Source: Tricholomella constricta
Taxonomy: Eukaryota; Basidiomycota; Agaricomycetes; Agaricales; Lyophyllaceae
Direction: 5' to 3'
DNA: 64,000 bases
Assembly: GCA_013368375.1 (NCBI GenBank)
Contig: JAACJP010000021.1
Location: 672,726 to 736,725 of the forward strand
A model generated the notes under the pieces. That model was not told where the DNA came from. It was given only the letters and a program-made list of their open reading frames with translations, and did no database searches. Both the position numbers and the translations under genes were made by a program. This document shows positions 1-64,000 of the stretch, in pieces. Every line of letters starts with the position of its first letter. Position 1 is the first letter of the stretch.

Positions 1-292
1 ATCATGAAGGTCAGCAAGGTTGTGCATATGGACGGGAGAAGGAACAAATAAGAAAACTGGGGAAGGAGAAGTGACGTGAATGAGGGGATGGAACCAATGA
101 GAGGAACAGGAAGTCAACCTTCACGTGTTCGACAGATCTTGATTTTCAATTTCCAAACTCTTTCGGATGCAATTGGAGGCTGGTGCGACATTAAATCCAT
201 GCCTGCAGAACACCGAACCTATAATTATGAAGGTCAGAACTACTGTTTCTGCACTGCTGATGACTAGCTTACTCATTTTTGTATCTGGCAGA
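1..292. other. No supportable gene; probable intron or 5' flank of gene 1
   Basis: Only short overlapping reading frames occur and none resembles a protein. A similar short segment (ATGAAGGTCAG) occurs near 4 and near 228. The sequence ends in a pyrimidine-rich stretch and a CAG at about 290-292, a plausible splice acceptor for the coding exon that follows. I see no promoter or RNA gene here. Confidence 0.4.
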
Positions 293-661
293 GTTCAAGT
301 CCATTGTCGGAGAGCCCAATCAGTTCCAATGCCAGACTTGCACCGATTTCTACCATAAAATAATTACACTGCGCAAAGGTGGACGTCGTGGTCATCTGGG
401 TACAAAGAAACACTTAGATGCAGCTGGACTGGTCAATCAGTTGAGCGTAACACCTGTCATAAATTCCGAAAACTCACCAGGGCACCCCACATCTCTATTC
501 CTCGCCATGGACTTCAACATCTCGGAGAGCGAGGATGAACTTGATCAGCCAATAGCTGAAGACAATCCATGGAACGAAGTGACAGCTTATGGAAGCGAGA
601 TTTATACCTCAACGGGGGACCAGATCTTGTTTTCGGCTGGTGCACTTCCAGCAGACAATGC
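293..661 (+). pseudogene. Gene 1, 5' part: exon of a large Agaricomycete protein, cut by element A
   Basis: An open coding exon with an early Cys-x2-Cys followed by His-x4-His spacing (CQTC near 318, GTKKH near 410), consistent with a C2H2-like zinc finger, then an acidic stretch (ESEDELDQ). The frame ends in element A. If A and one copy of its AATGC duplication are removed, the frame continues at 6808 (ADNA joined to RDIVLQELQ), which shows this is the interrupted front of the gene at 6808-10,274. The true start codon is not visible, and an intron acceptor seems to precede the exon. The family is one I know only as a large uncharacterised protein repeated in mushroom genomes. Function unknown. 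Confidence 0.6.
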
Positions 662-1151
662 TGTTAGGGCGACCTCAGCGCAGAGCTTAGTCGTGCTGGC
701 AGAGGGGAATCCAATGTTATATTATGTACGGTAGAGAGAGCGTAAGTAGACCTACCTGGCAGAGGGGAATCCAATGAGAATAGAGTAAAGGATTCCCCCA
801 TGTCAGGAGGATGACTATATACGAGTAAGATACGTGAGGGCCGGCTCTCTGGGGTGTATGGTACGTAAATGATAACGGATGAGCAGCGGCGCGTGTATGT
901 ACACGTTCCCGACGCTGTCTGATCCTCGTGGCTCAGGGTGCGGGCACGAGGTCGGGCGACCGACGTCGGGATGTCGGACGTCGGGATCGGGCGCGCGCTG
1001 GAAGGGGAGGTAGGGACAGGGATGTATAAGTATGTACACCGACGCTTGGGTCGGAGCGTCGGGGTCGGGGGCGCGATCGGTCGGGAGCGATCGCACGTGT
1101 CGGGGGACAGTCGGTGAGCGTCGGAGGGCGTGAACGGGCGTTCCCCTAACA
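662..1151 (-). repeat. 3' LTR of element A (490 bp)
   Basis: Read on the minus strand it begins TGTTAGGGG and ends CGCCCTAACA. It carries AGAATAGAGTAA at 777-788 (plus strand), the complement of the primer-binding site next to the other LTR, and a TATA-like motif about 30 bp further on (near 816). It borders the polypurine tract at 1152. Confidence 0.95.
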
Positions 1152-1167
1152 TCACCCCCCCTTTTGA
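1152..1167 (-). promoter_or_regulatory. Polypurine tract of element A, overlapping the pol stop codon
   Basis: On the minus strand the last codons of pol read CAA AAG GGG GGG TGA and abut the LTR with no spacer. The purine run is the expected plus-strand primer for reverse transcription. The pol stop codon is its last three bases (1152-1154). Confidence 0.85.
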
Positions 1168-4100
1168 ATCGCAACGACTCGGTGCGGGGCCGCGGTGGCG
1201 AAGACGGCCGGGGATAACGTGAATATGCCACGAATGTGGCGGGCAGCGTCAGGGTTGTCACGGTGGAACTTTCGTACCAGATCGGGGGCGGCGACATTTT
1301 CGCGAGGTTCCCAAGAAGCTTCTTCGTAACCATAGCCCTTCCACAGGACCTTGTACTGTAGTTTTTTGCGGAAGGTTCGGCTATCGAGGATCTTTTCAAC
1401 TTCGTAATGGGGTTCGTCGTCGATTATGTCGGGGGGCGGAGGGGGATCGGATCGACGACCTTCGATCGGATCAGCAACGGCAGGGATGAGCTTCACGACG
1501 TGGAAGACTGGGTGGATGCACTTCATGGACTGAGGCAGCAGGAGGCGGTATGCAAGCGGGCCGACTCGCCTTTGCACGACGAAAGGGCCAAGGTAGCGAT
1601 GCGACAACTTCTTAGACGGTCGGGTCGTAGAAATGTCGGTCGCGTCCAAGTATACCTTGTCGCCAGGCTGGTAGTCGGGCGTTGGGGCGTGCCGCTGGTT
1701 GTAATACCGCTCCATGTCGTCTTTGGCCTTTGAAAGCGCTGCCTTGGCTTCCTCCTGTGCTTCCTTCATGCGCTCAACGAACTCGTCTGCTGACTCGTTC
1801 TTGGAAGCGCCCCGACGCGGCTCAAAGCCCATGCGCGGATGCCGACCAGTGTCAAGCAGGAAGGGGGTCTGCTGCGTCGCCGAATGTACATGGTTGTTGT
1901 AACTGAATTCGGCGTCGGGCAGGAGGTCCTCCCAATCGTTCTGGCGCTCATTGCAGAAGACTCGCAAGAACTGTTCCAGTTCCTGGTTGACACGCTCTGT
2001 CTGTCCGTCGGTCTGTGGGTGGTACGCCGTCGAGGCCGACAGCTTGATACCCAGAAGTCTGTACAGTTCGCGCGTGAACTTGGCAACGAACTGTGGACCT
2101 CGATCGGAGACGAATGCGTCGGGGAGACCGTGCAGCTTCCAGACGTGGCGACGGTAGAGGTTCGCAGCTCCCAGGGCCGAACAAGTCGTGTGCGACGCGA
2201 TGAAGTGCGCGCGCTTTCCGACCGAATCCACGACATTCATGATCGCGTCGTGGCCGTTGGACTCTGGAAGTTCGGTGATGAAGTCGACCGATACGACATT
2301 CCATCGGCCTTCGGGGATGGGAAGCGGCTGCAGCTGTCCGACGGGGAGTTGGCGGCGAGGTTTTGTGCGCAGACACATGTCACAGGTGCTGGTGTACGAA
2401 CCGATGAAGCGCGACATCTGGGGCCACCAGTAGTTGCGCGACACCAGTTCGAGCGTCTTCCAGCGACCGGGGTGACCGGCGACCTTGGAGTCGTGGTGCT
2501 GCTCCACAATGCGTCGGCGAAGGTCTGGGACGTTCGGGACATAGATCCGTCCACGGAACGTGAGCAGACCGCCTTCCTCTCCCCACTCGCCAAAGCGAAC
2601 GGAGCAGCCGGCGATCTTGGATGCTTTGACCAGTTGCGCCGCTTTCGCGACCGCATCCTCCTGAGCCCCATCGCAATTGCCCTTGCGGATCGCTTTCAGC
2701 ACATCATCCTCCTCTCCGACCAGTGCAAGGCCTTCAGTTGCACGAACGGCGAAGAATTCTGGTTTGAGCAGCACGATGTTGGCGTTGTCGGCGCTTCCGT
2801 CGCCATGGTCGGGGCGACGCGATAACGCGTCGGGTTTGCCCATGCTACGGCCAGGACGGTGGTGGAGGGCGAAGTCGAAGTTAGCGAGGTAAAGCGACCA
2901 TCGGGCTTGACGCCGATTGAGTTTCTTCGCGGTGAGGAAGTACTCAAGGTTCTTGTGGTCGGTCCAGATCTCCACCTTGTGCTTTCCGCCTTCTACAAAG
3001 TGTCGCCATTCCTCCAGAGACCAGATGATCGCCAGCATCTCTTTGTCATGGATCTCGTAGTTCCGCTCGACGGCGTTCAAGCTCTTCGAGTAGAACGCGA
3101 CCGGGTGCCACTTGCCATCGGACGGCGACTCTTGCGACAGGACTGCGCCCGTTGCGAAGTCGGACGAGTCGGCTTCGATGCGGTACGGTCGATCGTCGTC
3201 GGGGAACATGAGGACTGGCCCCGATGTGATCGCAGACTTCAAAAGGGCAAAGGCCGACTGCTCCGACTCTCCCCATCGCCAGGCGACGTCCTTGCCTGTC
3301 AGATCGAACAGGGGTCAGGCGTGGTGCGAGAAGTCCTGGATGAACCGTCGGTAGAAATTGGTGAAGCCTAGGAACGCTTGCACCTCCTTCTTGTTCTTCG
3401 GCGCCGGCCATTCCAACACTCCAGCGACTTTGACCGGATCCATTTCCGCTTGCCCTTGCGAAATGATCAGCCCGAGATACTCGATCTTAGTCTGCTCAAA
3501 TTCGCATTTCTCGGGCTTTAAGAACAGCTGATGTTCGCGGAGTCGGTCCAGTACCAGTCGCGTGACCCGACGGTGTTCCTCTAGCGTCTTTGTATAAATC
3601 AAGATGTCATCGAGGTACACGCAAACAACACCTTCAGCGATCAGATCGCGGAAGATATCATTCATCATGGTCTGAAATGTGGCGGGGCTGTTCGTGAGGC
3701 CGAAGAACATGACGAGCGGCTCGAAGAGGCCGCGATTCGTCCGAAACGCTGCCTTCCACTCGTCGCCTTCCTTGATCCGTACGTTGTTGACCTGTCTCGA
3801 GGTTCTCCTTGAGGAACGCGTCGAGTTCGACCTGTTCTGCTGGTGAGAGCGGGTAGACCTTCGTGCCCGTCGGCGACTCGCCCGGCTCCAGTTCGATGGC
3901 ATGGTCCCATTGCTTGCGCTCTGGAAGCTCATCGAATGCGACTTTGGAGAAGACATCTTCAAAGTCGTGGAGGTGGGTCGGTACTGCGTCGCTGAAAGTT
4001 CTGGGCACGGAGTTAGCAGCGTGCGCTTCCGCAAGTCGCTGCGATGTCGTTTGGCTGGCCCGAATATGTTCGGCGGTCGGAGTCGGATGGATCGCGGTCG

Positions 4101-4982
4101 CGAAGATGCGATCGCCACTCAGGAAGGTTTCCACCAGGAAGTCGTCAGACTCTGGGTCAGGTTCCTCCAGGATCGGGGTGTAGGGGAGGAACCCCTCCTC
4201 ACCAGAGTCGTCCTCAACATACGGGTTGGTCGGGGCTCGCAGGTCGGGCTCAGTCATCGGTATACCGTCGGCTCGACAGGCGCGGATCGCTGCGCGCACT
4301 TTGGTGCGTGCGCGCCGATCGGCTTTGACCTCGTCCTTGCAGGTGCCGCACTGCGTCGGACAGCGACTCATCTTCACCTCCTTGGTCTCCCAGTCGATCT
4401 CGGGGTTATGGTTTTTAAGCCAGTTGAACCCGAGGATCATGTCTTGCTTGCCTAACTGGGTGACCCCGAAGACGGCTCGTTCGGTATGACCGTTGTATCG
4501 CAAGGCAGCTTCTACGATGCAAGAGACCGAACCGCCTTCGTTGAGAGTGCCGTCCACATTGTAAACCGGGGATGGCCGACTAAGCACCTTGGTCGTGAGC
4601 TTGTGTTTCTCGACGAAAGCGACATTGAGAAAACTGCCGGTCGCTCCGCTGTCCACCAGGGCAGTGATGGCATGCGACTCCTGGGTGTCGGTGGTCTCCA
4701 GTTCGACGTTGAGCCACAGGGATCTGGGGCAGGGGGAGGCAGCGGCGATGAAGCGACTAGGGAGTCGCTTTTCCCAGCGGGGTAGGCCACGACGCGACGG
4801 GGCGATCGGCTTTGCGACTGCGATCGGTGTCGTCGGGTCGGAGGGGTTTTGTACGTCTTTGTCGGTCGGTTCACTCGTCGGAATAGCAGCAATATTAGGT
4901 GTATTGGCGTATTCTACGGATAAAGGAGCGAACCGATTACGACTAGACAACGGGGGCGTACGTTCCACCCGTTGTGTAATTA
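1152..4982 (-). pseudogene. pol: Element A pol (protease-RT-RNase H-integrase-chromodomain), broken
   Basis: Reading starts in the -1 frame after gag, with no nearby ATG. Protease has Asp-Ser-Gly at 4645-4653. RT retains the YLDD box (3606-3617) and the TNSPATFQ motif, but relative to element B about 190 bp are missing near 3790. That removes the KKKDG and NRYPLP region and the first catalytic Asp (KLDVRWGY), and shifts the frame. A further TGA at 3315-3317 replaces the CGA found in B. RNase H, integrase (HHCC zinc finger, DDE core with SDRGPQF and TDGQTER) and a C-terminal chromodomain (LWKGYGYEEASWEP) are open from 3242 to 1152. The chromodomain is expected to guide integration into heterochromatin. 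The enzyme set is certainly inactive in cis. Confidence 0.93.
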
Positions 4983-4989
4983 AAAACCC
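4947..4989 (-). promoter_or_regulatory. Candidate -1 ribosomal frameshift signal between gag and pol, element A
   Basis: On the minus strand, gag ends GAG GGT TTT TAA. The heptamer G GGT TTT (4983-4989) fits the X XXY YYZ rule in the gag frame and touches the stop. After 7 nt comes an 8-bp perfect hairpin, ACAACGGG (4968-4975) pairing with CCCGTTGT (4947-4954). A -1 slip enters pol exactly (LITQRVERTPP). Pol has no ATG close to its start. Confidence 0.75.
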
Positions 4990-6185
4990 TCCTCGGCGTC
5001 GGAGGTGGTCGCGTCGGCCGACGATGGAGTCGGGTCGGCGGGGACTGCATCCTTGCGAGCTAGACGTTCCATGATAAGCGCCTCCAGCTCATCATCGAGC
5101 ATGTGGCGCACGTCCCAGCGCAAAGGGCAGTCACGAGAGTAGTGACCCTTTTTCTTGCACTGAAAACAGTGGTCGTCGGCAGGCGCGACTCGATCGCGCA
5201 TCCGATCTACGTCCATTGGGATGCCCTGGGGGATCGGCCTGGGGGCTGGTGCGGCAGGAGCGCGGGGAGCGGGAGCGGGAGCGGGAGCGGGGGCGGTAGC
5301 GAACGCCCATCGTGCGGCTGCGGTGGTGGGCGGGTGGCTGTCGGGCGCCTTTGTCGGGACCATCCGACGGTGGAAGTCGTCCTCCGACCTCATGATGAAA
5401 TCTTGAGAACGAGCGATCCTCAGCCACTCCTCAATCTTCTCGTCATGCGGGCGACCCGTGGTGATGCTTCCGAGTCGCCTCGAGAGCTTCGGGTCCATTC
5501 CCCGACGGAATTTGAGGACCAGGTGATGCCCATCTGGGTAGCCCGCCTTGACCCACAGGGATCGGAACGAGTCGATGTACTCGTCGATCGATCGACCGTT
5601 CTGGAAGTACGCCGTCGACTCCAGGATGAGCGCGGCATCGGCGACCTCGTCGAAGAGGAAGAACTCGCCACGGAAGGTGTCTTCGAAGTCCTTCCAGGCG
5701 GGAAAGACGTCTTTGGCGGTTCCGAACTGGAACACCCGACTGACGAAGTCGGCGGCTCGCCCGTGCTGCATGTACGACAGCACCCATACTATTCGGGCGT
5801 GGTCGTCGGCGAAACTTCCCCCGCACAAGGAGAAGTAGAGCTTGCAGGCGTTCAAGAACGCGCGACCGCCCGATCGGGCGCCGTCGTAAATGGGAGGGGG
5901 CGACGGTCGGAGGTGGTGCGATCCCGATCGCGGAGAGCCTGGCAGCGGGGTGGTCGTCTCAGGCGGCGGGGGGGTCGTGTCTGCTTCGGGAGCAGCGGGG
6001 GTGGGATTGGGGGGTGTCCCCGACATGAATTTTTCGAAAAGAGCGGAGAGGCGGTCCATAGAGGCCGAGTTGGAGGTATTGGAGGCAGAGAGAGCCAAAA
6101 TTGTGGCTTCCATATTCGCCAACCGCTCCTCCGTCATGAGGAAGGGAGAGAACGGTCGCTGCGACATGTCACCAAATTCGGACAT
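4980..6185 (-). CDS. gag: Element A gag (capsid-nucleocapsid), 401 aa
   Basis: The frame is intact from ATG 6185 (MSEFGDMSQR) to TAA 4980-4982. The N-terminus is followed by a proline-rich stretch, then the retrotransposon capsid region (YDGARSGGRAFLNACKLYFSL through LILESTAYFQNGRSIDEYIDSFRSLW), an alanine-proline repeat, and a CCHC zinc knuckle CFQCKKKGHYSRDC at residues 340-353 that would bind the RNA genome. Gag builds the cytoplasmic virus-like particle in which reverse transcription occurs. The start is preferred because element B has the same MSEFGD start. This is the only intact ORF of element A, so it could still supply particles. Confidence 0.92.
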   Translation of the reverse strand: MSEFGDMSQRPFSPFLMTEERLANMEATILALSASNTSNSASMDRLSALFEKFMSGTPPNPTPAAPEADTTPPPPETTTPLPGSPRSGSHHLRPSPPPIYDGARSGGRAFLNACKLYFSLCGGSFADDHARIVWVLSYMQHGRAADFVSRVFQFGTAKDVFPAWKDFEDTFRGEFFLFDEVADAALILESTAYFQNGRSIDEYIDSFRSLWVKAGYPDGHHLVLKFRRGMDPKLSRRLGSITTGRPHDEKIEEWLRIARSQDFIMRSEDDFHRRMVPTKAPDSHPPTTAAARWAFATAPAPAPAPAPRAPAAPAPRPIPQGIPMDVDRMRDRVAPADDHCFQCKKKGHYSRDCPLRWDVRHMLDDELEALIMERLARKDAVPADPTPSSADATTSDAEEGF

Positions 6186-6298
6186 CTCGAAACGGGACTG
6201 GGCAGGCGATCGGAGCGAGCACGCGTTGGACGGTCGCGTGTAGCAGACGCGTGTTTCGGCGCGGAAGCGGATCGGTCGGCTTCGTCGGGTTTCTAGAG
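6186..6298 (-). other. Element A leader between primer-binding site and gag
   Basis: A 113-bp untranslated leader, GC-rich. A matching leader exists in element B (42,542-42,655). I see no ORF or clear structure. Confidence 0.6.
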
Positions 6299-6312
6299 TT
6301 ACTCTATTCTGC
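6299..6312 (-). promoter_or_regulatory. Self-complementary primer-binding site of element A
   Basis: Directly inside the 5' LTR the minus strand reads GC then AGAATAGAGTAA (6310 down to 6299). This is the exact complement of TTACTCTATTCT in the LTR (6439 down to 6428). No TGG-initial tRNA-type site is present. The arrangement matches the self-priming of Tf1 and sushi-group Ty3/Gypsy elements, in which the 5' end of the transcript folds back as primer. Confidence 0.75.
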
Positions 6313-6802
6313 TGTTAGGGCGACCTCAGTGCAGAGCTTAGTCGTGCTGGCAAAGGGGAATCCAATGTTATATTATGTACGGTAGAGAGAGCGTAAGTAG
6401 ACCTACCTGGCAGAGGGGAATCCAATGAGAATAGAGTAAAGGATTCCCCCATGTCAGGAGGATGACTATATATGAGTAAGATACGTGAGGGCCGGCTCTC
6501 TGGGGTGTATGGTACGTAAATGATAACGGATGAGCAGCGGCGCGTGTATGTACACGTTCCCGACGCTGTCCGATCCTCATGGCTCAGGGTGCGGGCACGA
6601 GGTCGGGCGACCGACGTCGGGATGTCGGACGTCGGGATCGGGCGCGCGCTGGAAGGGGAGGTAGGGACAGGGATGTATAAGTATGTACACCGACGCTTGG
6701 GTCAGAGCGTCGGGGTCGGGGGCGCGATCGGTCGGGAGCGATCGCACGTGTCGGGGGACAGTCGGTGAGCGTCGGAGGGCGTGAACGGGCGTTCCCCTAA
6801 CA
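6313..6802 (-). repeat. 5' LTR and promoter of element A (490 bp)
   Basis: Drives minus-strand transcription. A TATATA box lies at 6467-6472 and the self-primer segment starts about 28-32 bp downstream at 6439-6440, so the transcript is inferred to begin near 6440. U3 is then about 6441-6802 and R-U5 about 6313-6440. Confidence 0.9.
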
Positions 6803-6807
6803 AATGC

Positions 6808-9800
6808 TCGAGATATTGTTCTCCAGGAACTGCAAAATCTAGAGTATTACAGGCCTTCCAGTCAATTTGGCACAACAGGGATAGAATCTACCAACAATGT
6901 TCACGATGAGCGAGGCGACCTGACAGTTGCAGATGCGGTTGCAGCAATGCAGCTTCTCGGTGAGTATTTGTCAGATTCTCCGAAAAACCTGTAAAGCTCA
7001 GCAGAAGCCAGGTCTCGATGATGAAGATGATGATGAAGATGAAGACGATAGTTGTGCCGGTGCAGACGGTACACAAGCGCAAAGTCAAAGCGATGGCCTG
7101 GGGAACCCCCTTTGGGCACCACATGGATCAAAAACTGTCAGTCTTAACGCCGTCGACTGCTATAATCTGAGCACTGAGCATCTGATCCTTTCTATGAAAG
7201 ATGTTTATGCTGGACCTACTAGATAACCTACCTCGATTAAGACTTTCTGACGACCATCTCAAGACAATAATCTGGGTCATGCGAGAATGCGGCACGCCTG
7301 ATGTCCCTTCTTTCTCTGCGTTGCGCCGCTTGCAAGCCTCGATAACCAAGGAAGTAGGTCTACTACCAACACTCCATACATCGAGCTTGGGCAACGAATT
7401 TTACATGAATCATCCAATTGATTTACTTGCTCTTGTGCGTAAATTACTTTCAACTCTGAGTTGATCCAAATTTTAATCTATCCTCAGGATTGGGCGAATC
7501 TCATGGTTCGCCAATATCTTCGCGTATATCCTGAGATCTCTAGCACAGTGTCGGAAATGTGGCAGGCTGATAAATGGCTGAAAGAAGTTGATCTCGATGA
7601 TCTTTCGCCAATGTGGGCCGATTAGGAGGAGGCGCCTCACCGACATTTTTATATTAAAGAGCTAGCACAGCTCAGGAATGGTGACTATGTCATACCGATG
7701 CGATGGGTGGTCATTAAAGGGAAGGAACATTCAGAGGTTCATCGAGTACATTACTCATCAAATGTAAGTTTGTTATCACGAGTCCAACTGCAGATAACTT
7801 ATGATCTAGACCAATATATTTACCATTGTAGCGGGCTCTGAAGCTGCCAGTGTGCGTACAGAGTTTGAATCGATTCCAGCGACTGAGCTCCAGTGGAATT
7901 TTCTCGATCTCAAAGCTACTGGCCGAACCTTTAATTTTGCAGGTTTGGGATCTCACAGCCGCGTTGCCTGAGGTTAAATTATTGACAATCAACTTGGAAA
8001 GGATTCGTCCCATTGTGGGCGTTGTGTATGCCTCATCCTACATGCCAACTTGCGAATGGACGCCCCATGTTTGTATTACGCATAATGCCCTGGTGCGATG
8101 ATGTCTCAGGCAACCGAAGCAAGCAGTTCAACCCTCATACCAACATTTACATGACAAATGCAAACCTTCCACATCAAAAACACTTGCAGGAGTACTTTGT
8201 CCGCTTCTGCTCAACCTCAACCCATGCGTCTTCATTACAGTCATTAAGCGGTCAGTGGGACACCCAAATCTTTGCAAGGCAATAAAATTCTTTCCGGTGA
8301 CTTCTGACATAATCGGAGTATATCACACAAGATTCTATATACAGAACATGCATTCAACATATTTCTATGCATATCCATTGAGAGTTGCCATAGCTGTATG
8401 ACAATCAGTAGAAAAAGTGCTTATCAGGAGAAATATCACTCAGTGGGACGCCGTCACATCATGCCCGGATCAAGGCCATATTAGGATCGATCCTCCATCT
8501 CACCCAACCACATCTCGGTTCAATGCATGATGTGACACATCACCGTTATCTAAGTATCCCTCCTCCTCGTCGACTTTCAATTTGAGAGCTACAAAGATAT
8601 TCTTTGGTGAAAACAATGCCTGGCTGCATTGGTATATCTATATACATGATTATTCAGCTTGAATTCCGAGACAAGCTTTCCTAAATATGCTGATACAAGC
8701 TGAAAACATTCAAATTGACGACAGATCAGTTTCCTGTACTTGCAGTTGTTACGGAATAACTTTCTCAAGGTAGAGAAATATGCATTAGGTACAGATAAAT
8801 ATATGTGGAAGGTTATAGGTGCAGGGATGAAGCCGATCTCTCAAAATTACCTACTGTCCCACTGAGTGATGGTGTCCCACTGACCACTTAATGACTGTAG
8901 AGCAATTTGAAGCCCTTGCAGAGGACTTGTACATTTTTTTCTATTATACCTGAGCTCAAAAAATTGATTACCGAATATTAGCAGAAAATGGAAGCCAGCA
9001 TACGACTGCTTACTTGAGCAGGAGATCCTCTTCCAGATTCATCCTCACGTCCTGCCTGCGGATAATCCGCAACAGGCCGAAACATCATCTTGTGCTGGAC
9101 TTGGCTCAAATTTTAATTGTCGATATGATAAGACCGGTAGATCTAAAGACGAGAAGGAAACTGACGAGGGCTACGATTCCCTCTTCAAGGTATGTTATGG
9201 GAATACACCTGACTTCAATTCCATAGATTGAGTATTGTTTACAGCCTGGTCCTTCTCGGACACCCCAAGAGACTATCAAAATTATCAAAGAACAGATCTG
9301 GACTGCTTGCTTAGGCGTACAGGAAACTGTCGATGCAATCCAAACACGAACAGGAGTCAAAGACAAAATTGCCCAACACTGGATGGAGAAGCTCGTTATC
9401 ATGGCGCGTGAACGGCGCAACGCACGCGTTGGCAATATTGCAACAAGAGATCATCGATTGAACGACAGATCCTTGGTCAGAGATGCACGTGAAGCTCTAA
9501 AGGTGCAACTGAAACGTGAAATCCAATCTGAACTATACTCCTGGGTTCTTACGCAGCCTAGCAATCGCTTCGAAGGCTTGCCTCCAGACTCAGGTATGTC
9601 TTTTATTTGTTGTTGACTCTCAGATATGTTAACACAATATCTCTTGATCAGTCGAGAGAGACAACCTACGGCCAGGAGATCACTTCAATGTCCTCCTACA
9701 GGTTCGCGGTACGCATACTTGTTCTCTTGTCAAACATCCGAGGACGTTGTTTCCAATAAGGCTGACGGTCCCTTGTCTACAGGACTTGACCCTCACCAAG

Positions 9801-10274
9801 ATAGCCCATGTGAGCTCCTTCACACGTTTTTACTAGGAGAAGACAAATACATCTGGCACGATACCAATAAGAAATGGAACAAGAAGAAGGACGAAATTTT
9901 TGCTACTCGCCTTCAGTCATCTTCAATCAATGGGTTGAGTCTTCCACCACTCCGTTCACGGTATCTCCTGCAATACAAGGACTCACTAATTGGACGACAC
10001 TTCAAAGCACTTCAGCAGCTAACCATTTTTCATCTCGACGATGATCTATGTAACCCGGACCTGTTTAATTTGTGGAAAGCATCAGGCGAGCTTGGTGCGC
10101 TGTTATGGTATCCGGAGATACGAAATGTGACACAATACATTGTTCGTTCCTTCTCGTTAATGTTCTTAAAGCTGTGCAACTAATTCCCCATTTCTTTATG
10201 CAGGCTGATGTCGAAATTCTCACAAACAACATTCTTGATTTGTGGTCGGTGTATGACCCAGCACGCATCATCAC
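6808..10274 (+). pseudogene. Gene 1, 3' part: multi-exon member of a large uncharacterised Agaricomycete family
   Basis: Coding blocks separated by short introns run through this span: an acidic block (7010-7140), NLPRLRLSDDHLKTIIWVMREC (split by introns at its edges), DWANLMVRQYLRVYPEI (7492 on), CDDVSGNRSKQFNPHTNIY (8096 on), IHPHVLPADNPQQAE (9039 on), RDHRLNDRSL, PHQDSPCELLHTFLLGEDKY (9789 on) and LFNLWKASGELGALLWYPEI. Introns with GT...AG ends are visible at about 9190-9243, 9595-9651 and 9702-9782. The frame is lost after about 10,274 (DLWSVYDPARIIT). Damage: TAG at 7623-7625 where the frame expects a Trp, element A, and the MITE at 8238-8897. From memory the sequence resembles a mushroom-expanded protein family of unknown function, possibly itself transposon-related. 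I cannot assign a reaction. Confidence 0.65.
8238..8897. mobile_element. Tc1/mariner-type MITE (660 bp) inserted in a gene 1 exon
   Basis: Inverted ends CAGTCATTAAG(C/T)GG followed by TCAGTGGGACACC, about 28 bp, are flanked by TA on both sides (8236-8237 and 8898-8899). No transposase ORF lies inside. Removing the element plus one TA rejoins the host frame as HASS-L-EQFEALAE, which confirms the ends. Non-autonomous. Confidence 0.85.
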
Positions 10275-10489
10275 AAACATCAGCAAAACCCCAAATGCTT
10301 TTACTTCCAGCTTCCATGTATTCTACTTCCTACAGTCACTTTTGCTTGGGCTTTCTCGGTCTTTTTGCCTTTTGCTTGTACTTTTGCACCTTGCGTACCT
10401 ATTGCTTGAATATATTGTCTTTGGCCTTTTGAAAGATGTAAAGGGCTTTAACCCCAACATCGGAAATAATCCGTAACACACAGCCAAGA
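10275..10489. other. No supportable gene; low-complexity T-rich stretch
   Basis: After gene 1 loses its frame the plus strand shows a leucine-rich reading frame that looks like a by-product of CTT/TTG-rich DNA. Part of it may be the 3' body of the SINE described next. Confidence 0.35.
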
Positions 10490-10600
10490 TGTAGATGGCA
10501 GGTGAAAAATATTTCACATGCAGGTGATTGAACCCACGATGTCACTTTGAAGTGGATGGTGAAAGTTTTCCATCACAACCACTACACCAAAGCGTTGTAG
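10490..10600 (-). mobile_element. tRNA-derived SINE head (candidate)
   Basis: On the minus strand a pol III A box, TGGTGTAGTGG (10,579-10,589), is followed about 45 nt later by a B box, GGTTCAATCAC (10,524-10,534). The stretch between can form an anticodon-like stem (GATGG/CCATC), but its loop is too large for a working tRNA. This layout is typical of a tRNA-derived SINE. The 3' end and any target duplication were not found. Confidence 0.5.
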
Positions 10601-10640
10601 ATTGACACCTCACCTGTACAACTTCATGACGTCCGGCACC

Positions 10641-11697
10641 GGCCTTGTACGCTGAAAAAGTTTTCAAGTGCTTTCAAACTCCACCCGACTCTACATCCAC
10701 CCGGATGGCTGTTTGTCATTCTTGTCACTGGACCACCACTCATGATCACAGCGCCATGTCCTCGCTCACCTTGCATTCATTGCACACTTTCATAGACTCA
10801 GGGGATTCGATTGGTATGTGCTTTCACCATGTTTATGTATTTTGCACACTAATAAAATTTGCAAGATTTCGGGTTGTGACGCACTCCCAGGGCTCCATCG
10901 TCTCCACCCATCTTCTGGACCGCCTCATCCGGGATCACCACATCAAGACGTCATGCAACACTGTCGTCGCAGGCGCCGCTGCCGCCGAGTCCTTCCCTGC
11001 TGTTTGAAATGGCTCACGCTGTACCCTGTGCCACACCACCACCACACCGACAACGACGACGATGAGCTGGGATGATGGAGAGGAGAGGGCTGAACAAGGG
11101 CAGACCCCAGCTGGGGGAGAGCCACCAGGTGCGTCGACCGCGCCCACCACCATGTTACACTGATGAAACGCCACCAGCAGCTGCCCAGATACCACGTCAC
11201 AATGACAACGGCGACCACGACCACACCACCATGCAATGATGGCGTCCACCATGCAACGTCGGTGGCCACCACACGACGATGGCGTCCACCACATGACAGC
11301 GGTGGCCAGCACACAATGACGGCGGCTAGCGCTCGACAACAGTGGCCAGCACACGACGACAATGATGGCCACACCACCACGACACCACCACCACAACGAC
11401 ACCACGACGACGGCGACGGCACAACGACAATGACACCATGACAGCGACGGCGACAACACCACCACCACCACAATGATACCACGGCTACGGCGACAGCGAC
11501 AACACCACCACCATGCCATCACCACACCACCACCAGCAGCACCACAACGACATCACGACAACAGCCGATGGCGCAACGACGACGGTGACGGAGCGGCGCT
11601 CAGGCCGCAACGCGTCTGCTGCCTCGCGCTCTGTGGCATCCACCTCGGCCCGCTCCGCTATCTGAGCAGTAGCTCCCTGCTGCAACCCTATTTCCAG
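10641..11697 (+). pseudogene. Fragments of an alpha/beta-hydrolase gene (YMC020W-like family)
   Basis: An exon from about 10,866 to 11,007 encodes VVTHSQGSIVSTHLLDRLIRD, a serine-hydrolase nucleophile elbow with the active-site Ser in THSQGS. A second block at 11,605-11,697 encodes RVCCLALCGIHLGPLRYL and ends at a GTGCGT donor. Both match, from memory, one fungal family annotated as YMC020W-like alpha/beta hydrolases. A stop after SFPAV (near 11,007) and a trinucleotide-rich insert (11,030-11,590) separate the blocks, and the N-terminal domain is missing. A broken or fragmentary host gene; the family assignment rests on memory. Confidence 0.5.
11030..11590. repeat. ACC/ACG/ACA trinucleotide-rich low-complexity tract
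   Basis: Some 500 bp of imperfect CAC-CAC-GAC triplets produce long but meaningless frames on both strands (runs of Thr/His one way, Val/Trp/Cys the other). It sits between the two hydrolase blocks. Confidence 0.75.
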
Positions 11698-11719
11698 GTG
11701 CGTGTCGTGTGTTGCGGCT

Positions 11720-12031
11720 CTCTCGACCCAAGAAGGACCGCCCATTCCTCTGGCAGTCATCAAGCAATTCGTTCGAGCAGGAACGCGAGGTGAGTGACCA
11801 TTTGTTTATTTGACGGGCAAATACTAATACAGACACGAACTTTCAGGGCTTGTTTCAAGGATGCCTCATGGCGAGTACCTTTTTATCTCACGTCATGGTG
11901 TTTGCTTCCGTCCCAGATGGACATAGAGTGCTCGAACGCCCCGTCGGGGCTCTCATCATGTTTTTACAAGCTGTAAGTGGTTCCTCTATCAATGGCAGTT
12001 AACATATTCATATTATTCTACAGGTACATCG
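11720..12031 (+). pseudogene. Gene X, 5' part: exons of an unidentified host-like gene cut by transposon T
   Basis: Phase-0 exons: one ending at 11,789 (PKKDRPFLWQ...EQERE), intron 11,790-11,846 (GTGAGT...TTTCAG), exon 11,847-11,972 (GLFQGCLMASTFLSHVMVFA), intron 11,973-12,023 (GTAAGT...CTACAG), then the first 8 bp of the next exon before T begins. The frame resumes at 44,139. The product resembles repeat-associated hypothetical proteins of mushrooms; I do not recognise a function. The preceding hydrolase block is unrelated and ends at 11,697. Confidence 0.55.
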
Positions 12032-12239
12032 CACATACAGACACTACACTGTAATGTGACCAACGCTCTAACGGGCCTATACAGTGTACCGTAGTTGACG
12101 CATCCAGCGGGTCCTCTGTGCTGTAGCGGACGTCTTTACAGTGTGTGGTTATTAACGAAGTAGCGGACTCAATCCACTGTATCGTGATTTACTGCAGCAG
12201 CGGGCTCTCTACACCCACAGACCGCCATGGGACCTGTAG

Positions 12240-13990
12240 CCAAACTGTCCGGGTATATTGTACGGAATTCACGGTCGGATTCCGGGTTGGGTAGCGCACA
12301 GAAACTCTGGCAGGATACGCACGGGAACTACGGCTGAACGTGTACAGAAACCATGTTCAGAACCCGGATTGAGTACTGGACGGAAACCACAGCAGCAGGT
12401 GCACGGAAATTGCGGCCGATATCCGGATCGGATAGTGCACGCATTGTACAGCAACAATCCGGATCCGGATAGTGCAGGGGAACTGCACGGGAATGGCACG
12501 AGCAGTTCTGAAATCATGCCTGAAACCCGGAATGAGTACTGCACGGAAAGTAAAGCAGCAGGTGCACAGAAATTCCGGCCGATATCCGGACCGGATTGTG
12601 CACGGGTAGTACAGCAACAATCCGGATCCGGATAGTGCAGGGAAACTGCACGGGAATGGCACGAGCAGTTCCCGAAATCTTGCCCGAAACCCGGATTGAG
12701 TACTACACGGAAAGGAAAGCAGCGGGTGCACAAAAATTCCGGCTGATATCTGGACCGAACTGTGCACGGGTAGTTCAGGAACAATGCTGATCCGGATAGT
12801 GCACGGAATCTCTGGCAGGATGTGCACAGAAACTACGGCTGAACGTGCATGGAAACTACGTTCAAAACCCGGATTGAGTACTGGACGGAAACCACAGCAG
12901 CGGGTGCATGGAAATTCTGACCGATACCTGGACCGGATTGTGCACGGGTAGCTCAGCAACAGTCCGGATCTGGATAGTGCAGGGGACCTGCACTGAAACT
13001 GTTGCATGAGCAGTTTCGAAGTCATGCCCAAAGCCCAGATTGAGTACTGCACGGAAAGTAAAGCAGCGGGTGCACAAAAATTCCGGCTGATATCTGGACC
13101 GGACTGTGCATGGGTAGTTTAGCAACAATCCGGATCCGGATAGTGCACGGAAACTCTGGCAGGATGTGTACAGAAACTACAGCTGAATGTGCACGGAAAC
13201 TACGTTCAAAACCCGGATTGAGTACTGGACAGAAACCACAGCAGCGGGTGCACGAAAATTCTGGCCGAAGTCCGGATCGGATAGTGCACGGATAGTACGG
13301 AAACAATCCGGATTGGATATTGCAGGGGAACTGCATGGAAACTGTTGCACGAGCAGTTCCAAAATCAGGCCCGAAACCCGGATTGAGTACTACACGGAAA
13401 CTAGAGCAGCGGGTGCATGGGAATTCCGGCCGATATCCGGACCGGATTGTGCACGGGTAGTGCAGCAACAATCCGGATCCGGATAGTGCAGGGGAACTGC
13501 ACGGGAATGGCACGAGCAGTTCCGAAATCTCGCCCGAAACCCGGATTGAGTACTACACGGAAACTAGAGCAGCGGGTGCATGGAAAATCTGGCTGAAGTC
13601 TGGATCGGATAGTGCACAGATAGTACGGAAACAATCCGGATTGGATATTGCAGGGGAACTGCATGGAAACTGTTGCACGAGCAGTTCCGAAATCATGCCA
13701 GAAACCCGGATTGAGTGCTGCACGGAAAGTAAAGCAGTGTATGCACAGCGGTTCTGGCCAATATCCGGACCGGATAGTGCGCGGATAGTGCAGCAACAAT
13801 CCGGATCCGGATAGTGCACGGAAACTCTGCCAGGATGTGCACAGAAACTACGTTCAAATCCTGGATTGAGTACTGCCCGGAAAGTAAAGCAGCAGGTGCA
13901 TGGAAATTCTGACTTATATCCGGATTGAATAGTGCACAAATAATACAGCAACACCACAGATTGGATAGCACACAGAACCTACAGAAGGTG
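12240..13990 (+). repeat. Left arm of T: about ten diverged ~163-182-bp tandem repeats
   Basis: The anchor GGATTGAGTAC or a close variant recurs near 12,366, 12,529, 12,692, 12,869, 13,034, 13,216, 13,380, 13,543, 13,708 and 13,864. Each unit also carries TCCGGATCCGGATAGTGCA-like and GTGCACGG motifs. The same units occur inverted in the right arm. The reading frames seen on either strand are by-products of repetition. Confidence 0.85.
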
Positions 13991-14640
13991 CATAGAAACA
14001 ATAGCTGGGAGCGGACTCGGATTGTGCACAGAATCTCTTGCACAGAGTGCGCAAAGGACCTACAGCAGGGGGGCTTTTGCTGCCCTTCCCATACTCACTT
14101 TACTTTCCAATGTGGGTTTCCATCTCAGGCCCTCAATGTGTGGTGTTTCTGCACACAATTGTGATGCACAATAATGAATTGTGCACACTGGCTAAGTCTG
14201 CCTGATCAGTAGGTAAACTGCGGAAACATTATCTGATCACTTCTACTGCAAAGTCTCTCAATCCCTGCCAAGTTTACACAGTTATTTTCTATTGTAATTG
14301 AGAGAAACAATGTTCTGAAGTAGAAAGTGGATTGAAACTGGATGGCACAGCACAAACCCACAGGACAAAAGTATTGAAAGCTGCAGCATCAAATGCATGG
14401 AAGTTCCCAAGAATCATGGCAAATAGAATGCAGAAGTCGCATGGAAGTAATGGTACCAACATGCAATGGGTCAACAAAAGCAGGACAGGCATGCACAGAC
14501 AATGGACAGAAGCTGAGACTTACAGTGGAAAGTGAATAGAAGCCATGGACATTAATGTTGACTGTAATTTCAGAGCACCTACTGTTGGATGCCTTGGTCA
14601 GGTTGTTGCTGTACCATCTATATACTATCCAATCTGGATA
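13991..14640. other. Unique spacer between the arms of T
   Basis: About 650 bp without repeat units and without a convincing ORF, promoter or RNA gene. It would form the loop if the arms paired. Confidence 0.6.
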
Positions 14641-14734
14641 TCAGCTTGAGTATCTATGCAACTGCTGCTGTAGTTGCTGTGCGGTACACAATCTAAGTTC
14701 TGGGCATGATTTCTGTATCTCTTTTCCATGCAGT

Positions 14735-15421
14735 TCTACTGCACTATTCAATCCGGATTGTTGCTGCACTATCCGCACACTATCCGGTCCGGATATTGGC
14801 CAGAACCGCTGTGCATACACTGCTTTACTTTCTGTGCAGCACTCAATCCGGGTTTCTGGCATGATTTCGGAACTGCTCATGCAACAGGTTTCCATGCAGT
14901 TCCCCTGCAATATCCAATCCGGATTGTTTCCGTACTATCCGTGCACTATCCGATCCGGACTTCGGCCGGAATTTCCGCGCACCCGCTGCTTTACTTTCTG
15001 TGCAGTACTCAATCCAGGTTTTGGGCACAATTTCTGCATACCTTGTGCCTCAATTTGCGTGCAGTTCCGCTGCACTATCCAATCCAGATTGTTTCCGTAC
15101 TATCCGTGCACTATCCGATCCGGACTTCGGCCAGAATATTCGTGCACCCGCTGCTGTGGTTTCCGTCCAGTACTCAATCCGGGTTTTGAACGTAGTTTCC
15201 GTGCACATTCAGCTGTAGTTTCTGTGCACATCCTGCCAGAGTTTCCGTGCACTATCCGGATCCAGATTGTTGCTGAACTACCCGTGCACAGTCCGGTCCG
15301 GATATCGGCCGGAATTTCTGTGCACCTGCTGCTTTACTTTCCGTGCAGCACTCAATCCGGGTTTCGGGTGTGATTTCAGAACTGCTCGTGCAACAGTTTC
15401 CGTGCAGTTCCCCTGCACTAT
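14735..15421 (-). repeat. Right arm of T, first segment
   Basis: Inverted repeat units with anchors (GTACTCAATCC or close variants) near 14,843, 15,005, 15,170 and 15,347. The array is cut at ACTAT (15,417-15,421) by element C and resumes after 36,367. Confidence 0.85.
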
Positions 15422-15767
15422 TGTTAGGACCTGATGTAGCATGCTGGTTACGGAGTTATTCCGGGACCACCGAGGCGGACAGGCCTGACGTTGTCGAGGA
15501 AGACGAGCTCCGAAGGGTTGTTCGGAGGTCGTGAGCGTCGACAAGGACGTTCGCAAGAGCTTGTTCGAACGAATGAAGCTTAAGCAATATGAGAGTGAAG
15601 CAGAATAGATTCGAGAAAGTGAGAGAGAACAAGAACGAGAACAGAGACTAGTCGTAACAATTGGTAATATCGAGGTAAAGAGTCTGAAAAGAAGTGGTGC
15701 CATCATATATGCGGTGGACGTGCGTGGGAAAGCGTAAGTGATTGCGAGTTTAGGGGCGGTCGTGACA
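15422..15767 (-). repeat. 3' LTR of element C (346 bp)
   Basis: Contains an intact self-primer copy TAATATCGAGGT at 15,665-15,676 (plus strand). It borders a polypurine tract at 15,768-15,780 (minus GAGGAGGGGGTAA). Confidence 0.95.
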
Positions 15768-15989
15768 TTACCCCCTCCTCAAGCGTCGAGCCACTGAGAC
15801 GCGGAAAAAGAAATGTTCGAATACGGGGGGTGTGGCGGTTATTCTCCTTTCTGGGTCGCGCGCGGTCACGTGAGGGGCACGTGTTGGTCTCAGTTGTAGG
15901 TCCTTGTGGGTGTTTTTGAGGATCTCGGAGATCGAAAGAGAAAAAACTTAGGTTGTTCGTTCCTCCTCCATCTTCTCTTCGTCCTGCTC
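15768..15989 (+). promoter_or_regulatory. Candidate promoter of the antisense gene in element C, with paired CACGTG boxes
   Basis: Between the LTR and the antisense ATG lie two CACGTG palindromes (15,867-15,872 and 15,878-15,883), the core site of bHLH regulators. The same pair is present in element F (55,410-55,415 and 55,421-55,426). The left edge is the polypurine tract of C, so the two functions share this stretch. Confidence 0.4.
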
Positions 15990-17959
15990 ATGTCGTCCTT
16001 CAATCCCGATATCGCGGCCCCCGCCTCCGTTGACCCTAGCACGATTTTGTGCGATTCCGAGTTGGCGCATCTGTCCGTCGAAGATCGGGCGCTTGTGGCG
16101 TTCCTTGGTGTACCCCGACCCGTTTCCCCGATGTCCTCTCTTCCTGGGATTGTCACACTTGTCGATGGGAGTGTCGGGGCGGTCCCCGAATCTTCTCCCG
16201 CACCTCCCTCAATTCCCGATCATCGGCTGGTCATCCGTCTGCCGGTTCGATCTCGACAGATCCGGCGTCCTCGTTCCTCCACTCCAGAGGTTGAGTTCGA
16301 ACCGGCCAGCGATCCTGTGTCACGTCCGGCGGCGACCTCGTTGTCCTGGGGGTCCCTTTTGACGGATGAGCTGTTGGCGGAGATCTTGCGTACCGCTGTG
16401 CGGGTTCCCCCTTCCTTGGCGTGGTGTGAGACGCATGCACCGGTAAGTGTTGCCCTTTTTCTGCGATCGATTGTTGATTCCATTTTGGGGTCTTCGTTAG
16501 TGTGATCGTTGTCGGGAGCGTCGGCTGTCCTGTCGATTTCAGGAGGTCCGTCTTCGCGGGACCCTGCCCTGTGTCGACTGCCATGCGGCGCACTCCCTGT
16601 GTTCGCTTTCGTTGGAGCATGGCCTAGAAGTGGCCGCTAGGCAGTTGGGGCGTGGTTGCGCTCTCGTGCGGAAGGTTTTGCTTTCTCTCGCACTGGCGTT
16701 GTGATGTCCTTTACCAGCATCCGTCGCGCCTTGCGTTTACCGCTCCCCCCTCCTCTTCCCGTTGTTTCCACATCCCCTGAAGGGTCCGGTGCTGTTCCTC
16801 CTCCTCGTGCTCCCCCGCCTCGCGCCTTTTTTCGCGGTACGCGAGGCCAGGGTCGAAAGTCTGTGCCTGTTGGCCGTAGGGGTGCGCGCTTGTCCGTTCA
16901 GGAGGTGCGCTCTTCGCCTATCCCTGGCCCTTCTCCCTCCTCCTCCCGCGATAGTTCGGTTTCGCTTGTCCCCGTTCGTCGTTCTGGGCCCATTGTGCGC
17001 ACCGAGTCTCCGGATTCCCCCATCGCCGGCCCTTCGGAGCCTCTCTTTTTAAAAGGGTCATCCTCCTCAGGCTCTTCTTCACCCGTTTTGCCCTCTTCCC
17101 CCCCCGCCATGTTGATTTCGACCCCCCCTGCTGCTCCGGTTCCCTCCCCTCCCTCGTCTGAGGAGTACCTCCGTCTTCAACGTCTCTATGACCAGGAGGT
17201 CGCGCGCGCGCAGGCCCTCTCTGTTCAAGTCGAGCTTCTCCGGGTCGAGGGTCAGCGTGCCAAGTTCCATCTTCGTGGCGTATTGGCCGACTTCACCGAT
17301 GAACGTGAGCGTTTCCTTCATCTGCAGGCGCAGACTTCGGAGGTCGTAGACGTCGATCGTGACGCGGAGGTTGAGGATCTTCGGATGGAGGTGTCGGTTC
17401 TTCAGGATGAGGTTGCTGGTTTGCAGGGGCACGTTGTCCACCTTCAGGAGGTTAGGGATCATTGGCGTGGTCACGCCTTGGACCTCCGCACTCGCGTTGA
17501 CGGTGAGTTTCGATTCCCTTCATTTTCTCCTTCTTGTTTCTAAGACTTTTCGTAGCCCTCGACCTTGCGCATACCGCCTTCGCGTCCGATATGTATATCG
17601 CGGATGGTGCTTTGCGTCGCGCCCTCGTCGAGTTGGAGGCGTCGCCAGTCCGAAGTATCATCGATGGCGCCCACAAGATTCTTGAGCGGCACTCGCTCCT
17701 GGAGCTGTTCCGCCCCCCCGTCGATCCCGAGTCGCCGTTCCCCGCGTTCGAGCATTTCCTTGCTCTTCATCGCCCTTCTCTTACCCGCGAAGGTGCCTTG
17801 GCGGAGTTCGTATCTCAGTCTCAGTTGATCGCCGACGACGAGCAGGACATTGCGTCGATGCGTCCCCTGGAGATAGGGTTGGTTGGGGAGGTGGGGGGTG
17901 ATCGTGAGGGCGGTTCTTCTTCCAGTGCGGGTCCCTCTAAGCGTCGTCGCATCGAGTAG
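15990..17959 (+). pseudogene. Antisense three-exon accessory gene of element C, frameshifted
   Basis: Exon 1 is 15,990-16,442 from ATG (MSSFNPDIAAP). Intron 1 is 16,443-16,542 (GTAAGT...TTTCAG). Exon 2 is 16,543-17,502, intron 2 is 17,503-17,544 (GTGAGT...TCTAAG) and exon 3 is 17,545-17,959. Compared with the intact copy in F, exon 2 lacks 10 bp near 16,650 and exon 3 lacks one T in the run at 17,547-17,550; both shift the frame. The gene runs opposite to C's own transcript, so its introns survive retrotransposition. It encodes Cys-rich, proline-rich, coiled-coil and basic C-terminal segments (see the F copy). Function unknown. Confidence 0.8.
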
Positions 17960-18186
17960 TCGGTCCCTTCTGCAGCGTCTTGGCCTGCGTTTTTTTTTTT
18001 TTTTTGCTGAATATTTACAGTCCGGAGTTCGTTCGTTTGTTTTTTTTTTTCTTTTTTCTTGATATTTTTTCTTTGTGTGATATTGTTGCGCTGGTGGTTG
18101 AATACGTATAATAGAGTTTAGTCTTGGGAAAATTTGCATAATTTTCGTGATGTGTTGGTGTGCGTGAGTGTTCGTCGAGTGTCTTT
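17960..18186. other. Tail-to-tail gap between antisense gene and pol in element C
   Basis: Contains T-rich runs (T11 near 17,992 and T10 near 18,041) downstream of the antisense stop and, on the other strand, downstream of pol. Both genes converge here, so it probably holds both 3' untranslated ends. No ORF. Confidence 0.5.
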
Positions 18187-19027
18187 TTAAATTGTGGGGT
18201 CCCGTGGTTTTCTTGGGAATAGTCGGTGGAATTCAAGGGCCATGTCCTTTGCTCCTTCTATATTCTCCGCTGGTTCCCAGGTATCGTCTTCGGGGCCGTA
18301 CCCTTCCCATCGTACCAAGTAGAGGACGTGTTTCCCTCGTGTTCGGGAATCCAGGATCTGTCCCACTTCGTAGTGTTCTTCGCCCTCGACTTCGATCGTC
18401 TGCGGAGGTGGTTTTGATCGTCCGGGGAAATTCTCGTGCTCGTGTTTCTCGAGCAACTTGACGTGGAAGACATTGTGAATCCCTTTCAGTGTCGGAGGTA
18501 GTTCCAGTCGATACGCGTGGCTGGAGATCTTCTGCAGGATTTTGAAGGGGCCCAGTCTCCGGTGGTCCAGCTTTTTGGAGGGGCGTTTCGTTTTGATGTT
18601 CCGGCAATCGAGCCATACCTCCGTTCCTACGGCCCAATCTGGTGTAGGGTCCCGTTTCTTGTCCGCGAATCGTTTGTAGGCTTCGTTTGCGATCTCTATC
18701 TCTTGGCGGAGGTAGTCCTGGAGGGTCCGGAGGTCTACGGCTACCTCTTGGGCTTCCTTTGCCGGTATGTCTTTTATAGAGATTGTCAGGCGGGGGTGAT
18801 AACCCTTGTTCGCAAAGAAAGGAGAGACTCCCGTGGTCGAATGGGTCGTATTGTTATACGTGAATTCCGCCAGTGGGAGCTGTGTTCGCCAGTTGGTCTG
18901 GAGGTAGTTCACGTATATCCGGAGGTACTGTTCCAGTGTCTGATTTACTCGTTCCGTCTGGCCGTCGGTCTCCGGGTGATACGCGGTCGAAAGGTTCGAT
19001 TTAATGTCCAGGGCTTTACACAGCGAG
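18187..19027 (-). pseudogene. pol: Element C pol, C-terminal part: integrase end and chromodomain
   Basis: Continues pol after the D insertion: second half of the integrase core (STAYHPETDGQTERVNQ, with the catalytic Glu), the GPF module ([12 protein letters not shown]) and a chromodomain near the end (HYEVGQILDSRTRGKHVLYL, VRWEGYGPEDDTWEP). The frame is open to the stop at 18,187. Chromodomains of this kind bind methylated histone H3 and bias insertion to heterochromatin. Confidence 0.93.
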
Positions 19028-19261
19028 TGTAACGACGGCGCGTTACAATACGTCTATATTGAGACGCGACCTGTTTGGCATTACCTTCTGGTAATGCACG
19101 ACCATCTTTGTTATGTGTATATAAATGTCCTGTACAGTTTATGCTTAGATAATCCTTTGCACCTTCACCCTGTACACGTACTTAGCAGAATCCCACAGAT
19201 TGGTCTAGCTTAACGTGTCTGGTGTCTCGCAAGGATCCCCCAACCCCGTACAACCGTTACA
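19028..19261 (+). repeat. 5' LTR of element D (234 bp) with TATA box
   Basis: TATATAAA at 19,118-19,125 suggests a transcription start near 19,150. I matched it base for base with the 3' LTR. The sequence after it (CTTTTTTAAGC) is not a standard TGG-initial tRNA site. Confidence 0.95.
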
Positions 19262-19375
19262 CTTTTTTAAGCTACCCAGCTTTGCTATCTGCTTAACTGC
19301 TCTCTATTGTCGACGTCGACTCGCTTATCAGCGCCATCACCATCACCACAACCCTGAAACGAAGATCTATCTGCG

Positions 19376-22300
19376 ATGGATCCATACCGAGCGCCACCGA
19401 GCGCTACCAGCTCTGAAAACACACCAACGATACAATCTATCGTCGATCCGCCAGTACCGCGACCTCCTATAGCCTATGTGCCGCCTCAACGTCGTTCGGA
19501 CGAAGTCGGGCAAGGTGTAGCAGCAGCAGAGGGACCAACAGCGGTAAGTAGCCTGGAGCTACTATCAATGCACGCCACAGAGCGCCCAGCCGCAAGGTTA
19601 GGCACTCTGGGGGTCGAAACTGCTGAAGATGCGAGTCTTAGACATGCATCGGACGATGGCCCCGTACGATTGGCTCTGCAACAAGCGTACGCCGCGTACG
19701 CCGCCTCCCCGGCCCCCACTGCTGTGCCACAGTCTTCGGTACAAGCCCCGGTACACGCCAACACGGATAACCAGTTGGTTACGAGTGCGTACCTTCGACG
19801 ACGGGCGTTATCGCCTGTCAGCTCGACGGCAGAATCGGACACCGGGACCCTGAACATCTTCAGGTTCTCGCCCCTCCTCAAGCGTCAGGTTCACCTCTAC
19901 TGGTCAGAATACCAGTCGAGGGTCCCAGACGCTAGTCGACGTACTCAGATGAATGAGAACGCGCTAGGCTCCGCCTACGTACACTGTGCGATCATGGACA
20001 CGGAGCCTGATACGAACAGTATCGAATTTGTAAAGCTAGTTATCGAAGGCATTCGCTTCGAAATAGATAACTATCCTATGGCCACTGTCTTGGAAGCATC
20101 GAGGTCTTCGACACCGAAAGCTCCGCAAGCAACAGTAGGAACGACACAAGCAGCCGACAGCATCGGCCCTGTGCTCACCACGCCTGTAAAAATCGATGAT
20201 CGTGTGGATGAAACACACGACGGCGTCAAACCGATTGAGGAAAGGCCTGCGCCTGCTCAAACACTACGGTTCACGACTGAGACATCACCGCCTGTGATAC
20301 AAGTCCCTGGGAATGCATCCCGTCGATACCCAATGGCAGACTCGTGGGCAGACAGAGTCGCCCTCCAGCGCGAGCGGGATCGAGACTTGCAGCAACAGGG
20401 TCATTCGGTTTACGATGACCAGGGAGTGATCTTTATCGGACGTCAGCCCGTCGACCAAATGAAGAGCATTTATTTCGAGTCGATTGGACAACCTCACGAA
20501 CAGGATAATAATGTGCAGAGTGCCCCCTACGATGAGCACCTGCAGGGACGTGATCAACAGCAAACATTTGCTAGAGATCGACCTCCTCATGAGACTCCCG
20601 TAGTTCGTACGCATTTTACCAATGCTCGTGGACGCGGTAGGGGAATGAGCGTTGTGAACCCTATATCACGAAACCCAGGTAGACCAAGTGAAACCCCTGG
20701 GCGTGGGTTCTCGATGCCTCCGCAAGTGCGGTCGACTTCCCGAAACCCCGGAGTCGCTGAAGCTGTGGAACAACACCGAGATTCTATGCATGTACGCTTG
20801 AAAGCGCTGCTAGAAGAACAACTCGGTACACGCTTGCAACTTCCCGAGGGTAGTAAATTGAGGCGATCTGACGCGTCCAAAACTATAACTCCATACGCTG
20901 GAGGAACCAAGTTTAGCGACCTTGAAAGGTGGCTAACGGACGTGTGCGTTCATTTAGCCGCATGCCAGTATGGTGGCGACGAACGCCACCGTGAACGCGT
21001 GCTCGTTGTACCAGAGTTTCTCAGAGGAGAAGCTAAGACATGGTACCAGCGCCACGTCGTTCATGTAAACCGTCGTCAACGCCATTGGACGTTTGAAGAC
21101 GTCATTCTTGGATTGTATGATTGCTTTGTACAGCCGTCAACAATGCAGGATGCACGAGAGGACTTCTACGATGCTACTTATAATGAGAGCATCGGAGTTC
21201 AAGGGTTTTATGACGAGCTCATGGACCACGCACAAAATATGGCTGTGTTCCCAGACGAATACACCGTGCGTGATACCTTCCTGGAAGGTATACCCAAAGA
21301 TATGCTCGTCGCCCTAATTAAGGAAGGTGGATTGTCACCTGAGATAAATACAGTCGATGAGTTTGTCTCCGAGGCGAAGGCGTATGAGTCTGCCTCTAAG
21401 ACAGCTGCGCACTACCTTGCTCGAAACTCACGCCGTCGTTCGCGCCGGAATCCCGAAGTAACATCTTCGAGGCCCCGCGGAGGTGGGCGAATCGGTACCA
21501 CTTTCATTCGCAAGTCCGCCTTAGCAGGAGGACTACACGCGAGAGTGGTGGCTACGCCACTGCGTGGACGAGGAGGAAAGGTGGGAGTGCAAGCACGCCC
21601 CGACCCGAACTCGGGTGCGCCACCCAATAGACAGTTGGAACGCCCCCAACTGCATTCATCTCCGACACCGAATCCGTCACCAGCGGCAGATGTCATCTGC
21701 TACAAATGCGGAAAGAAAGGTCATTACTCGAGAGAATGTAAACAGAAACCGTACCCCGTGCGTGCTCAGATACGAGCAGCTCGGACCGCAGTTGATGAAG
21801 AGGACGATGATTCGGACATGGATCAGGAGAATGAGGCTGATGACGAGAGTGGACAGACCTCTGCTAATGAAGCGGATAATCCACCTGAGTCGTTGGTAGA
21901 CAGCGACAGCGATGAACTCATTGAGGTCGAAGTCTATGATAATGACTACTACTCCCGAGACAGCGAGACTGAAGTCCTGAGGGCGATAACGGCATTACCG
22001 TTGGATGAAACTCGCCAGATAAAGATGCGCAAAGTACATCTTCGCGCATCGAAAGTAGCTAAGGCTCGCCCAGTGCATAAGCGCGACGACAAGGAGTGTT
22101 TAGCCACATATGTCAATGTAGGCGGACACGACGCGTGGACGCTATGGGACTCGGGTAGTACAACTACGGGCGTAACCCCGGCGTTTTCCCAGGTAGCGGG
22201 ATTGCGCGTGTTCCCGTTGGACGCGCCAATAACGCTGCAATTGGGAACGATTGGAAGTCGCTCGACAGTGAACTTTGGGTCTGATGTGTTAGTTAAAACA

Positions 22301-22519
22301 CACGGATCTGAAGAAAAGCTGTATGTCGATATAGCAAACTTTGACCGATATGACATGATTATCGGTACACCGTTTATGCGAAAGCATGGAGTTATCCTTG
22401 ATTTCGCGACGAATACAGTTGTGGTCAACGGTGTATCAACCGAAGCCACGAAGGTAGACCTCCGAGATACTGATGGACGGCTGCGCCGCTATCGTACCAC
22501 GGATAAACCCTGGGATTGA
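19376..22519 (+). CDS. gag: Element D gag-protease polyprotein, 1047 aa
   Basis: Starts at ATG 19,376 (MDPYRAPPSA), about 115 bp after the LTR. The long N-terminal half is low in recognisable features. A capsid-like region follows (FSDLERWLTDVCVHLAACQYG through EAKAYESASK). A CCHC zinc knuckle, CYKCGKKGHYSREC, is at residues 775-788, then an acidic segment, and a retropepsin with Asp-Ser-Gly at residues 925-927 (LWDSGSTTTG) and an IIGTPFMRKHG flap-end motif. Gag would package the RNA and protease would process the polyprotein. The frame ends at TGA 22,517-22,519, in the same frame as pol. At over 1000 aa it is long for a Gypsy gag-protease. Confidence 0.92.
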   Translation: MDPYRAPPSATSSENTPTIQSIVDPPVPRPPIAYVPPQRRSDEVGQGVAAAEGPTAVSSLELLSMHATERPAARLGTLGVETAEDASLRHASDDGPVRLALQQAYAAYAASPAPTAVPQSSVQAPVHANTDNQLVTSAYLRRRALSPVSSTAESDTGTLNIFRFSPLLKRQVHLYWSEYQSRVPDASRRTQMNENALGSAYVHCAIMDTEPDTNSIEFVKLVIEGIRFEIDNYPMATVLEASRSSTPKAPQATVGTTQAADSIGPVLTTPVKIDDRVDETHDGVKPIEERPAPAQTLRFTTETSPPVIQVPGNASRRYPMADSWADRVALQRERDRDLQQQGHSVYDDQGVIFIGRQPVDQMKSIYFESIGQPHEQDNNVQSAPYDEHLQGRDQQQTFARDRPPHETPVVRTHFTNARGRGRGMSVVNPISRNPGRPSETPGRGFSMPPQVRSTSRNPGVAEAVEQHRDSMHVRLKALLEEQLGTRLQLPEGSKLRRSDASKTITPYAGGTKFSDLERWLTDVCVHLAACQYGGDERHRERVLVVPEFLRGEAKTWYQRHVVHVNRRQRHWTFEDVILGLYDCFVQPSTMQDAREDFYDATYNESIGVQGFYDELMDHAQNMAVFPDEYTVRDTFLEGIPKDMLVALIKEGGLSPEINTVDEFVSEAKAYESASKTAAHYLARNSRRRSRRNPEVTSSRPRGGGRIGTTFIRKSALAGGLHARVVATPLRGRGGKVGVQARPDPNSGAPPNRQLERPQLHSSPTPNPSPAADVICYKCGKKGHYSRECKQKPYPVRAQIRAARTAVDEEDDDSDMDQENEADDESGQTSANEADNPPESLVDSDSDELIEVEVYDNDYYSRDSETEVLRAITALPLDETRQIKMRKVHLRASKVAKARPVHKRDDKECLATYVNVGGHDAWTLWDSGSTTTGVTPAFSQVAGLRVFPLDAPITLQLGTIGSRSTVNFGSDVLVKTHGSEEKLYVDIANFDRYDMIIGTPFMRKHGVILDFATNTVVVNGVSTEATKVDLRDTDGRLRRYRTTDKPWD

Positions 22520-22532
22520 CTCCCACGAGTCA
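22517..22532 (+). promoter_or_regulatory. TGA between gag-protease and pol, embedded in a perfect hairpin
   Basis: TGACTC (22,517-22,522), loop CCAC, GAGTCA (22,527-22,532): the stop codon is the first three bases of a 6-bp perfect stem. Upstream and downstream frames are the same, so readthrough would give a gag-pol fusion. A CGA-to-TGA mutation of a single ORF is an equally simple explanation. Confidence 0.45.
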
Positions 22533-22567
22533 CAGTAGAAGACGTTCCGGAGGAAGAGGTGCACAAA

Positions 22568-25500
22568 ATGCATAGTTTTCCATCGGACGCGCCATGTCTA
22601 CTGATGAGCGAGGAAGAGTATATAGATACTCTTCAGGGGGAGAAAGGGTCAACCGAGTATGAAAAGAAAGTCAAAACGCACAAAATGCAGCACAAAGAAC
22701 CCAAATCTTCGCAAATCGATAATTTGGATAGCACTGAGGAGAAGGTAAAATTACCGGAACCACAAGTGTCACCACAAGTGACGCAGGAGAAACCCAAGCG
22801 AACATTTTGGGATCGACCTGTACCACATCCGCACGTCGATTGGGCGTACGATCCTCGAATGCCATTTGAATGGAACGAGGTAATTGCGTCCATGCGTGCA
22901 TATACGCGAGTCCAAGCGCCTCAAGGCGAGATATATCGCAATGCGCGCCCAGACGAGATATCCGAACCGTCAGTATACGTCGGGACAATAGCTGGTAGTA
23001 CTACAGGAAGTACGCCACAGTCACGGCAAGTACGACTGGAAGTACCAGATGAGACGGAAGAACGGATACAAGCCCTCCGCGATAGGTATGATAAACCAAC
23101 CACGGAAGGGAAGCGACGAAAGGATGGGAATACAAAAATCAAAAGTAAACTCACTACTGAAGATTATCCCCGCCTACGTCAGCAATGGCATGATGAGTTT
23201 CAAGATATGGTGAACGGAACTCCTAACACGTTACCACCGTGGAGGGAAGTTAATCATGAGATTCATTTAATCGATGAGAATGCACGGTATCACTATCACT
23301 TACCGCGGTGCCCAAATTCGCTGAGAGAAGAATTCCACGCGAAGATAAACCGCTATGTGGATGCTAAGTGGTGGGAGCCACGGTCCGTCAGCCAAGCAGC
23401 CCCACTACTGTGCATACCGAAGAAAGATGGTTCGCTACGAACTGCACTCGACGCACGTCAACGAAACGATAACACCGTGAAAGACGTGACACCACTACCC
23501 GATCAAGAAATTATTCGGGAAGATGTGGCACGGGCGAAGATTAGATCAAAAATCGATCTAACCGACGCCTATGAGCAAGTGCGTATACGACCAGAGGATG
23601 TACATAAAACAGCCTTTGCGACTATCGCCGGCACCTATGTCAGCAATATAATGCAGATAGGTGACTGCAACGCACCTGCCACATTCCAGAGACTCATGAC
23701 GTCAACCTTTCGAGACTTGATTGGTAGATTCATGCATGTCTACCTGGATGATATCTTTATCTTTTCAGAATCGATAGAAGAGCATGAGAAACACCTACGA
23801 ATAGTATTCGAGAGACTCAGAGCTGCTTCTTTGTATCTGAAATGGAAGAAATGCGAATTATACGCTGAACGCGTTGATTGCCTTGGACACATTATCGACG
23901 ATCGCGGTATACACCCTGATGTCGATAAACTAAGCCGCATACGCGAATGGCGAACACCGCGATCATATAATGATATTCAGCGGTTCGTCGGACTAGTAAA
24001 TTACTTGGGTAACTTCCTACCTGATATTACTGCGTATACGGGACCCCTCATGTCCATGACGCAAAACGGGTTGCCGTTTCATTGGAGACCGATCCATGAT
24101 CGGTGTTTTCAAATGATAAAACAAATATGTTGTAGGACACCAGTCATACAGCCTATAGACGTTAAGAATAAAGACCCTATATGGCTTATATGCGATGCCT
24201 CGAAGACCGGCGTCGGAGCCATGTACGGCCAAGGACCCACTTGGCAGACATGTCGGCCCGCTGGGTTCATGTCGAAGAAGTTCACGAGCGCTCAGCAAAA
24301 TTATGCTGTACACGAGCTCGAAACTCTTGCGATTCTAGAAGCCCTATTAAAATGGGAAGATAAATTGGTTGGTTACAATATCCATGTAATCACAGACCAT
24401 AAAGCGCTAGAGTTCTTCAAAACTCAAGTAAATCTGTCACCGCGTCAACGACGCTGGAACGATTATATGTCTCGGTTCACCTTTGACATTACATATGTAA
24501 AAGGAGAACTGAACAAAGTAGCTGATTGCTTATCCCGCTACTTTGAAGGAGACGCACCTAATGAGGTGCAGAGCGTCAACGACTATGTACGCGCTGACGC
24601 GCGAATAGATCCAGACGGAGAGGATCTCCCACCTTCACGACTGCAAGAAGTGGCTGAACGAGTTATTGAAATTCGAGCCATGCAGGACGTGGAAGTGAGG
24701 CGTAGTCGCCGCCTCCAGGAACGGCGTGAGGATCGAGAAATCGAAGCCGCCATCCTGGAAGAGTTTCAGCAACCTACTGTACAGTCTGAATCCTTGACCG
24801 GTCAACAACCGGATGGGGCTCCTTCAGAACGCGAACAAACGTTGGGCGAGGCATTGTTTCAACAGCCCGCACCTGCGCTGCGTCCAGACCTACACCCACG
24901 GAATGGCGATGCTTCATTCTTGGAAGTAGTACGGAAAGGTTACAAAACCGATAAATTGTTCACGGTAATAATGGACAAGCCCGGTGAATTCACGCATTTT
25001 ACACACCGAGATGCGTTAATTTGGACAACGAATCCAGCCGGCGTAGAAGTTCTATGTGTTCCTCGTGATCGTAAATTGATCACTCAACTCATAGAACAAG
25101 CACATACGTCCGTTGGACACTTTGGAGCCCAGCGTACCACGGAATACCTCCGACGCTGGTACTGGTGGCCCACCATTACCGCAGAAGTTCGCAAGTTCTG
25201 TCTAACTTGTGAGTCATGTCAGCGAGCCAAGGGTTTGAATCAAAAACCTGCTGGCAAAATACATTCGCTACCAGTGCCCATTAAACCATGGGACTCCATT
25301 GGAACGGACTTTATAGGCCCGTTCCCTGAATCAAAAGGCTATAATTACCTGTGGGTTATTATGTGCCGCATGACGAGCATGGTGCATTTAATTCCAGTAC
25401 ATACGCGCATGACCGCGTCGGAATTGTCCTGGATATACATGCGCGAGATTGTTCGTCTGCATGGTCTTCCTAGTTCCATCGTGAGCGATAGGGACTCGAA

Positions 25501-26386
25501 GTTCACCTCCAAATGGTGGCGAGAACTTCACAAGATCCTTGGATCGAAACTGCTCATGTCCACATCGTTTCATCCTCAAACGGATGGACAGACTGAGCGT
25601 GCAAACCGCAGTATCGGACAAATATTCCGTACTGTGGTGCGCCATGACCAGAAAGACTGGGTCGATCGCGTAGATATGACCGAGTTCGCACTTAATGCGA
25701 GTATATCGGAGACAACCAAATACGCGCCATTCGAACTCAACAGCGGATACATGCCCTCCATGATCAAGGAAATTCGCAGTGATAATGTGATTCCTCGGGG
25801 TATTCGCCAGTTCGCAGAACAAGCCCTTTCGAATCTCGCGGAAGCCCACGATGCTATTATCGAGGCCCGCGTATTCCAAGCGCTGAATGCGAATAAACGC
25901 CGGAGTGATGATCCTAAGATTAGCACTGGCGATTTAGTTTACCTTTTTACGAAGAATTTAAATCTTCCAAAGGGTAGAGCACGCAAGTTGTGCCCCAAGT
26001 TCGTGGGGCCATATCGTGTATTGAAGGCGGAGCCAGAGACATCCAATTATACGTTGGAACTGCCCTCCGCGCTTCAGCAGCGACGCCTGCATGCGAAATT
26101 CCATGTTTCCGTGCTGAGACCGTACTACGCTACGGAGGACGCACTGTTCCCGAATCGAGCGCACCCAGAGCCTTACGACTTTGGTGCACCAGACGACCAC
26201 GAGTGGTTCGTCGAGGAGATTCTGGGACATAGGTGGTCCGAGGGCGCCATTGAATTTCAAGTTCGATGGTCCCTGGGGGACACTACGTGGGAGCCGCGTG
26301 AGCACTGCGAATCCCTGGCAGCTCTCGATAGATACCTCGAGCTCCAGGGGGTGAAGCGTATATCGCAGCTCGCAAAGCTGCGCTGA
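22568..26386 (+). CDS. pol: Element D pol: RT, RNase H, integrase, chromodomain, about 1272 aa
   Basis: The first ATG after the gag stop is 22,568; the frame is also open back to the TGA, so readthrough is possible. RT has YLDD at residues 392-395 and the first Asp in KIDLTDAYEQV. The usual TNAPATFQ reads CNAPATFQ. RNase H follows (ICDASKTGVGAMYG; ITDHKALEFF). Integrase has the HHCC finger (TSVGHFGAQRT...CESCQRAKG), Asp in GTDFIGPFPE, Asp in SDRDSKF and Glu in TDGQTERANR. A GPY module (KFVGPYRVLKAEPETSNYTL) precedes a C-terminal chromodomain (EWFVEEILGHRWSEGAIEFQ, then TWEPREHCE). All catalytic residues are present, so the enzyme may be functional. Confidence 0.94.
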   Translation: MHSFPSDAPCLLMSEEEYIDTLQGEKGSTEYEKKVKTHKMQHKEPKSSQIDNLDSTEEKVKLPEPQVSPQVTQEKPKRTFWDRPVPHPHVDWAYDPRMPFEWNEVIASMRAYTRVQAPQGEIYRNARPDEISEPSVYVGTIAGSTTGSTPQSRQVRLEVPDETEERIQALRDRYDKPTTEGKRRKDGNTKIKSKLTTEDYPRLRQQWHDEFQDMVNGTPNTLPPWREVNHEIHLIDENARYHYHLPRCPNSLREEFHAKINRYVDAKWWEPRSVSQAAPLLCIPKKDGSLRTALDARQRNDNTVKDVTPLPDQEIIREDVARAKIRSKIDLTDAYEQVRIRPEDVHKTAFATIAGTYVSNIMQIGDCNAPATFQRLMTSTFRDLIGRFMHVYLDDIFIFSESIEEHEKHLRIVFERLRAASLYLKWKKCELYAERVDCLGHIIDDRGIHPDVDKLSRIREWRTPRSYNDIQRFVGLVNYLGNFLPDITAYTGPLMSMTQNGLPFHWRPIHDRCFQMIKQICCRTPVIQPIDVKNKDPIWLICDASKTGVGAMYGQGPTWQTCRPAGFMSKKFTSAQQNYAVHELETLAILEALLKWEDKLVGYNIHVITDHKALEFFKTQVNLSPRQRRWNDYMSRFTFDITYVKGELNKVADCLSRYFEGDAPNEVQSVNDYVRADARIDPDGEDLPPSRLQEVAERVIEIRAMQDVEVRRSRRLQERREDREIEAAILEEFQQPTVQSESLTGQQPDGAPSEREQTLGEALFQQPAPALRPDLHPRNGDASFLEVVRKGYKTDKLFTVIMDKPGEFTHFTHRDALIWTTNPAGVEVLCVPRDRKLITQLIEQAHTSVGHFGAQRTTEYLRRWYWWPTITAEVRKFCLTCESCQRAKGLNQKPAGKIHSLPVPIKPWDSIGTDFIGPFPESKGYNYLWVIMCRMTSMVHLIPVHTRMTASELSWIYMREIVRLHGLPSSIVSDRDSKFTSKWWRELHKILGSKLLMSTSFHPQTDGQTERANRSIGQIFRTVVRHDQKDWVDRVDMTEFALNASISETTKYAPFELNSGYMPSMIKEIRSDNVIPRGIRQFAEQALSNLAEAHDAIIEARVFQALNANKRRSDDPKISTGDLVYLFTKNLNLPKGRARKLCPKFVGPYRVLKAEPETSNYTLELPSALQQRRLHAKFHVSVLRPYYATEDALFPNRAHPEPYDFGAPDDHEWFVEEILGHRWSEGAIEFQVRWSLGDTTWEPREHCESLAALDRYLELQGVKRISQLAKLR

Positions 26387-26527
26387 GGTGTGGCATGCAA
26401 TGTGCGCCACACAGCCACAGCGTGGCTGGACTCGATCACTTCGATCGAGTGGAGCTCCGATCGGGGGAGCGAAAAATTTTCTCTCTGCCCCCTTGTGCAC
26501 TACCACTATCACTAAAAATCGCACCTA
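26387..26527 (+). promoter_or_regulatory. Structured spacer between pol and ORF3 of element D
   Basis: Three perfect hairpins stand side by side: GTGTGGC (26,388-26,394) with GCCACAC (26,406-26,412); AGCCAC (26,413-26,418) with GTGGCT (26,422-26,427); CTCGATC (26,431-26,437) with GATCGAG (26,443-26,449). They could terminate, re-initiate or separately express ORF3. No intron or TATA box is evident. Confidence 0.5.
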
Positions 26528-29176
26528 ATGTCGTCTGGACAAGAATCAATGAGTTTTCGAGGAAACTCAAGAGGGGGAGGAACGCGTGGACGCCGCGGTT
26601 GCAATAACCGCAGCGCTACGAGTAATTCACCTCGCGTACAACATGCGCAACAAAATACGCAACCGCAAAACCAAGCACAGTCTCCACTGTCGTTTGGATC
26701 GATAGCATACCAGCCAACAATGGTACCGAGCTATCAGCCGTTCGAAGGACAGAATCCTTCCAACACAGGCGAGACGCCTGCTCCTGGACCCGCCGTTGAG
26801 CGCCTGCACGCTCCAATGGATGTCGATGGACATGGAGCAGGGCAACTCGAGCCTGGACAGCTGCCTGATGCTAAGAACAGAAGCGTCGAGATGGGACACC
26901 CCTCACAACAGCGTGGTGGTAACAAACCACACCGCCCAAAGGGGGGTGAACGAGCCGTCGAAGAGAAGGAAGGAAACCCCTCGAACTCTCACGGAAATAC
27001 TCGAGGTACGCATGCTGCGCCACGCAACGCACCACATGCTAATATGGGAACGAACCCAGACGGTATATTCAACCGCCTCGAGACCGTCGGAGTAGCACCC
27101 GACTTTGTAGTCGACTTCATCCATGATGGAATGGCAAGGGTCGTGATAGGACAACTACTCGACACCATTGACCGCCTTCAACGAGAAGTTGATCAGCAAA
27201 CCATGGCTAAACGCCACATCACCGAGGAGCTGCAACGCGCGCTACATAAGCGCCCCGCATCGCCGAACGCGATGCCTTATACCGACAAGCGTAGTCGGAC
27301 GCAGGGTCCTCAGACCGCACCCACATCGGTGCAGTCCACGGCGCCAGCGCAAGAAATAGGATCTGCGCCCACAAGCGCCGCCAAAGTACCTCTAGTGATC
27401 CCCACTATTGAGGTACCCTTTCCTCTTGGCGTACCTCCGCACATTGATGCTGGACGTATTGTACTTACGATACGTCAGGCCTTTGCGGTGCCCGAGCAGA
27501 TGCCCGTCGACGATGTACGATTGGTCGACGCTAGCTCGCCTGCCGATGAACCGATGCAAGAGACTGTAGAACCCTCTACCATCGGTACGCTGAAGGAGGA
27601 ACCAGCAAGCGAAACCGCCGACGAGCGTAGCTTACGAATGAAGCACAACGCCTCAGTCCGCCGCGACCGCCTTGCTGCAGACCGAGAAGCCAACGAACGC
27701 TTGAAGTATAACTTCGAGACATTCGTCGGACGCATTCCACATACTATTGGCGTACTACACATCAATGGTACTCCCGAACGCCACAACGCGTTTGGTGGAC
27801 TACTTCACCGACGCCTGTACTGGTCACCATACAGTAATACGGTGTTTGCCTCTCAGAGCGCTAGTCGCGCCCTAGAATACGAACGTGAACACAAAACCGC
27901 ATTCAATGCGACAGGCTCACCTTTGTACAAGTGTGCACCTCGCGGGTTCCCTATGTCCCCTCGAGACATCCGCAATCTGGTTCAGTTCCGTGACGATAAC
28001 TTCAACATGGATACCGAACGTGTGGAAGCCCACTACCTACTCTGGGACTTCTATCGTATCGCTTCACGATACGCCGAACCCCACAGAGACCGGACTATGA
28101 AGTTTATCCTTCAACGAGAATACTTCGATCCGGCTTACAAACCATCGATACGCGATGACGCTGCGTGGACACGACCTGTGTTACCACCGCCCGCTGGAGT
28201 ATTGTCCACTTCAGCGCGCAACCCTCGAACCCGAGGTGCGGGTTTACCCATACCATCGGTATCGCAAGCCCTGGACTTCAACGTGTGGGGACAATATATT
28301 GTACACCACGGAAGGCCAGGCCTAGACAACGTATACAGCGGTCTAGTGATCGACTACAACTTCTCGATCCACTTCCGCACTGTGGTCGGGTACGCCCTTG
28401 GTCGCGCCATAAGCCCTACCCGAGCCGCATCTCGTGTCGCATTCATGCGCCTATACGCCATGATCATTGCTCGACCGAACCTCTATCGAGAAGCGGTGGA
28501 CTCGTGGAATGCCATTCACCCATTGGATCGCATCCCCGACCACTTACCTTCTACGGCAAGCCTAGGTCGCTTAGCTCTTCCTGAGGAGCATGCCGCCAAC
28601 TTAACCAAAACGGACGTAATCCGTACGCTTTTAGCCAATCGACTACCCGTCGCTTGGATTGATCACGCCTATCCCTACGGCCTCCACTACTTGGATGCGC
28701 ATTATACGGGAACCACAATTGATCGTACACTATACGACAATGTGGACGACGACCGACTTGTTCGGCTATGTCGATACGGGATACCCCCGGCCATTCCTCA
28801 ATGGGATGGATGGCGACAGCCGACCCGCGATGATATCGCTAGACTCCACGTACTACTCGACTGCGAGAAAGAGCGAGGACTGGACACTGCGCATGCTCGC
28901 GGCCTACACCCTGTAGGATACGACATCACGTCGATGAAATTCATCACCGGACGTGACCGCGAAGCTACTGTACTCTACGACGGCGATCTGGTGTTTAACG
29001 ATACCACTGACCCGTCTGCGCCACCACCTATGGTGGAAGGTCCTCCGCTCCCAACTATCGAGTCCACTACGTCGCCAGCACCCTCTGCTCCATCTAGTTC
29101 ATCTGCACCACTGGTCCTTCTACCAGAGGCTAACGCTTCTGATGACCATGCGATGGATGTAGTCGAGAAGGCTTAA
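26528..29176 (+). CDS. Element D ORF3: 882-aa protein of unknown function downstream of pol
   Basis: Open from ATG 26,528 (MSSGQESMSFRGNSRGGG) to TAA 29,174-29,176. The start is an Arg-Gly-rich tract, then Gln/Pro-rich disordered sequence. A coiled-coil stretch is near residues 207-245 (QLLDTIDRLQREVDQQ), followed by basic patches (TDKRSRT). A large ordered half starts near residue 390 (FETFVGRIPHTIGVLHINGT) and includes WGQYIVHHGRPGLDNVYSG and AIPQWDGWRQPTRDDIARLH. The C-terminus is Pro/Ser-rich. I see no signal peptide or transmembrane segment, so it is not an envelope-type protein, and no protease, RT or integrase motif. It lies in the sense direction in an element with identical LTRs and has no stop, so it is probably expressed or was until very recently. 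A captured host gene or an accessory factor are both possible. Confidence 0.85.
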   Translation: MSSGQESMSFRGNSRGGGTRGRRGCNNRSATSNSPRVQHAQQNTQPQNQAQSPLSFGSIAYQPTMVPSYQPFEGQNPSNTGETPAPGPAVERLHAPMDVDGHGAGQLEPGQLPDAKNRSVEMGHPSQQRGGNKPHRPKGGERAVEEKEGNPSNSHGNTRGTHAAPRNAPHANMGTNPDGIFNRLETVGVAPDFVVDFIHDGMARVVIGQLLDTIDRLQREVDQQTMAKRHITEELQRALHKRPASPNAMPYTDKRSRTQGPQTAPTSVQSTAPAQEIGSAPTSAAKVPLVIPTIEVPFPLGVPPHIDAGRIVLTIRQAFAVPEQMPVDDVRLVDASSPADEPMQETVEPSTIGTLKEEPASETADERSLRMKHNASVRRDRLAADREANERLKYNFETFVGRIPHTIGVLHINGTPERHNAFGGLLHRRLYWSPYSNTVFASQSASRALEYEREHKTAFNATGSPLYKCAPRGFPMSPRDIRNLVQFRDDNFNMDTERVEAHYLLWDFYRIASRYAEPHRDRTMKFILQREYFDPAYKPSIRDDAAWTRPVLPPPAGVLSTSARNPRTRGAGLPIPSVSQALDFNVWGQYIVHHGRPGLDNVYSGLVIDYNFSIHFRTVVGYALGRAISPTRAASRVAFMRLYAMIIARPNLYREAVDSWNAIHPLDRIPDHLPSTASLGRLALPEEHAANLTKTDVIRTLLANRLPVAWIDHAYPYGLHYLDAHYTGTTIDRTLYDNVDDDRLVRLCRYGIPPAIPQWDGWRQPTRDDIARLHVLLDCEKERGLDTAHARGLHPVGYDITSMKFITGRDREATVLYDGDLVFNDTTDPSAPPPMVEGPPLPTIESTTSPAPSAPSSSSAPLVLLPEANASDDHAMDVVEKA

Positions 29177-29330
29177 CGACAACGTCGAGTGTATGCCACA
29201 GTCATGGTAGTCGTCGAAATACATACGCGATCACTAATTGAGCGGGAGTTGTATACTCACGCTTTGTACTTATAATAATAACCATGCACATCCATCTGCT
29301 GAGATCATACATTGATCTCAAAGGGGGGTG
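29177..29330 (+). promoter_or_regulatory. 3' untranslated stretch and polypurine tract of element D
   Basis: Non-coding, ending in AAAGGGGGGTG (29,320-29,330) directly before the 3' LTR, the expected plus-strand primer. Confidence 0.85.
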
Positions 29331-29564
29331 TGTAACGACGGCGCGTTACAATACGTCTATATTGAGACGCGACCTGTTTGGCATTACCTTCTGGTAATGC
29401 ACGACCATCTTTGTTATGTGTATATAAATGTCCTGTACAGTTTATGCTTAGATAATCCTTTGCACCTTCACCCTGTACACGTACTTAGCAGAATCCCACA
29501 GATTGGTCTAGCTTAACGTGTCTGGTGTCTCGCAAGGATCCCCCAACCCCGTACAACCGTTACA
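29331..29564 (+). repeat. 3' LTR of element D (234 bp)
   Basis: Identical to the 5' LTR over its full length as read by eye, which implies a recent insertion. It is followed by the duplicated GCGAG. Confidence 0.95.
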
Positions 29565-32500
29565 GCGAGCTCCAGAAACGGGAGACGAAGAGGGTGCCCC
29601 TGTCCGATATGATGTCGTCGGGCAGTCCGTGCTTGGAGAAGACATGTTCCAAGAATAGTTGAGCAAGTTCCTTTGCTGTGTCCGTTGTGTGACAGGGTAT
29701 GAAGATGCCTTGCTTGGTGAGGCGGCATACTACGACCAGTATGGCGTCGTACCCATCCGATTCCGGTAGTTCTACAATGTGGTCCATGGATATGGAGGCC
29801 CACGCCCTTCGCCCAATCTGGAGTGGTTTCAATAGTCCGTATGGGCTATGGCGTGGGACCTTCGCTCTTCTACAGGTATAACAGCTTCGGACGTATCGAG
29901 TGACCTCCTTCCGTAACCCGGGCCAGAAATAAGTCCTCATGATGAGTTGTGTGGTCTTTCTGATCCCTGGATGTCCGCGCAGTTTGTGGTCGTGATGTTG
30001 CTGTAGGATGTCGAGGCGTAATCTGGAATGGTCCGGTACGTAGATTCTTCCGTCGCGAAGGAGTAGTTTGCCATCATCGGATAGGGAGAACGCGGAAGTC
30101 TCATCTCCGGGTTTGGGTGCGTGTCTCTCGAAGAATTCGTCTCGGGGTGTGTTCCGGATGTTGTTTAGTAGGAGCTCCTCGTTCAGTATTAGCGCCGCGT
30201 TCAATCGTTCGGGGGGTATGATGATGCGGTTGTTGAACGAATTATGATCCTGTTCGAACCCTTTCTTGGGATACACGTCTGGCCGTCGCGTGAGGGCATC
30301 TGGTTTCGCTCCTAATCTTCCGGGTCTGTAGTTTATTTGGAAGTCGAAGTTCGCCAGGCATTCCGACCATCGTGCTTGTCTGCGACTGAGTTGCTTGGTC
30401 GTAGAGAAATACTGTAGGTTGTTGTGGTCGGAGTACACTTGAATGCGGTGGGGAGATCCCTCTAGGTAGGCCCTCCATTGCTTAAACGCTTCCACGATTG
30501 CTAGGAGCTCCTTGTCATAGATGTCGTAGTTGAGCTCCGCGTCTATCATAGTTCTCGCGTAGAAGGCGACAGGACGTAAGTCTTGTGATGTCTCGTCAAA
30601 TTGGGAGATGATCCCCGCTATGGCGAAATCGGAAGCGTCGCACTCTAATATCACCGGTAGTTGAGGATCGAAGTGTCGTAGGATGGGTGCGGAGGAGAAT
30701 GCTTTCTTCAATAGCTCGAAGACTCCTTCGCATTCGGAATCCCATTTCCAGATTGTGTCCTTTTGCGTGAGTTTGTTTAACCTCTTCGTTATGCCCGAGT
30801 AATTGTCGATAAACCGCCGATAGAAGTTTGCAAAGCCTAGGAAAGATTGGAGTTCCTTGACCTTCGTCGGTCTAGGCCACTTCCGGATCGCGTCGACTTT
30901 TCCTGGATCCATCTTTACTCCGCCGGGGGATACGATGACGCCTAGGTATTCGATCTCCGTAGTGTGAAACGTGCATTTCTCCGGTTTCGCATGAAGGTTG
31001 TGTTTCCGGAGCCTCTCGAGGACCTTCCGAACGTGTCCGTGATGTTCCTCTAAGGTCTCCGAGAAAACCAGAATGTCGTCGAGGTAGATCACTACGAACA
31101 CGTCGTTCATGTCGTGGAAGATGTCGTTCATGAAGTGTTGGAATGTCGCGGGTGAGTTTGTCATGCCGAAGGGCATTACCAGGTATTCGAAAAGTCCATA
31201 ACGAGTGCGGAAGGCTGTCTTCCATTCGTGTCCCGGAGCTATGCGGACGTTGTTGTAACCCACCCGGAGGTCGATCTTCGAGTATACTTTCGCTTTTTGA
31301 AGTCGGTCTATGAGGTCTCCGATCAGAGGTAGAGGGTAACGGTTCTTCTTGGTGATCCGATTTAATCCTCTATAGTCCACGCATAGCCGGAGTGATCCGT
31401 CCTTCTTCTTTGCGAACAGTACCGGAGCTCCCGCTGACGAACTCGAAGGTCGGATGAACCCTTTTCCGAGCATCTCGTCGATGTAATCCTTCAATGCTTT
31501 CAACTCCAGTTCGGACATGTTGTATATCTTTCCGAAGGGAGGGGTAGTGTTTTCGTCGAGTTCCACTGTGTGATCGTAAGGTCGGTGTGGGGGGATGGTT
31601 TTCGCTTCGCCCGCTGAGAATACGTCTTCGAAGTCCCTGTACTCCGGAGGTACGACTTCCTCGAAGATTTGCTTTTCTGTCTTTGGTTGCTTGGGTTCAT
31701 CGTCGGAGGTGTTATTGGCATGGAGGTGTTCTTCCTTTTCGGTGGGGGAGATGTGTAGTTGGAACGCTGTGGCTCCGTCCCTGATGAGGTTCGCGAATGG
31801 CGCCGCTCCGATCAGGCGGATGTTTTGTGTTTCGACATCCTCTTCTCCCTCTCCGGTTTCGTCTTCGACCTCCATTTCCGGGTTGGTTTCCTCTTCTTCC
31901 TGTGTTTCTGTCGTTGGGGACGTTGTGGATTTCCGTTTGGGGTGGGGTTTGAATTTGGACCTCAGAACGTTTGGAGGGAAGTAGTTCGGTGGGGGTGGTT
32001 TTTGGGTGCGTTTCTGTCCTGTTACCTCCTCTGGCGACTCGGTTGTCGGTGTTGGTACTTCCTCTTGGGGTTCGTTGGTGTTTGGGCGGGTGTCTTCCTC
32101 CTTCGTGTTGTCGCTGGGGGTGTCGTTCTGATCGTTGTCGTCGTCCAGGAGGTCCCTGAGGAGGGGTTGTTTCTCCGAAAGGGGGTTGGCTGGTTTCGGA
32201 GCTTCGACGTCTTCCTCCTCCTCAAGGGTCACGGTTCCCCATTGCGTCTTCTGGGAAAGCGATATCGCGGCTAGTCCTGCCCCTTGTTCCATGGTCATGG
32301 ACATTTCCCGCCAGTCGATGTCCGGATTTGCTTCCCGTAACCAAGGTAATCCAAGCACTACTGGTGTGGCTGGATGTAATTGTGTTATGAGGAGGTCGAC
32401 CTTATACTCTAGTCCGTTCTCAAGTTTGATTGTTTCGGGACTATGGTGTGAAATGGCTGCACCTCCGCTGGGGTTTCCGTCGAACAGTTGTAGGGTCATG

Positions 32501-33227
32501 GGGCTGGCGAGAGGTTTTGGTTTCGTACACGAGGATTGTGCTATGAAATTTCCCGCCGCTCCACTATCGATAAGTGCCCGTAGTCGCGTTGAGGATCCTT
32601 CTAACTGTACTTCGATCGTGAAGGAGTGAGCTGACCGCGAGGGTAAGCGTTGAGCTCCTGTGCTTGTTGTTGTTGGAGCGATTTCCTTTTTCCTTCGGAG
32701 GTCCGGTAGTGATCCTTCGATTTTGCCGTTTGACTCCCGTCGTAGCGTGATGCAGAGGTCTTTCCAATTTATGCGGGGATTGACCTCCTTCAGCCATGAT
32801 AGTCCCAGCACTATCGTCGCTGTCTCGTGGAGTTTCGTTATGAGGAATCTTATCCTCTGAGTGGTGCCGTCACTGAATTTGACGTCGTTGGTGGTATAGT
32901 GTGTGATTTTGCCTGATGCGGAGGGTTCTCCGTCAAATAGGCAGAGGTTTATTGGGGGGTTGAGCTCCTCAAGGTGGAGCCCACGTGATGTCGCCATGAC
33001 GGAGTTCATGAAGTTGTCGGTAGCTCCGCTGTCGATGAGCGTGTTTTCGGGGTCTTCTCCTCCTCCGTTTGGCGTTAGGTGTATTAGAAATGCCAGTGAT
33101 GAATGGGAGGAGAGAGTTACTGTGCGGGTGTCCGTTGTCGATAATGCCATTGCGCATAGTTTAGTGTCAAGGTCCGGTTTTAGATCTTCGCGATTCAGAG
33201 CCCGGGCAAGTCCTGAATCGCCCCCGC
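29565..33227 (-). pseudogene. pol: Element C pol, N-terminal part: tandem proteases, RT, RNase H, integrase start
   Basis: Follows gag in the -1 frame; C happens to have an ATG at 33,150 where E and F have ACG. Two retropepsin-like domains lie in tandem, each with Asp-Ser-Gly (33,025-33,033 and 32,560-32,568) and a VLGL(S/P)WL motif. An acidic linker follows, then RT with YLDD, RNase H (ECDASDFAIAG) and the integrase HHCC finger and first Asp. D interrupts after LFVSRFWSS at 29,569; reading resumes at 19,027. Apart from D the frame is open, so pol itself was intact when D landed. Confidence 0.93.
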
Positions 33228-33234
33228 GTTTCCC
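33177..33234 (-). promoter_or_regulatory. Candidate -1 frameshift signal of element C
   Basis: Heptamer GGGAAAC (minus strand, 33,234 down to 33,228), 6-nt spacer, then GCGATTCAG pairing with CTGAATCGC. Same as in E (58,007-58,051) and F (48,601-48,645). Confidence 0.75.
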
Positions 33235-35992
33235 TCTTCTGTCTTGTGATGGAATTCGAAGATATCGTCGCCGATGAGATAGGTGGCTCTGCCCATGGTG
33301 TTTGCTGTTGGGCAGTTGCGCATCCAGTGTTCCAGATCACCGCATAGGATGCAGGCCTTGTCTCGAATTCGTTGTTGCTTTACGTCTTCGTCGATCTTCA
33401 CCCAGGGGCGTGTTGACTTCTTGAACCCGTAGTTGTTGGCTTGTAGGGCCTCTTCGTCATCCCATGCGATTTCTTGGCCTTGCGCCTTACCTTCCTTACC
33501 TGAGTCCGGGTCCTGATCATGACTTTCGGCGTTCAAGCGTGCGTTCCTGTTCCCTTGAGCCGTTTGCGGCGTCGTGCGGCTTGCGGGTCCGGCCGAAGGT
33601 CCCATCGGAGGTCGTGCGGAGGTGTTGGAGGTGTTCGCATTATTCGCCCAGAGGGGTTTGTAGGACTCTGGATTTTCTATGCGATGTTCCCAGTACCTCC
33701 GGTCGATTTGGGTGACCAGATCTCGGTAACCTTCGTAGGTTTCGGGGCTTGGTGCGATGGCCAGGACGTTAAGGATTCGCTGGGGGAGCGCTTTCCGGAG
33801 TGTGAACTGTAGTGCTACCCAGTTCCAGCCTGTTTCGTACGCTTCTTGTTCGAACTTGATGATGAATGCTGTGAACTTTTCCCATTCCTTCATTTTCAGT
33901 CGCGAAATGTTGTTCTCGGCTTCCACTCTCGAGTTCGGTATTCCGAAGTGTGATCCTAATTCGTGTACGAATCCTTCCCAATTCGTGAACATTGGGTGTT
34001 GGGGGTTGTACGTGAGTTGCAGCCAAAAGTAGTCCATAGCTCCGTCCTTTAAGTAGGAGCTCGCGAATGACACCTTCAGGTGATCCTGTGTGATCGCCTT
34101 GGCTTGAAATGTTACTAGGCATTCCATGACGAAGGTTCTTTTCCAGTGAAGGGGTCCGGTTTCCTGATGTCGATTTTCGATTCCAGGTTTAGGAGGTGTC
34201 GGTACTGTTCCGGGGTCAGGTTTTGGTTTGGGCCTAAGAGCTGTTGCGGTGGAGGTGGGGGTCGTTGAGGGTTTGCGAATTGGCCTCCTCCCGGATTTCC
34301 GGGTGGGCCTCCTCCTCCTCCTTCTCCGTGGCCTCCTCCTCCCCCTCCGGGACCTTCGTGGCCTCCCGGGCCTCCTGGTCCTTGTGGTGGTCCGTATCCT
34401 CCGTGACCTCCCCCTCCTCCAGGACCTCCTGTTCCTCCGGGGCCGTTTCCCCATTGAGTTCCTCTCGGGGTAGGTGGTCCCGAAGATCCCGGAGGTGGTT
34501 GGGGCTGTGGAGGTGGTCCGTTGTACTGGGGGTTCGGTCGTCCGCCGGGTATGGGTGGGGCTGGTCCGGGGTTGTAGCCAGTTCTGTATTGTTCGAACTG
34601 GGGGAATTGTTGTTGGGTCCCTTGCCTTCCGTCGAGGATGTTTACGTTTTGACCGGGGCCAGGGTCCGCTCCGATTCCACGTCGTTCTCTTGGGGAGATT
34701 GGGCGTGGGCCTTGCGGTGACCTCCTGTTCTGATTTGCCAGATGAGGTGGTGTTTGGCGCCAGTCTTCTCGTGCCCTAGGGGGTGCTCCCTCTCTTCTTT
34801 CCGAGTTTTCTTCGCGTAGTTCGTAGCTGTGGGCGTACGACAGTGGCGTTGGGATTCCCCGTTCCGACGGAGGTAGGGGAATGTTCTCAGGTTCCCTCGG
34901 AGGTACTCCTTCTTGGTTTGCGAAGGTCTTCTGTGGGCCCTGAAAACCCGAATTTGGCCTGGAAAACGGTCCTTCGACAGGGGGGTTCTCTTCGGGGATT
35001 CTTTGTAAGTTGTGGGCTCCCCAGAACCCGAACGTCGGAGCTCTTCGAGCGTCTGTCCCTGGTGTGACGGTGGGTTCGAACCCTTCTTGGCTGGGGGGTG
35101 CGTTCCCTTGGTTCATCCTCCTGAGTAGAGCCGAAGCTGTCTGCGTATTGACCGTGCTTGTCGCTCGTGGAGGTTCTTCGAATCTAGTTTCGATTCTGGA
35201 GGGAACGGGCTCCTGAATTGGCATGTGGAAGGAACGTCCCGCGCTTTGGGGGTCGGAGAATCTTCTTCCCTCGTTGGACGTCTGGATTTCTCCAGCCAGG
35301 GTGCGTAACCTTCTTTCGTTTCCCCCCATTTGTAGCAACACCGTCAGTTGTGGGGGTAATCGATGGGCTTCGTGCAGTTGTATGGTCGACAACACGAGGT
35401 TGGCCCATTGTTCCGGTGTTCGGGGTTGATGATCCATCCCCATGGTTTTGACTAGGAGCTCGTGCGCTTGTCGTGAAAACTTTTCCCGAGTCATGCGGAG
35501 CTCGTAGAGTATTCTTTCGTGGTCTGAACCGTGTAGGAAGGGGTTTTGTTGACGAGCGAAGTGTCCCTGTCCCTCCTCCCGAGCCCTATCCCTCCTCTGG
35601 AACATCTCCGGGTGCCTCAACCTTTCGTAGTATGACCCGGGAGTCTGGTTACTTGAAGGCGGAGGTCTGGAGGCCGTTGCGGATGGTGGTAAGGGGGGAT
35701 AGTTGGGGATGGCGAGTTGGTAGGACGGGTTGAATACGTTTGAGGGGGTCCGGGGTAGGGGTCGTCGAGGGTCCTGACTGGCTGAGGAAAAGTCCCCCTC
35801 GTGTTGGCCTGGTTGGAAAATGTTGTGTTCCAGCCTGGACCTGTTGGTTCCGAAGGTCCCTTGCATCATGTGTCCTGTTGAGGCAGGGGAGGTTTCGAAA
35901 GGTGGGGGTGAAGGTCTTCTTTGTGTGAAAGAGGGACCTTCGAAGTTTTGATAGCGGACTGTGGTGTTGGGCTCCACTATCGTCGAGGACAT
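33195..35992 (-). pseudogene. gag: Element C gag, frameshifted
   Basis: ATG at 35,992 (MSSTIVEPNTTVRYQNFEG). A long proline/glutamine-rich N-terminal half leads to a glycine-rich tract (about 34,290-34,460), the capsid core (RHLLNLESKIDIRKPDPFTG; YNPQHPMFTNWEGFVHELG) and a CCHC knuckle CILCGDLEHWMRNC (near 33,310-33,360). Compared with E, 16 bp are missing near 34,135 (shifting the frame) and 6 bp near 34,090 (in frame). Restoring the 16 bp gives 938 codons. The glycine tract lacks a GGGGYWGNGPGG-like unit present in E and F. Confidence 0.92.
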
Positions 35993-36009
35993 GTCCGGTG
36001 GGTGGGGAG

Positions 36010-36021
36010 ACCTCGATATTA
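36010..36021 (-). promoter_or_regulatory. Self-complementary primer-binding site of element C
   Basis: TAATATCGAGGT (minus strand) abuts the 5' LTR and is complementary to ACCTCGATATTA in the LTR. In C's own 5' LTR one base has since changed (A at 36,274). The primer segment lies about 30 bp after an ATATAT box at 36,305-36,310. Confidence 0.72.
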
Positions 36022-36367
36022 TGTTAGGACCTGATGTAGCACGCTGGTTACGGAGTTATTCCGGGACCACCGAGGCGGACAGGCCTGACGTTGTCGAGGA
36101 AGATGAGCTCCGAAGGGTTGTTCGGAGGTCGTGAGCGTCGACAAGGACGTTCGCAAGAGCTTGTTCGAACGAATGAAGCTTAAGCGATACGAGAGTGAAG
36201 CAGAATAGATTCGAGAAAGTGAGAGAGAACAAGAACGAGAACAGAGACTAGTCGTAACAATTGGTAATATCGAAGTAAAGAGTTTGAAAAGAAGTGGTGC
36301 CATCATATATGCAGTGGACGTGCGTGGGAAAGCGTAAGTGATTGCGAGTTTAGGGGCGGTCGTGACA
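36022..36367 (-). repeat. 5' LTR and promoter of element C (346 bp)
   Basis: U3 is about 36,277-36,367 and R-U5 about 36,022-36,276 by the inferred transcription start. U3 matches F closely; R-U5 is strongly different from F. Confidence 0.93.
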
Positions 36368-36818
36368 ACTATCCGGATCCGGACTGTTGCTGAGCTACCC
36401 GTCCACAATCCAATCCGGATATCGGCCGGAATTTCCGTGCACCCGCTGCTGTGGCTTCCGTCCAGTACTCAATCCGGGTTTCGGGCATGATTTCAGAACT
36501 GCTTGTGCAACAATTTCCGTGCAGTTTCCCTGCACTATCCAGATCCGGACCGTTGCTGAGCTGCCCGTCCACAATCCAATCCGGATATAGGCCGGAATTT
36601 CCATGCACCCGCTGCTGTGGTTTCCGTCCAGTACTCAATGCGGGTTTTGAACGTAGTTTCCATGCACGTTCAGCCGTAGTTTCTGTGCACATCCTGCCAG
36701 AGATTCCGTGCACTATCCAGATCTGGATCGTTGCTGAACTACCCGTGCACAGTCCGGTCCAGACATCAGCCTGAATTTTTGTGCACCCGCTGCTTTCCTT
36801 TCCGTGTAGTACTCAATC
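36368..36818 (-). repeat. Right arm of T, second segment (between C and B)
   Basis: Starts with the ACTAT duplication and carries inverted units with anchors near 36,462, 36,632 and 36,808. It is interrupted at CAATC (36,814-36,818) by element B. Confidence 0.85.
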
Positions 36819-37287
36819 TGTTAGGGCGACCTCACGAGCAGAGCTGAGTCGTACTGGCAGAGGGGAATCCGAAGTTATATTAAGTACAGTGAGGAATGTA
36901 AAGAGGGGCTTACCTGGCAGAGGGGAATCCGAAGAGAATAGACTAAGGATCCCCAATGCCAGTGGGCCGACTATATACGAGTACTGTACATAATAATCAA
37001 GGAGTGGTCTGCGGCGCGTGTATGGACACGTTCCCGACGCTGTCCGATCCTCGTGGCTCAGGGTACGGGCACGAGTTGGGACAGCCGACGTCGGGATGTC
37101 GGGTGGTCGGGATCGGCGTCGGGCGCGCGCAGGGAGAGATGGGAACGACAGGAAGTGTGTAAGTATATACACCGACGCTTGGGTCGGAGCGTCGGGGGTC
37201 GGGATCGCGAACGGTCGGGGGAGCGATCGCATGAGCGGGGGGACGATCGGTGAGCGTCGGAGGGCGCGAAAGGGGGTTCCCCTAACA
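36819..37287 (-). repeat. 3' LTR of element B (469 bp)
   Basis: Borders the polypurine tract at 37,288-37,302 (minus CAAGAGGGGGGGTGA), whose last three bases are the pol stop. Confidence 0.95.
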
Positions 37288-40200
37288 TCACCCCCCCTCT
37301 TGAATCGCAACGGCTCGGTGCGGGGTGACGGTGGCGAAGACGGTGGGGGACAGAGTGAAGATGCCACGGATGTGGCGCGCAGCATCGGGATTGTCGCGGT
37401 GGAATTTGCGCACCAGGTCGGGGGCGACGACATTCTCCCGGGGCTCCCACGAAGCTTCTTCGTAGCCGTAGCCTTTCCACAAGATCTTGTACTGGAGTTT
37501 CTTGCGAAAGATGCGGCTGTCGAGGATTTTGTGGACTTCGTAGTGGGGCTCGTCGTTGATGATATCTGGGGGCGGCGGTGGATCCGACTGCCGACCTTCG
37601 ATGGGGTCCGCGACGGCGGGGACAAGCTTTACGACGTGGAAGACCGGATGGATGCGCTTCATGGACTGAGGCAACAGAAGGCGATATGCGAGCGGGCCGA
37701 CTCGCCTTTGCACGACGAAAGGGCCGAGGTAGCGATGCGACAACTTCTTAGATGGTCGGGTCGTAGAAATGTCGGCCGCGTCCAAGTACACCTTGTCACC
37801 CGGCTGGTAGTCAGGCGCTGGGGCGTGTCGCTGGTTGTAATACCGCTCCATGTCGTCCTTTGCCTTTGCAAGCGCCGCCTTAGCTTCCTCCTGGGCTTCC
37901 TTCATGCGCTCCACGAACTCTTCGGCTGACTCGTTCTTGGAAGCGCCCTGACGCGGCTCAAAGCCCATGCGCGGATGCCGACCAGTGTTGAGCAGGAAGG
38001 GGGTCTGTTGCGTCGCCGAGTGTACATGGTTGTTGTAACTGAATTTGGCGTCGGGCAACAGGTCCTCCCAGTCGTTCTGGCGCTCGTTGCAGAAGACCCG
38101 CAGGAATTGTTCCAGCTCCTGGTTGACGCGCTCAGTCTGCCCGTCGGTCTGCGGGTGGTACGCCATCGAAGCTGACAGCTTGATACGCAGGAGTCGGTAC
38201 AGCTCGCGCGTGAACTCGGCTACGAACTGTGGACCTCGATCGGAGACGAATGCGTCGGGGAGACCGTGCAGCTTCCAGACGTGACGACGGTAGAGGTTGG
38301 CAGCTCCCAAGGCCGAACAGGTCGTGTGCGATGCGATGAAGTGCGCTCGCTTTCCGACCGAATCCACGACGTTCATGATCGCGTCGTGGCCGTTGGACTC
38401 AGGGAGCTCAGTGATGAAGTCCACCGATACGACGTTCCAGCGACCTTCGGGGATTGGGAGCGGCTGCAGCTGTCCGACGGGGAGTTGGCGGCGGGGTTTC
38501 GTGCGCAAGCACATGTCGCAGGTGCTGGTGTAGGAACCGACAAAGCGCGACATCTGAGGCCACCAGTAGTTGCGCGACACCAGCTCTAACGTCTTCCAGC
38601 GACCCGGGTGACCGGCGATCTTGGAGTCGTGGTGTTGTTCCACAATGCGTCGGCGAAGGTCAGGAACGTTCGGGACATAGATCCGTCCACGGAACGTGAG
38701 CAGACCGCCTTCCTCCCCCCACTCGCCGAAGCGTAGGGAGCGACCGGCAATCTTGGATGCCTTGACCAGTTGCGCTGCTTTCGCAACCGCGTCCTCCTGT
38801 GCGCCGTCGCGATTGCCCTTGCGAATCGCCTTCAGCACATCGTCTTCTTCTCCGACCAGTACCAGACCCTCGGTCGCACGGATCGCGAAGAACTCGGGTT
38901 TGAGGAGCACGATGTCGGCATTGTCGCCACTTCCGTCGCCGTGATCAGCGCGACGCGACAGGGCGTCGGGTTTGCCCATGCTGCGTCCCGGACGGTGGTG
39001 GAGGGTGAAGTCGAAGTTGGCGAGGTAGAGCGACCAGCGGGCTTGCCGCCAATTGAGTTTCTTCGCGGTGAGGAAGTACTCAAGGTTTTTGTGGTCGGTC
39101 AAGATCTCTACCTTGTGTTTTGCGCCTTCCACAAAATGTCGCCACTCCTCCAGAGACCGGATGATCGCCAGCATCTCCTTGTCGTGGATCTCGTAGTTCC
39201 GCTCGACTGCGTTCAAGCTCTTCGAGTAGAACGCGACCGGGTGCCACTTGCCATCAGATGGCGACTCTTGTGACAGGACTGCGCCCGTCGCGAAGTCGGA
39301 CGAATCAGCTTCGACGTGGTACGGTCGGTCGTCGTCGGGGAATGCAAGCACTGGTCGCGACGTGATCGCAGACTTCAGGAGGTCAAAGGCCGACTGTTCC
39401 GACGCTTCCCAGCGCCAGGCAACGTCCTTGCCCGTCAGATCGAACAGGGGTCGGGCGTGGTGCGAGAAGTCCTGGATGAACCGTCGGTAGAAATTGGTGA
39501 AGCCCAAGAACGCTTGCACCTCCTTCTTGTTCCTCGGCGCCGGCCACTCCGACACTCCAGCGACCTTGACCGGATCCATTTCCGCTTGCCCGTGCGAGAT
39601 GATCAGCCCAAGATACTCGACCTTGGTCTGTTCGAACTCGCATTTCTCGGGTTTTAAGAACAACTTATGTTCGCAGAGTCGGTCCAGTACGAGTCGCGCG
39701 ACCCGACGGTGTTCCTCGAGAGTCTTGGTGTAAATCAAGATATCGTCGAGGTACACGCAAACAACACCCTCGGCGATCAGATCGCGGAAGATGTCATTCA
39801 TCATGGTCTGGAATGTGGCGGGGCTGTTCGTGAGGCCGAAGAACATGACGAGCGGCTCAAAGAGACCGCGGTTCGTCCGAAACGCTGCCTTCCACTCGTC
39901 GCCTTCCTTGATCCGAACGTTGTTGTACCCCCATCGGACGTCCAGCTTGGTGAAGTACCGCGCGCCGCGGAGGTTGTTCACCAGTTCGCTAATGAGTGGT
40001 AGTGGGTACCGGTTCTTCACCGTAAGCGCGTTGAGTGTCCGATAGTCCTGCACCAGCCGGAGCGCACCATCCTTCTTCTTGATGAAGAACACTGGCGAAG
40101 CCATGGGTGACTTCGACGGACGGATCCGACCCGACTCGAGGTTCTCCTTGAGGAACGCATCGAGCTCGACTTGCTCCGCCGGCGACAGTGGGTAGACTTT

Positions 40201-41327
40201 GGTGCCGGACGGCGAAGCGCCCGGCTCCAACTCAATCGCGTGATCCCACTGTTTGCGATCGGGGAGTTCATCAAACGCGACCTTGGAGAAAATGTCCTCA
40301 AAGTCGTGGAGGTGGGTCGGAACGGCGTCGCGGAACGACTTGGGCACAGAGTTCGCGGCATGCGCTTCCGCAAGTCGCTGCGATGTCGTTTGACTGGCAC
40401 GGATGTGCGCCACAGTCGGAGGAGGGTGGATCGCAGTCGCAAAGATGCGGTCGCCGTTCAGGAAGGTCTCCGCAAGGAAGTCGTCCGACTCTGGATCGGG
40501 TTCCTCCATGACTGGGGTGTAGGGGAGGAATTCATCCGTGTCAGAGTCGTCCTCGACGTAGGGGCTGGTCGGGGCACGCAGATCCGGCTCTGTGGTCGGA
40601 ATTCCTTCCGCCCGACAGGCCCGAATGGCAGCTCGCAGTTTGGTGCGCGAGCGCCGCTCTTCCTTGGCCTCAACCTTGCAGGTGTCGCAACGCGACGGCG
40701 CCCGACTCATTTTCACCCTCTTCGTCGCCCAATCAATGTCGGGGTTGTGGTCTCGAAGCCAGGTGAATCCGAGGATGAGATCCTGCTTCCCGATGCCTGC
40801 GACTGCGAACAGCACCCGCTCGGAGTGACCGTCATAGCGTAGAACCGCGTCTACAACATATCTGATGGCGCCCGCTTGGTTAGGGGTTCCATCGACGTTA
40901 TAGGCTAGTGTAGGGCGGTTTAACGGTCGGGTCTTCAGTTTGTGCTTCTCAACAAAGGCGGTGTTAATGAAGCATCCAGTGGCTCCGCTGTCAACGAGGG
41001 CAGAGAGCGAGTGCGTCTCCTGGGTGTCGGTGGTCTCAAGCTCGACCTTGAGCGACAGGGATAAGGAGTCGGGGGAGGCGGCGATCACGAAGCGACGGGG
41101 TAGTCGTTTTTCCCAGCGTGGTAGTCCGCGACGCGACGGTGCGGTCGGCTTGGTCGGAGCGACCGACGGAGATGGCGATTGGTCAGGGAAGGATTGTACG
41201 TCTTCGTCGATTGGTTCACCCGTAGAAGTAGCAGCAATATTAAGTATATTGGGGTACTCTACAGATAGGGGGGCAAACCGATTACGACTAGACAACGGGG
41301 GCGTACTTTTCACCCGTTGTGCGACTA
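37288..41327 (-). CDS. pol: Element B pol polyprotein, complete (about 1345 aa)
   Basis: Entered from gag by -1 frameshift; there is no ATG at the start (the first Val codon is at 41,313). Counting from that codon: protease Asp-Ser-Gly at 108-110, RT with KKKDG, KLDVRWGYNNV (first Asp) and YLDD at 521-524, RNase H (EADSSDFATGA; TDHKNLEYF), integrase with the HHCC finger near 890-940 (HHDSKIAGHP...CDMCLRTKP), Asp in SVDFITE, Asp in SDRGPQF and Glu in DGQTERVNQ, the GPF module (SHRYLGPFVVQRR) and a chromodomain near 1255-1310 (ILWKGYGYEEASWEPRENV). The TGA at 37,288-37,290 touches the LTR. All catalytic residues are present, so B could supply enzymes to A. Confidence 0.94.
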
Positions 41328-41334
41328 AAAATCC
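41292..41334 (-). promoter_or_regulatory. Candidate -1 frameshift signal of element B
   Basis: Gag ends GAG GAT TTT TAG. Heptamer GGATTTT (41,328-41,334), 7-nt spacer, hairpin ACAACGGG (41,313-41,320) with CCCGTTGT (41,292-41,299). The heptamer differs from A by one base, but GGAUUUU is a heptamer known to work in plant dianthoviruses. Confidence 0.72.
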
Positions 41335-42541
41335 TCTTCCGTGGCCAAGGCGGTCGGGTCGGCCGACTCGGGAGTCGGGTCAGCCGGGATCGCATCCTTG
41401 CGTGCCAGTAGCTGCATAATCAGCTCATCCAGTTCCTCCGGCATGATGTGGCGCACGTCGAAGCGCAATGGACAGTCACGCCAGAAGTGCCCCGGTTGTT
41501 TGCACCGACGGCACTTGTCGTCGCGAACAGGGCGACCGGTGAATCGATCAATGTCCATAGGGACAGCGGGAGAAAGAGCTGGCGCTCGGGGGGCATGCAC
41601 GACATGCGTCGGAGCCGACACACGAGCAGGAGCAACTGGTTGCGCAGAAGGTCGCCAGTGGAGAGCGGGCGCGACTGGGTGCACGGGGACGAGGGCGGTC
41701 GGGCGACTAGCCGACGGGATGGTCGGAGGTGTCCGACGGTGGAAGTCCTCCTCAGTCCTCATGATGAAGTCCTGGGAGCGGGCGATCGCTAGCCAGTCCT
41801 CGATCTTGGAGTTGTTGGGCCGACCCGTGGTGATGCTTCCGAGTCGCTTCGAAAGCTTCGGGTCCATGCCCCGACGGAACTTGAGGACCAGGTGGCGACC
41901 ATCCGGGTAGTCGGCCTTGACCCACAGGGCCTTGAACGAGTCTATGTACTCGTCGATGGTGCGCCCGTTCTGGAAATACGCCGTCGACTCGAGGATGAGC
42001 GCGGCGTCGGCGACCTCGTCAAACAGGAAGAACTCCTTCTCGAAGTTCGATACGAAGTCGTCCCAGGTCGGGAACGCGCGCTTCACCGACCCGCACTGAA
42101 AGACGCGACCGACGAAGTCAGCAGCGCGACCGTGTTGCATGAACGACAACACCCAGCTAATTCGGGCGTGGTCGTCGGTGAACTGCCCGGTGGTCAGCGA
42201 GAAGTAGAGCTGGCACGCATTCCAGAAGGCACGTCCGCCCGATCGTGCGCCATCGTAGGTGGGAGGAGGCGACGGCCGAATGTGCGATCCTGATCGCGGA
42301 GGGGGAGACGTCGGCGAGGGTTGCGCCGGCGTCGCGGGGGTCGTAGATGCTGCTGGGGAGGCAGCGGAGGGGTTCCCCAAAATGAGGGTATCTAAAGAGA
42401 GGAGATGCGGTCCAGGGTGGCCGAGTTGGAGGTTTGGGTGTGGGAGAGAGCCGATATCGTGGTTTCGAGGCTCGCCAGTCGCTCTTCTGGCGTAAGCGCA
42501 GGGGGAGACGATGGCGTGTCAAAATCACCGAATTCGGACAT
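41325..42541 (-). pseudogene. gag: Element B gag, one frameshift
   Basis: ATG at 42,541 (MSEFGDFDTPSS) as in A. The frame stops at TAG near 42,392 after LDRISSL, and the remainder (GNPSAASPAAST to the TAG at 41,325) is open in another frame. The length, 1217 nt, is not a multiple of three. The capsid region and CCHC knuckle (CRRCKQPGHFWRDC) are intact. With 0.4% LTR divergence this is a recent lesion. Confidence 0.88.
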
Positions 42542-42655
42542 CTCAAGACGGGGCTGGGGCGATGATCGGAGCGGGCGCGTGTTGGACGGGTTGCGTGTAG
42601 CAGACACGTGTTTCGACGCGGAAGCTTGATCGGTCGGCCTCGCCGGGTCTTAGGT

Positions 42656-42669
42656 TTAGTCTATTCTGC
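42656..42669 (-). promoter_or_regulatory. Self-complementary primer-binding site of element B
   Basis: AGAATAGACTAA (minus strand, 42,667 down to 42,656) complements TTAGTCTATTCT in the LTR (42,797 down to 42,786). Compared with A both partners carry the same single coordinated change. Confidence 0.78.
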
Positions 42670-43138
42670 TGTTAGGGCGACCTCACGAGCAGAGCTGAGT
42701 CGTACTGGCAGAGGGGAATCCGAAGTTATATTAAGTACAGTGAGGAATGTAAAGAGGGGCTTACCTGGCAGAGGGGAATCTGAAGAGAATAGACTAAGGA
42801 TCCCCAATGCCAGTGGGCCGACTATATACGAGTACTGTACATAATAATCAAGGAGTGGTCTGCGGCGCGTGTATGGACACGTTCCCGACGCTGTCCGATC
42901 CTCGTGGCTCAGGGTACGGGCACGAGTTGGGACAGCCGACGTCGGGATGTCGGGTGGTCGGGATCGGCGTCGGGCGCGCGCAGGGAGAGATGGGAACGAC
43001 AGGAAGTGTGTAAGTATATACACCGACGCTTGGGTCGGAGCGTCGGGGGTCGGAATCGCGAACGGTCGGGGGAGCGATCGCATGAGCGGGGGGACGATCG
43101 GTGAGCGTCGGAGGGCGCGAAAGGGGGTTCCCCTAACA
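42670..43138 (-). repeat. 5' LTR and promoter of element B (469 bp)
   Basis: TATATA at 42,823-42,828, with the self-primer segment starting about 26-31 bp downstream at 42,797. Confidence 0.92.
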
Positions 43139-44138
43139 CAATCCGGGTTTTGGGCGAGATTTTGGAACTGCTCGTGCCATTCCCGTGCAGTTCCCCTGCA
43201 CTATCCGGATCCGGATTGTTGCTGTACTACCCGTGCACAATCCGGTCCGGATATCGGCCGGAATTTCTGTGCACCCGCTGCTTTACTTTCCGTGCAGCAC
43301 TCAATCCAGGTTTCGGGCGTGATTTCAGAACTGCTCGTGCAACAGTTTCCGTGCAGTTCCCCTGCACTATCCGGATCTGGACTATTGCTGAGCTACCCGT
43401 CCACAATCCGATCCGGATATCGGCCGGAATTTCCGTGCACCCACTGCTGTGGTTTCCGTCCAGTACTCAATCCGGGTTTCGGGCATGATTTTGGAACTGC
43501 TTGTGCAACAGTTTCCATGCATTTCCCCTGCACTATCCGGATCCGGACTGTTGCTGAGCTACCCGTACACAATCCGATCCGGATATTGGCCGGAATTTTC
43601 GTGCACCCGCTGCTGTGGTTTCTGTCCAGTACTCAATCCGGGTTTCGGGCATGATTTTGGAACTGCTTGTGCAACAGTTTCCATGCATTTCCCCTGCACT
43701 ATCCGGATCCGGACTATTGCTGAGCTACCCATACACAATCCGATCCGGATATTGGCCGGAATTTTCGTGCACCCGCTGCTGTGGTTTCTGTCCAGTACTC
43801 AATCCGGGTTTTGAACGTGGTTTCCGTGCACATTCAGCCATAGTTTCCGTGCACATTCAGCCAGAGTTTCCGTGCACTATCCGACCCGGAATCCGGCTGT
43901 GAATTCCGTACAATATACCCAGATGGTTTGGCTACAGGCCCCATGGCCCTCTGTGGGTATAGAGAGCCCGCTGCTGCAGTAAACCACAATACAGTGTATT
44001 GCGTCCGCTACTTCGTTAACAACCACACACTGTACAGAGGTCCGCTACAGCACAGAGGACCCACTGGATGCGTCAACTACGGTACACTGTATAGGCCCGC
44101 TAGAGCGTTGGTCACATTACATTGTAGTGCCCTGCCCT
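43139..44138 (-). repeat. Right arm and right end of T
   Basis: Inverted units with anchors near 43,297, 43,460, 43,627 and 43,796. About 215 bp of terminal sequence follows (43,921-44,138) that mirrors 12,032-12,240 (GGCTACAGG...CCCGCTGCTGCAGTAAA; CACATTACATTGTAGTG). No gene. Confidence 0.85.
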
Positions 44139-44313
44139 GTACATCGTGCTTTACTCTATTTTCTCACCGGAGCATGGGCACCGCCACTCGATCACTATGA
44201 GAGCGCGTTCTCGAAGGCCAATTGGGACGACTACGTGGAGCCCATCGGCCCGAAAAGGGAAGGTAAACTCAGGAGACGCGCCAGTGTTTTCTTGCCGGAG
44301 GTCGACGCGCTTA
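44139..44313 (+). pseudogene. Gene X, 3' part: exon resumed after T, cut by element E
   Basis: GTACATCG repeats the 8-bp duplication, and the frame continues (VHRALLYFLTGAWAPPLDHY, then ANWDDYVEPIGPKREGK) up to element E at 44,314. Joined to the exon ending at 11,972 it restores a continuous frame. The rest of the gene must lie beyond the window, past the far LTR of E. Confidence 0.55.
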
Positions 44314-44671
44314 TGTCACGAACGTCCCTAACGACCACCCCTAAAGTCACACCCACTACGCTTTCCCACGCACGTCCGCCGTACATATATGACACCACTT
44401 TCTTTTCGGACACCTGACCTCGATATTACCTATTGTTAAGACTAGTTCTCGATTCTCGTTCTCGTTTCTCTCTCTCTCTCTCAATCTATTTGGCTTCACA
44501 CCCGTATCACTTGAGCTCGTTCGTTCGAATTAGCCCCGGTGAACACCTCCGTCAACGCTCACGACCTCCGAATACTCCTTCGTAGGCCGTCTTCCTTGAC
44601 GGACGTCAGGCCTGTCCGCTTCGGTGGTTCCAGAATAACTCTGTAACCGGCGTGCTACACAGGTCCTAACA
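44314..44671 (+). repeat. 5' LTR of element E (358 bp)
   Basis: U3 (44,314-44,416) differs from C and F by many substitutions and is 12 bp longer. From ACCTCGATATTA (44,417-44,428) onward it is almost identical to F. A CATATATG box lies about 30 bp before the R region. The primer-binding site TAATATCGAGGT follows at 44,672-44,683. Confidence 0.9.
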
Positions 44672-44700
44672 TAATATCGAGGTCTACCCACCCACCGGAC

Positions 44701-45392
44701 ATGTCCTCGACGATAGTGGAGCCCAACACCACAGTCCGCTATCAAAACTTCGAAGGTCCCTCTTTCACACAAAGAAGACCTTCACCACCACCTTTCGAAA
44801 CCTCCCCTGCCTCAACAGGACACATGATGCAAGGGACCTTCGGAACCAACAGGTCCAGGCTGGAACACAACATTTTCCAACCAGGCCAACACGAGGGGGA
44901 CTTTTCCTCAGCCAGTCAGGACCCTCGACGACCCCTACCCCGGACCCCCTCAAACGTATTCAACCCGTCCTACCAACTCGCCACCCCCAACTATCCCCCC
45001 TTACCACCATCTGCAACGGCCTCCGGACCTCCGCCTTCAAGTAACCAGACTCCCGGGTCATACTACGAAAGGTTGAGGCACCCGGAGATGTTCCAGAGGA
45101 GGGATAGGGCTCGGGAGGAGGGACAGGGACACTTCGCTCGTCAACAAAACCCCTTCCTACACGGTTCAGACCACGAAAGGATACTCTACGAGCTCCGCAT
45201 GACGCGGGAAGAGTTTTCGCGACAAGCGCACGAGCTCCTAGTCGAAACCATGGGGATGGATCATCAACCCCGAACACCGGAACAATGGGCCAACCTCGTG
45301 TTGTCGACCATACAACTGCACGAAGCCCATCGATTACCCCCACAACTGACGGTGTTGCTACAAATGGGGGGAAACGAAAAAAGGTTACGCGC
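44701..45392 (+). pseudogene. gag: Element E gag, first part (split by F)
   Basis: ATG 44,701. The N-terminal third matches C more closely than F (TGHMMQGTFGTNRSRLEHN, where F has TGPPMQGTFGSNRSRLEHQ). It ends at F's insertion point (NEKRLRA) and resumes at 55,877. With F and one CGCGC copy removed, gag is a single 953-aa frame. Confidence 0.93.
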
Positions 45393-45738
45393 TGTCACGA
45401 CCGCCCCTAAACTCGCAATCACTTACGCTTTCCCACGCACGCCCACCGTATATATGATGGCACCACTTCTTTTCAGACTCCTTACCTCGATATTACCTAT
45501 TGTTAAGACTAGTTCTCGATTCTCGTTCTCGTTTCTCTCTCTCTCTCTCAATCTATTTGGCTTCACACCCGTATCACTTGAGCTCGTTCGTTCGAATCAG
45601 CCCCGGTGAACACCTCCGTCAACGCTCACGACCTCCGAATACTCCTTCGTAGGCCGTCTTCCTTGACGGACGTCAGGCCTGTCCGCTTCGGTGGTTCCAG
45701 AATAACTCTGTAACCGGCGTGCTACACAGGTCCTAACA
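45393..45738 (+). repeat. 5' LTR and promoter of element F
   Basis: TATATAT at 45,449-45,455. The self-primer ACCTCGATATTA is at 45,484-45,495, about 30-35 bp downstream. A CT microsatellite lies in U5. It ends CCTAACA. Confidence 0.95.
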
Positions 45739-45750
45739 TAATATCGAGGT
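45739..45750 (+). promoter_or_regulatory. Self-complementary primer-binding site of element F
   Basis: TAATATCGAGGT, immediately after the LTR, pairs over 12 nt with ACCTCGATATTA in R. Confidence 0.75.
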
Positions 45751-45767
45751 CTACCCACCCACCGGAC

Positions 45768-48640
45768 ATGTCCTCGACGATAGTGGAGCCTAACACAACC
45801 ATCCGCTATCAAAACTTCGAAGGTCCCTCCTTCACTCAAAGGAGACCTTCACCACCACCCTTCGAAACCTCCCCTGCCTCAACAGGACCTCCGATGCAAG
45901 GGACTTTCGGATCCAACAGGTCCAGGTTGGAACACCAGATCTTCCAACCTGGCCAACATGAGGGGGATTTTTCCTCAGTCAGTCAGGACCCACGACGACC
46001 CCTACCCCGAACCCCCTCAAACGTATTCAACCCCTCTTACCAACTCGCCACCCCCAACTATCCCCCCTTACCACCATCCGCAACGACCTCCGGACCTCCG
46101 CTTTCAAGTAACCAGACTCCCGGATCGTACTACGAAAGGTTGAGGCACCCGGAGATGTTCCAGAGGAGGGATAGGGCACGAGAGGAGGGACAGGGACAGT
46201 TCGCTCGTCAACAAAACCCCTTTCTACACGGTTCAGACCACGAAAGGATACTCTACGAACTCCGCATGACGCGAGAAGAGTTTTCACGACAAGCGCACGA
46301 GCTCCTAGTCGAAACCATGGGGATGGATCATCAACCCCGAACACCGGAACAATGGGCCAACCTCGTGTTGTCGACCATGCAACTGCACGAAGCCCATCGA
46401 TTACCCCCACAACTGACGGTGTTGCTACAAATGGGGGGAAACGAAAGAAGGTTACGCGCTCTGGCTGGAGAAATCCAGACGTCCAACGAGGGAAGAAGAT
46501 TCTCCGACCCCCAAAGCGCGGGACGTTCCTTCCACATGCCAATTCAGGAGCCCGTTCCCTCCAGAATCGAAACTAGATTCGAAGAACCTCCACGAGCGAC
46601 AAGCACGGTCAATACGCAGACAGCTTCGGCTCTACTCAGGAGGATGAACCAAGGGAACGCTCCCCCCAGCCAAGAAGGGTTCGAACCCACCGTCACACCA
46701 GGAGCAGACGCTCGAAGAGCTCCGACGTTCGGGTTCTGGGGAGCCCACAACTTACAAAGAATCCCCGAAGAGAACCCCCCTGTCGAAGGACCGTTTTCCA
46801 GGCCAAATTCGGGTTTTCAGGGCCCACAGGGGACCTTCGCAAACCAAGAAGGAGTACCTCCGAGGGAACCTGAGAACATTCCCCTACCTCCGTCGGAACG
46901 GGGAATCCCAACGCCACTGTCGTACGCCCACAGCTACGAACTATGCGAAGAAAACTCGGAAAGAAGAGAGGGAGCACCCCCTAGGGCACGAGAAGACTGG
47001 CGCCAAACACCACCTCATCTGGCAAGTCAGAACAGGAGGTCACCACAAGGCCCACGCCCAATCTCCCCAAGAGAACGACGTGGAATCGGAGCGGACCCCG
47101 GCCCCGGTCAAAACGTAAACATCCTCGACGGAAGGCAAGGGACCCAACAACAATTCCCCCAGTTCGAACAATACAGAACTGGATACAACCCCGGACCAGC
47201 CCCACCCATACCCGGCGGACGACCGAACCCCCAGTACAACGGACCACCTCCACAGCCCCAACCCCCTCCGGGATCTTCGGGACCACCTACCCCGAGAGGA
47301 ACTCAATGGGGAAACGGCCCCGGAGGACCAGGAGGGGGAGGAGGAGGTTATTGGGGAAACGGCCCCGGAGGAACAGGAGGTCCTGGAGGAGGGGGAGGTC
47401 ACGGAGGATACGGACCACCACAAGGACCAGGAGGCCCGGGAGGCCCCGGAGGTCCCGGAGGTCCCGGAGGGGAGGAGGAGGCCACGGAGGAGGAGGAGGA
47501 GGAGGCCCACCCGGAAATCCGGGAGGAGGCCAATTCGCAAACCCTCAACGACCCCCACCTCCACCGCAACAGCTCTTAGGCCCAAACCAAAACCTGACCC
47601 CGGAACAGTACCGACACCTCCTAAACCTGGAATCGAAAATCGACATCAGGAAACCGGACCCCTTCACTGGAAAAGAACCGAGGAGATGGAAAACCTTCGT
47701 CACGGAATGCCTAGTAACGTTTCAAGCCAAGGCGATCACCTACGAACAGGATCACCTGAAGGTGTCATTCGCGAGCTCCTACTTAAAGGACGGAGCTATG
47801 GACTACTTTCGGCTGCAACTCACGTACAACCCCCAACACCCAATGTTCACGAATTGGGAAGGATTCGTACACGAATTAGGATCACGCTTCGGAATACCGA
47901 ACTCGAGAGTGGAAGCCGAGAACAACATTTCGCGACTGAAAATGAAGGAATGGGAAAAGTTCACAGCATTCATCATCAAGTTCGAACAAGAAGCGTACGA
48001 AACAGGCTGGAACTGGGTAGCACTACAGTTCACACTCCGGAAAGCGCTCCCCCAACGAATCCTTAACGTCCTGGCCATCGCACCAAGCCCCGAAACCTAC
48101 GAAGGTTACCGAGATCTGGTCACCCAAATCGACCGGAGGTACTGGGAACATCGCATAGAAAATCCAGAGTCCTACAAACCCCTCTGGGCGAATAATGCGA
48201 ACACCTCCAACACCTCCGCACGACCTCCGATGGGACCTTGGGCCGGACCCGCAAGCCGCACGACGCCGCAAACGGCTCAGGGGAACAAGAACGCACGCTT
48301 GAACGCCGAAAGTCATGATCAGGACCCGGACTCAGGTAAGGAAGGTAAGGCGCAAGACCAAGAAATCGCATGGGATGACGAAGAGGCACTACAAGCCAAC
48401 AACTTCGGATTCAAGAAGTCAACGCGCCCCTGGGTGAAGATCGATGAAGACGTAAAGCAACAACGAATTCGAGACAAGGCCTGCATCCTATGCGGTGACC
48501 TGGAACACTGGATGCGCGACTGCCCAACAGCAAACGCCATGGGCAGAGCCACCTACCTCATCGGCGACGACATCTTCGAATTCCATCACAAGACAGAAGA
48601 GGGAAACGCGGGGGCGATTCAGGACTTACCCGGGCTCTGA
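45768..48640 (+). pseudogene. gag: Element F gag, one-base frameshift in the glycine tract
   Basis: ATG 45,768. Open to the glycine-rich region, where a G-run has four G instead of E's five near 47,470, shifting the frame to a stop at 47,579. The downstream frame (capsid core, CCHC knuckle CILCGDLEHWMRDC) is open to TGA 48,638-48,640. Adding one base gives 958 codons, close to E's 953 aa. The lesion could also be a sequencing error in a G-rich run. Confidence 0.9.
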
Positions 48641-48645
48641 ATCGC
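48601..48645 (+). promoter_or_regulatory. Candidate -1 frameshift signal of element F
   Basis: GGGAAAC (48,601-48,607), spacer of 6 nt, GCGATTCAG (48,614-48,622) pairing with CTGAATCGC (48,637-48,645). The gag stop lies in the second arm. Confidence 0.75.
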
Positions 48646-51600
48646 GAAGAGCTGAAACCGGGCCTTGACACTAAACTACGCGCAACGGCACTATCGACAA
48701 CGGACACCCGCACTGTAACACTCTCCTCCCACTCGTCCCTGGCATTCTTAATACACCTCACGCCAAACGGAGGAGGAGAAAAACCCGAAAATACGCTTAT
48801 CGACAGCGGAGCTACCGACAACTTCATGGACTCCGACATGGCGACATCACGCGGGCTCCACCTTGAGGAGCTCAAACCCCCAATAAACCTTTGCCTATTT
48901 GATGGAGAACTCTCCGCATCGGGCAAAATCACACACTATACCACCAACGACGTCAAATTCAGTGACGGCACCACGCAGAGGATAAGGTTCCTCCTTACGA
49001 AACTCCACGAGACAGCTGCGATAGTGTTGGGACTATCATGGTTGAAGGAGGTCAACCCCCGAATAAACTGGAAAGACCTCTGCATCACGCTACGAAGGGG
49101 GTCAAACGGCAAAATTGAAGGATCACTACCGGACCTCCGAAGGAAAAAGGAAGTCGTCCCAACGACAACAGGCACAGGAGATCAACGCTTACCCTCGCGG
49201 TCAGCTCGCTCCTTCACGATCGAAGTACAGTTAGAAGGATCCTCAACGCGACTACGGGCACTTATCGATAGTGGAGCGGCGGGAAATTTCATAGCACAAT
49301 CCTCGTGTACGAAACCGGAACCTCTCGCCAGCCCCATGACCCTACAACTGTTCGACGGAAACCCCAGCGGAGGTGGAGCCATTTCACACCATAGTCCCGA
49401 AACAATCAAACTTGAGAACGGACTAGAGTATAAGGTCGACCTCCTCATAACACAGTTACACCCGGCCACGCCACTAGTGCTCGGATTACCTTGGTTACGG
49501 GAAGCAAATCCGGACATCGACTGGCGGGAAATGTCCATGACCATGGAACAAGGGGCAGGACTAGCCGCGATATCGCTTTCCCAGAAGACGCAATGGAGAA
49601 CCGTGACCCTTGAGGAGGAGGAAGACGTCGAAGCTCCGAAACCAGCCAACCCCCTTTCGGAAAAACAACCCCTCCTCAGGGACCTCCTGGACGACGACAA
49701 CGATCAGAACGACACCTCCAGCGATAACATGAAGGAGGAAGACACTCGCCCAAACACCAACGAACCCCAAGAGGAAGTACCAACACCGACAACCGAGTCA
49801 CCAGAGGAGATAACGGGACGGAAACGCACCCGAAAACCACCCCCACCGAACTACTTCCCTCCAAACGTTCCGAGGTCCAAATTCAAACCCCACCCCAAAC
49901 GGAAATCCGCAACGTCCCCAACGACAGAAACACAGGAAGAAGAGGAAACCAACCCGGAAACGGAGGCCGAAGACGAAACGGGAGAGGGAGAAGAGGATGT
50001 CGAAACACAAAACATCCGCCTGATCGGAGCGGCGCCATTCGCGAACCTCATCAGGGACGGAGCCACAGCGTTCCAACTACACATCTCCCCCACCGAAAAG
50101 GAAGAACACCTCCATGCCAATAACACCTCCGACGATGAACCCAAGCAACCAAAGACAGAAAGGGAAATCTTCGAGGAAGTCGTACCTCCGGAGTACAGGG
50201 ACTTCGAAGACGTATTCTCAGCGGGCGAAGCGAAAACCATCCCCCCACACTGACCCTACGATCACACAGTGGAACTCGACGAAAACACTACCCCTCCCTT
50301 CGGAAAGATATACAACATGTCCGAACTGGAGTTGAAAGCATTGAAGGATTACATCGACGAGATGCTCGGAAAAGGGTTCATCCGACCTTCGAGTTCGTCA
50401 GCGGGAGCTCCGGTACTGTTCGCAAAGAAGAAGGACGGATCACTCCGGCTATGCGTGGACTATAGAGGATTAAATCGGATCACCAAGAAGAACCGTTACC
50501 CTCTACCTCTGATCGGAGACCTCATAGACCGACTTCAAAAAGCGAAAGTATACTCGAAGATCGACCTCCGAGTGGGCTACAACAACGTCCGCATAGCTCC
50601 GGGACACGAATGGAAGACAGCCTTCCGCACTCGTTATGGACTTTTCGAATACCTGGTAATGCCTTTCGGCATGACAAACTCACCCGCGACATTCCAACAC
50701 TTCATGAACGACATCTTCCACGACATGAACGACGTGTTCGTAGTGATCTACCTCGACGACATTCTGGTTTTCTCGGAGACCTTAGAGGAACATCACGGAC
50801 ACGTTCGGAAGGTCCTCGAGAGGCTCCGGAAACACAACCTTCATGCGAAACCGGAGAAATGCACGTTTCACACTACGGAGATCGAATACCTAGGCGTCAT
50901 CGTATCCCCCGGCGGAGTAAAGATGGATCCAGGAAAAGTCGACGCGATCCGGAAGTGGCCTAGACCGACGAAGGTCAAGGAACTCCAATCTTTCCTAGGC
51001 TTTGCAAACTTCTATCGGCGGTTTATCGACAATTACTCGGGCATAACGAAGAGGTTAAATAAACTCACGCAAAAGGACACAATCTGGAAATGGGATTCCG
51101 AATGCGAAGGAGTCTTCGAGCTATTGAAGAAAGCATTCTCCTCCGCACCCATCCTACGACACTTCGATCCTCAACTACCGGTGATACTAGAGTGCGATGC
51201 CTCCGACTTCGCCATAGCGGGGATCATCTCCCAATTTGACGAGACATCACAAGACTTACGTCCGGTCGCCTTCTACGCGAGAACTATGATAGACGCGGAG
51301 CTCAACTACGACATCTATGACAAGGAGCTCCTAGCAATCGTGGAAGCGTTTAAACAATGGAGGGCCTACCTAGAGGGATCTCCCCACCGCATTCAAGTGT
51401 ACTCCGACCACAACAACCTACAGTACTTCTCCACGACCAAACAACTCAGTCGCAGACAAGCACGATGGTCGGAATGCCTGGCGAACTTCGACTTCCAGAT
51501 AAACTATCGACCCGGAAGACTGGGAGCGAAGCCAGATGCCCTTACGCGAAGAGCGGACGTGTATCCAAAGAAGGGTTTCGAGCAGGATCACAACTCCTTC

Positions 51601-53106
51601 AACAACCGCATCATCATACCCCCCGAACGATTGAACGCGGCCCTAATACTGAACGAGGAGCTCCTACTAAACAATGTCCGGAACGCACCCCGAGACGATT
51701 TCTTCGAAAGGCATGCACCCAAACCCGGAGAAGAGACCTCCGCATTCTCCCTATCCGATGATCACAAACTACTCCTTCGCGACGGAAGAATCTATGTACC
51801 AGACCATTCCAGATTACGACTCGACATCCTACAGCAACACCACGATCACAAACTGCGCGGACATCCAGGGATCAGAAAGACCACACAACTCATCATGAGG
51901 ACTTATTTCTGGCCCGGATTACGGAAGGAGGTCACTCGATACGTCCGAAGCTGTCATACCTGTAAAAGAGCGAAGGTCCCACGCCATAGCCCATACGGAT
52001 TATTGAAACCACTCCAGATTGGGCGAAGGGCGTGGGCCTCCATATCCATGGACCACATCGTAGAATTACCGGAATCGGATGGGTACGACGCCATACTGGT
52101 CGTAGTATGCCGCCTCACCAAGCAAGGCATCTTCATACCCTGTCACACAACGGACACAGCAAAGGAACTTGCTCAGCTATTCTTGGAACATGTCTTCTCC
52201 AAGCACGGACTGCCCGATGACATCATCTCCGACAGAGGCACCCTCTTCGTCTCCCGTTTCTGGAGCTCGCTATGTAAAGCCCTGGACATCAAATCGAACC
52301 TTTCGACCGCGTATCACCCGGAGACCGACGGCCAGACGGAACGAGTAAATCAGACACTGGAACAATACCTCCGGATGTACGTGAACTATCTCCAGACCAA
52401 CTGGCGAACACAGCTCCCTCTGGCGGAATTCACGTATAACAATACGACCCATTCGACCACGGGAGTTTCCCCTTTCTTTGCGAACAAGGGTTATCACCCC
52501 CGCTTGACAATCTCTATAAAAGATATACCGGCGAAAGAAGCCCAGGAGGTAGCCGTAGACCTCCGGACCCTCCAGGACTACCTCCGCAAAGAAATAGAGA
52601 TCGCAAATGAAGCTTACAAACGATTTGCAGATAAGAAACGGGACCCTACACCAGACTGGGCCGTAGGAACGGAAGTATGGCTCGACTGCCGGAACATCAA
52701 AACGAAACGCCCCTCCAAAAAGCTGGACCACCGGAGACTGGGCCCCTTCAAAATCCTGCAGAAGATCTCCAGCCACGCGTATCGACTGGAACTACCTCCG
52801 ACACTGAAAGGGATTCACAATGTCTTCCACGTCAAGTTGCTCGAGAAGCACGAGCACGAGAATTTCCCCGGACGATCAAAACCACCTCCGCAGACGATCG
52901 AAGTCGAGGGCGAAGAACACTACGAAGTGGGACAGATCCTGGATTCCCGAACACGAGGGAAACACGTCCTCTACTTGGTACGATGGGAAGGGTACGGCCC
53001 CGAAGACGATACCTGGGAACCAGCGGAAAATATAGAAGGAGCAAAGGACATGGCCCTTAAATTCCACCGACTATTCCCAAGAAAACCACGGGACCCCACA
53101 ATTTAA
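48608..53106 (+). pseudogene. pol: Element F pol with tandem proteases; single nonsense codon
   Basis: Enters in the -1 frame from gag. Two retropepsin domains have Asp-Ser-Gly at 48,802-48,810 and 49,267-49,275. An acidic, threonine-rich linker (49,600-50,160) precedes a TGA at 50,251-50,253, where E has CGA (Arg). RT follows (KKKDGSLRLCVDYRGLNR, KIDLRVGYNNV, VIYLDDILVF), then RNase H (ECDASDFAIAG, SDHNNLQYF), integrase (HHCC at about 51,838-51,970; SMDHIVELPE; SDRGTLF; TDGQTERVNQ), the GPF module and a chromodomain (52,918-53,060, VRWEGYGPEDDTWEP), to TAA at 53,104-53,106. Apart from the stop, every motif is intact. Confidence 0.94.
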
Positions 53107-53322
53107 AAAGACACTCGACGAACACTCACGCACACCAACACATCACGAAAATTATGCAAATTTTCCCAAGACTAAACTCTACTATACGTATTCAACCACC
53201 AGCGCAACAATATCACACAAAGAAAAAATATCAAGAAAAAAAGAAAAACAAACGAACGAACTCCGGACTGTAAATATTCAGCAAAAAATAAACGCAGGCC
53301 AAGACGCTGCAGAAGGGACCGA
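53107..53322. other. Tail-to-tail gap between pol and antisense gene in element F
   Basis: A-rich on the plus strand, without an ORF. It corresponds to 17,960-18,186 in C and presumably holds both 3' ends. Confidence 0.5.
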
Positions 53323-55303
53323 CTACTCGATGCGACGACGCTTAGAGGGACCCGCACTGGAAGAAGAACCGCCCTCACGATCACCCCCCACCTCCCCAAC
53401 CAACCCTATCTCCAGGGGACGCATCGACGCAATGTCCTGCTCGTCGTCGGCGATCAACTGAGACTGAGATACGAACTCCGCCAAGGCACCTTCGCGAGTA
53501 AGAGAAGGGCGATGAAGAGCAAGGAAATGCTCGAACGCGGGGAACGGCGACTCGGGATCGACGGGGGGGCGGAACAGCTCCAAGAGCGAGTGCCGCTCAA
53601 GAATCTTGTGGGCGCCATCGATGATACTTCGGACTGGCGACGCCTCCAACTCGACGAGGGCGCGACGCAAAGCACCATCCGCGATATACATATCGGACGC
53701 GAAGGCGGTACGCGCAAGGTCGAGGGCTACGAAAAAGTCTTAGAAACAAGAAGGAGAAAATGAAGGGAATCGAAACTCACCGTCAACGCGAGTACGGAGG
53801 TCCAAGGCGTGACCACGCCAATGATCCCTAACCTCCTGAAGGTGGACAACGTGCCCCTGCAAACCAGCAACCTCATCCTGAAGAACCGACACCTCCATCC
53901 GAAGATCCTCAACCTCCGCGTCACGATCGACGTCTACGACCTCCGAAGTCTGCGCCTGCAGATGAAGGAAACGCTCACGTTCATCGGTGAAGTCGGCCAA
54001 TACGCCACGAAGATGGGACTTGGCACGTTGACCCTCGACCCGGAGAAGCTCGACTTGAACAGAGAGGGCCTGCGCGCGCGCGACCTCCTGGTCATAGAGA
54101 CGTTGAAGACGGAGGTACTCCTCAGACGAGGGAGGGGAGGGAACCGGAGCAGCAGGGGGGGTCGAAATCAACATGGCGGGGGGGGAAGAGGGCAAAACCG
54201 GTGAAGAAGAGCCTGAGGAGGATGACCCTTTTAAAAAGAGAGGCTCCGAAGGGCCGGCGATGGGGGAATCCGGAGACTCGGTGCGCACAATGGGCCCAGA
54301 ACGACGAACGGGGACAAGCGAAACCGAACTATTGCGGGAGGAGGAGGGAGAAGGGCCAGGGATAGGCGAAGAGCGCACCTCCTGAACGGACAAGCGCGCA
54401 CCCCTACGGCCAACAGGCACAGACTTTCGACCCTGGCCTCGCGTACCGCGAAAAAAGGCGCGAGGCGGGGGAGCACGAGGAGGAGGAACAACACCGGACC
54501 CTTCAGGGGATGTGGAAACAACAGGAAGAGGAGGGGGGAGCGGTAAACGCAAGGCGCGACGGATACTGGTAAAGGACATCGCAACGCCAGTGCGAGAGAA
54601 AGCAAAGCCTTCCGCACGAGAGCGCAACCACGCCAAGGGAATCCCCAACTGCCTAGCGGCCACTTCTAGGCCATGCTCCAACGAAAGCGAACACAGGGAG
54701 TGCGCCGCACGGCAGTCGACACAGGGCAGGGTCCCGCGAAGACGGACCTCCTGAAATCGACAGGACAGCCGACGCTCCCGACAACGATCACACTAACGAA
54801 GACCCCAAAATGGAATCAACAATCGATCGCAGAAAAAGGGCAACACTTACCGGTGCATGCGTCTCACACCACGCCAAGGAAGGGGGAACCCGCACAGCGG
54901 TACGCAGGATCTCCGCCAACAGCTCATCCGTCAAAAGGGACCCCCAGGACAACGAAGTCGCCGCCGGACGTGACACAGGATCGCTGGCCGGTTCGAACTC
55001 AACCTCTGGAGTGGAGGAACGAGGACGCCGGATCTGTCGAGATCGAACCGGCAGACGGATGACCAGCCGATGATCGGGAATTGAGGGAGGTGCGGGAGAA
55101 GATTCGGGGACCGCCCCGACACTCCCATCGACAAGTGTGACGATCCCAGGAAGAGAGGACGTCGGGGAAACGGGTCGGGGTACGCCAAGGAACGCCACAC
55201 GCGCCCGATCTTCGACGGACAGCTGCGCCAACTCGGAATCGCGCAAAATCGTGCTAGGGTCAACGGAGGCGGGGGCCGCGATATCGAGATTGAAGGACGA
55301 CAT
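53323..55303 (-). CDS. Intact antisense three-exon accessory gene of element F (612 aa)
   Basis: Exon 1 is 55,303-54,851 (453 nt, ATG), intron 1 is 54,850-54,751 (GTAAGT...TTTCAG), exon 2 is 54,750-53,781 (970 nt), intron 2 is 53,780-53,739 (GTGAGT...TCTAAG, 42 nt) and exon 3 is 53,738-53,323. Spliced length is 1839 nt with no internal stop. The protein has Cys at about 146, 161, 164 and 171 (C-x14-C-x2-C-x6-C, formed across intron 1; possible zinc site), a proline/serine/arginine-rich middle, a coiled coil near 360-465 (EEYLRLQRLYDQEVARAQ; DAEVEDLRMEVSVLQDEV), a conserved exon 3 domain (SDMYIADGALRRALVELE) and a basic C-terminus (PSKRRR), a likely nuclear signal. I do not recognise a family. 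A DNA- or chromatin-associated role is only an inference from the layout. Confidence 0.82.
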
Positions 55304-55525
55304 GAGCAGGACGAAGAGAAGATGGAGGAGGAACAAACAACCTAAGTTTTTTCTCTTTCGATCTCCGAGATCCTCAAAAACACCCACAAGGACCTACAAC
55401 CGAGACCGACACGTGCCCCTCACGTGACCGCGCGCGACCCAGAAAGGAGAATAACCGCCACACTCCCCGTATTCGAACATTTCTTTTTCTGCGTCTCAGT
55501 GGCTCGACGCTTGAGAAGGGGGTAA
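55304..55525 (-). promoter_or_regulatory. Candidate promoter of the antisense gene and polypurine tract of F
   Basis: Contains paired CACGTG boxes (55,410-55,415 and 55,421-55,426) upstream of the antisense ATG. On the plus strand it ends in GAAGGGGGTAA, the polypurine tract next to the 3' LTR. Confidence 0.45.
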
Positions 55526-55871
55526 TGTCACGACCGCCCCTAAACTCGCAATCACTTACGCTTTCCCACGCACGCCCACCGTATATATGATGGCACCACT
55601 TCTTTTCAGACTCCTTACCTCGATATTACCTATTGTTAAGACTAGTTCTCGATTCTCGTTCTCGTTTCTCTCTCTCTCTCTCAATCTATTTGGCTTCACA
55701 CCCGTATCACTTGAGCTCGTTCGTTCGAATCAGCCCCGGTGAACACCTCCGTCAACGCTCACGACCTCCGAATACTCCTTCGTAGGCCGTCTTCCTTGAC
55801 GGACGTCAGGCCTGTCCGCTTCGGTGGTTCCAGAATAACTCTGTAACCGGCGTGCTACACAGGTCCTAACA
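55526..55871 (+). repeat. 3' LTR of element F
   Basis: Identical to the 5' LTR as read by eye. It is followed by CGCGC and the resumed gag of E. Confidence 0.95.
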
Positions 55872-55876
55872 CGCGC

Positions 55877-58046
55877 CCTGGCTGGAGAAATCCAGACGTC
55901 CAACGAGGGAAGAAGATTCTCCGACCCCCAAAGCGCGGGACGTTCCTTCCACATGCCAATTCAGGAGCCCATTCCCTCCAGAATTGAAACTAGATTCGAA
56001 GAACCTCCACGAGCGACAAGCACTGTCAATACGCAGACAGCTTCGGCTCTACTCAGGAGGATGAACCAAGGGAACGCACCCCCCAGCCAAGGAGGGTTCG
56101 AACCCACCGTCACACCAGGGACAGACGCTCGAAGAGCTCCGACGTTCGGATTCTGGGGAGCCCAAAATTTGCAAAGGATCCCCGAAGAGAACCCCTCTTT
56201 CGAAGGACCATTCTCCAGGCCAAACTCGGGTTTTCAAGGCCCACAAAGGACCTCCGCAAGGGAAGAAGGAGCTCCTCAGAGGGAACCCGAGAATATTCCC
56301 CTACCTCCGTCGGAACAAGGAATCCCAACGCCGCTGTCGTACGCTCATAGCTACGAATTACGCGAAGAAAACCGAGAAGAAAGAGGAGCACCCCCAAGGA
56401 CACGAGAAGACTGGCGCCAAACACCACCTCACCTGGCGAACCAGAACAGGAGGTCACCGCAAGGCCCACGCCCAATCTCCCCAAGAGAACGCCGTGGAAT
56501 CGGAGCGGACCCCGGCCCCGGTCAAAACGTAACCATCCTCGACGGAAGGCAAGGGACCCAACAACAATTCCCCCAGTTCGAACAATACAGAACTGGCTAC
56601 AACCCCGGACCAGCCCCACCCATACCCGGCGGACGACCGAACCCCCAGTACAACGGACCACCTCCACAGCCCCAACCACCTCCGGGATCCTCGGGACCAC
56701 CTACCCCGAGAGGAACTCAATGGGGAAACGGCCCCGGAGGACCAGGAGGGGGAGGAGGAGGTTATTGGGGAAACGGCCCCGGAGGAACAGGAGGTCCTGG
56801 AGGAGGGGGAGGTCACGGAGGATACGGACCACCACAAGGACCAGGAGGCCCGGGAGGCCACGGAGGTCCCGGAGGGGGAGGAGGAGGCCACGGAGGAGGA
56901 GGAGGAGGAGGCCCACCCGGAAATCCGGGAGGAGGCCAATTCGCAAACCCTCAACGACCCCCACCTCCACCGCAACAGCTCTTAGGCCCAAACCAAAACC
57001 TGACCCCGGAACAGTACAGACACCTCCTAAACCTGGAATCGAAAATCGACATCAGGAAACCGGACCCCTTCACTGGAAAAGAACCGAGGAGATGGAAAAC
57101 CTTCGTCACGGAATGCCTAGTAACGTTTCAAGCCAAGGCGATCACCTACGAACAGGATCACCTGAAGGTGTCATTCGCGAGCTCCTACTTAAAGGACGGA
57201 GCTATGGACTACTTTCGGCTGCAACTCACGTACAACCCCCAACACCCGATGTTCACGAATTGGGAAGGATTCGTACACGAATTAGGATCACGCTTCGGAA
57301 TACCGAACTCGAGAGTGGAAGCCGAGAACAACATTTCGCGACTGAAAATGAAGGAATGGGAAAAGTTCACAGCATTCATCATCAAGTTCGAACAAGAAGC
57401 GTACGAAACAGGCTGGAACTGGGTAGCACTACAGTTCACACTCCGGAAAGCGCTCCCCCAGCGAATCCTTAACGTCCTGGCCATCGCACCAAGCCCCGAA
57501 ACCTACGAAGGTTACCGAGATCTGGTCACTCAAATCGATCGGAGGTACTGGGAACATCGCATAGAAAATCCAGAGTCCTACAAACCCCTCTGGGCGAATA
57601 ACGCGAACACCCCCAACACCTCCGCACGACCTCCGATGGGACCTTGGGCCGGACCCGCAAGCCGCACGACGCCGCAAACGGCTCAAGGGAACAGGAACGC
57701 ACGCTTGAACGCCGAAAGTCATGATCAGGACCCGGACTCAGGTAGGGAAGGTAAGGCGCAAGACCAGAAAATCGCATGGGACGACGAGGAGGCCCTACAA
57801 GCCAACAACTTCGGTTTCAAGAAGTCAACACGCCCCTGGGTGAAGATTGACGAAGACGTAAAGCAACAACGAATTCGAGACAAGGCCTGCATCCTATGCG
57901 GTGACCTGGAACACTGGATGCGCGACTGCCCAACAGCAAACGCCATGGGCAGAGCCACCTACCTCATCGGCGACGACATCTTCGAATTCCATCACAAGAC
58001 AGAAGAGGGAAACGCGGGGGCGATTCAGGACTTGCCCGGGCTCTGA
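55877..58046 (+). pseudogene. gag: Element E gag, second part
   Basis: Continues RA|LAGEIQTSNEGRRFSD. The middle differs from both C and F (NPSFEGPF, SAREEGAPQ), then the glycine tract with an intact frame, the capsid core, CCHC knuckle CILCGDLEHWMRDC and stop TGA at 58,044-58,046. Separated from its start only by F. Confidence 0.93.
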
Positions 58047-58051
58047 ATCGC
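58007..58051 (+). promoter_or_regulatory. Candidate -1 frameshift signal of element E
   Basis: In the gag frame: GAG GGA AAC, heptamer G GGA AAC at 58,007-58,013; spacer GCGGGG; stem GCGATTCAG (58,020-58,028) and CTGAATCGC (58,043-58,051) with a 14-nt loop containing CCCGGG. The -1 frame is open from about 57,902 and runs into pol. Confidence 0.78.
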
Positions 58052-61000
58052 GAAGACCTAAAACCGGACCTTGACACTAAACTACGCGCAACGGCATTAT
58101 CGACAACGGACACCCGCACAGTAACTCTCTCCTCCCATTCGTCACTGGCATTCCTAATACACCTCACGCCAAACGGAGGAGGAGAAGACCCCGAAAACAC
58201 GCTCATCGACAGCGGAGCTACCGACAACTTCATGGACTCCGTCATGGCGACATCACGTGGGCTCCACCTTGAGGAGCTCAACCCCCCAATAAACCTCTGC
58301 CTATTCGACGGAGAACTCTCCGCATCAGGCAAAATCACACACTATACCACCAACGACGTCAAATTCAGTGACGGCACCACTCAGAGGATAAGATTCCTCA
58401 TAACGAAACTCCACGAGACAGCGACGATAGTACTGGGACTATCATGGCTGAAGGAGGTCAATCCCCACATAAATTGGAAAGACCTCTGCATCACGCTACG
58501 ACGGGGGTCAAACGGCAAAATCGAAGGATCACTACCGGACCTCCGAAGGAAAAGGGAAGTCGCTCCAACAACAACAGACACAGGAGCTCAACCCTTACCC
58601 TCGCGGTCGGCTCGCTCCTTCACGATCGAAGTACAGTTGGAGGGATCTGCAACGCGTCTACGGGCACTTATTGATAGTGGGGCGGCGGGCAACTTCATAA
58701 CAAAATCCTCGTGTACGAAGCCGGAACCTCTCGCCAACCCCATGACCCTACAACTGTTCGACGGAAACCCCAGCGGAGGCGGAGCCATTTCACACCATAG
58801 TCCCGAAACGATCAAACTCGAGAACGGACTAGAGTATAAGGTCGACCTCCTCATGACACAGTTACATCCAGCCACACCATTAGTGCTCGGATTACCTTGG
58901 TTACGGGAAGCAAATCCGGACATCGACTGGCGGGAAATGTCCATGACCATGGAACAAGGAGCAGGACTAGCCGCGATATCGCTTTCCCAGAAGACGCAAT
59001 GGGGAACCGTGACCCTTGAGGAGGAGGAAGACGTCGAAGCTCCGAAACCAGCCAACCCCCTTTCGGAAAAACAACCCCTCCTCAGGGACCTCCTGGACGA
59101 CGACAACGATCAGAACGACACCTCCAGCGACAACATGAAGGAGGAAGACACCCGCCCAAACACCAACGAACCCCAAGAGGAAGTACCAACACCGACAACT
59201 GAGTCGCCAGAGGAGGTAATGGGACGGAAACACACCCGAAAACCACCTCCACCCAACTACTTCCCTCCAAACGTTCCGAGGTCCAAATTCAAACCCCACC
59301 CCAAACGGAAACCCGCAACGTCCCCAACGACAGAAACACAGGAAGAAGAGGAAACCAACCCGGAAACGGAGGTCGAAGACGAAACCGGAGAGAGAGAAGA
59401 GGATGTCGAAACACAAAGCATCCGCCTGATCGGAGCGGCGCCATTCGCGAACCTCATCAGGGACGGAGCCACAGCGTTCCAACTACACATCTCCCCCACC
59501 GAACAGGAAGAACACCTCCATGCCAATAACACCTCCGACGACGAACCCAAGCAACCAAAGACAGAAAAGGAAATCTTTGAGGAAGTCGTACCTCCGGAGT
59601 ACAGGGACTTCGAAGACGTATTCTCAGCGGGCGAAGCGAAAACCATCCCCCCACACCGACCTTACGATCACACAGTGGAACTCGACGAAAACACTACCCC
59701 TCCTTTCGGAAAGATATACAACATGTCCGAACTGGAGTTGAAAGCATTGAAGGATTACATCGACGAGATGCTCGGTAAAGGGTTCATCCGACCTTCGAGT
59801 TCGTCAGCGGGAGCTCCGGTACTGTTCGCAAAGAAGAAGGACGGATCACTCCGGCTATGCGTGGACTATAGAGGACTAAATCGGATCACCAAGAAGAACC
59901 GTTACCCTCTACCCCTGATCGGAGACCTCATAGACCGACTTCAAAAAGCAAAAGTATACTCGAAGATCGACCTCCGAGTGGGCTACAACAACGTCCGCAT
60001 AGCTCCGGGACACGAATGGAAGACAGCCTTCCGCACTCGCTATGGACTTTTCGAATACCTGGTAATGCCCTTCGGCATGACAAACTCACCCGCGACGTTC
60101 CAACACTTCATGAACGACATCTTTCACGACATGAACGACGTGTTCGCAGTGATCTATCTCGACGACATTCTGGTTTTCTCGGAGACCTTAGAGGAACATC
60201 ACGGACACGTTCGGAAGGTCCTCGAGAGGCTCCGGAAACACAACCTTCATGCGAAACCGGAGAAATGTACGTTTCACACTACGGAGATCGAATATCTAGG
60301 CGTCATCGTATCCCCCGGCGGAGTAAAGATGGATCCAGGAAAAGTCGACGCGATCCGGAAGTGGCCTAGACCGACGAAGGTCAAAGAACTCCAATCCTTC
60401 CTAGGCTTTGCAAACTTCTATCGGCGGTTTATCGACAATTACTCGGGCATAACGAAGAGGTTAAATAAACTCACGCAAAAGGACACAATCTGGAAATGGG
60501 ATTCCGAATGCGAAGGAGTCTTCGAGCTATTGAAGAAAGCATTCTCCTCCGCACCCATCCTACGACACTTCGATCCTCAACTACCGGTGATACTAGAGTG
60601 CGATGCCTCCGACTTCGCCATAGCGGGGATCATCTCCCAATTTGACGAGACATCACAAGACTTACGTCCGGTCGCCTTCTACGCGAGAACTATGATAGAC
60701 GCGGAGCTCAACTACGACATCTATGACAAGGAGCTCCTAGCAATCGTGGAAGCGTTTAAACAATGGAGGGCCTACCTAGAGGGATCTCCCCACCGCATTC
60801 AAGTGTACTCCGACCACAACAACCTACAGTACTTCTCCACGACCAAACAACTCAGTCGCAGACAAGCACGATGGTCGGAATGCCTGGCGAACTTCGACTT
60901 CCAGATAAACTATCGACCCGGAAGACTGGGAGCGAAGCCAGATGCCCTTACGCGAAGAGCGGACGTGTACCCAAAGAAGGGTTTCGAGCAGGATCACAAC

Positions 61001-62515
61001 TCCTTCAACAACCGCATCATCATACCCCCCGAACGATTGAACGCGGCCCTAATACTGAACGAGGAGCTCCTACTAAACAATGTCCGGAACGCACCCCGAG
61101 ACGATTTCTTCGAAAGGCATGCACCCAAACCCGGAGAAGAGACCTCCGCATTCTCCCTATCCGATGATCACAAACTACTCCTTCGCGACGGAAGAATCTA
61201 TGTACCAGACCATTCCAGATTACGACTCGACATCCTACAGCAACACCACGATCACAAACTGCGCGGACATCCAGGGATCAGAAAGACCACACAACTCATC
61301 ATGAGGACTTATTTCTGGCCCGGATTACGGAAGGAGGTCACTCGATACGTCCGAAGCTGTCATACCTGTAAAAGAGCGAAGGTCCCACGCCATAGCCCAT
61401 ACGGATTATTGAAACCACTCCAGATTGGGCGAAGGGCGTGGGCCTCCATATCCATGGACCACATCGTAGAATTACCGGAATCGGATGGGTACGACGCCAT
61501 ACTGGTCGTAGTATGCCGCCTCACCAAGCAAGGCATCTTCATACCCTGTCACACAACGGACACAGCAAAGGAACTTGCTCAGCTATTCTTGGAACATGTC
61601 TTCTCCAAGCACGGACTGCCCGATGACATCATCTCCGACAGAGGCACCCTCTTCGTCTCCCGTTTCTGGAGCTCGCTATGTAAAGCCCTGGACATCAAAT
61701 CGAACCTTTCGACCGCGTATCACCCGGAGACCGACGGCCAGACGGAACGAGTAAATCAGACACTGGAACAATACCTCCGGATGTACGTGAACTATCTCCA
61801 GACCAACTGGCGAACACAGCTCCCTCTGGCGGAATTCACGTATAACAATACGACCCATTCGACCACGGGAGTTTCCCCTTTCTTTGCGAACAAGGGTTAT
61901 CACCCCCGCTTGACAATCTCTATAAAAGAGTATACCGGCGAAAGAAGCCCAGGAGGTAGCCGTAGACCTCCGGACCCTCCAGGACTACCTCCGCAAAGAA
62001 ATAGAGATCGCAAACGAAGCCTACAAACGATTCGCGGACAAGAAGCGGGACCCTACACCAGACTGGGCTGTAGGAACGGAGGTATGGCTCGGACTGCCGG
62101 AACATCAAAACGAAACGCCCCTCCAAAAAGCTAGACCACCGGAGACTGGGCCCCTTCAAAATCCTGCAGAAGATTTCCAGCCATGCGTATCGACTGGAAA
62201 CTACCTTCCGACACTGAAAGGGATTCACAACGTATTCCACGTCAAGTTACTCGAGAAGCACGAACACGAGAATTTCCCTGGACGATCAAAACCACCTCCG
62301 CAGACGATCAAAGTCGAGGGCGAAGAACACTACGAAGTGGGACAATCCTAGATTCCCGAACACGAGGGAAACACGTCCTCTACTTGGTACGATGGGAAGG
62401 GTACGGCCCCGAAGACGATACCTGGGAACCAGCGGAGAATATGGAGGGAGCAAAAGACATGGCCCTCGAATTCCACCGACTTTTCCCAAGAAAGCCACGG
62501 GACCCCACGATTTAA
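58014..62515 (+). pseudogene. pol: Element E pol, decayed at its C-terminus
   Basis: Tandem proteases (Asp-Ser-Gly at 58,208-58,216 and 58,673-58,681), RT with YLDD, RNase H and integrase are open up to about 61,929, without the TGA seen in F. Then a one-base insertion (AAAGAGTATACC against F's AAAGATATACC) and at least four more single-base indels by 62,350 break the GPF and chromodomain part; the frame ends at 62,134. The chromodomain (VRWEGYGPEDDTWEP) is still readable in another frame to 62,515. Sequence identity with F drops sharply over the same stretch. Confidence 0.92.
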
Positions 62516-62726
62516 AACGACTCGACGAACACTCATGCACATCACGAAAAATTATGCAAATCCATTTCAAGAAGACAAACTGTGTTATATGTATTCGTAC
62601 CTCCTGGACAACAACATTACGAAAGAGAAACGATACCAAGAAAAAAAAAAAAAAAAAACGAACTTCAGGTGTAAATATTTGGCAAAAGGAAATGAAGGAA
62701 GTCCAAGACACCGCGAAAAAGACCGT
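62516..62726. other. Tail-to-tail gap between pol and antisense gene in element E
   Basis: Contains A18 near 62,641-62,658. No ORF. Strongly diverged from the corresponding gap in F. Confidence 0.5.
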
Positions 62727-64000
62727 CTACTCGATGCGACGACGCGACCTGCACTGGCAGAGGAACCGTCCTCGCGCCCAACCCCCACCTCCCCAACCAC
62801 CCCTACCTCCAGAGGAAGCATCGACGCGATGTCCTGCTCGTCGTCGGCGATCAATTGAGACTGAGACACGAACCCCGCAAGGGCGTCTTCACGAGTGAGA
62901 GATGGACGATGAAGAGCAAGGAAATGCTCGAAGGCGGGAAAAGGGGACTCGGGATCGACGGGAGGGCGAAAAAGCTCGCGGAGAGAATGCTGCTCAAGAA
63001 TCTGGTGAGCGGCGTCGACGATCCCGGCGACGCCTCCATCTCGACGAGGGCGCGACGCAGAGCGCCATCCGCAACAAACATATCGGATGCGAAAGCAACA
63101 CGCGCAAGCTCAAGAGCTACAACAAATTCCGGAGGTGAAAAAAGAGAACAAAAGAAGACAAAAGAAAGACTCACCATCGGTGCGAACGCGAAGGTCCAAG
63201 GCATGACCACGCCAATAGTCCCGAACCCCTGGAGATGGACGACGTGCCCCTTCAGACCCGCAACCTCATCCTCAAGACCCGCAACCTCCATCCGCAGATC
63301 CTCGACCTCGGCGTCACGATCGACGTCGACGACCTCCACGGCACTCGATGTCTGCGCCTGCAGATGAAGGAAACGTTCACGCTCGTCGGCGAGTTCGGCT
63401 AGGACTCCACGAAAACGACCCTTGTTGCGTTCGCCCTCGGCCTGGAGACGCTCTACCTGGAGGGACAAAGCCTGCGCACGCGCGACCTCCTGGTCATAGA
63501 GGCGCCGAAGACGGAGGTGCTCCTCAGGCGAAGGAGCAAGAGGGGCAGGAGCAGCGGGGGGGACGACATCAACATAGCAGGAGGGGAAGCCTGGTGCAGA
63601 ACCGGTGAGGGAGAGACCGATTCAGACGAACTCTTTAAAAAGAGAGGCTCCGAGGGCCCGACGATGGGAGAATCCGGAGAAGCGGCACGCATGGCGGCCC
63701 CAAGACGACGAACAGGGAAAGGGGAAACCGAGCTATCGGAGGGGGAGGAGAATAACCAGGCATAGGCGAAGGGCGCGCCTCCGGAACAGACAAGCGCGCA
63801 CCCCCACGACCGACAGGCACAGACCTTCGTCCCTGACCTCGCGTACCACGGAAAATAGCACGAGGAGGGGGAGCAGGAGGAAGTGAAACGGCACCAGTCC
63901 CTACAACGGACGAAGAGGCGGCGGGAAGAGGAGGCGGGATTGGCAAACGCAGGGCGCGACGGAATGCTGGTAAAAGACATCGCAACGCCAGGCGGGAGAA
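62727..64000 (-). pseudogene. Antisense accessory gene of element E (partial, diverged, frameshifted)
   Basis: Exon 3 and most of exon 2 are visible; exon 1 is beyond the window. The intron 2 donor GTGAGT (63,173 down to 63,168) sits at the same place as in F, but the intron sequence differs and an acceptor (TTTGTTGTAG) is less certain. Coiled-coil and exon 3 blocks remain clear (RDAEVEDLRMEVAGLEDEV; SDMFVADGALRRALVEMEAS). A frameshift follows EASPG, so this copy is broken. Differences from F in the conserved block are almost all at third codon positions. Confidence 0.75.

Follow-up and report, generated by a model that had tools for sequence, protein, structure and literature searches.

A family of Ty3/gypsy chromoviruses in the basidiomycete Tricholomella constricta carries a spliced gene on the strand opposite to gag and pol, in the interval between pol and the 3′ LTR. 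At the level of sequence comparison it is clear that this gene consists of three exons and two conserved introns and is under purifying selection across subfamilies F, E, G and H (and, for exons 2 and 3, subfamily I), and that gene and U3 are jointly inherited as one 3′ module, which has been reassorted among gag-pol/R-U5 backbones. We think it reasonably probable that this selected antisense gene and its U3 form a reassorting 3′ module of a Tf1-type chromovirus, and that the gene encodes a nuclear regulator.

The gene was studied from a window of 64,000 nucleotides of contig JAACJP010000021.1, and its copies were sought in the T. constricta genome (44 Mb, 118 contigs). The copy examined most closely belongs to element F, which is laid out as follows (positions are those of the window).

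45393 to 55871, plus strand: element F, a full-length chromovirus nested in element E
45393 to 45738, plus strand: 5′ LTR
45739 to 45750, plus strand: putative primer-binding site for self-priming, TAATATCGAGGT, a complement of LTR positions 92-103
50254 to 53106, plus strand: pol (RT, RNase H, H2C2, rve, SH3_Tf2-1, chromodomain), with its stop at 53106
55513 to 55522, plus strand: polypurine tract ahead of the 3′ LTR, GAGAAGGGGG
55526 to 55871, plus strand: 3′ LTR, with a presumed U3 at 55526-55616 and a presumed R start at 55617
55582 to 55588, plus strand: TATATAT within the 3′ LTR
55613 to 55630, plus strand: 18-nt block in which the U3 type switches to the R-U5 type, CCTTACCTCGATATTACC

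Element F is flanked by a 5-bp target-site duplication (CGCGC, at 45388-45392 and 55872-55876), and its two LTRs, of 346 nt each, show no difference from one another. It carries gag, followed by pol with reverse transcriptase, RNase H, integrase and chromodomain. The order of Pfam matches along pol (RVT_1, RT_RNaseH, Integrase_H2C2, rve, SH3_Tf2-1, Chromo) identifies it as a Ty3/gypsy chromovirus; Chromo scores 51.3 bits (cut-off 25.1), and rve stays under its own cut-off (28.9 against 32.6 bits). An in-frame stop codon at 50251-50253 parts pol from the protease part; many other copies have a frame of 1535 codons, and F may depend on them.

In Tf1-type self-priming, the 5′ end of the element RNA pairs with a site located after the 5′ LTR. 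The 12 nt that follow the 5′ LTR of F are perfectly complementary to LTR positions 92-103 (45484-45495), 35 nt past TATATAT, where the RNA would begin, and the same 12 nt also stand directly after the 5′ LTRs of elements E and C. The family resembles the Tf1/sushi chromoviruses in this complementarity to an LTR-internal site, in its chromodomain and in SH3_Tf2-1, and differs from them in the accessory antisense gene, which belongs to the T. constricta family. Self-priming is described in passing in PMC2864245.

The antisense gene of F has the following features.

53323 to 53726, minus strand: exon 3 with stop codon, 404 nt, encoding a PSKRRRIE end that by eye resembles a nuclear localisation signal
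53727 to 53780, minus strand: intron 2 (corrected), 54 nt, GTGAGT...CGTAG
53781 to 54792, minus strand: exon 2, 1012 nt
53781 to 54150, minus strand: predicted long helices or coiled coil, about residues 366-488, from an AlphaFold2 model of the annotated protein P0002
54691 to 54792, minus strand: cysteine cluster resembling Zn2Cys6, encoded by the first part of exon 2 (residues 152-185)
54793 to 54850, minus strand: intron 1 (corrected), 58 nt, GTAAGT...TTAG
54851 to 55303, minus strand: exon 1, 453 nt, followed by intron 1 in phase 0
55410 to 55428, minus strand: promoter-like block with two CACGTG boxes upstream of the gene, GTCACGTGAGGGGCACGTG

The sequence-only reading of the window had placed a three-exon gene at 53323-55303 on the minus strand of F. 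This location, past the pol stop (53106) and ahead of the 3′ LTR (55526-55871), is confirmed, as are both splice donors, the intron phases of 0 and 1 and a frame that stays open after splicing. Both acceptors require correction: intron 1 occupies 54793-54850 rather than 54751-54850, and intron 2 occupies 53727-53780 rather than 53739-53780, so that introns of 58 and 54 nt leave a product of 622 amino acids in place of the 612 codons originally proposed. The evidence comes from P0001 and P0002, two T. constricta proteins annotated by others, which both contain the 14 residues CDRC..CRFQ that the longer intron 1 would have removed, and which read ..D/ALDLAR or ..D/ALELAR across intron 2, i.e. 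use the later acceptor. Furthermore, both corrected splice patterns are present in 49 of 49 copies read. Copy E lacks the acceptor first proposed for intron 2; of 14 E-type copies, 11 lack it as well, and the other three (L047-L049) have it in the form CCAG. The 58-nt intron 1 ends in TTCGTTAG and leaves the phase unchanged; the protein gains CDRCRERRLSCRFQ, which together with CVDCRAAHSLC makes up a complete six-cysteine pattern. In the P0001 model, residues called Ty1/copia reverse transcriptase are moreover fused to the antisense gene at its front, probably because adjacent elements were annotated as one gene. Upstream of the gene, both CACGTG boxes are retained in eight of nine aligned copies, the first being absent from K (L032).

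Two further copies of the gene lie in the window.

15990 to 17959, plus strand: copy C, 98.3% identical to F, with a 10-nt gap in exon 2 that breaks the frame
62727 to 64000, minus strand: copy E, 79% identical to F, with several frame-breaking indels, ended by the contig end

Both had been described as the same gene in the same place, and the place holds; intactness does not, given the gap in C and the indels and contig-end truncation of E. A search of the genome with the exon-2 protein returned at least 122 matches, corresponding to at least 110 full or partial copies after clustering; since 120 of 173 candidates were scored, these counts are lower bounds. A search for other copies between pol and LTR had been suggested as a check, and 103 of the 110 listed copies lie antisense to and 3′ of a pol of the family, with none in any other arrangement. 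The remaining seven have no listed pol within 6 kb: in four, the contig ends within 0.9 kb in the direction in which pol is expected, and three are fragments of 123-159 codons. Conversely, the search with pol gave at least 117 clustered copies (117 of 855 candidates scored), and 5 of 107 listed pol copies of the family (≥80% identity) are without a listed exon 2 within 6 kb. One of these five is E, whose degraded antisense gene lies in the window. For the ten listed pol copies that belong to other families (45-48% identity), no exon 2 is listed within 6 kb. No host-gene copy outside the element was seen among the matches listed by the exon-2 search (120 of 173 candidates scored); at this coverage, and with 117 of 855 pol candidates scored, a distant host paralogue could be missed.

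Splicing and reading frame were followed across copies at 49 distinct places (63 sequences scanned; L009-L034, L038 and L040-L061, where L010 is F and L033 is C). The introns vary freely in length, with 58, 67, 69, 70, 73 or 75 nt for intron 1 and 52, 53, 54, 57, 58, 59 or 60 nt for intron 2. The exons change in steps of three: where the frame is unbroken, exon 2 measures 1012, 1021, 1042, 1048 or 1057 nt, and exon 1 measures 441, 447 or 453 nt in full-length copies. The spliced frame reaches exon 3 in 39 of the 49 copies and is broken in 10. Full length (621-632 amino acids) is found in 35 of these 39, the four altered copies being L011 (578 amino acids), L047 and L048 (606 each) and L060 (512). 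In L060, which is the one copy read from at least 11 similar ones listed, the exon-1 frame is disrupted upstream of the cysteine cluster. Splice sites are conserved even among subfamilies whose exon-2 proteins differ by as much as about 40%, and the picture of random stops and unconserved splice sites that would speak against a functional gene was not seen in the 49 copies.

Selection was estimated as dN/dS by the Nei-Gojobori method, using the full coding sequence for subfamilies F, E, G and H, and exons 2 and 3 for subfamily I. In all 17 between-subfamily pairs of full coding sequences, which are not independent of one another, dN/dS is 0.23-0.29 at a dS of 0.45-0.90; for exons 2 and 3 alone, with subfamily I included, it is 0.17-0.33. 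Codon bootstrapping of nine comparisons between F and E- or G-type copies gives upper limits of 0.35 or below. By region (three comparisons), the cysteine part is lowest (0.08-0.17) and the linker highest (0.36-0.55). Pairs within subfamilies (n = 4) give 0.36-1.01, or 0.41-1.81 for exons 2 and 3, as expected for copies that decay after insertion. Free intron lengths, exons changing by threes and the low between-subfamily ratio together argue for an accessory gene that is under selection and has introns that act as such; a chance open reading frame or an annotation artefact is ruled out by the same ratio and by the behaviour of exon and intron lengths. The earlier proposal of a functional spliced passenger antisense in a Gypsy element is supported by these conserved splice sites, exon lengths and ratios. 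Selection and intron behaviour thus back a coding function for a gene whose family numbers at least 110 full or partial copies in several subfamilies, many of them near-identical.

In the protein, the cluster CDRCRERRLSCRFQEVRLRGTLPCVDCRAAHSLC follows the six-cysteine pattern C-x2-C-x6-C-x5-12-C-x2-C-x6-8-C, which is PROSITE PS00463, and the six cysteines are retained in 7/7 and 5/5 proteins of two alignments. The Pfam cut-off for Zn_clus (21 bits) is not reached, the best score being 15.5 and that of F itself 11.1, and no other domain passes; with Zn_clus under its cut-off, we do not file the protein as a Zn2Cys6 factor. Gal4-type Zn2Cys6 factors combine this cysteine spacing with basic residues of the form CDRCRxRR and a coiled coil further on. 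The antisense protein, whose coiled coil is predicted, is like them in all three respects, and unlike them in its sub-threshold Zn_clus score, in having no Fungal_trans match up to an E-value of 1 and in the position of the cluster, at residues 152-185. AlphaFold2 predicts two long helices in P0002, with a pLDDT of about 57-77 over the helices only; the model mean is 44.6, too poor for a fold search. Only two matches were obtained among solved structures, with E-values of 1.5 and 5.5, both in coiled coils. Queries with a single sequence, an alignment and the cysteine-cluster region found P0001 and P0002 as the sole matches among candidates scored, and no homologue beyond T. constricta among these candidates, from which transposon proteins are often masked. 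From the Zn2Cys6-like cluster, the predicted helices and the KRRR tail, taken with the nuclear location or predicted DNA binding of antisense proteins in plant elements (discussed below), we infer that the protein is a nuclear regulator of its element.

The antisense gene has a history of its own relative to the backbone that carries it. Between F and nine E- or G-type copies, dS is 0.064-0.197 in pol and 0.515-0.880 in the antisense gene, a ratio of 4.5-8.4. The reverse contrast is found between F and C, which are 98.3% identical in the antisense gene and about 86% identical in the LTR. Copies of gene types F, E and G are interleaved in a tree of LTRs from 39 copies (leaving out L012, L014, L016, L026, L032, L034, L053 and L059-L061), and a single clade in the LTR genealogy is rejected for F-type (p-AU 0.0004) and E-type copies (p-AU 0.007).

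In an alignment of 15 LTRs representing ten combinations, 43 columns are fixed by gene type, none of them beyond column 132 (the first 13 reflect only how the stretches were cut, which leaves 30), and 61 columns are fixed by LTR type, all at or after column 151. The change from one regime to the other falls at the 18-nt block. Within it, 35 nt past TATATAT, lies ACCTCGATATTA, which is perfectly complementary to the 12 nt directly downstream of the 5′ LTR, and by analogy with Tf1-type self-priming this site would mark the start of R. Typing of U3 and R-U5 was attempted for 46 of the 49 copies (L059-L061, short stretches containing no LTR, were omitted) and gave 42 clearly typed copies after the loss of L026 (no LTR), L030 and L032 (no block) and L053 (weakly typed). 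In every one of these 42 copies the U3 is of the same type as the gene (39 of 39 when the three U3 reference copies are set aside), and R-U5 type is free: gene type F occurs with R-U5 types A, B, T and Q in 16, 2, 2 and 3 copies, gene type E with the same four in 8, 2, 3 and 1 copies, and gene type G with A and T in 4 and 1 copies. A classification of LTRs into two types proved too coarse, as at least four R-U5 types exist. On the pol side, divergence climbs gradually across the last few hundred bases of pol with no single breakpoint.

LTRs of this make-up are the expected product when strong-stop DNA, made on the 5′ end of one RNA, moves to the 3′ end of a second RNA. U3 and gene are linked because they are neighbours at the RNA's 3′ end, and this linkage, taken alone, is no evidence that the protein acts on U3. 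At the start of U3 (55526-55560), a unit of 13-14 nt, similar to ACGACCGCCCCTAA, appears by eye to occur once in F-type copies and twice in those of types E and G; the doubled unit is a candidate site.

In the mechanism that we propose, the packaged RNA would be the sense strand, in which antisense splice sites would go unread, so that the introns could survive every RNA cycle. The introns would thus explain why the gene needs its antisense orientation, and an intron-bearing gene can in this way persist through an RNA cycle. The promoter of the gene would lie within the 222 nt that separate its ATG from the LTR, or else in U3. Heterologous RNAs would be co-packaged, and minus-strand strong-stop DNA (R-U5) would jump to the 3′ end of the other RNA, giving rise to hybrid LTRs. 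The least certain steps concern the protein, which is predicted to enter the nucleus, form dimers and act in trans on its own U3 or on chromatin, thereby setting transcription of the element as an activator or anti-silencing factor, or else as a self-limiting repressor. Since the gene-U3 module is split from R-U5 where first-strand transfer would split it, action of the protein on its own promoter becomes directly testable. A stronger version, which we hold only tentatively and consider rather unlikely in full, sees the 3′ end as an exchangeable cassette with a regulatory role, in which an antisense, intron-bearing gene encodes a DNA-binding protein and U3 is its target; gene and U3 would be inherited as a pair and reach other gag-pol/R-U5 backbones by intermolecular first-strand transfer, with several old types kept by frequency-dependent conflict. 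If true, this conflict would be with host silencing or with resident copies.

What the protein does for the element can be read in two opposite ways. It may be an anti-silencing factor or activator that lifts host silencing from its own family, a possibility we take seriously while judging it somewhat unlikely. The antisense gene and U3 diverge by subfamily, as this reading would have it, and among near-identical copies 309 of 615 transitions in the antisense gene are CpG transitions (L009-L058, 36 comparisons with a reference copy), when in the F reference roughly one in three of all G and C positions belongs to a CpG (205 dinucleotides, 1228 bases). Such richness is compatible with methylated elements and makes an anti-silencing role plausible, but the excess is only about twofold per site, the comparisons share ancestry and other causes are possible. 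U3 is moreover without a repeat array, apart from the one doubled unit seen by eye in E- and G-type copies. A parallel exists in VANC of the VANDAL elements of Arabidopsis, which coevolves with its target motifs (PMC5735166). There, an element-encoded factor diverges with the non-coding DNA of its element (PMC5735166, PMC10398659), as is proposed here for T. constricta; VANDAL is a plant DNA transposon, and the likeness drawn here is one of role. The opposite reading, in which the protein is a self-limiting repressor that shuts the U3 of the family (copy-number control) and new module types escape the resident repressors, appears unlikely to us. It would account for the coexistence of several old module types on younger backbones, for the co-travelling of U3 and gene, and for near-identical copies suggestive of bursts; yet a repressor should be easily lost from individual copies, which could benefit from the others, and the gene is full-length in 35 of the 49 copies read.

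The remaining explanations deny the protein a role or the module its exchange. Introns suggest descent from a cellular gene, and no relatives were found in other species, so the gene could be a captured host gene that rides along without use to the element. This is improbable, because the gene types (dS 0.5-0.9) are older than the split of the backbones on which they sit and show selection between subfamilies, and because no intact copy lies outside the element among the matches listed (the seven without pol being the four near contig ends and the three fragments). Antisense transcripts with non-coding roles are known from other elements (PMC7264820), but a gene that matters only through its antisense RNA, e.g. 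as a source of double-stranded RNA, with the protein incidental, would hardly show a dN/dS of 0.23-0.29, exons in steps of three and conserved splice sites, and we give this explanation very little credence. Least credible of all is that the antisense gene simply mutates faster, without exchange between elements. The gradual climb of divergence towards the end of pol fits this idea, but synonymous sites differ 4.5-8.4-fold between adjoining regions, and non-coding parts of the LTR reassort against gene types at one switch point; this reassortment rules out faster mutation of the cassette in place of exchange.

Antisense accessory reading frames in this place are already known in plants, and one fungal case has been published. 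In plant Gypsy elements, the class termed aORF-3R (antisense, between pol and the 3′ LTR) includes gene23 of maize Grande, rice RIRE2, Retand of Silene and other angiosperms (TRP28) and PvRetro13 (PMC7264820, PMC11963269). The Grande product is nuclear and has its own promoter, TRP28 of Retand is predicted to bind DNA, and Retand is described as a non-chromovirus (PMC7264820, PMC11963269); what such antisense genes do for their LTR retrotransposons is, according to PMC7264820, unknown. The T. constricta gene shares with the plant genes its position, its orientation and its presence in most copies, and is set apart by its two introns, chromovirus backbone, fungal host and Zn2Cys6-like pattern. 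No sequence relation to plant aORF-3R proteins was found among the scored database candidates. In fungi, PMC7264820 and PMC8365987 cite a report of the antisense gene brtn in Boty-like elements, found in Botrytis cinerea and in Sclerotinia (Zhao et al., 2011, Virology). Like the present gene it is fungal and antisense, and it is grouped with aORF-3R, i.e. between pol and the 3′ LTR, in PMC7264820; it differs in its ascomycete hosts.

The sequence-only reading had held that a spliced antisense gene was not known from a fungal family. This stands with respect to splicing, for which no precedent was found, and falls with respect to an antisense fungal gene as such, given brtn of Boty (PMC7264820, PMC8365987). 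No published spliced antisense gene in a fungal LTR retrotransposon was recognised in the literature within our reach, which takes in little of the subscription journals, and the word 'intron' does not occur in the accessible parts of PMC7264820 and PMC11963269. As far as these searches reach, what is new are the introns, the selection on the spliced frame, a protein family without known relatives and the reassorting module of gene and U3.

Two minor observations concern the rest of the window. Diverged repeats of about 165 nt occur in both orientations in several places (12042-13953, 36368-36818 and 43136-43883). In addition, a second chromovirus, element B, is nested in element C, with LTRs at 19027-19261 and 29330-29564, and bears a third open reading frame, this one on the sense strand, which lies between pol and the 3′ LTR and has 886 codons (26516-29176, plus strand). 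This frame has no Pfam match at an E-value of 0.01. With 51 of 256 candidates scored, the genome holds at least 53 matches to it, at least 14 of which are free of stops from residue 1 or 2 to residue 886.
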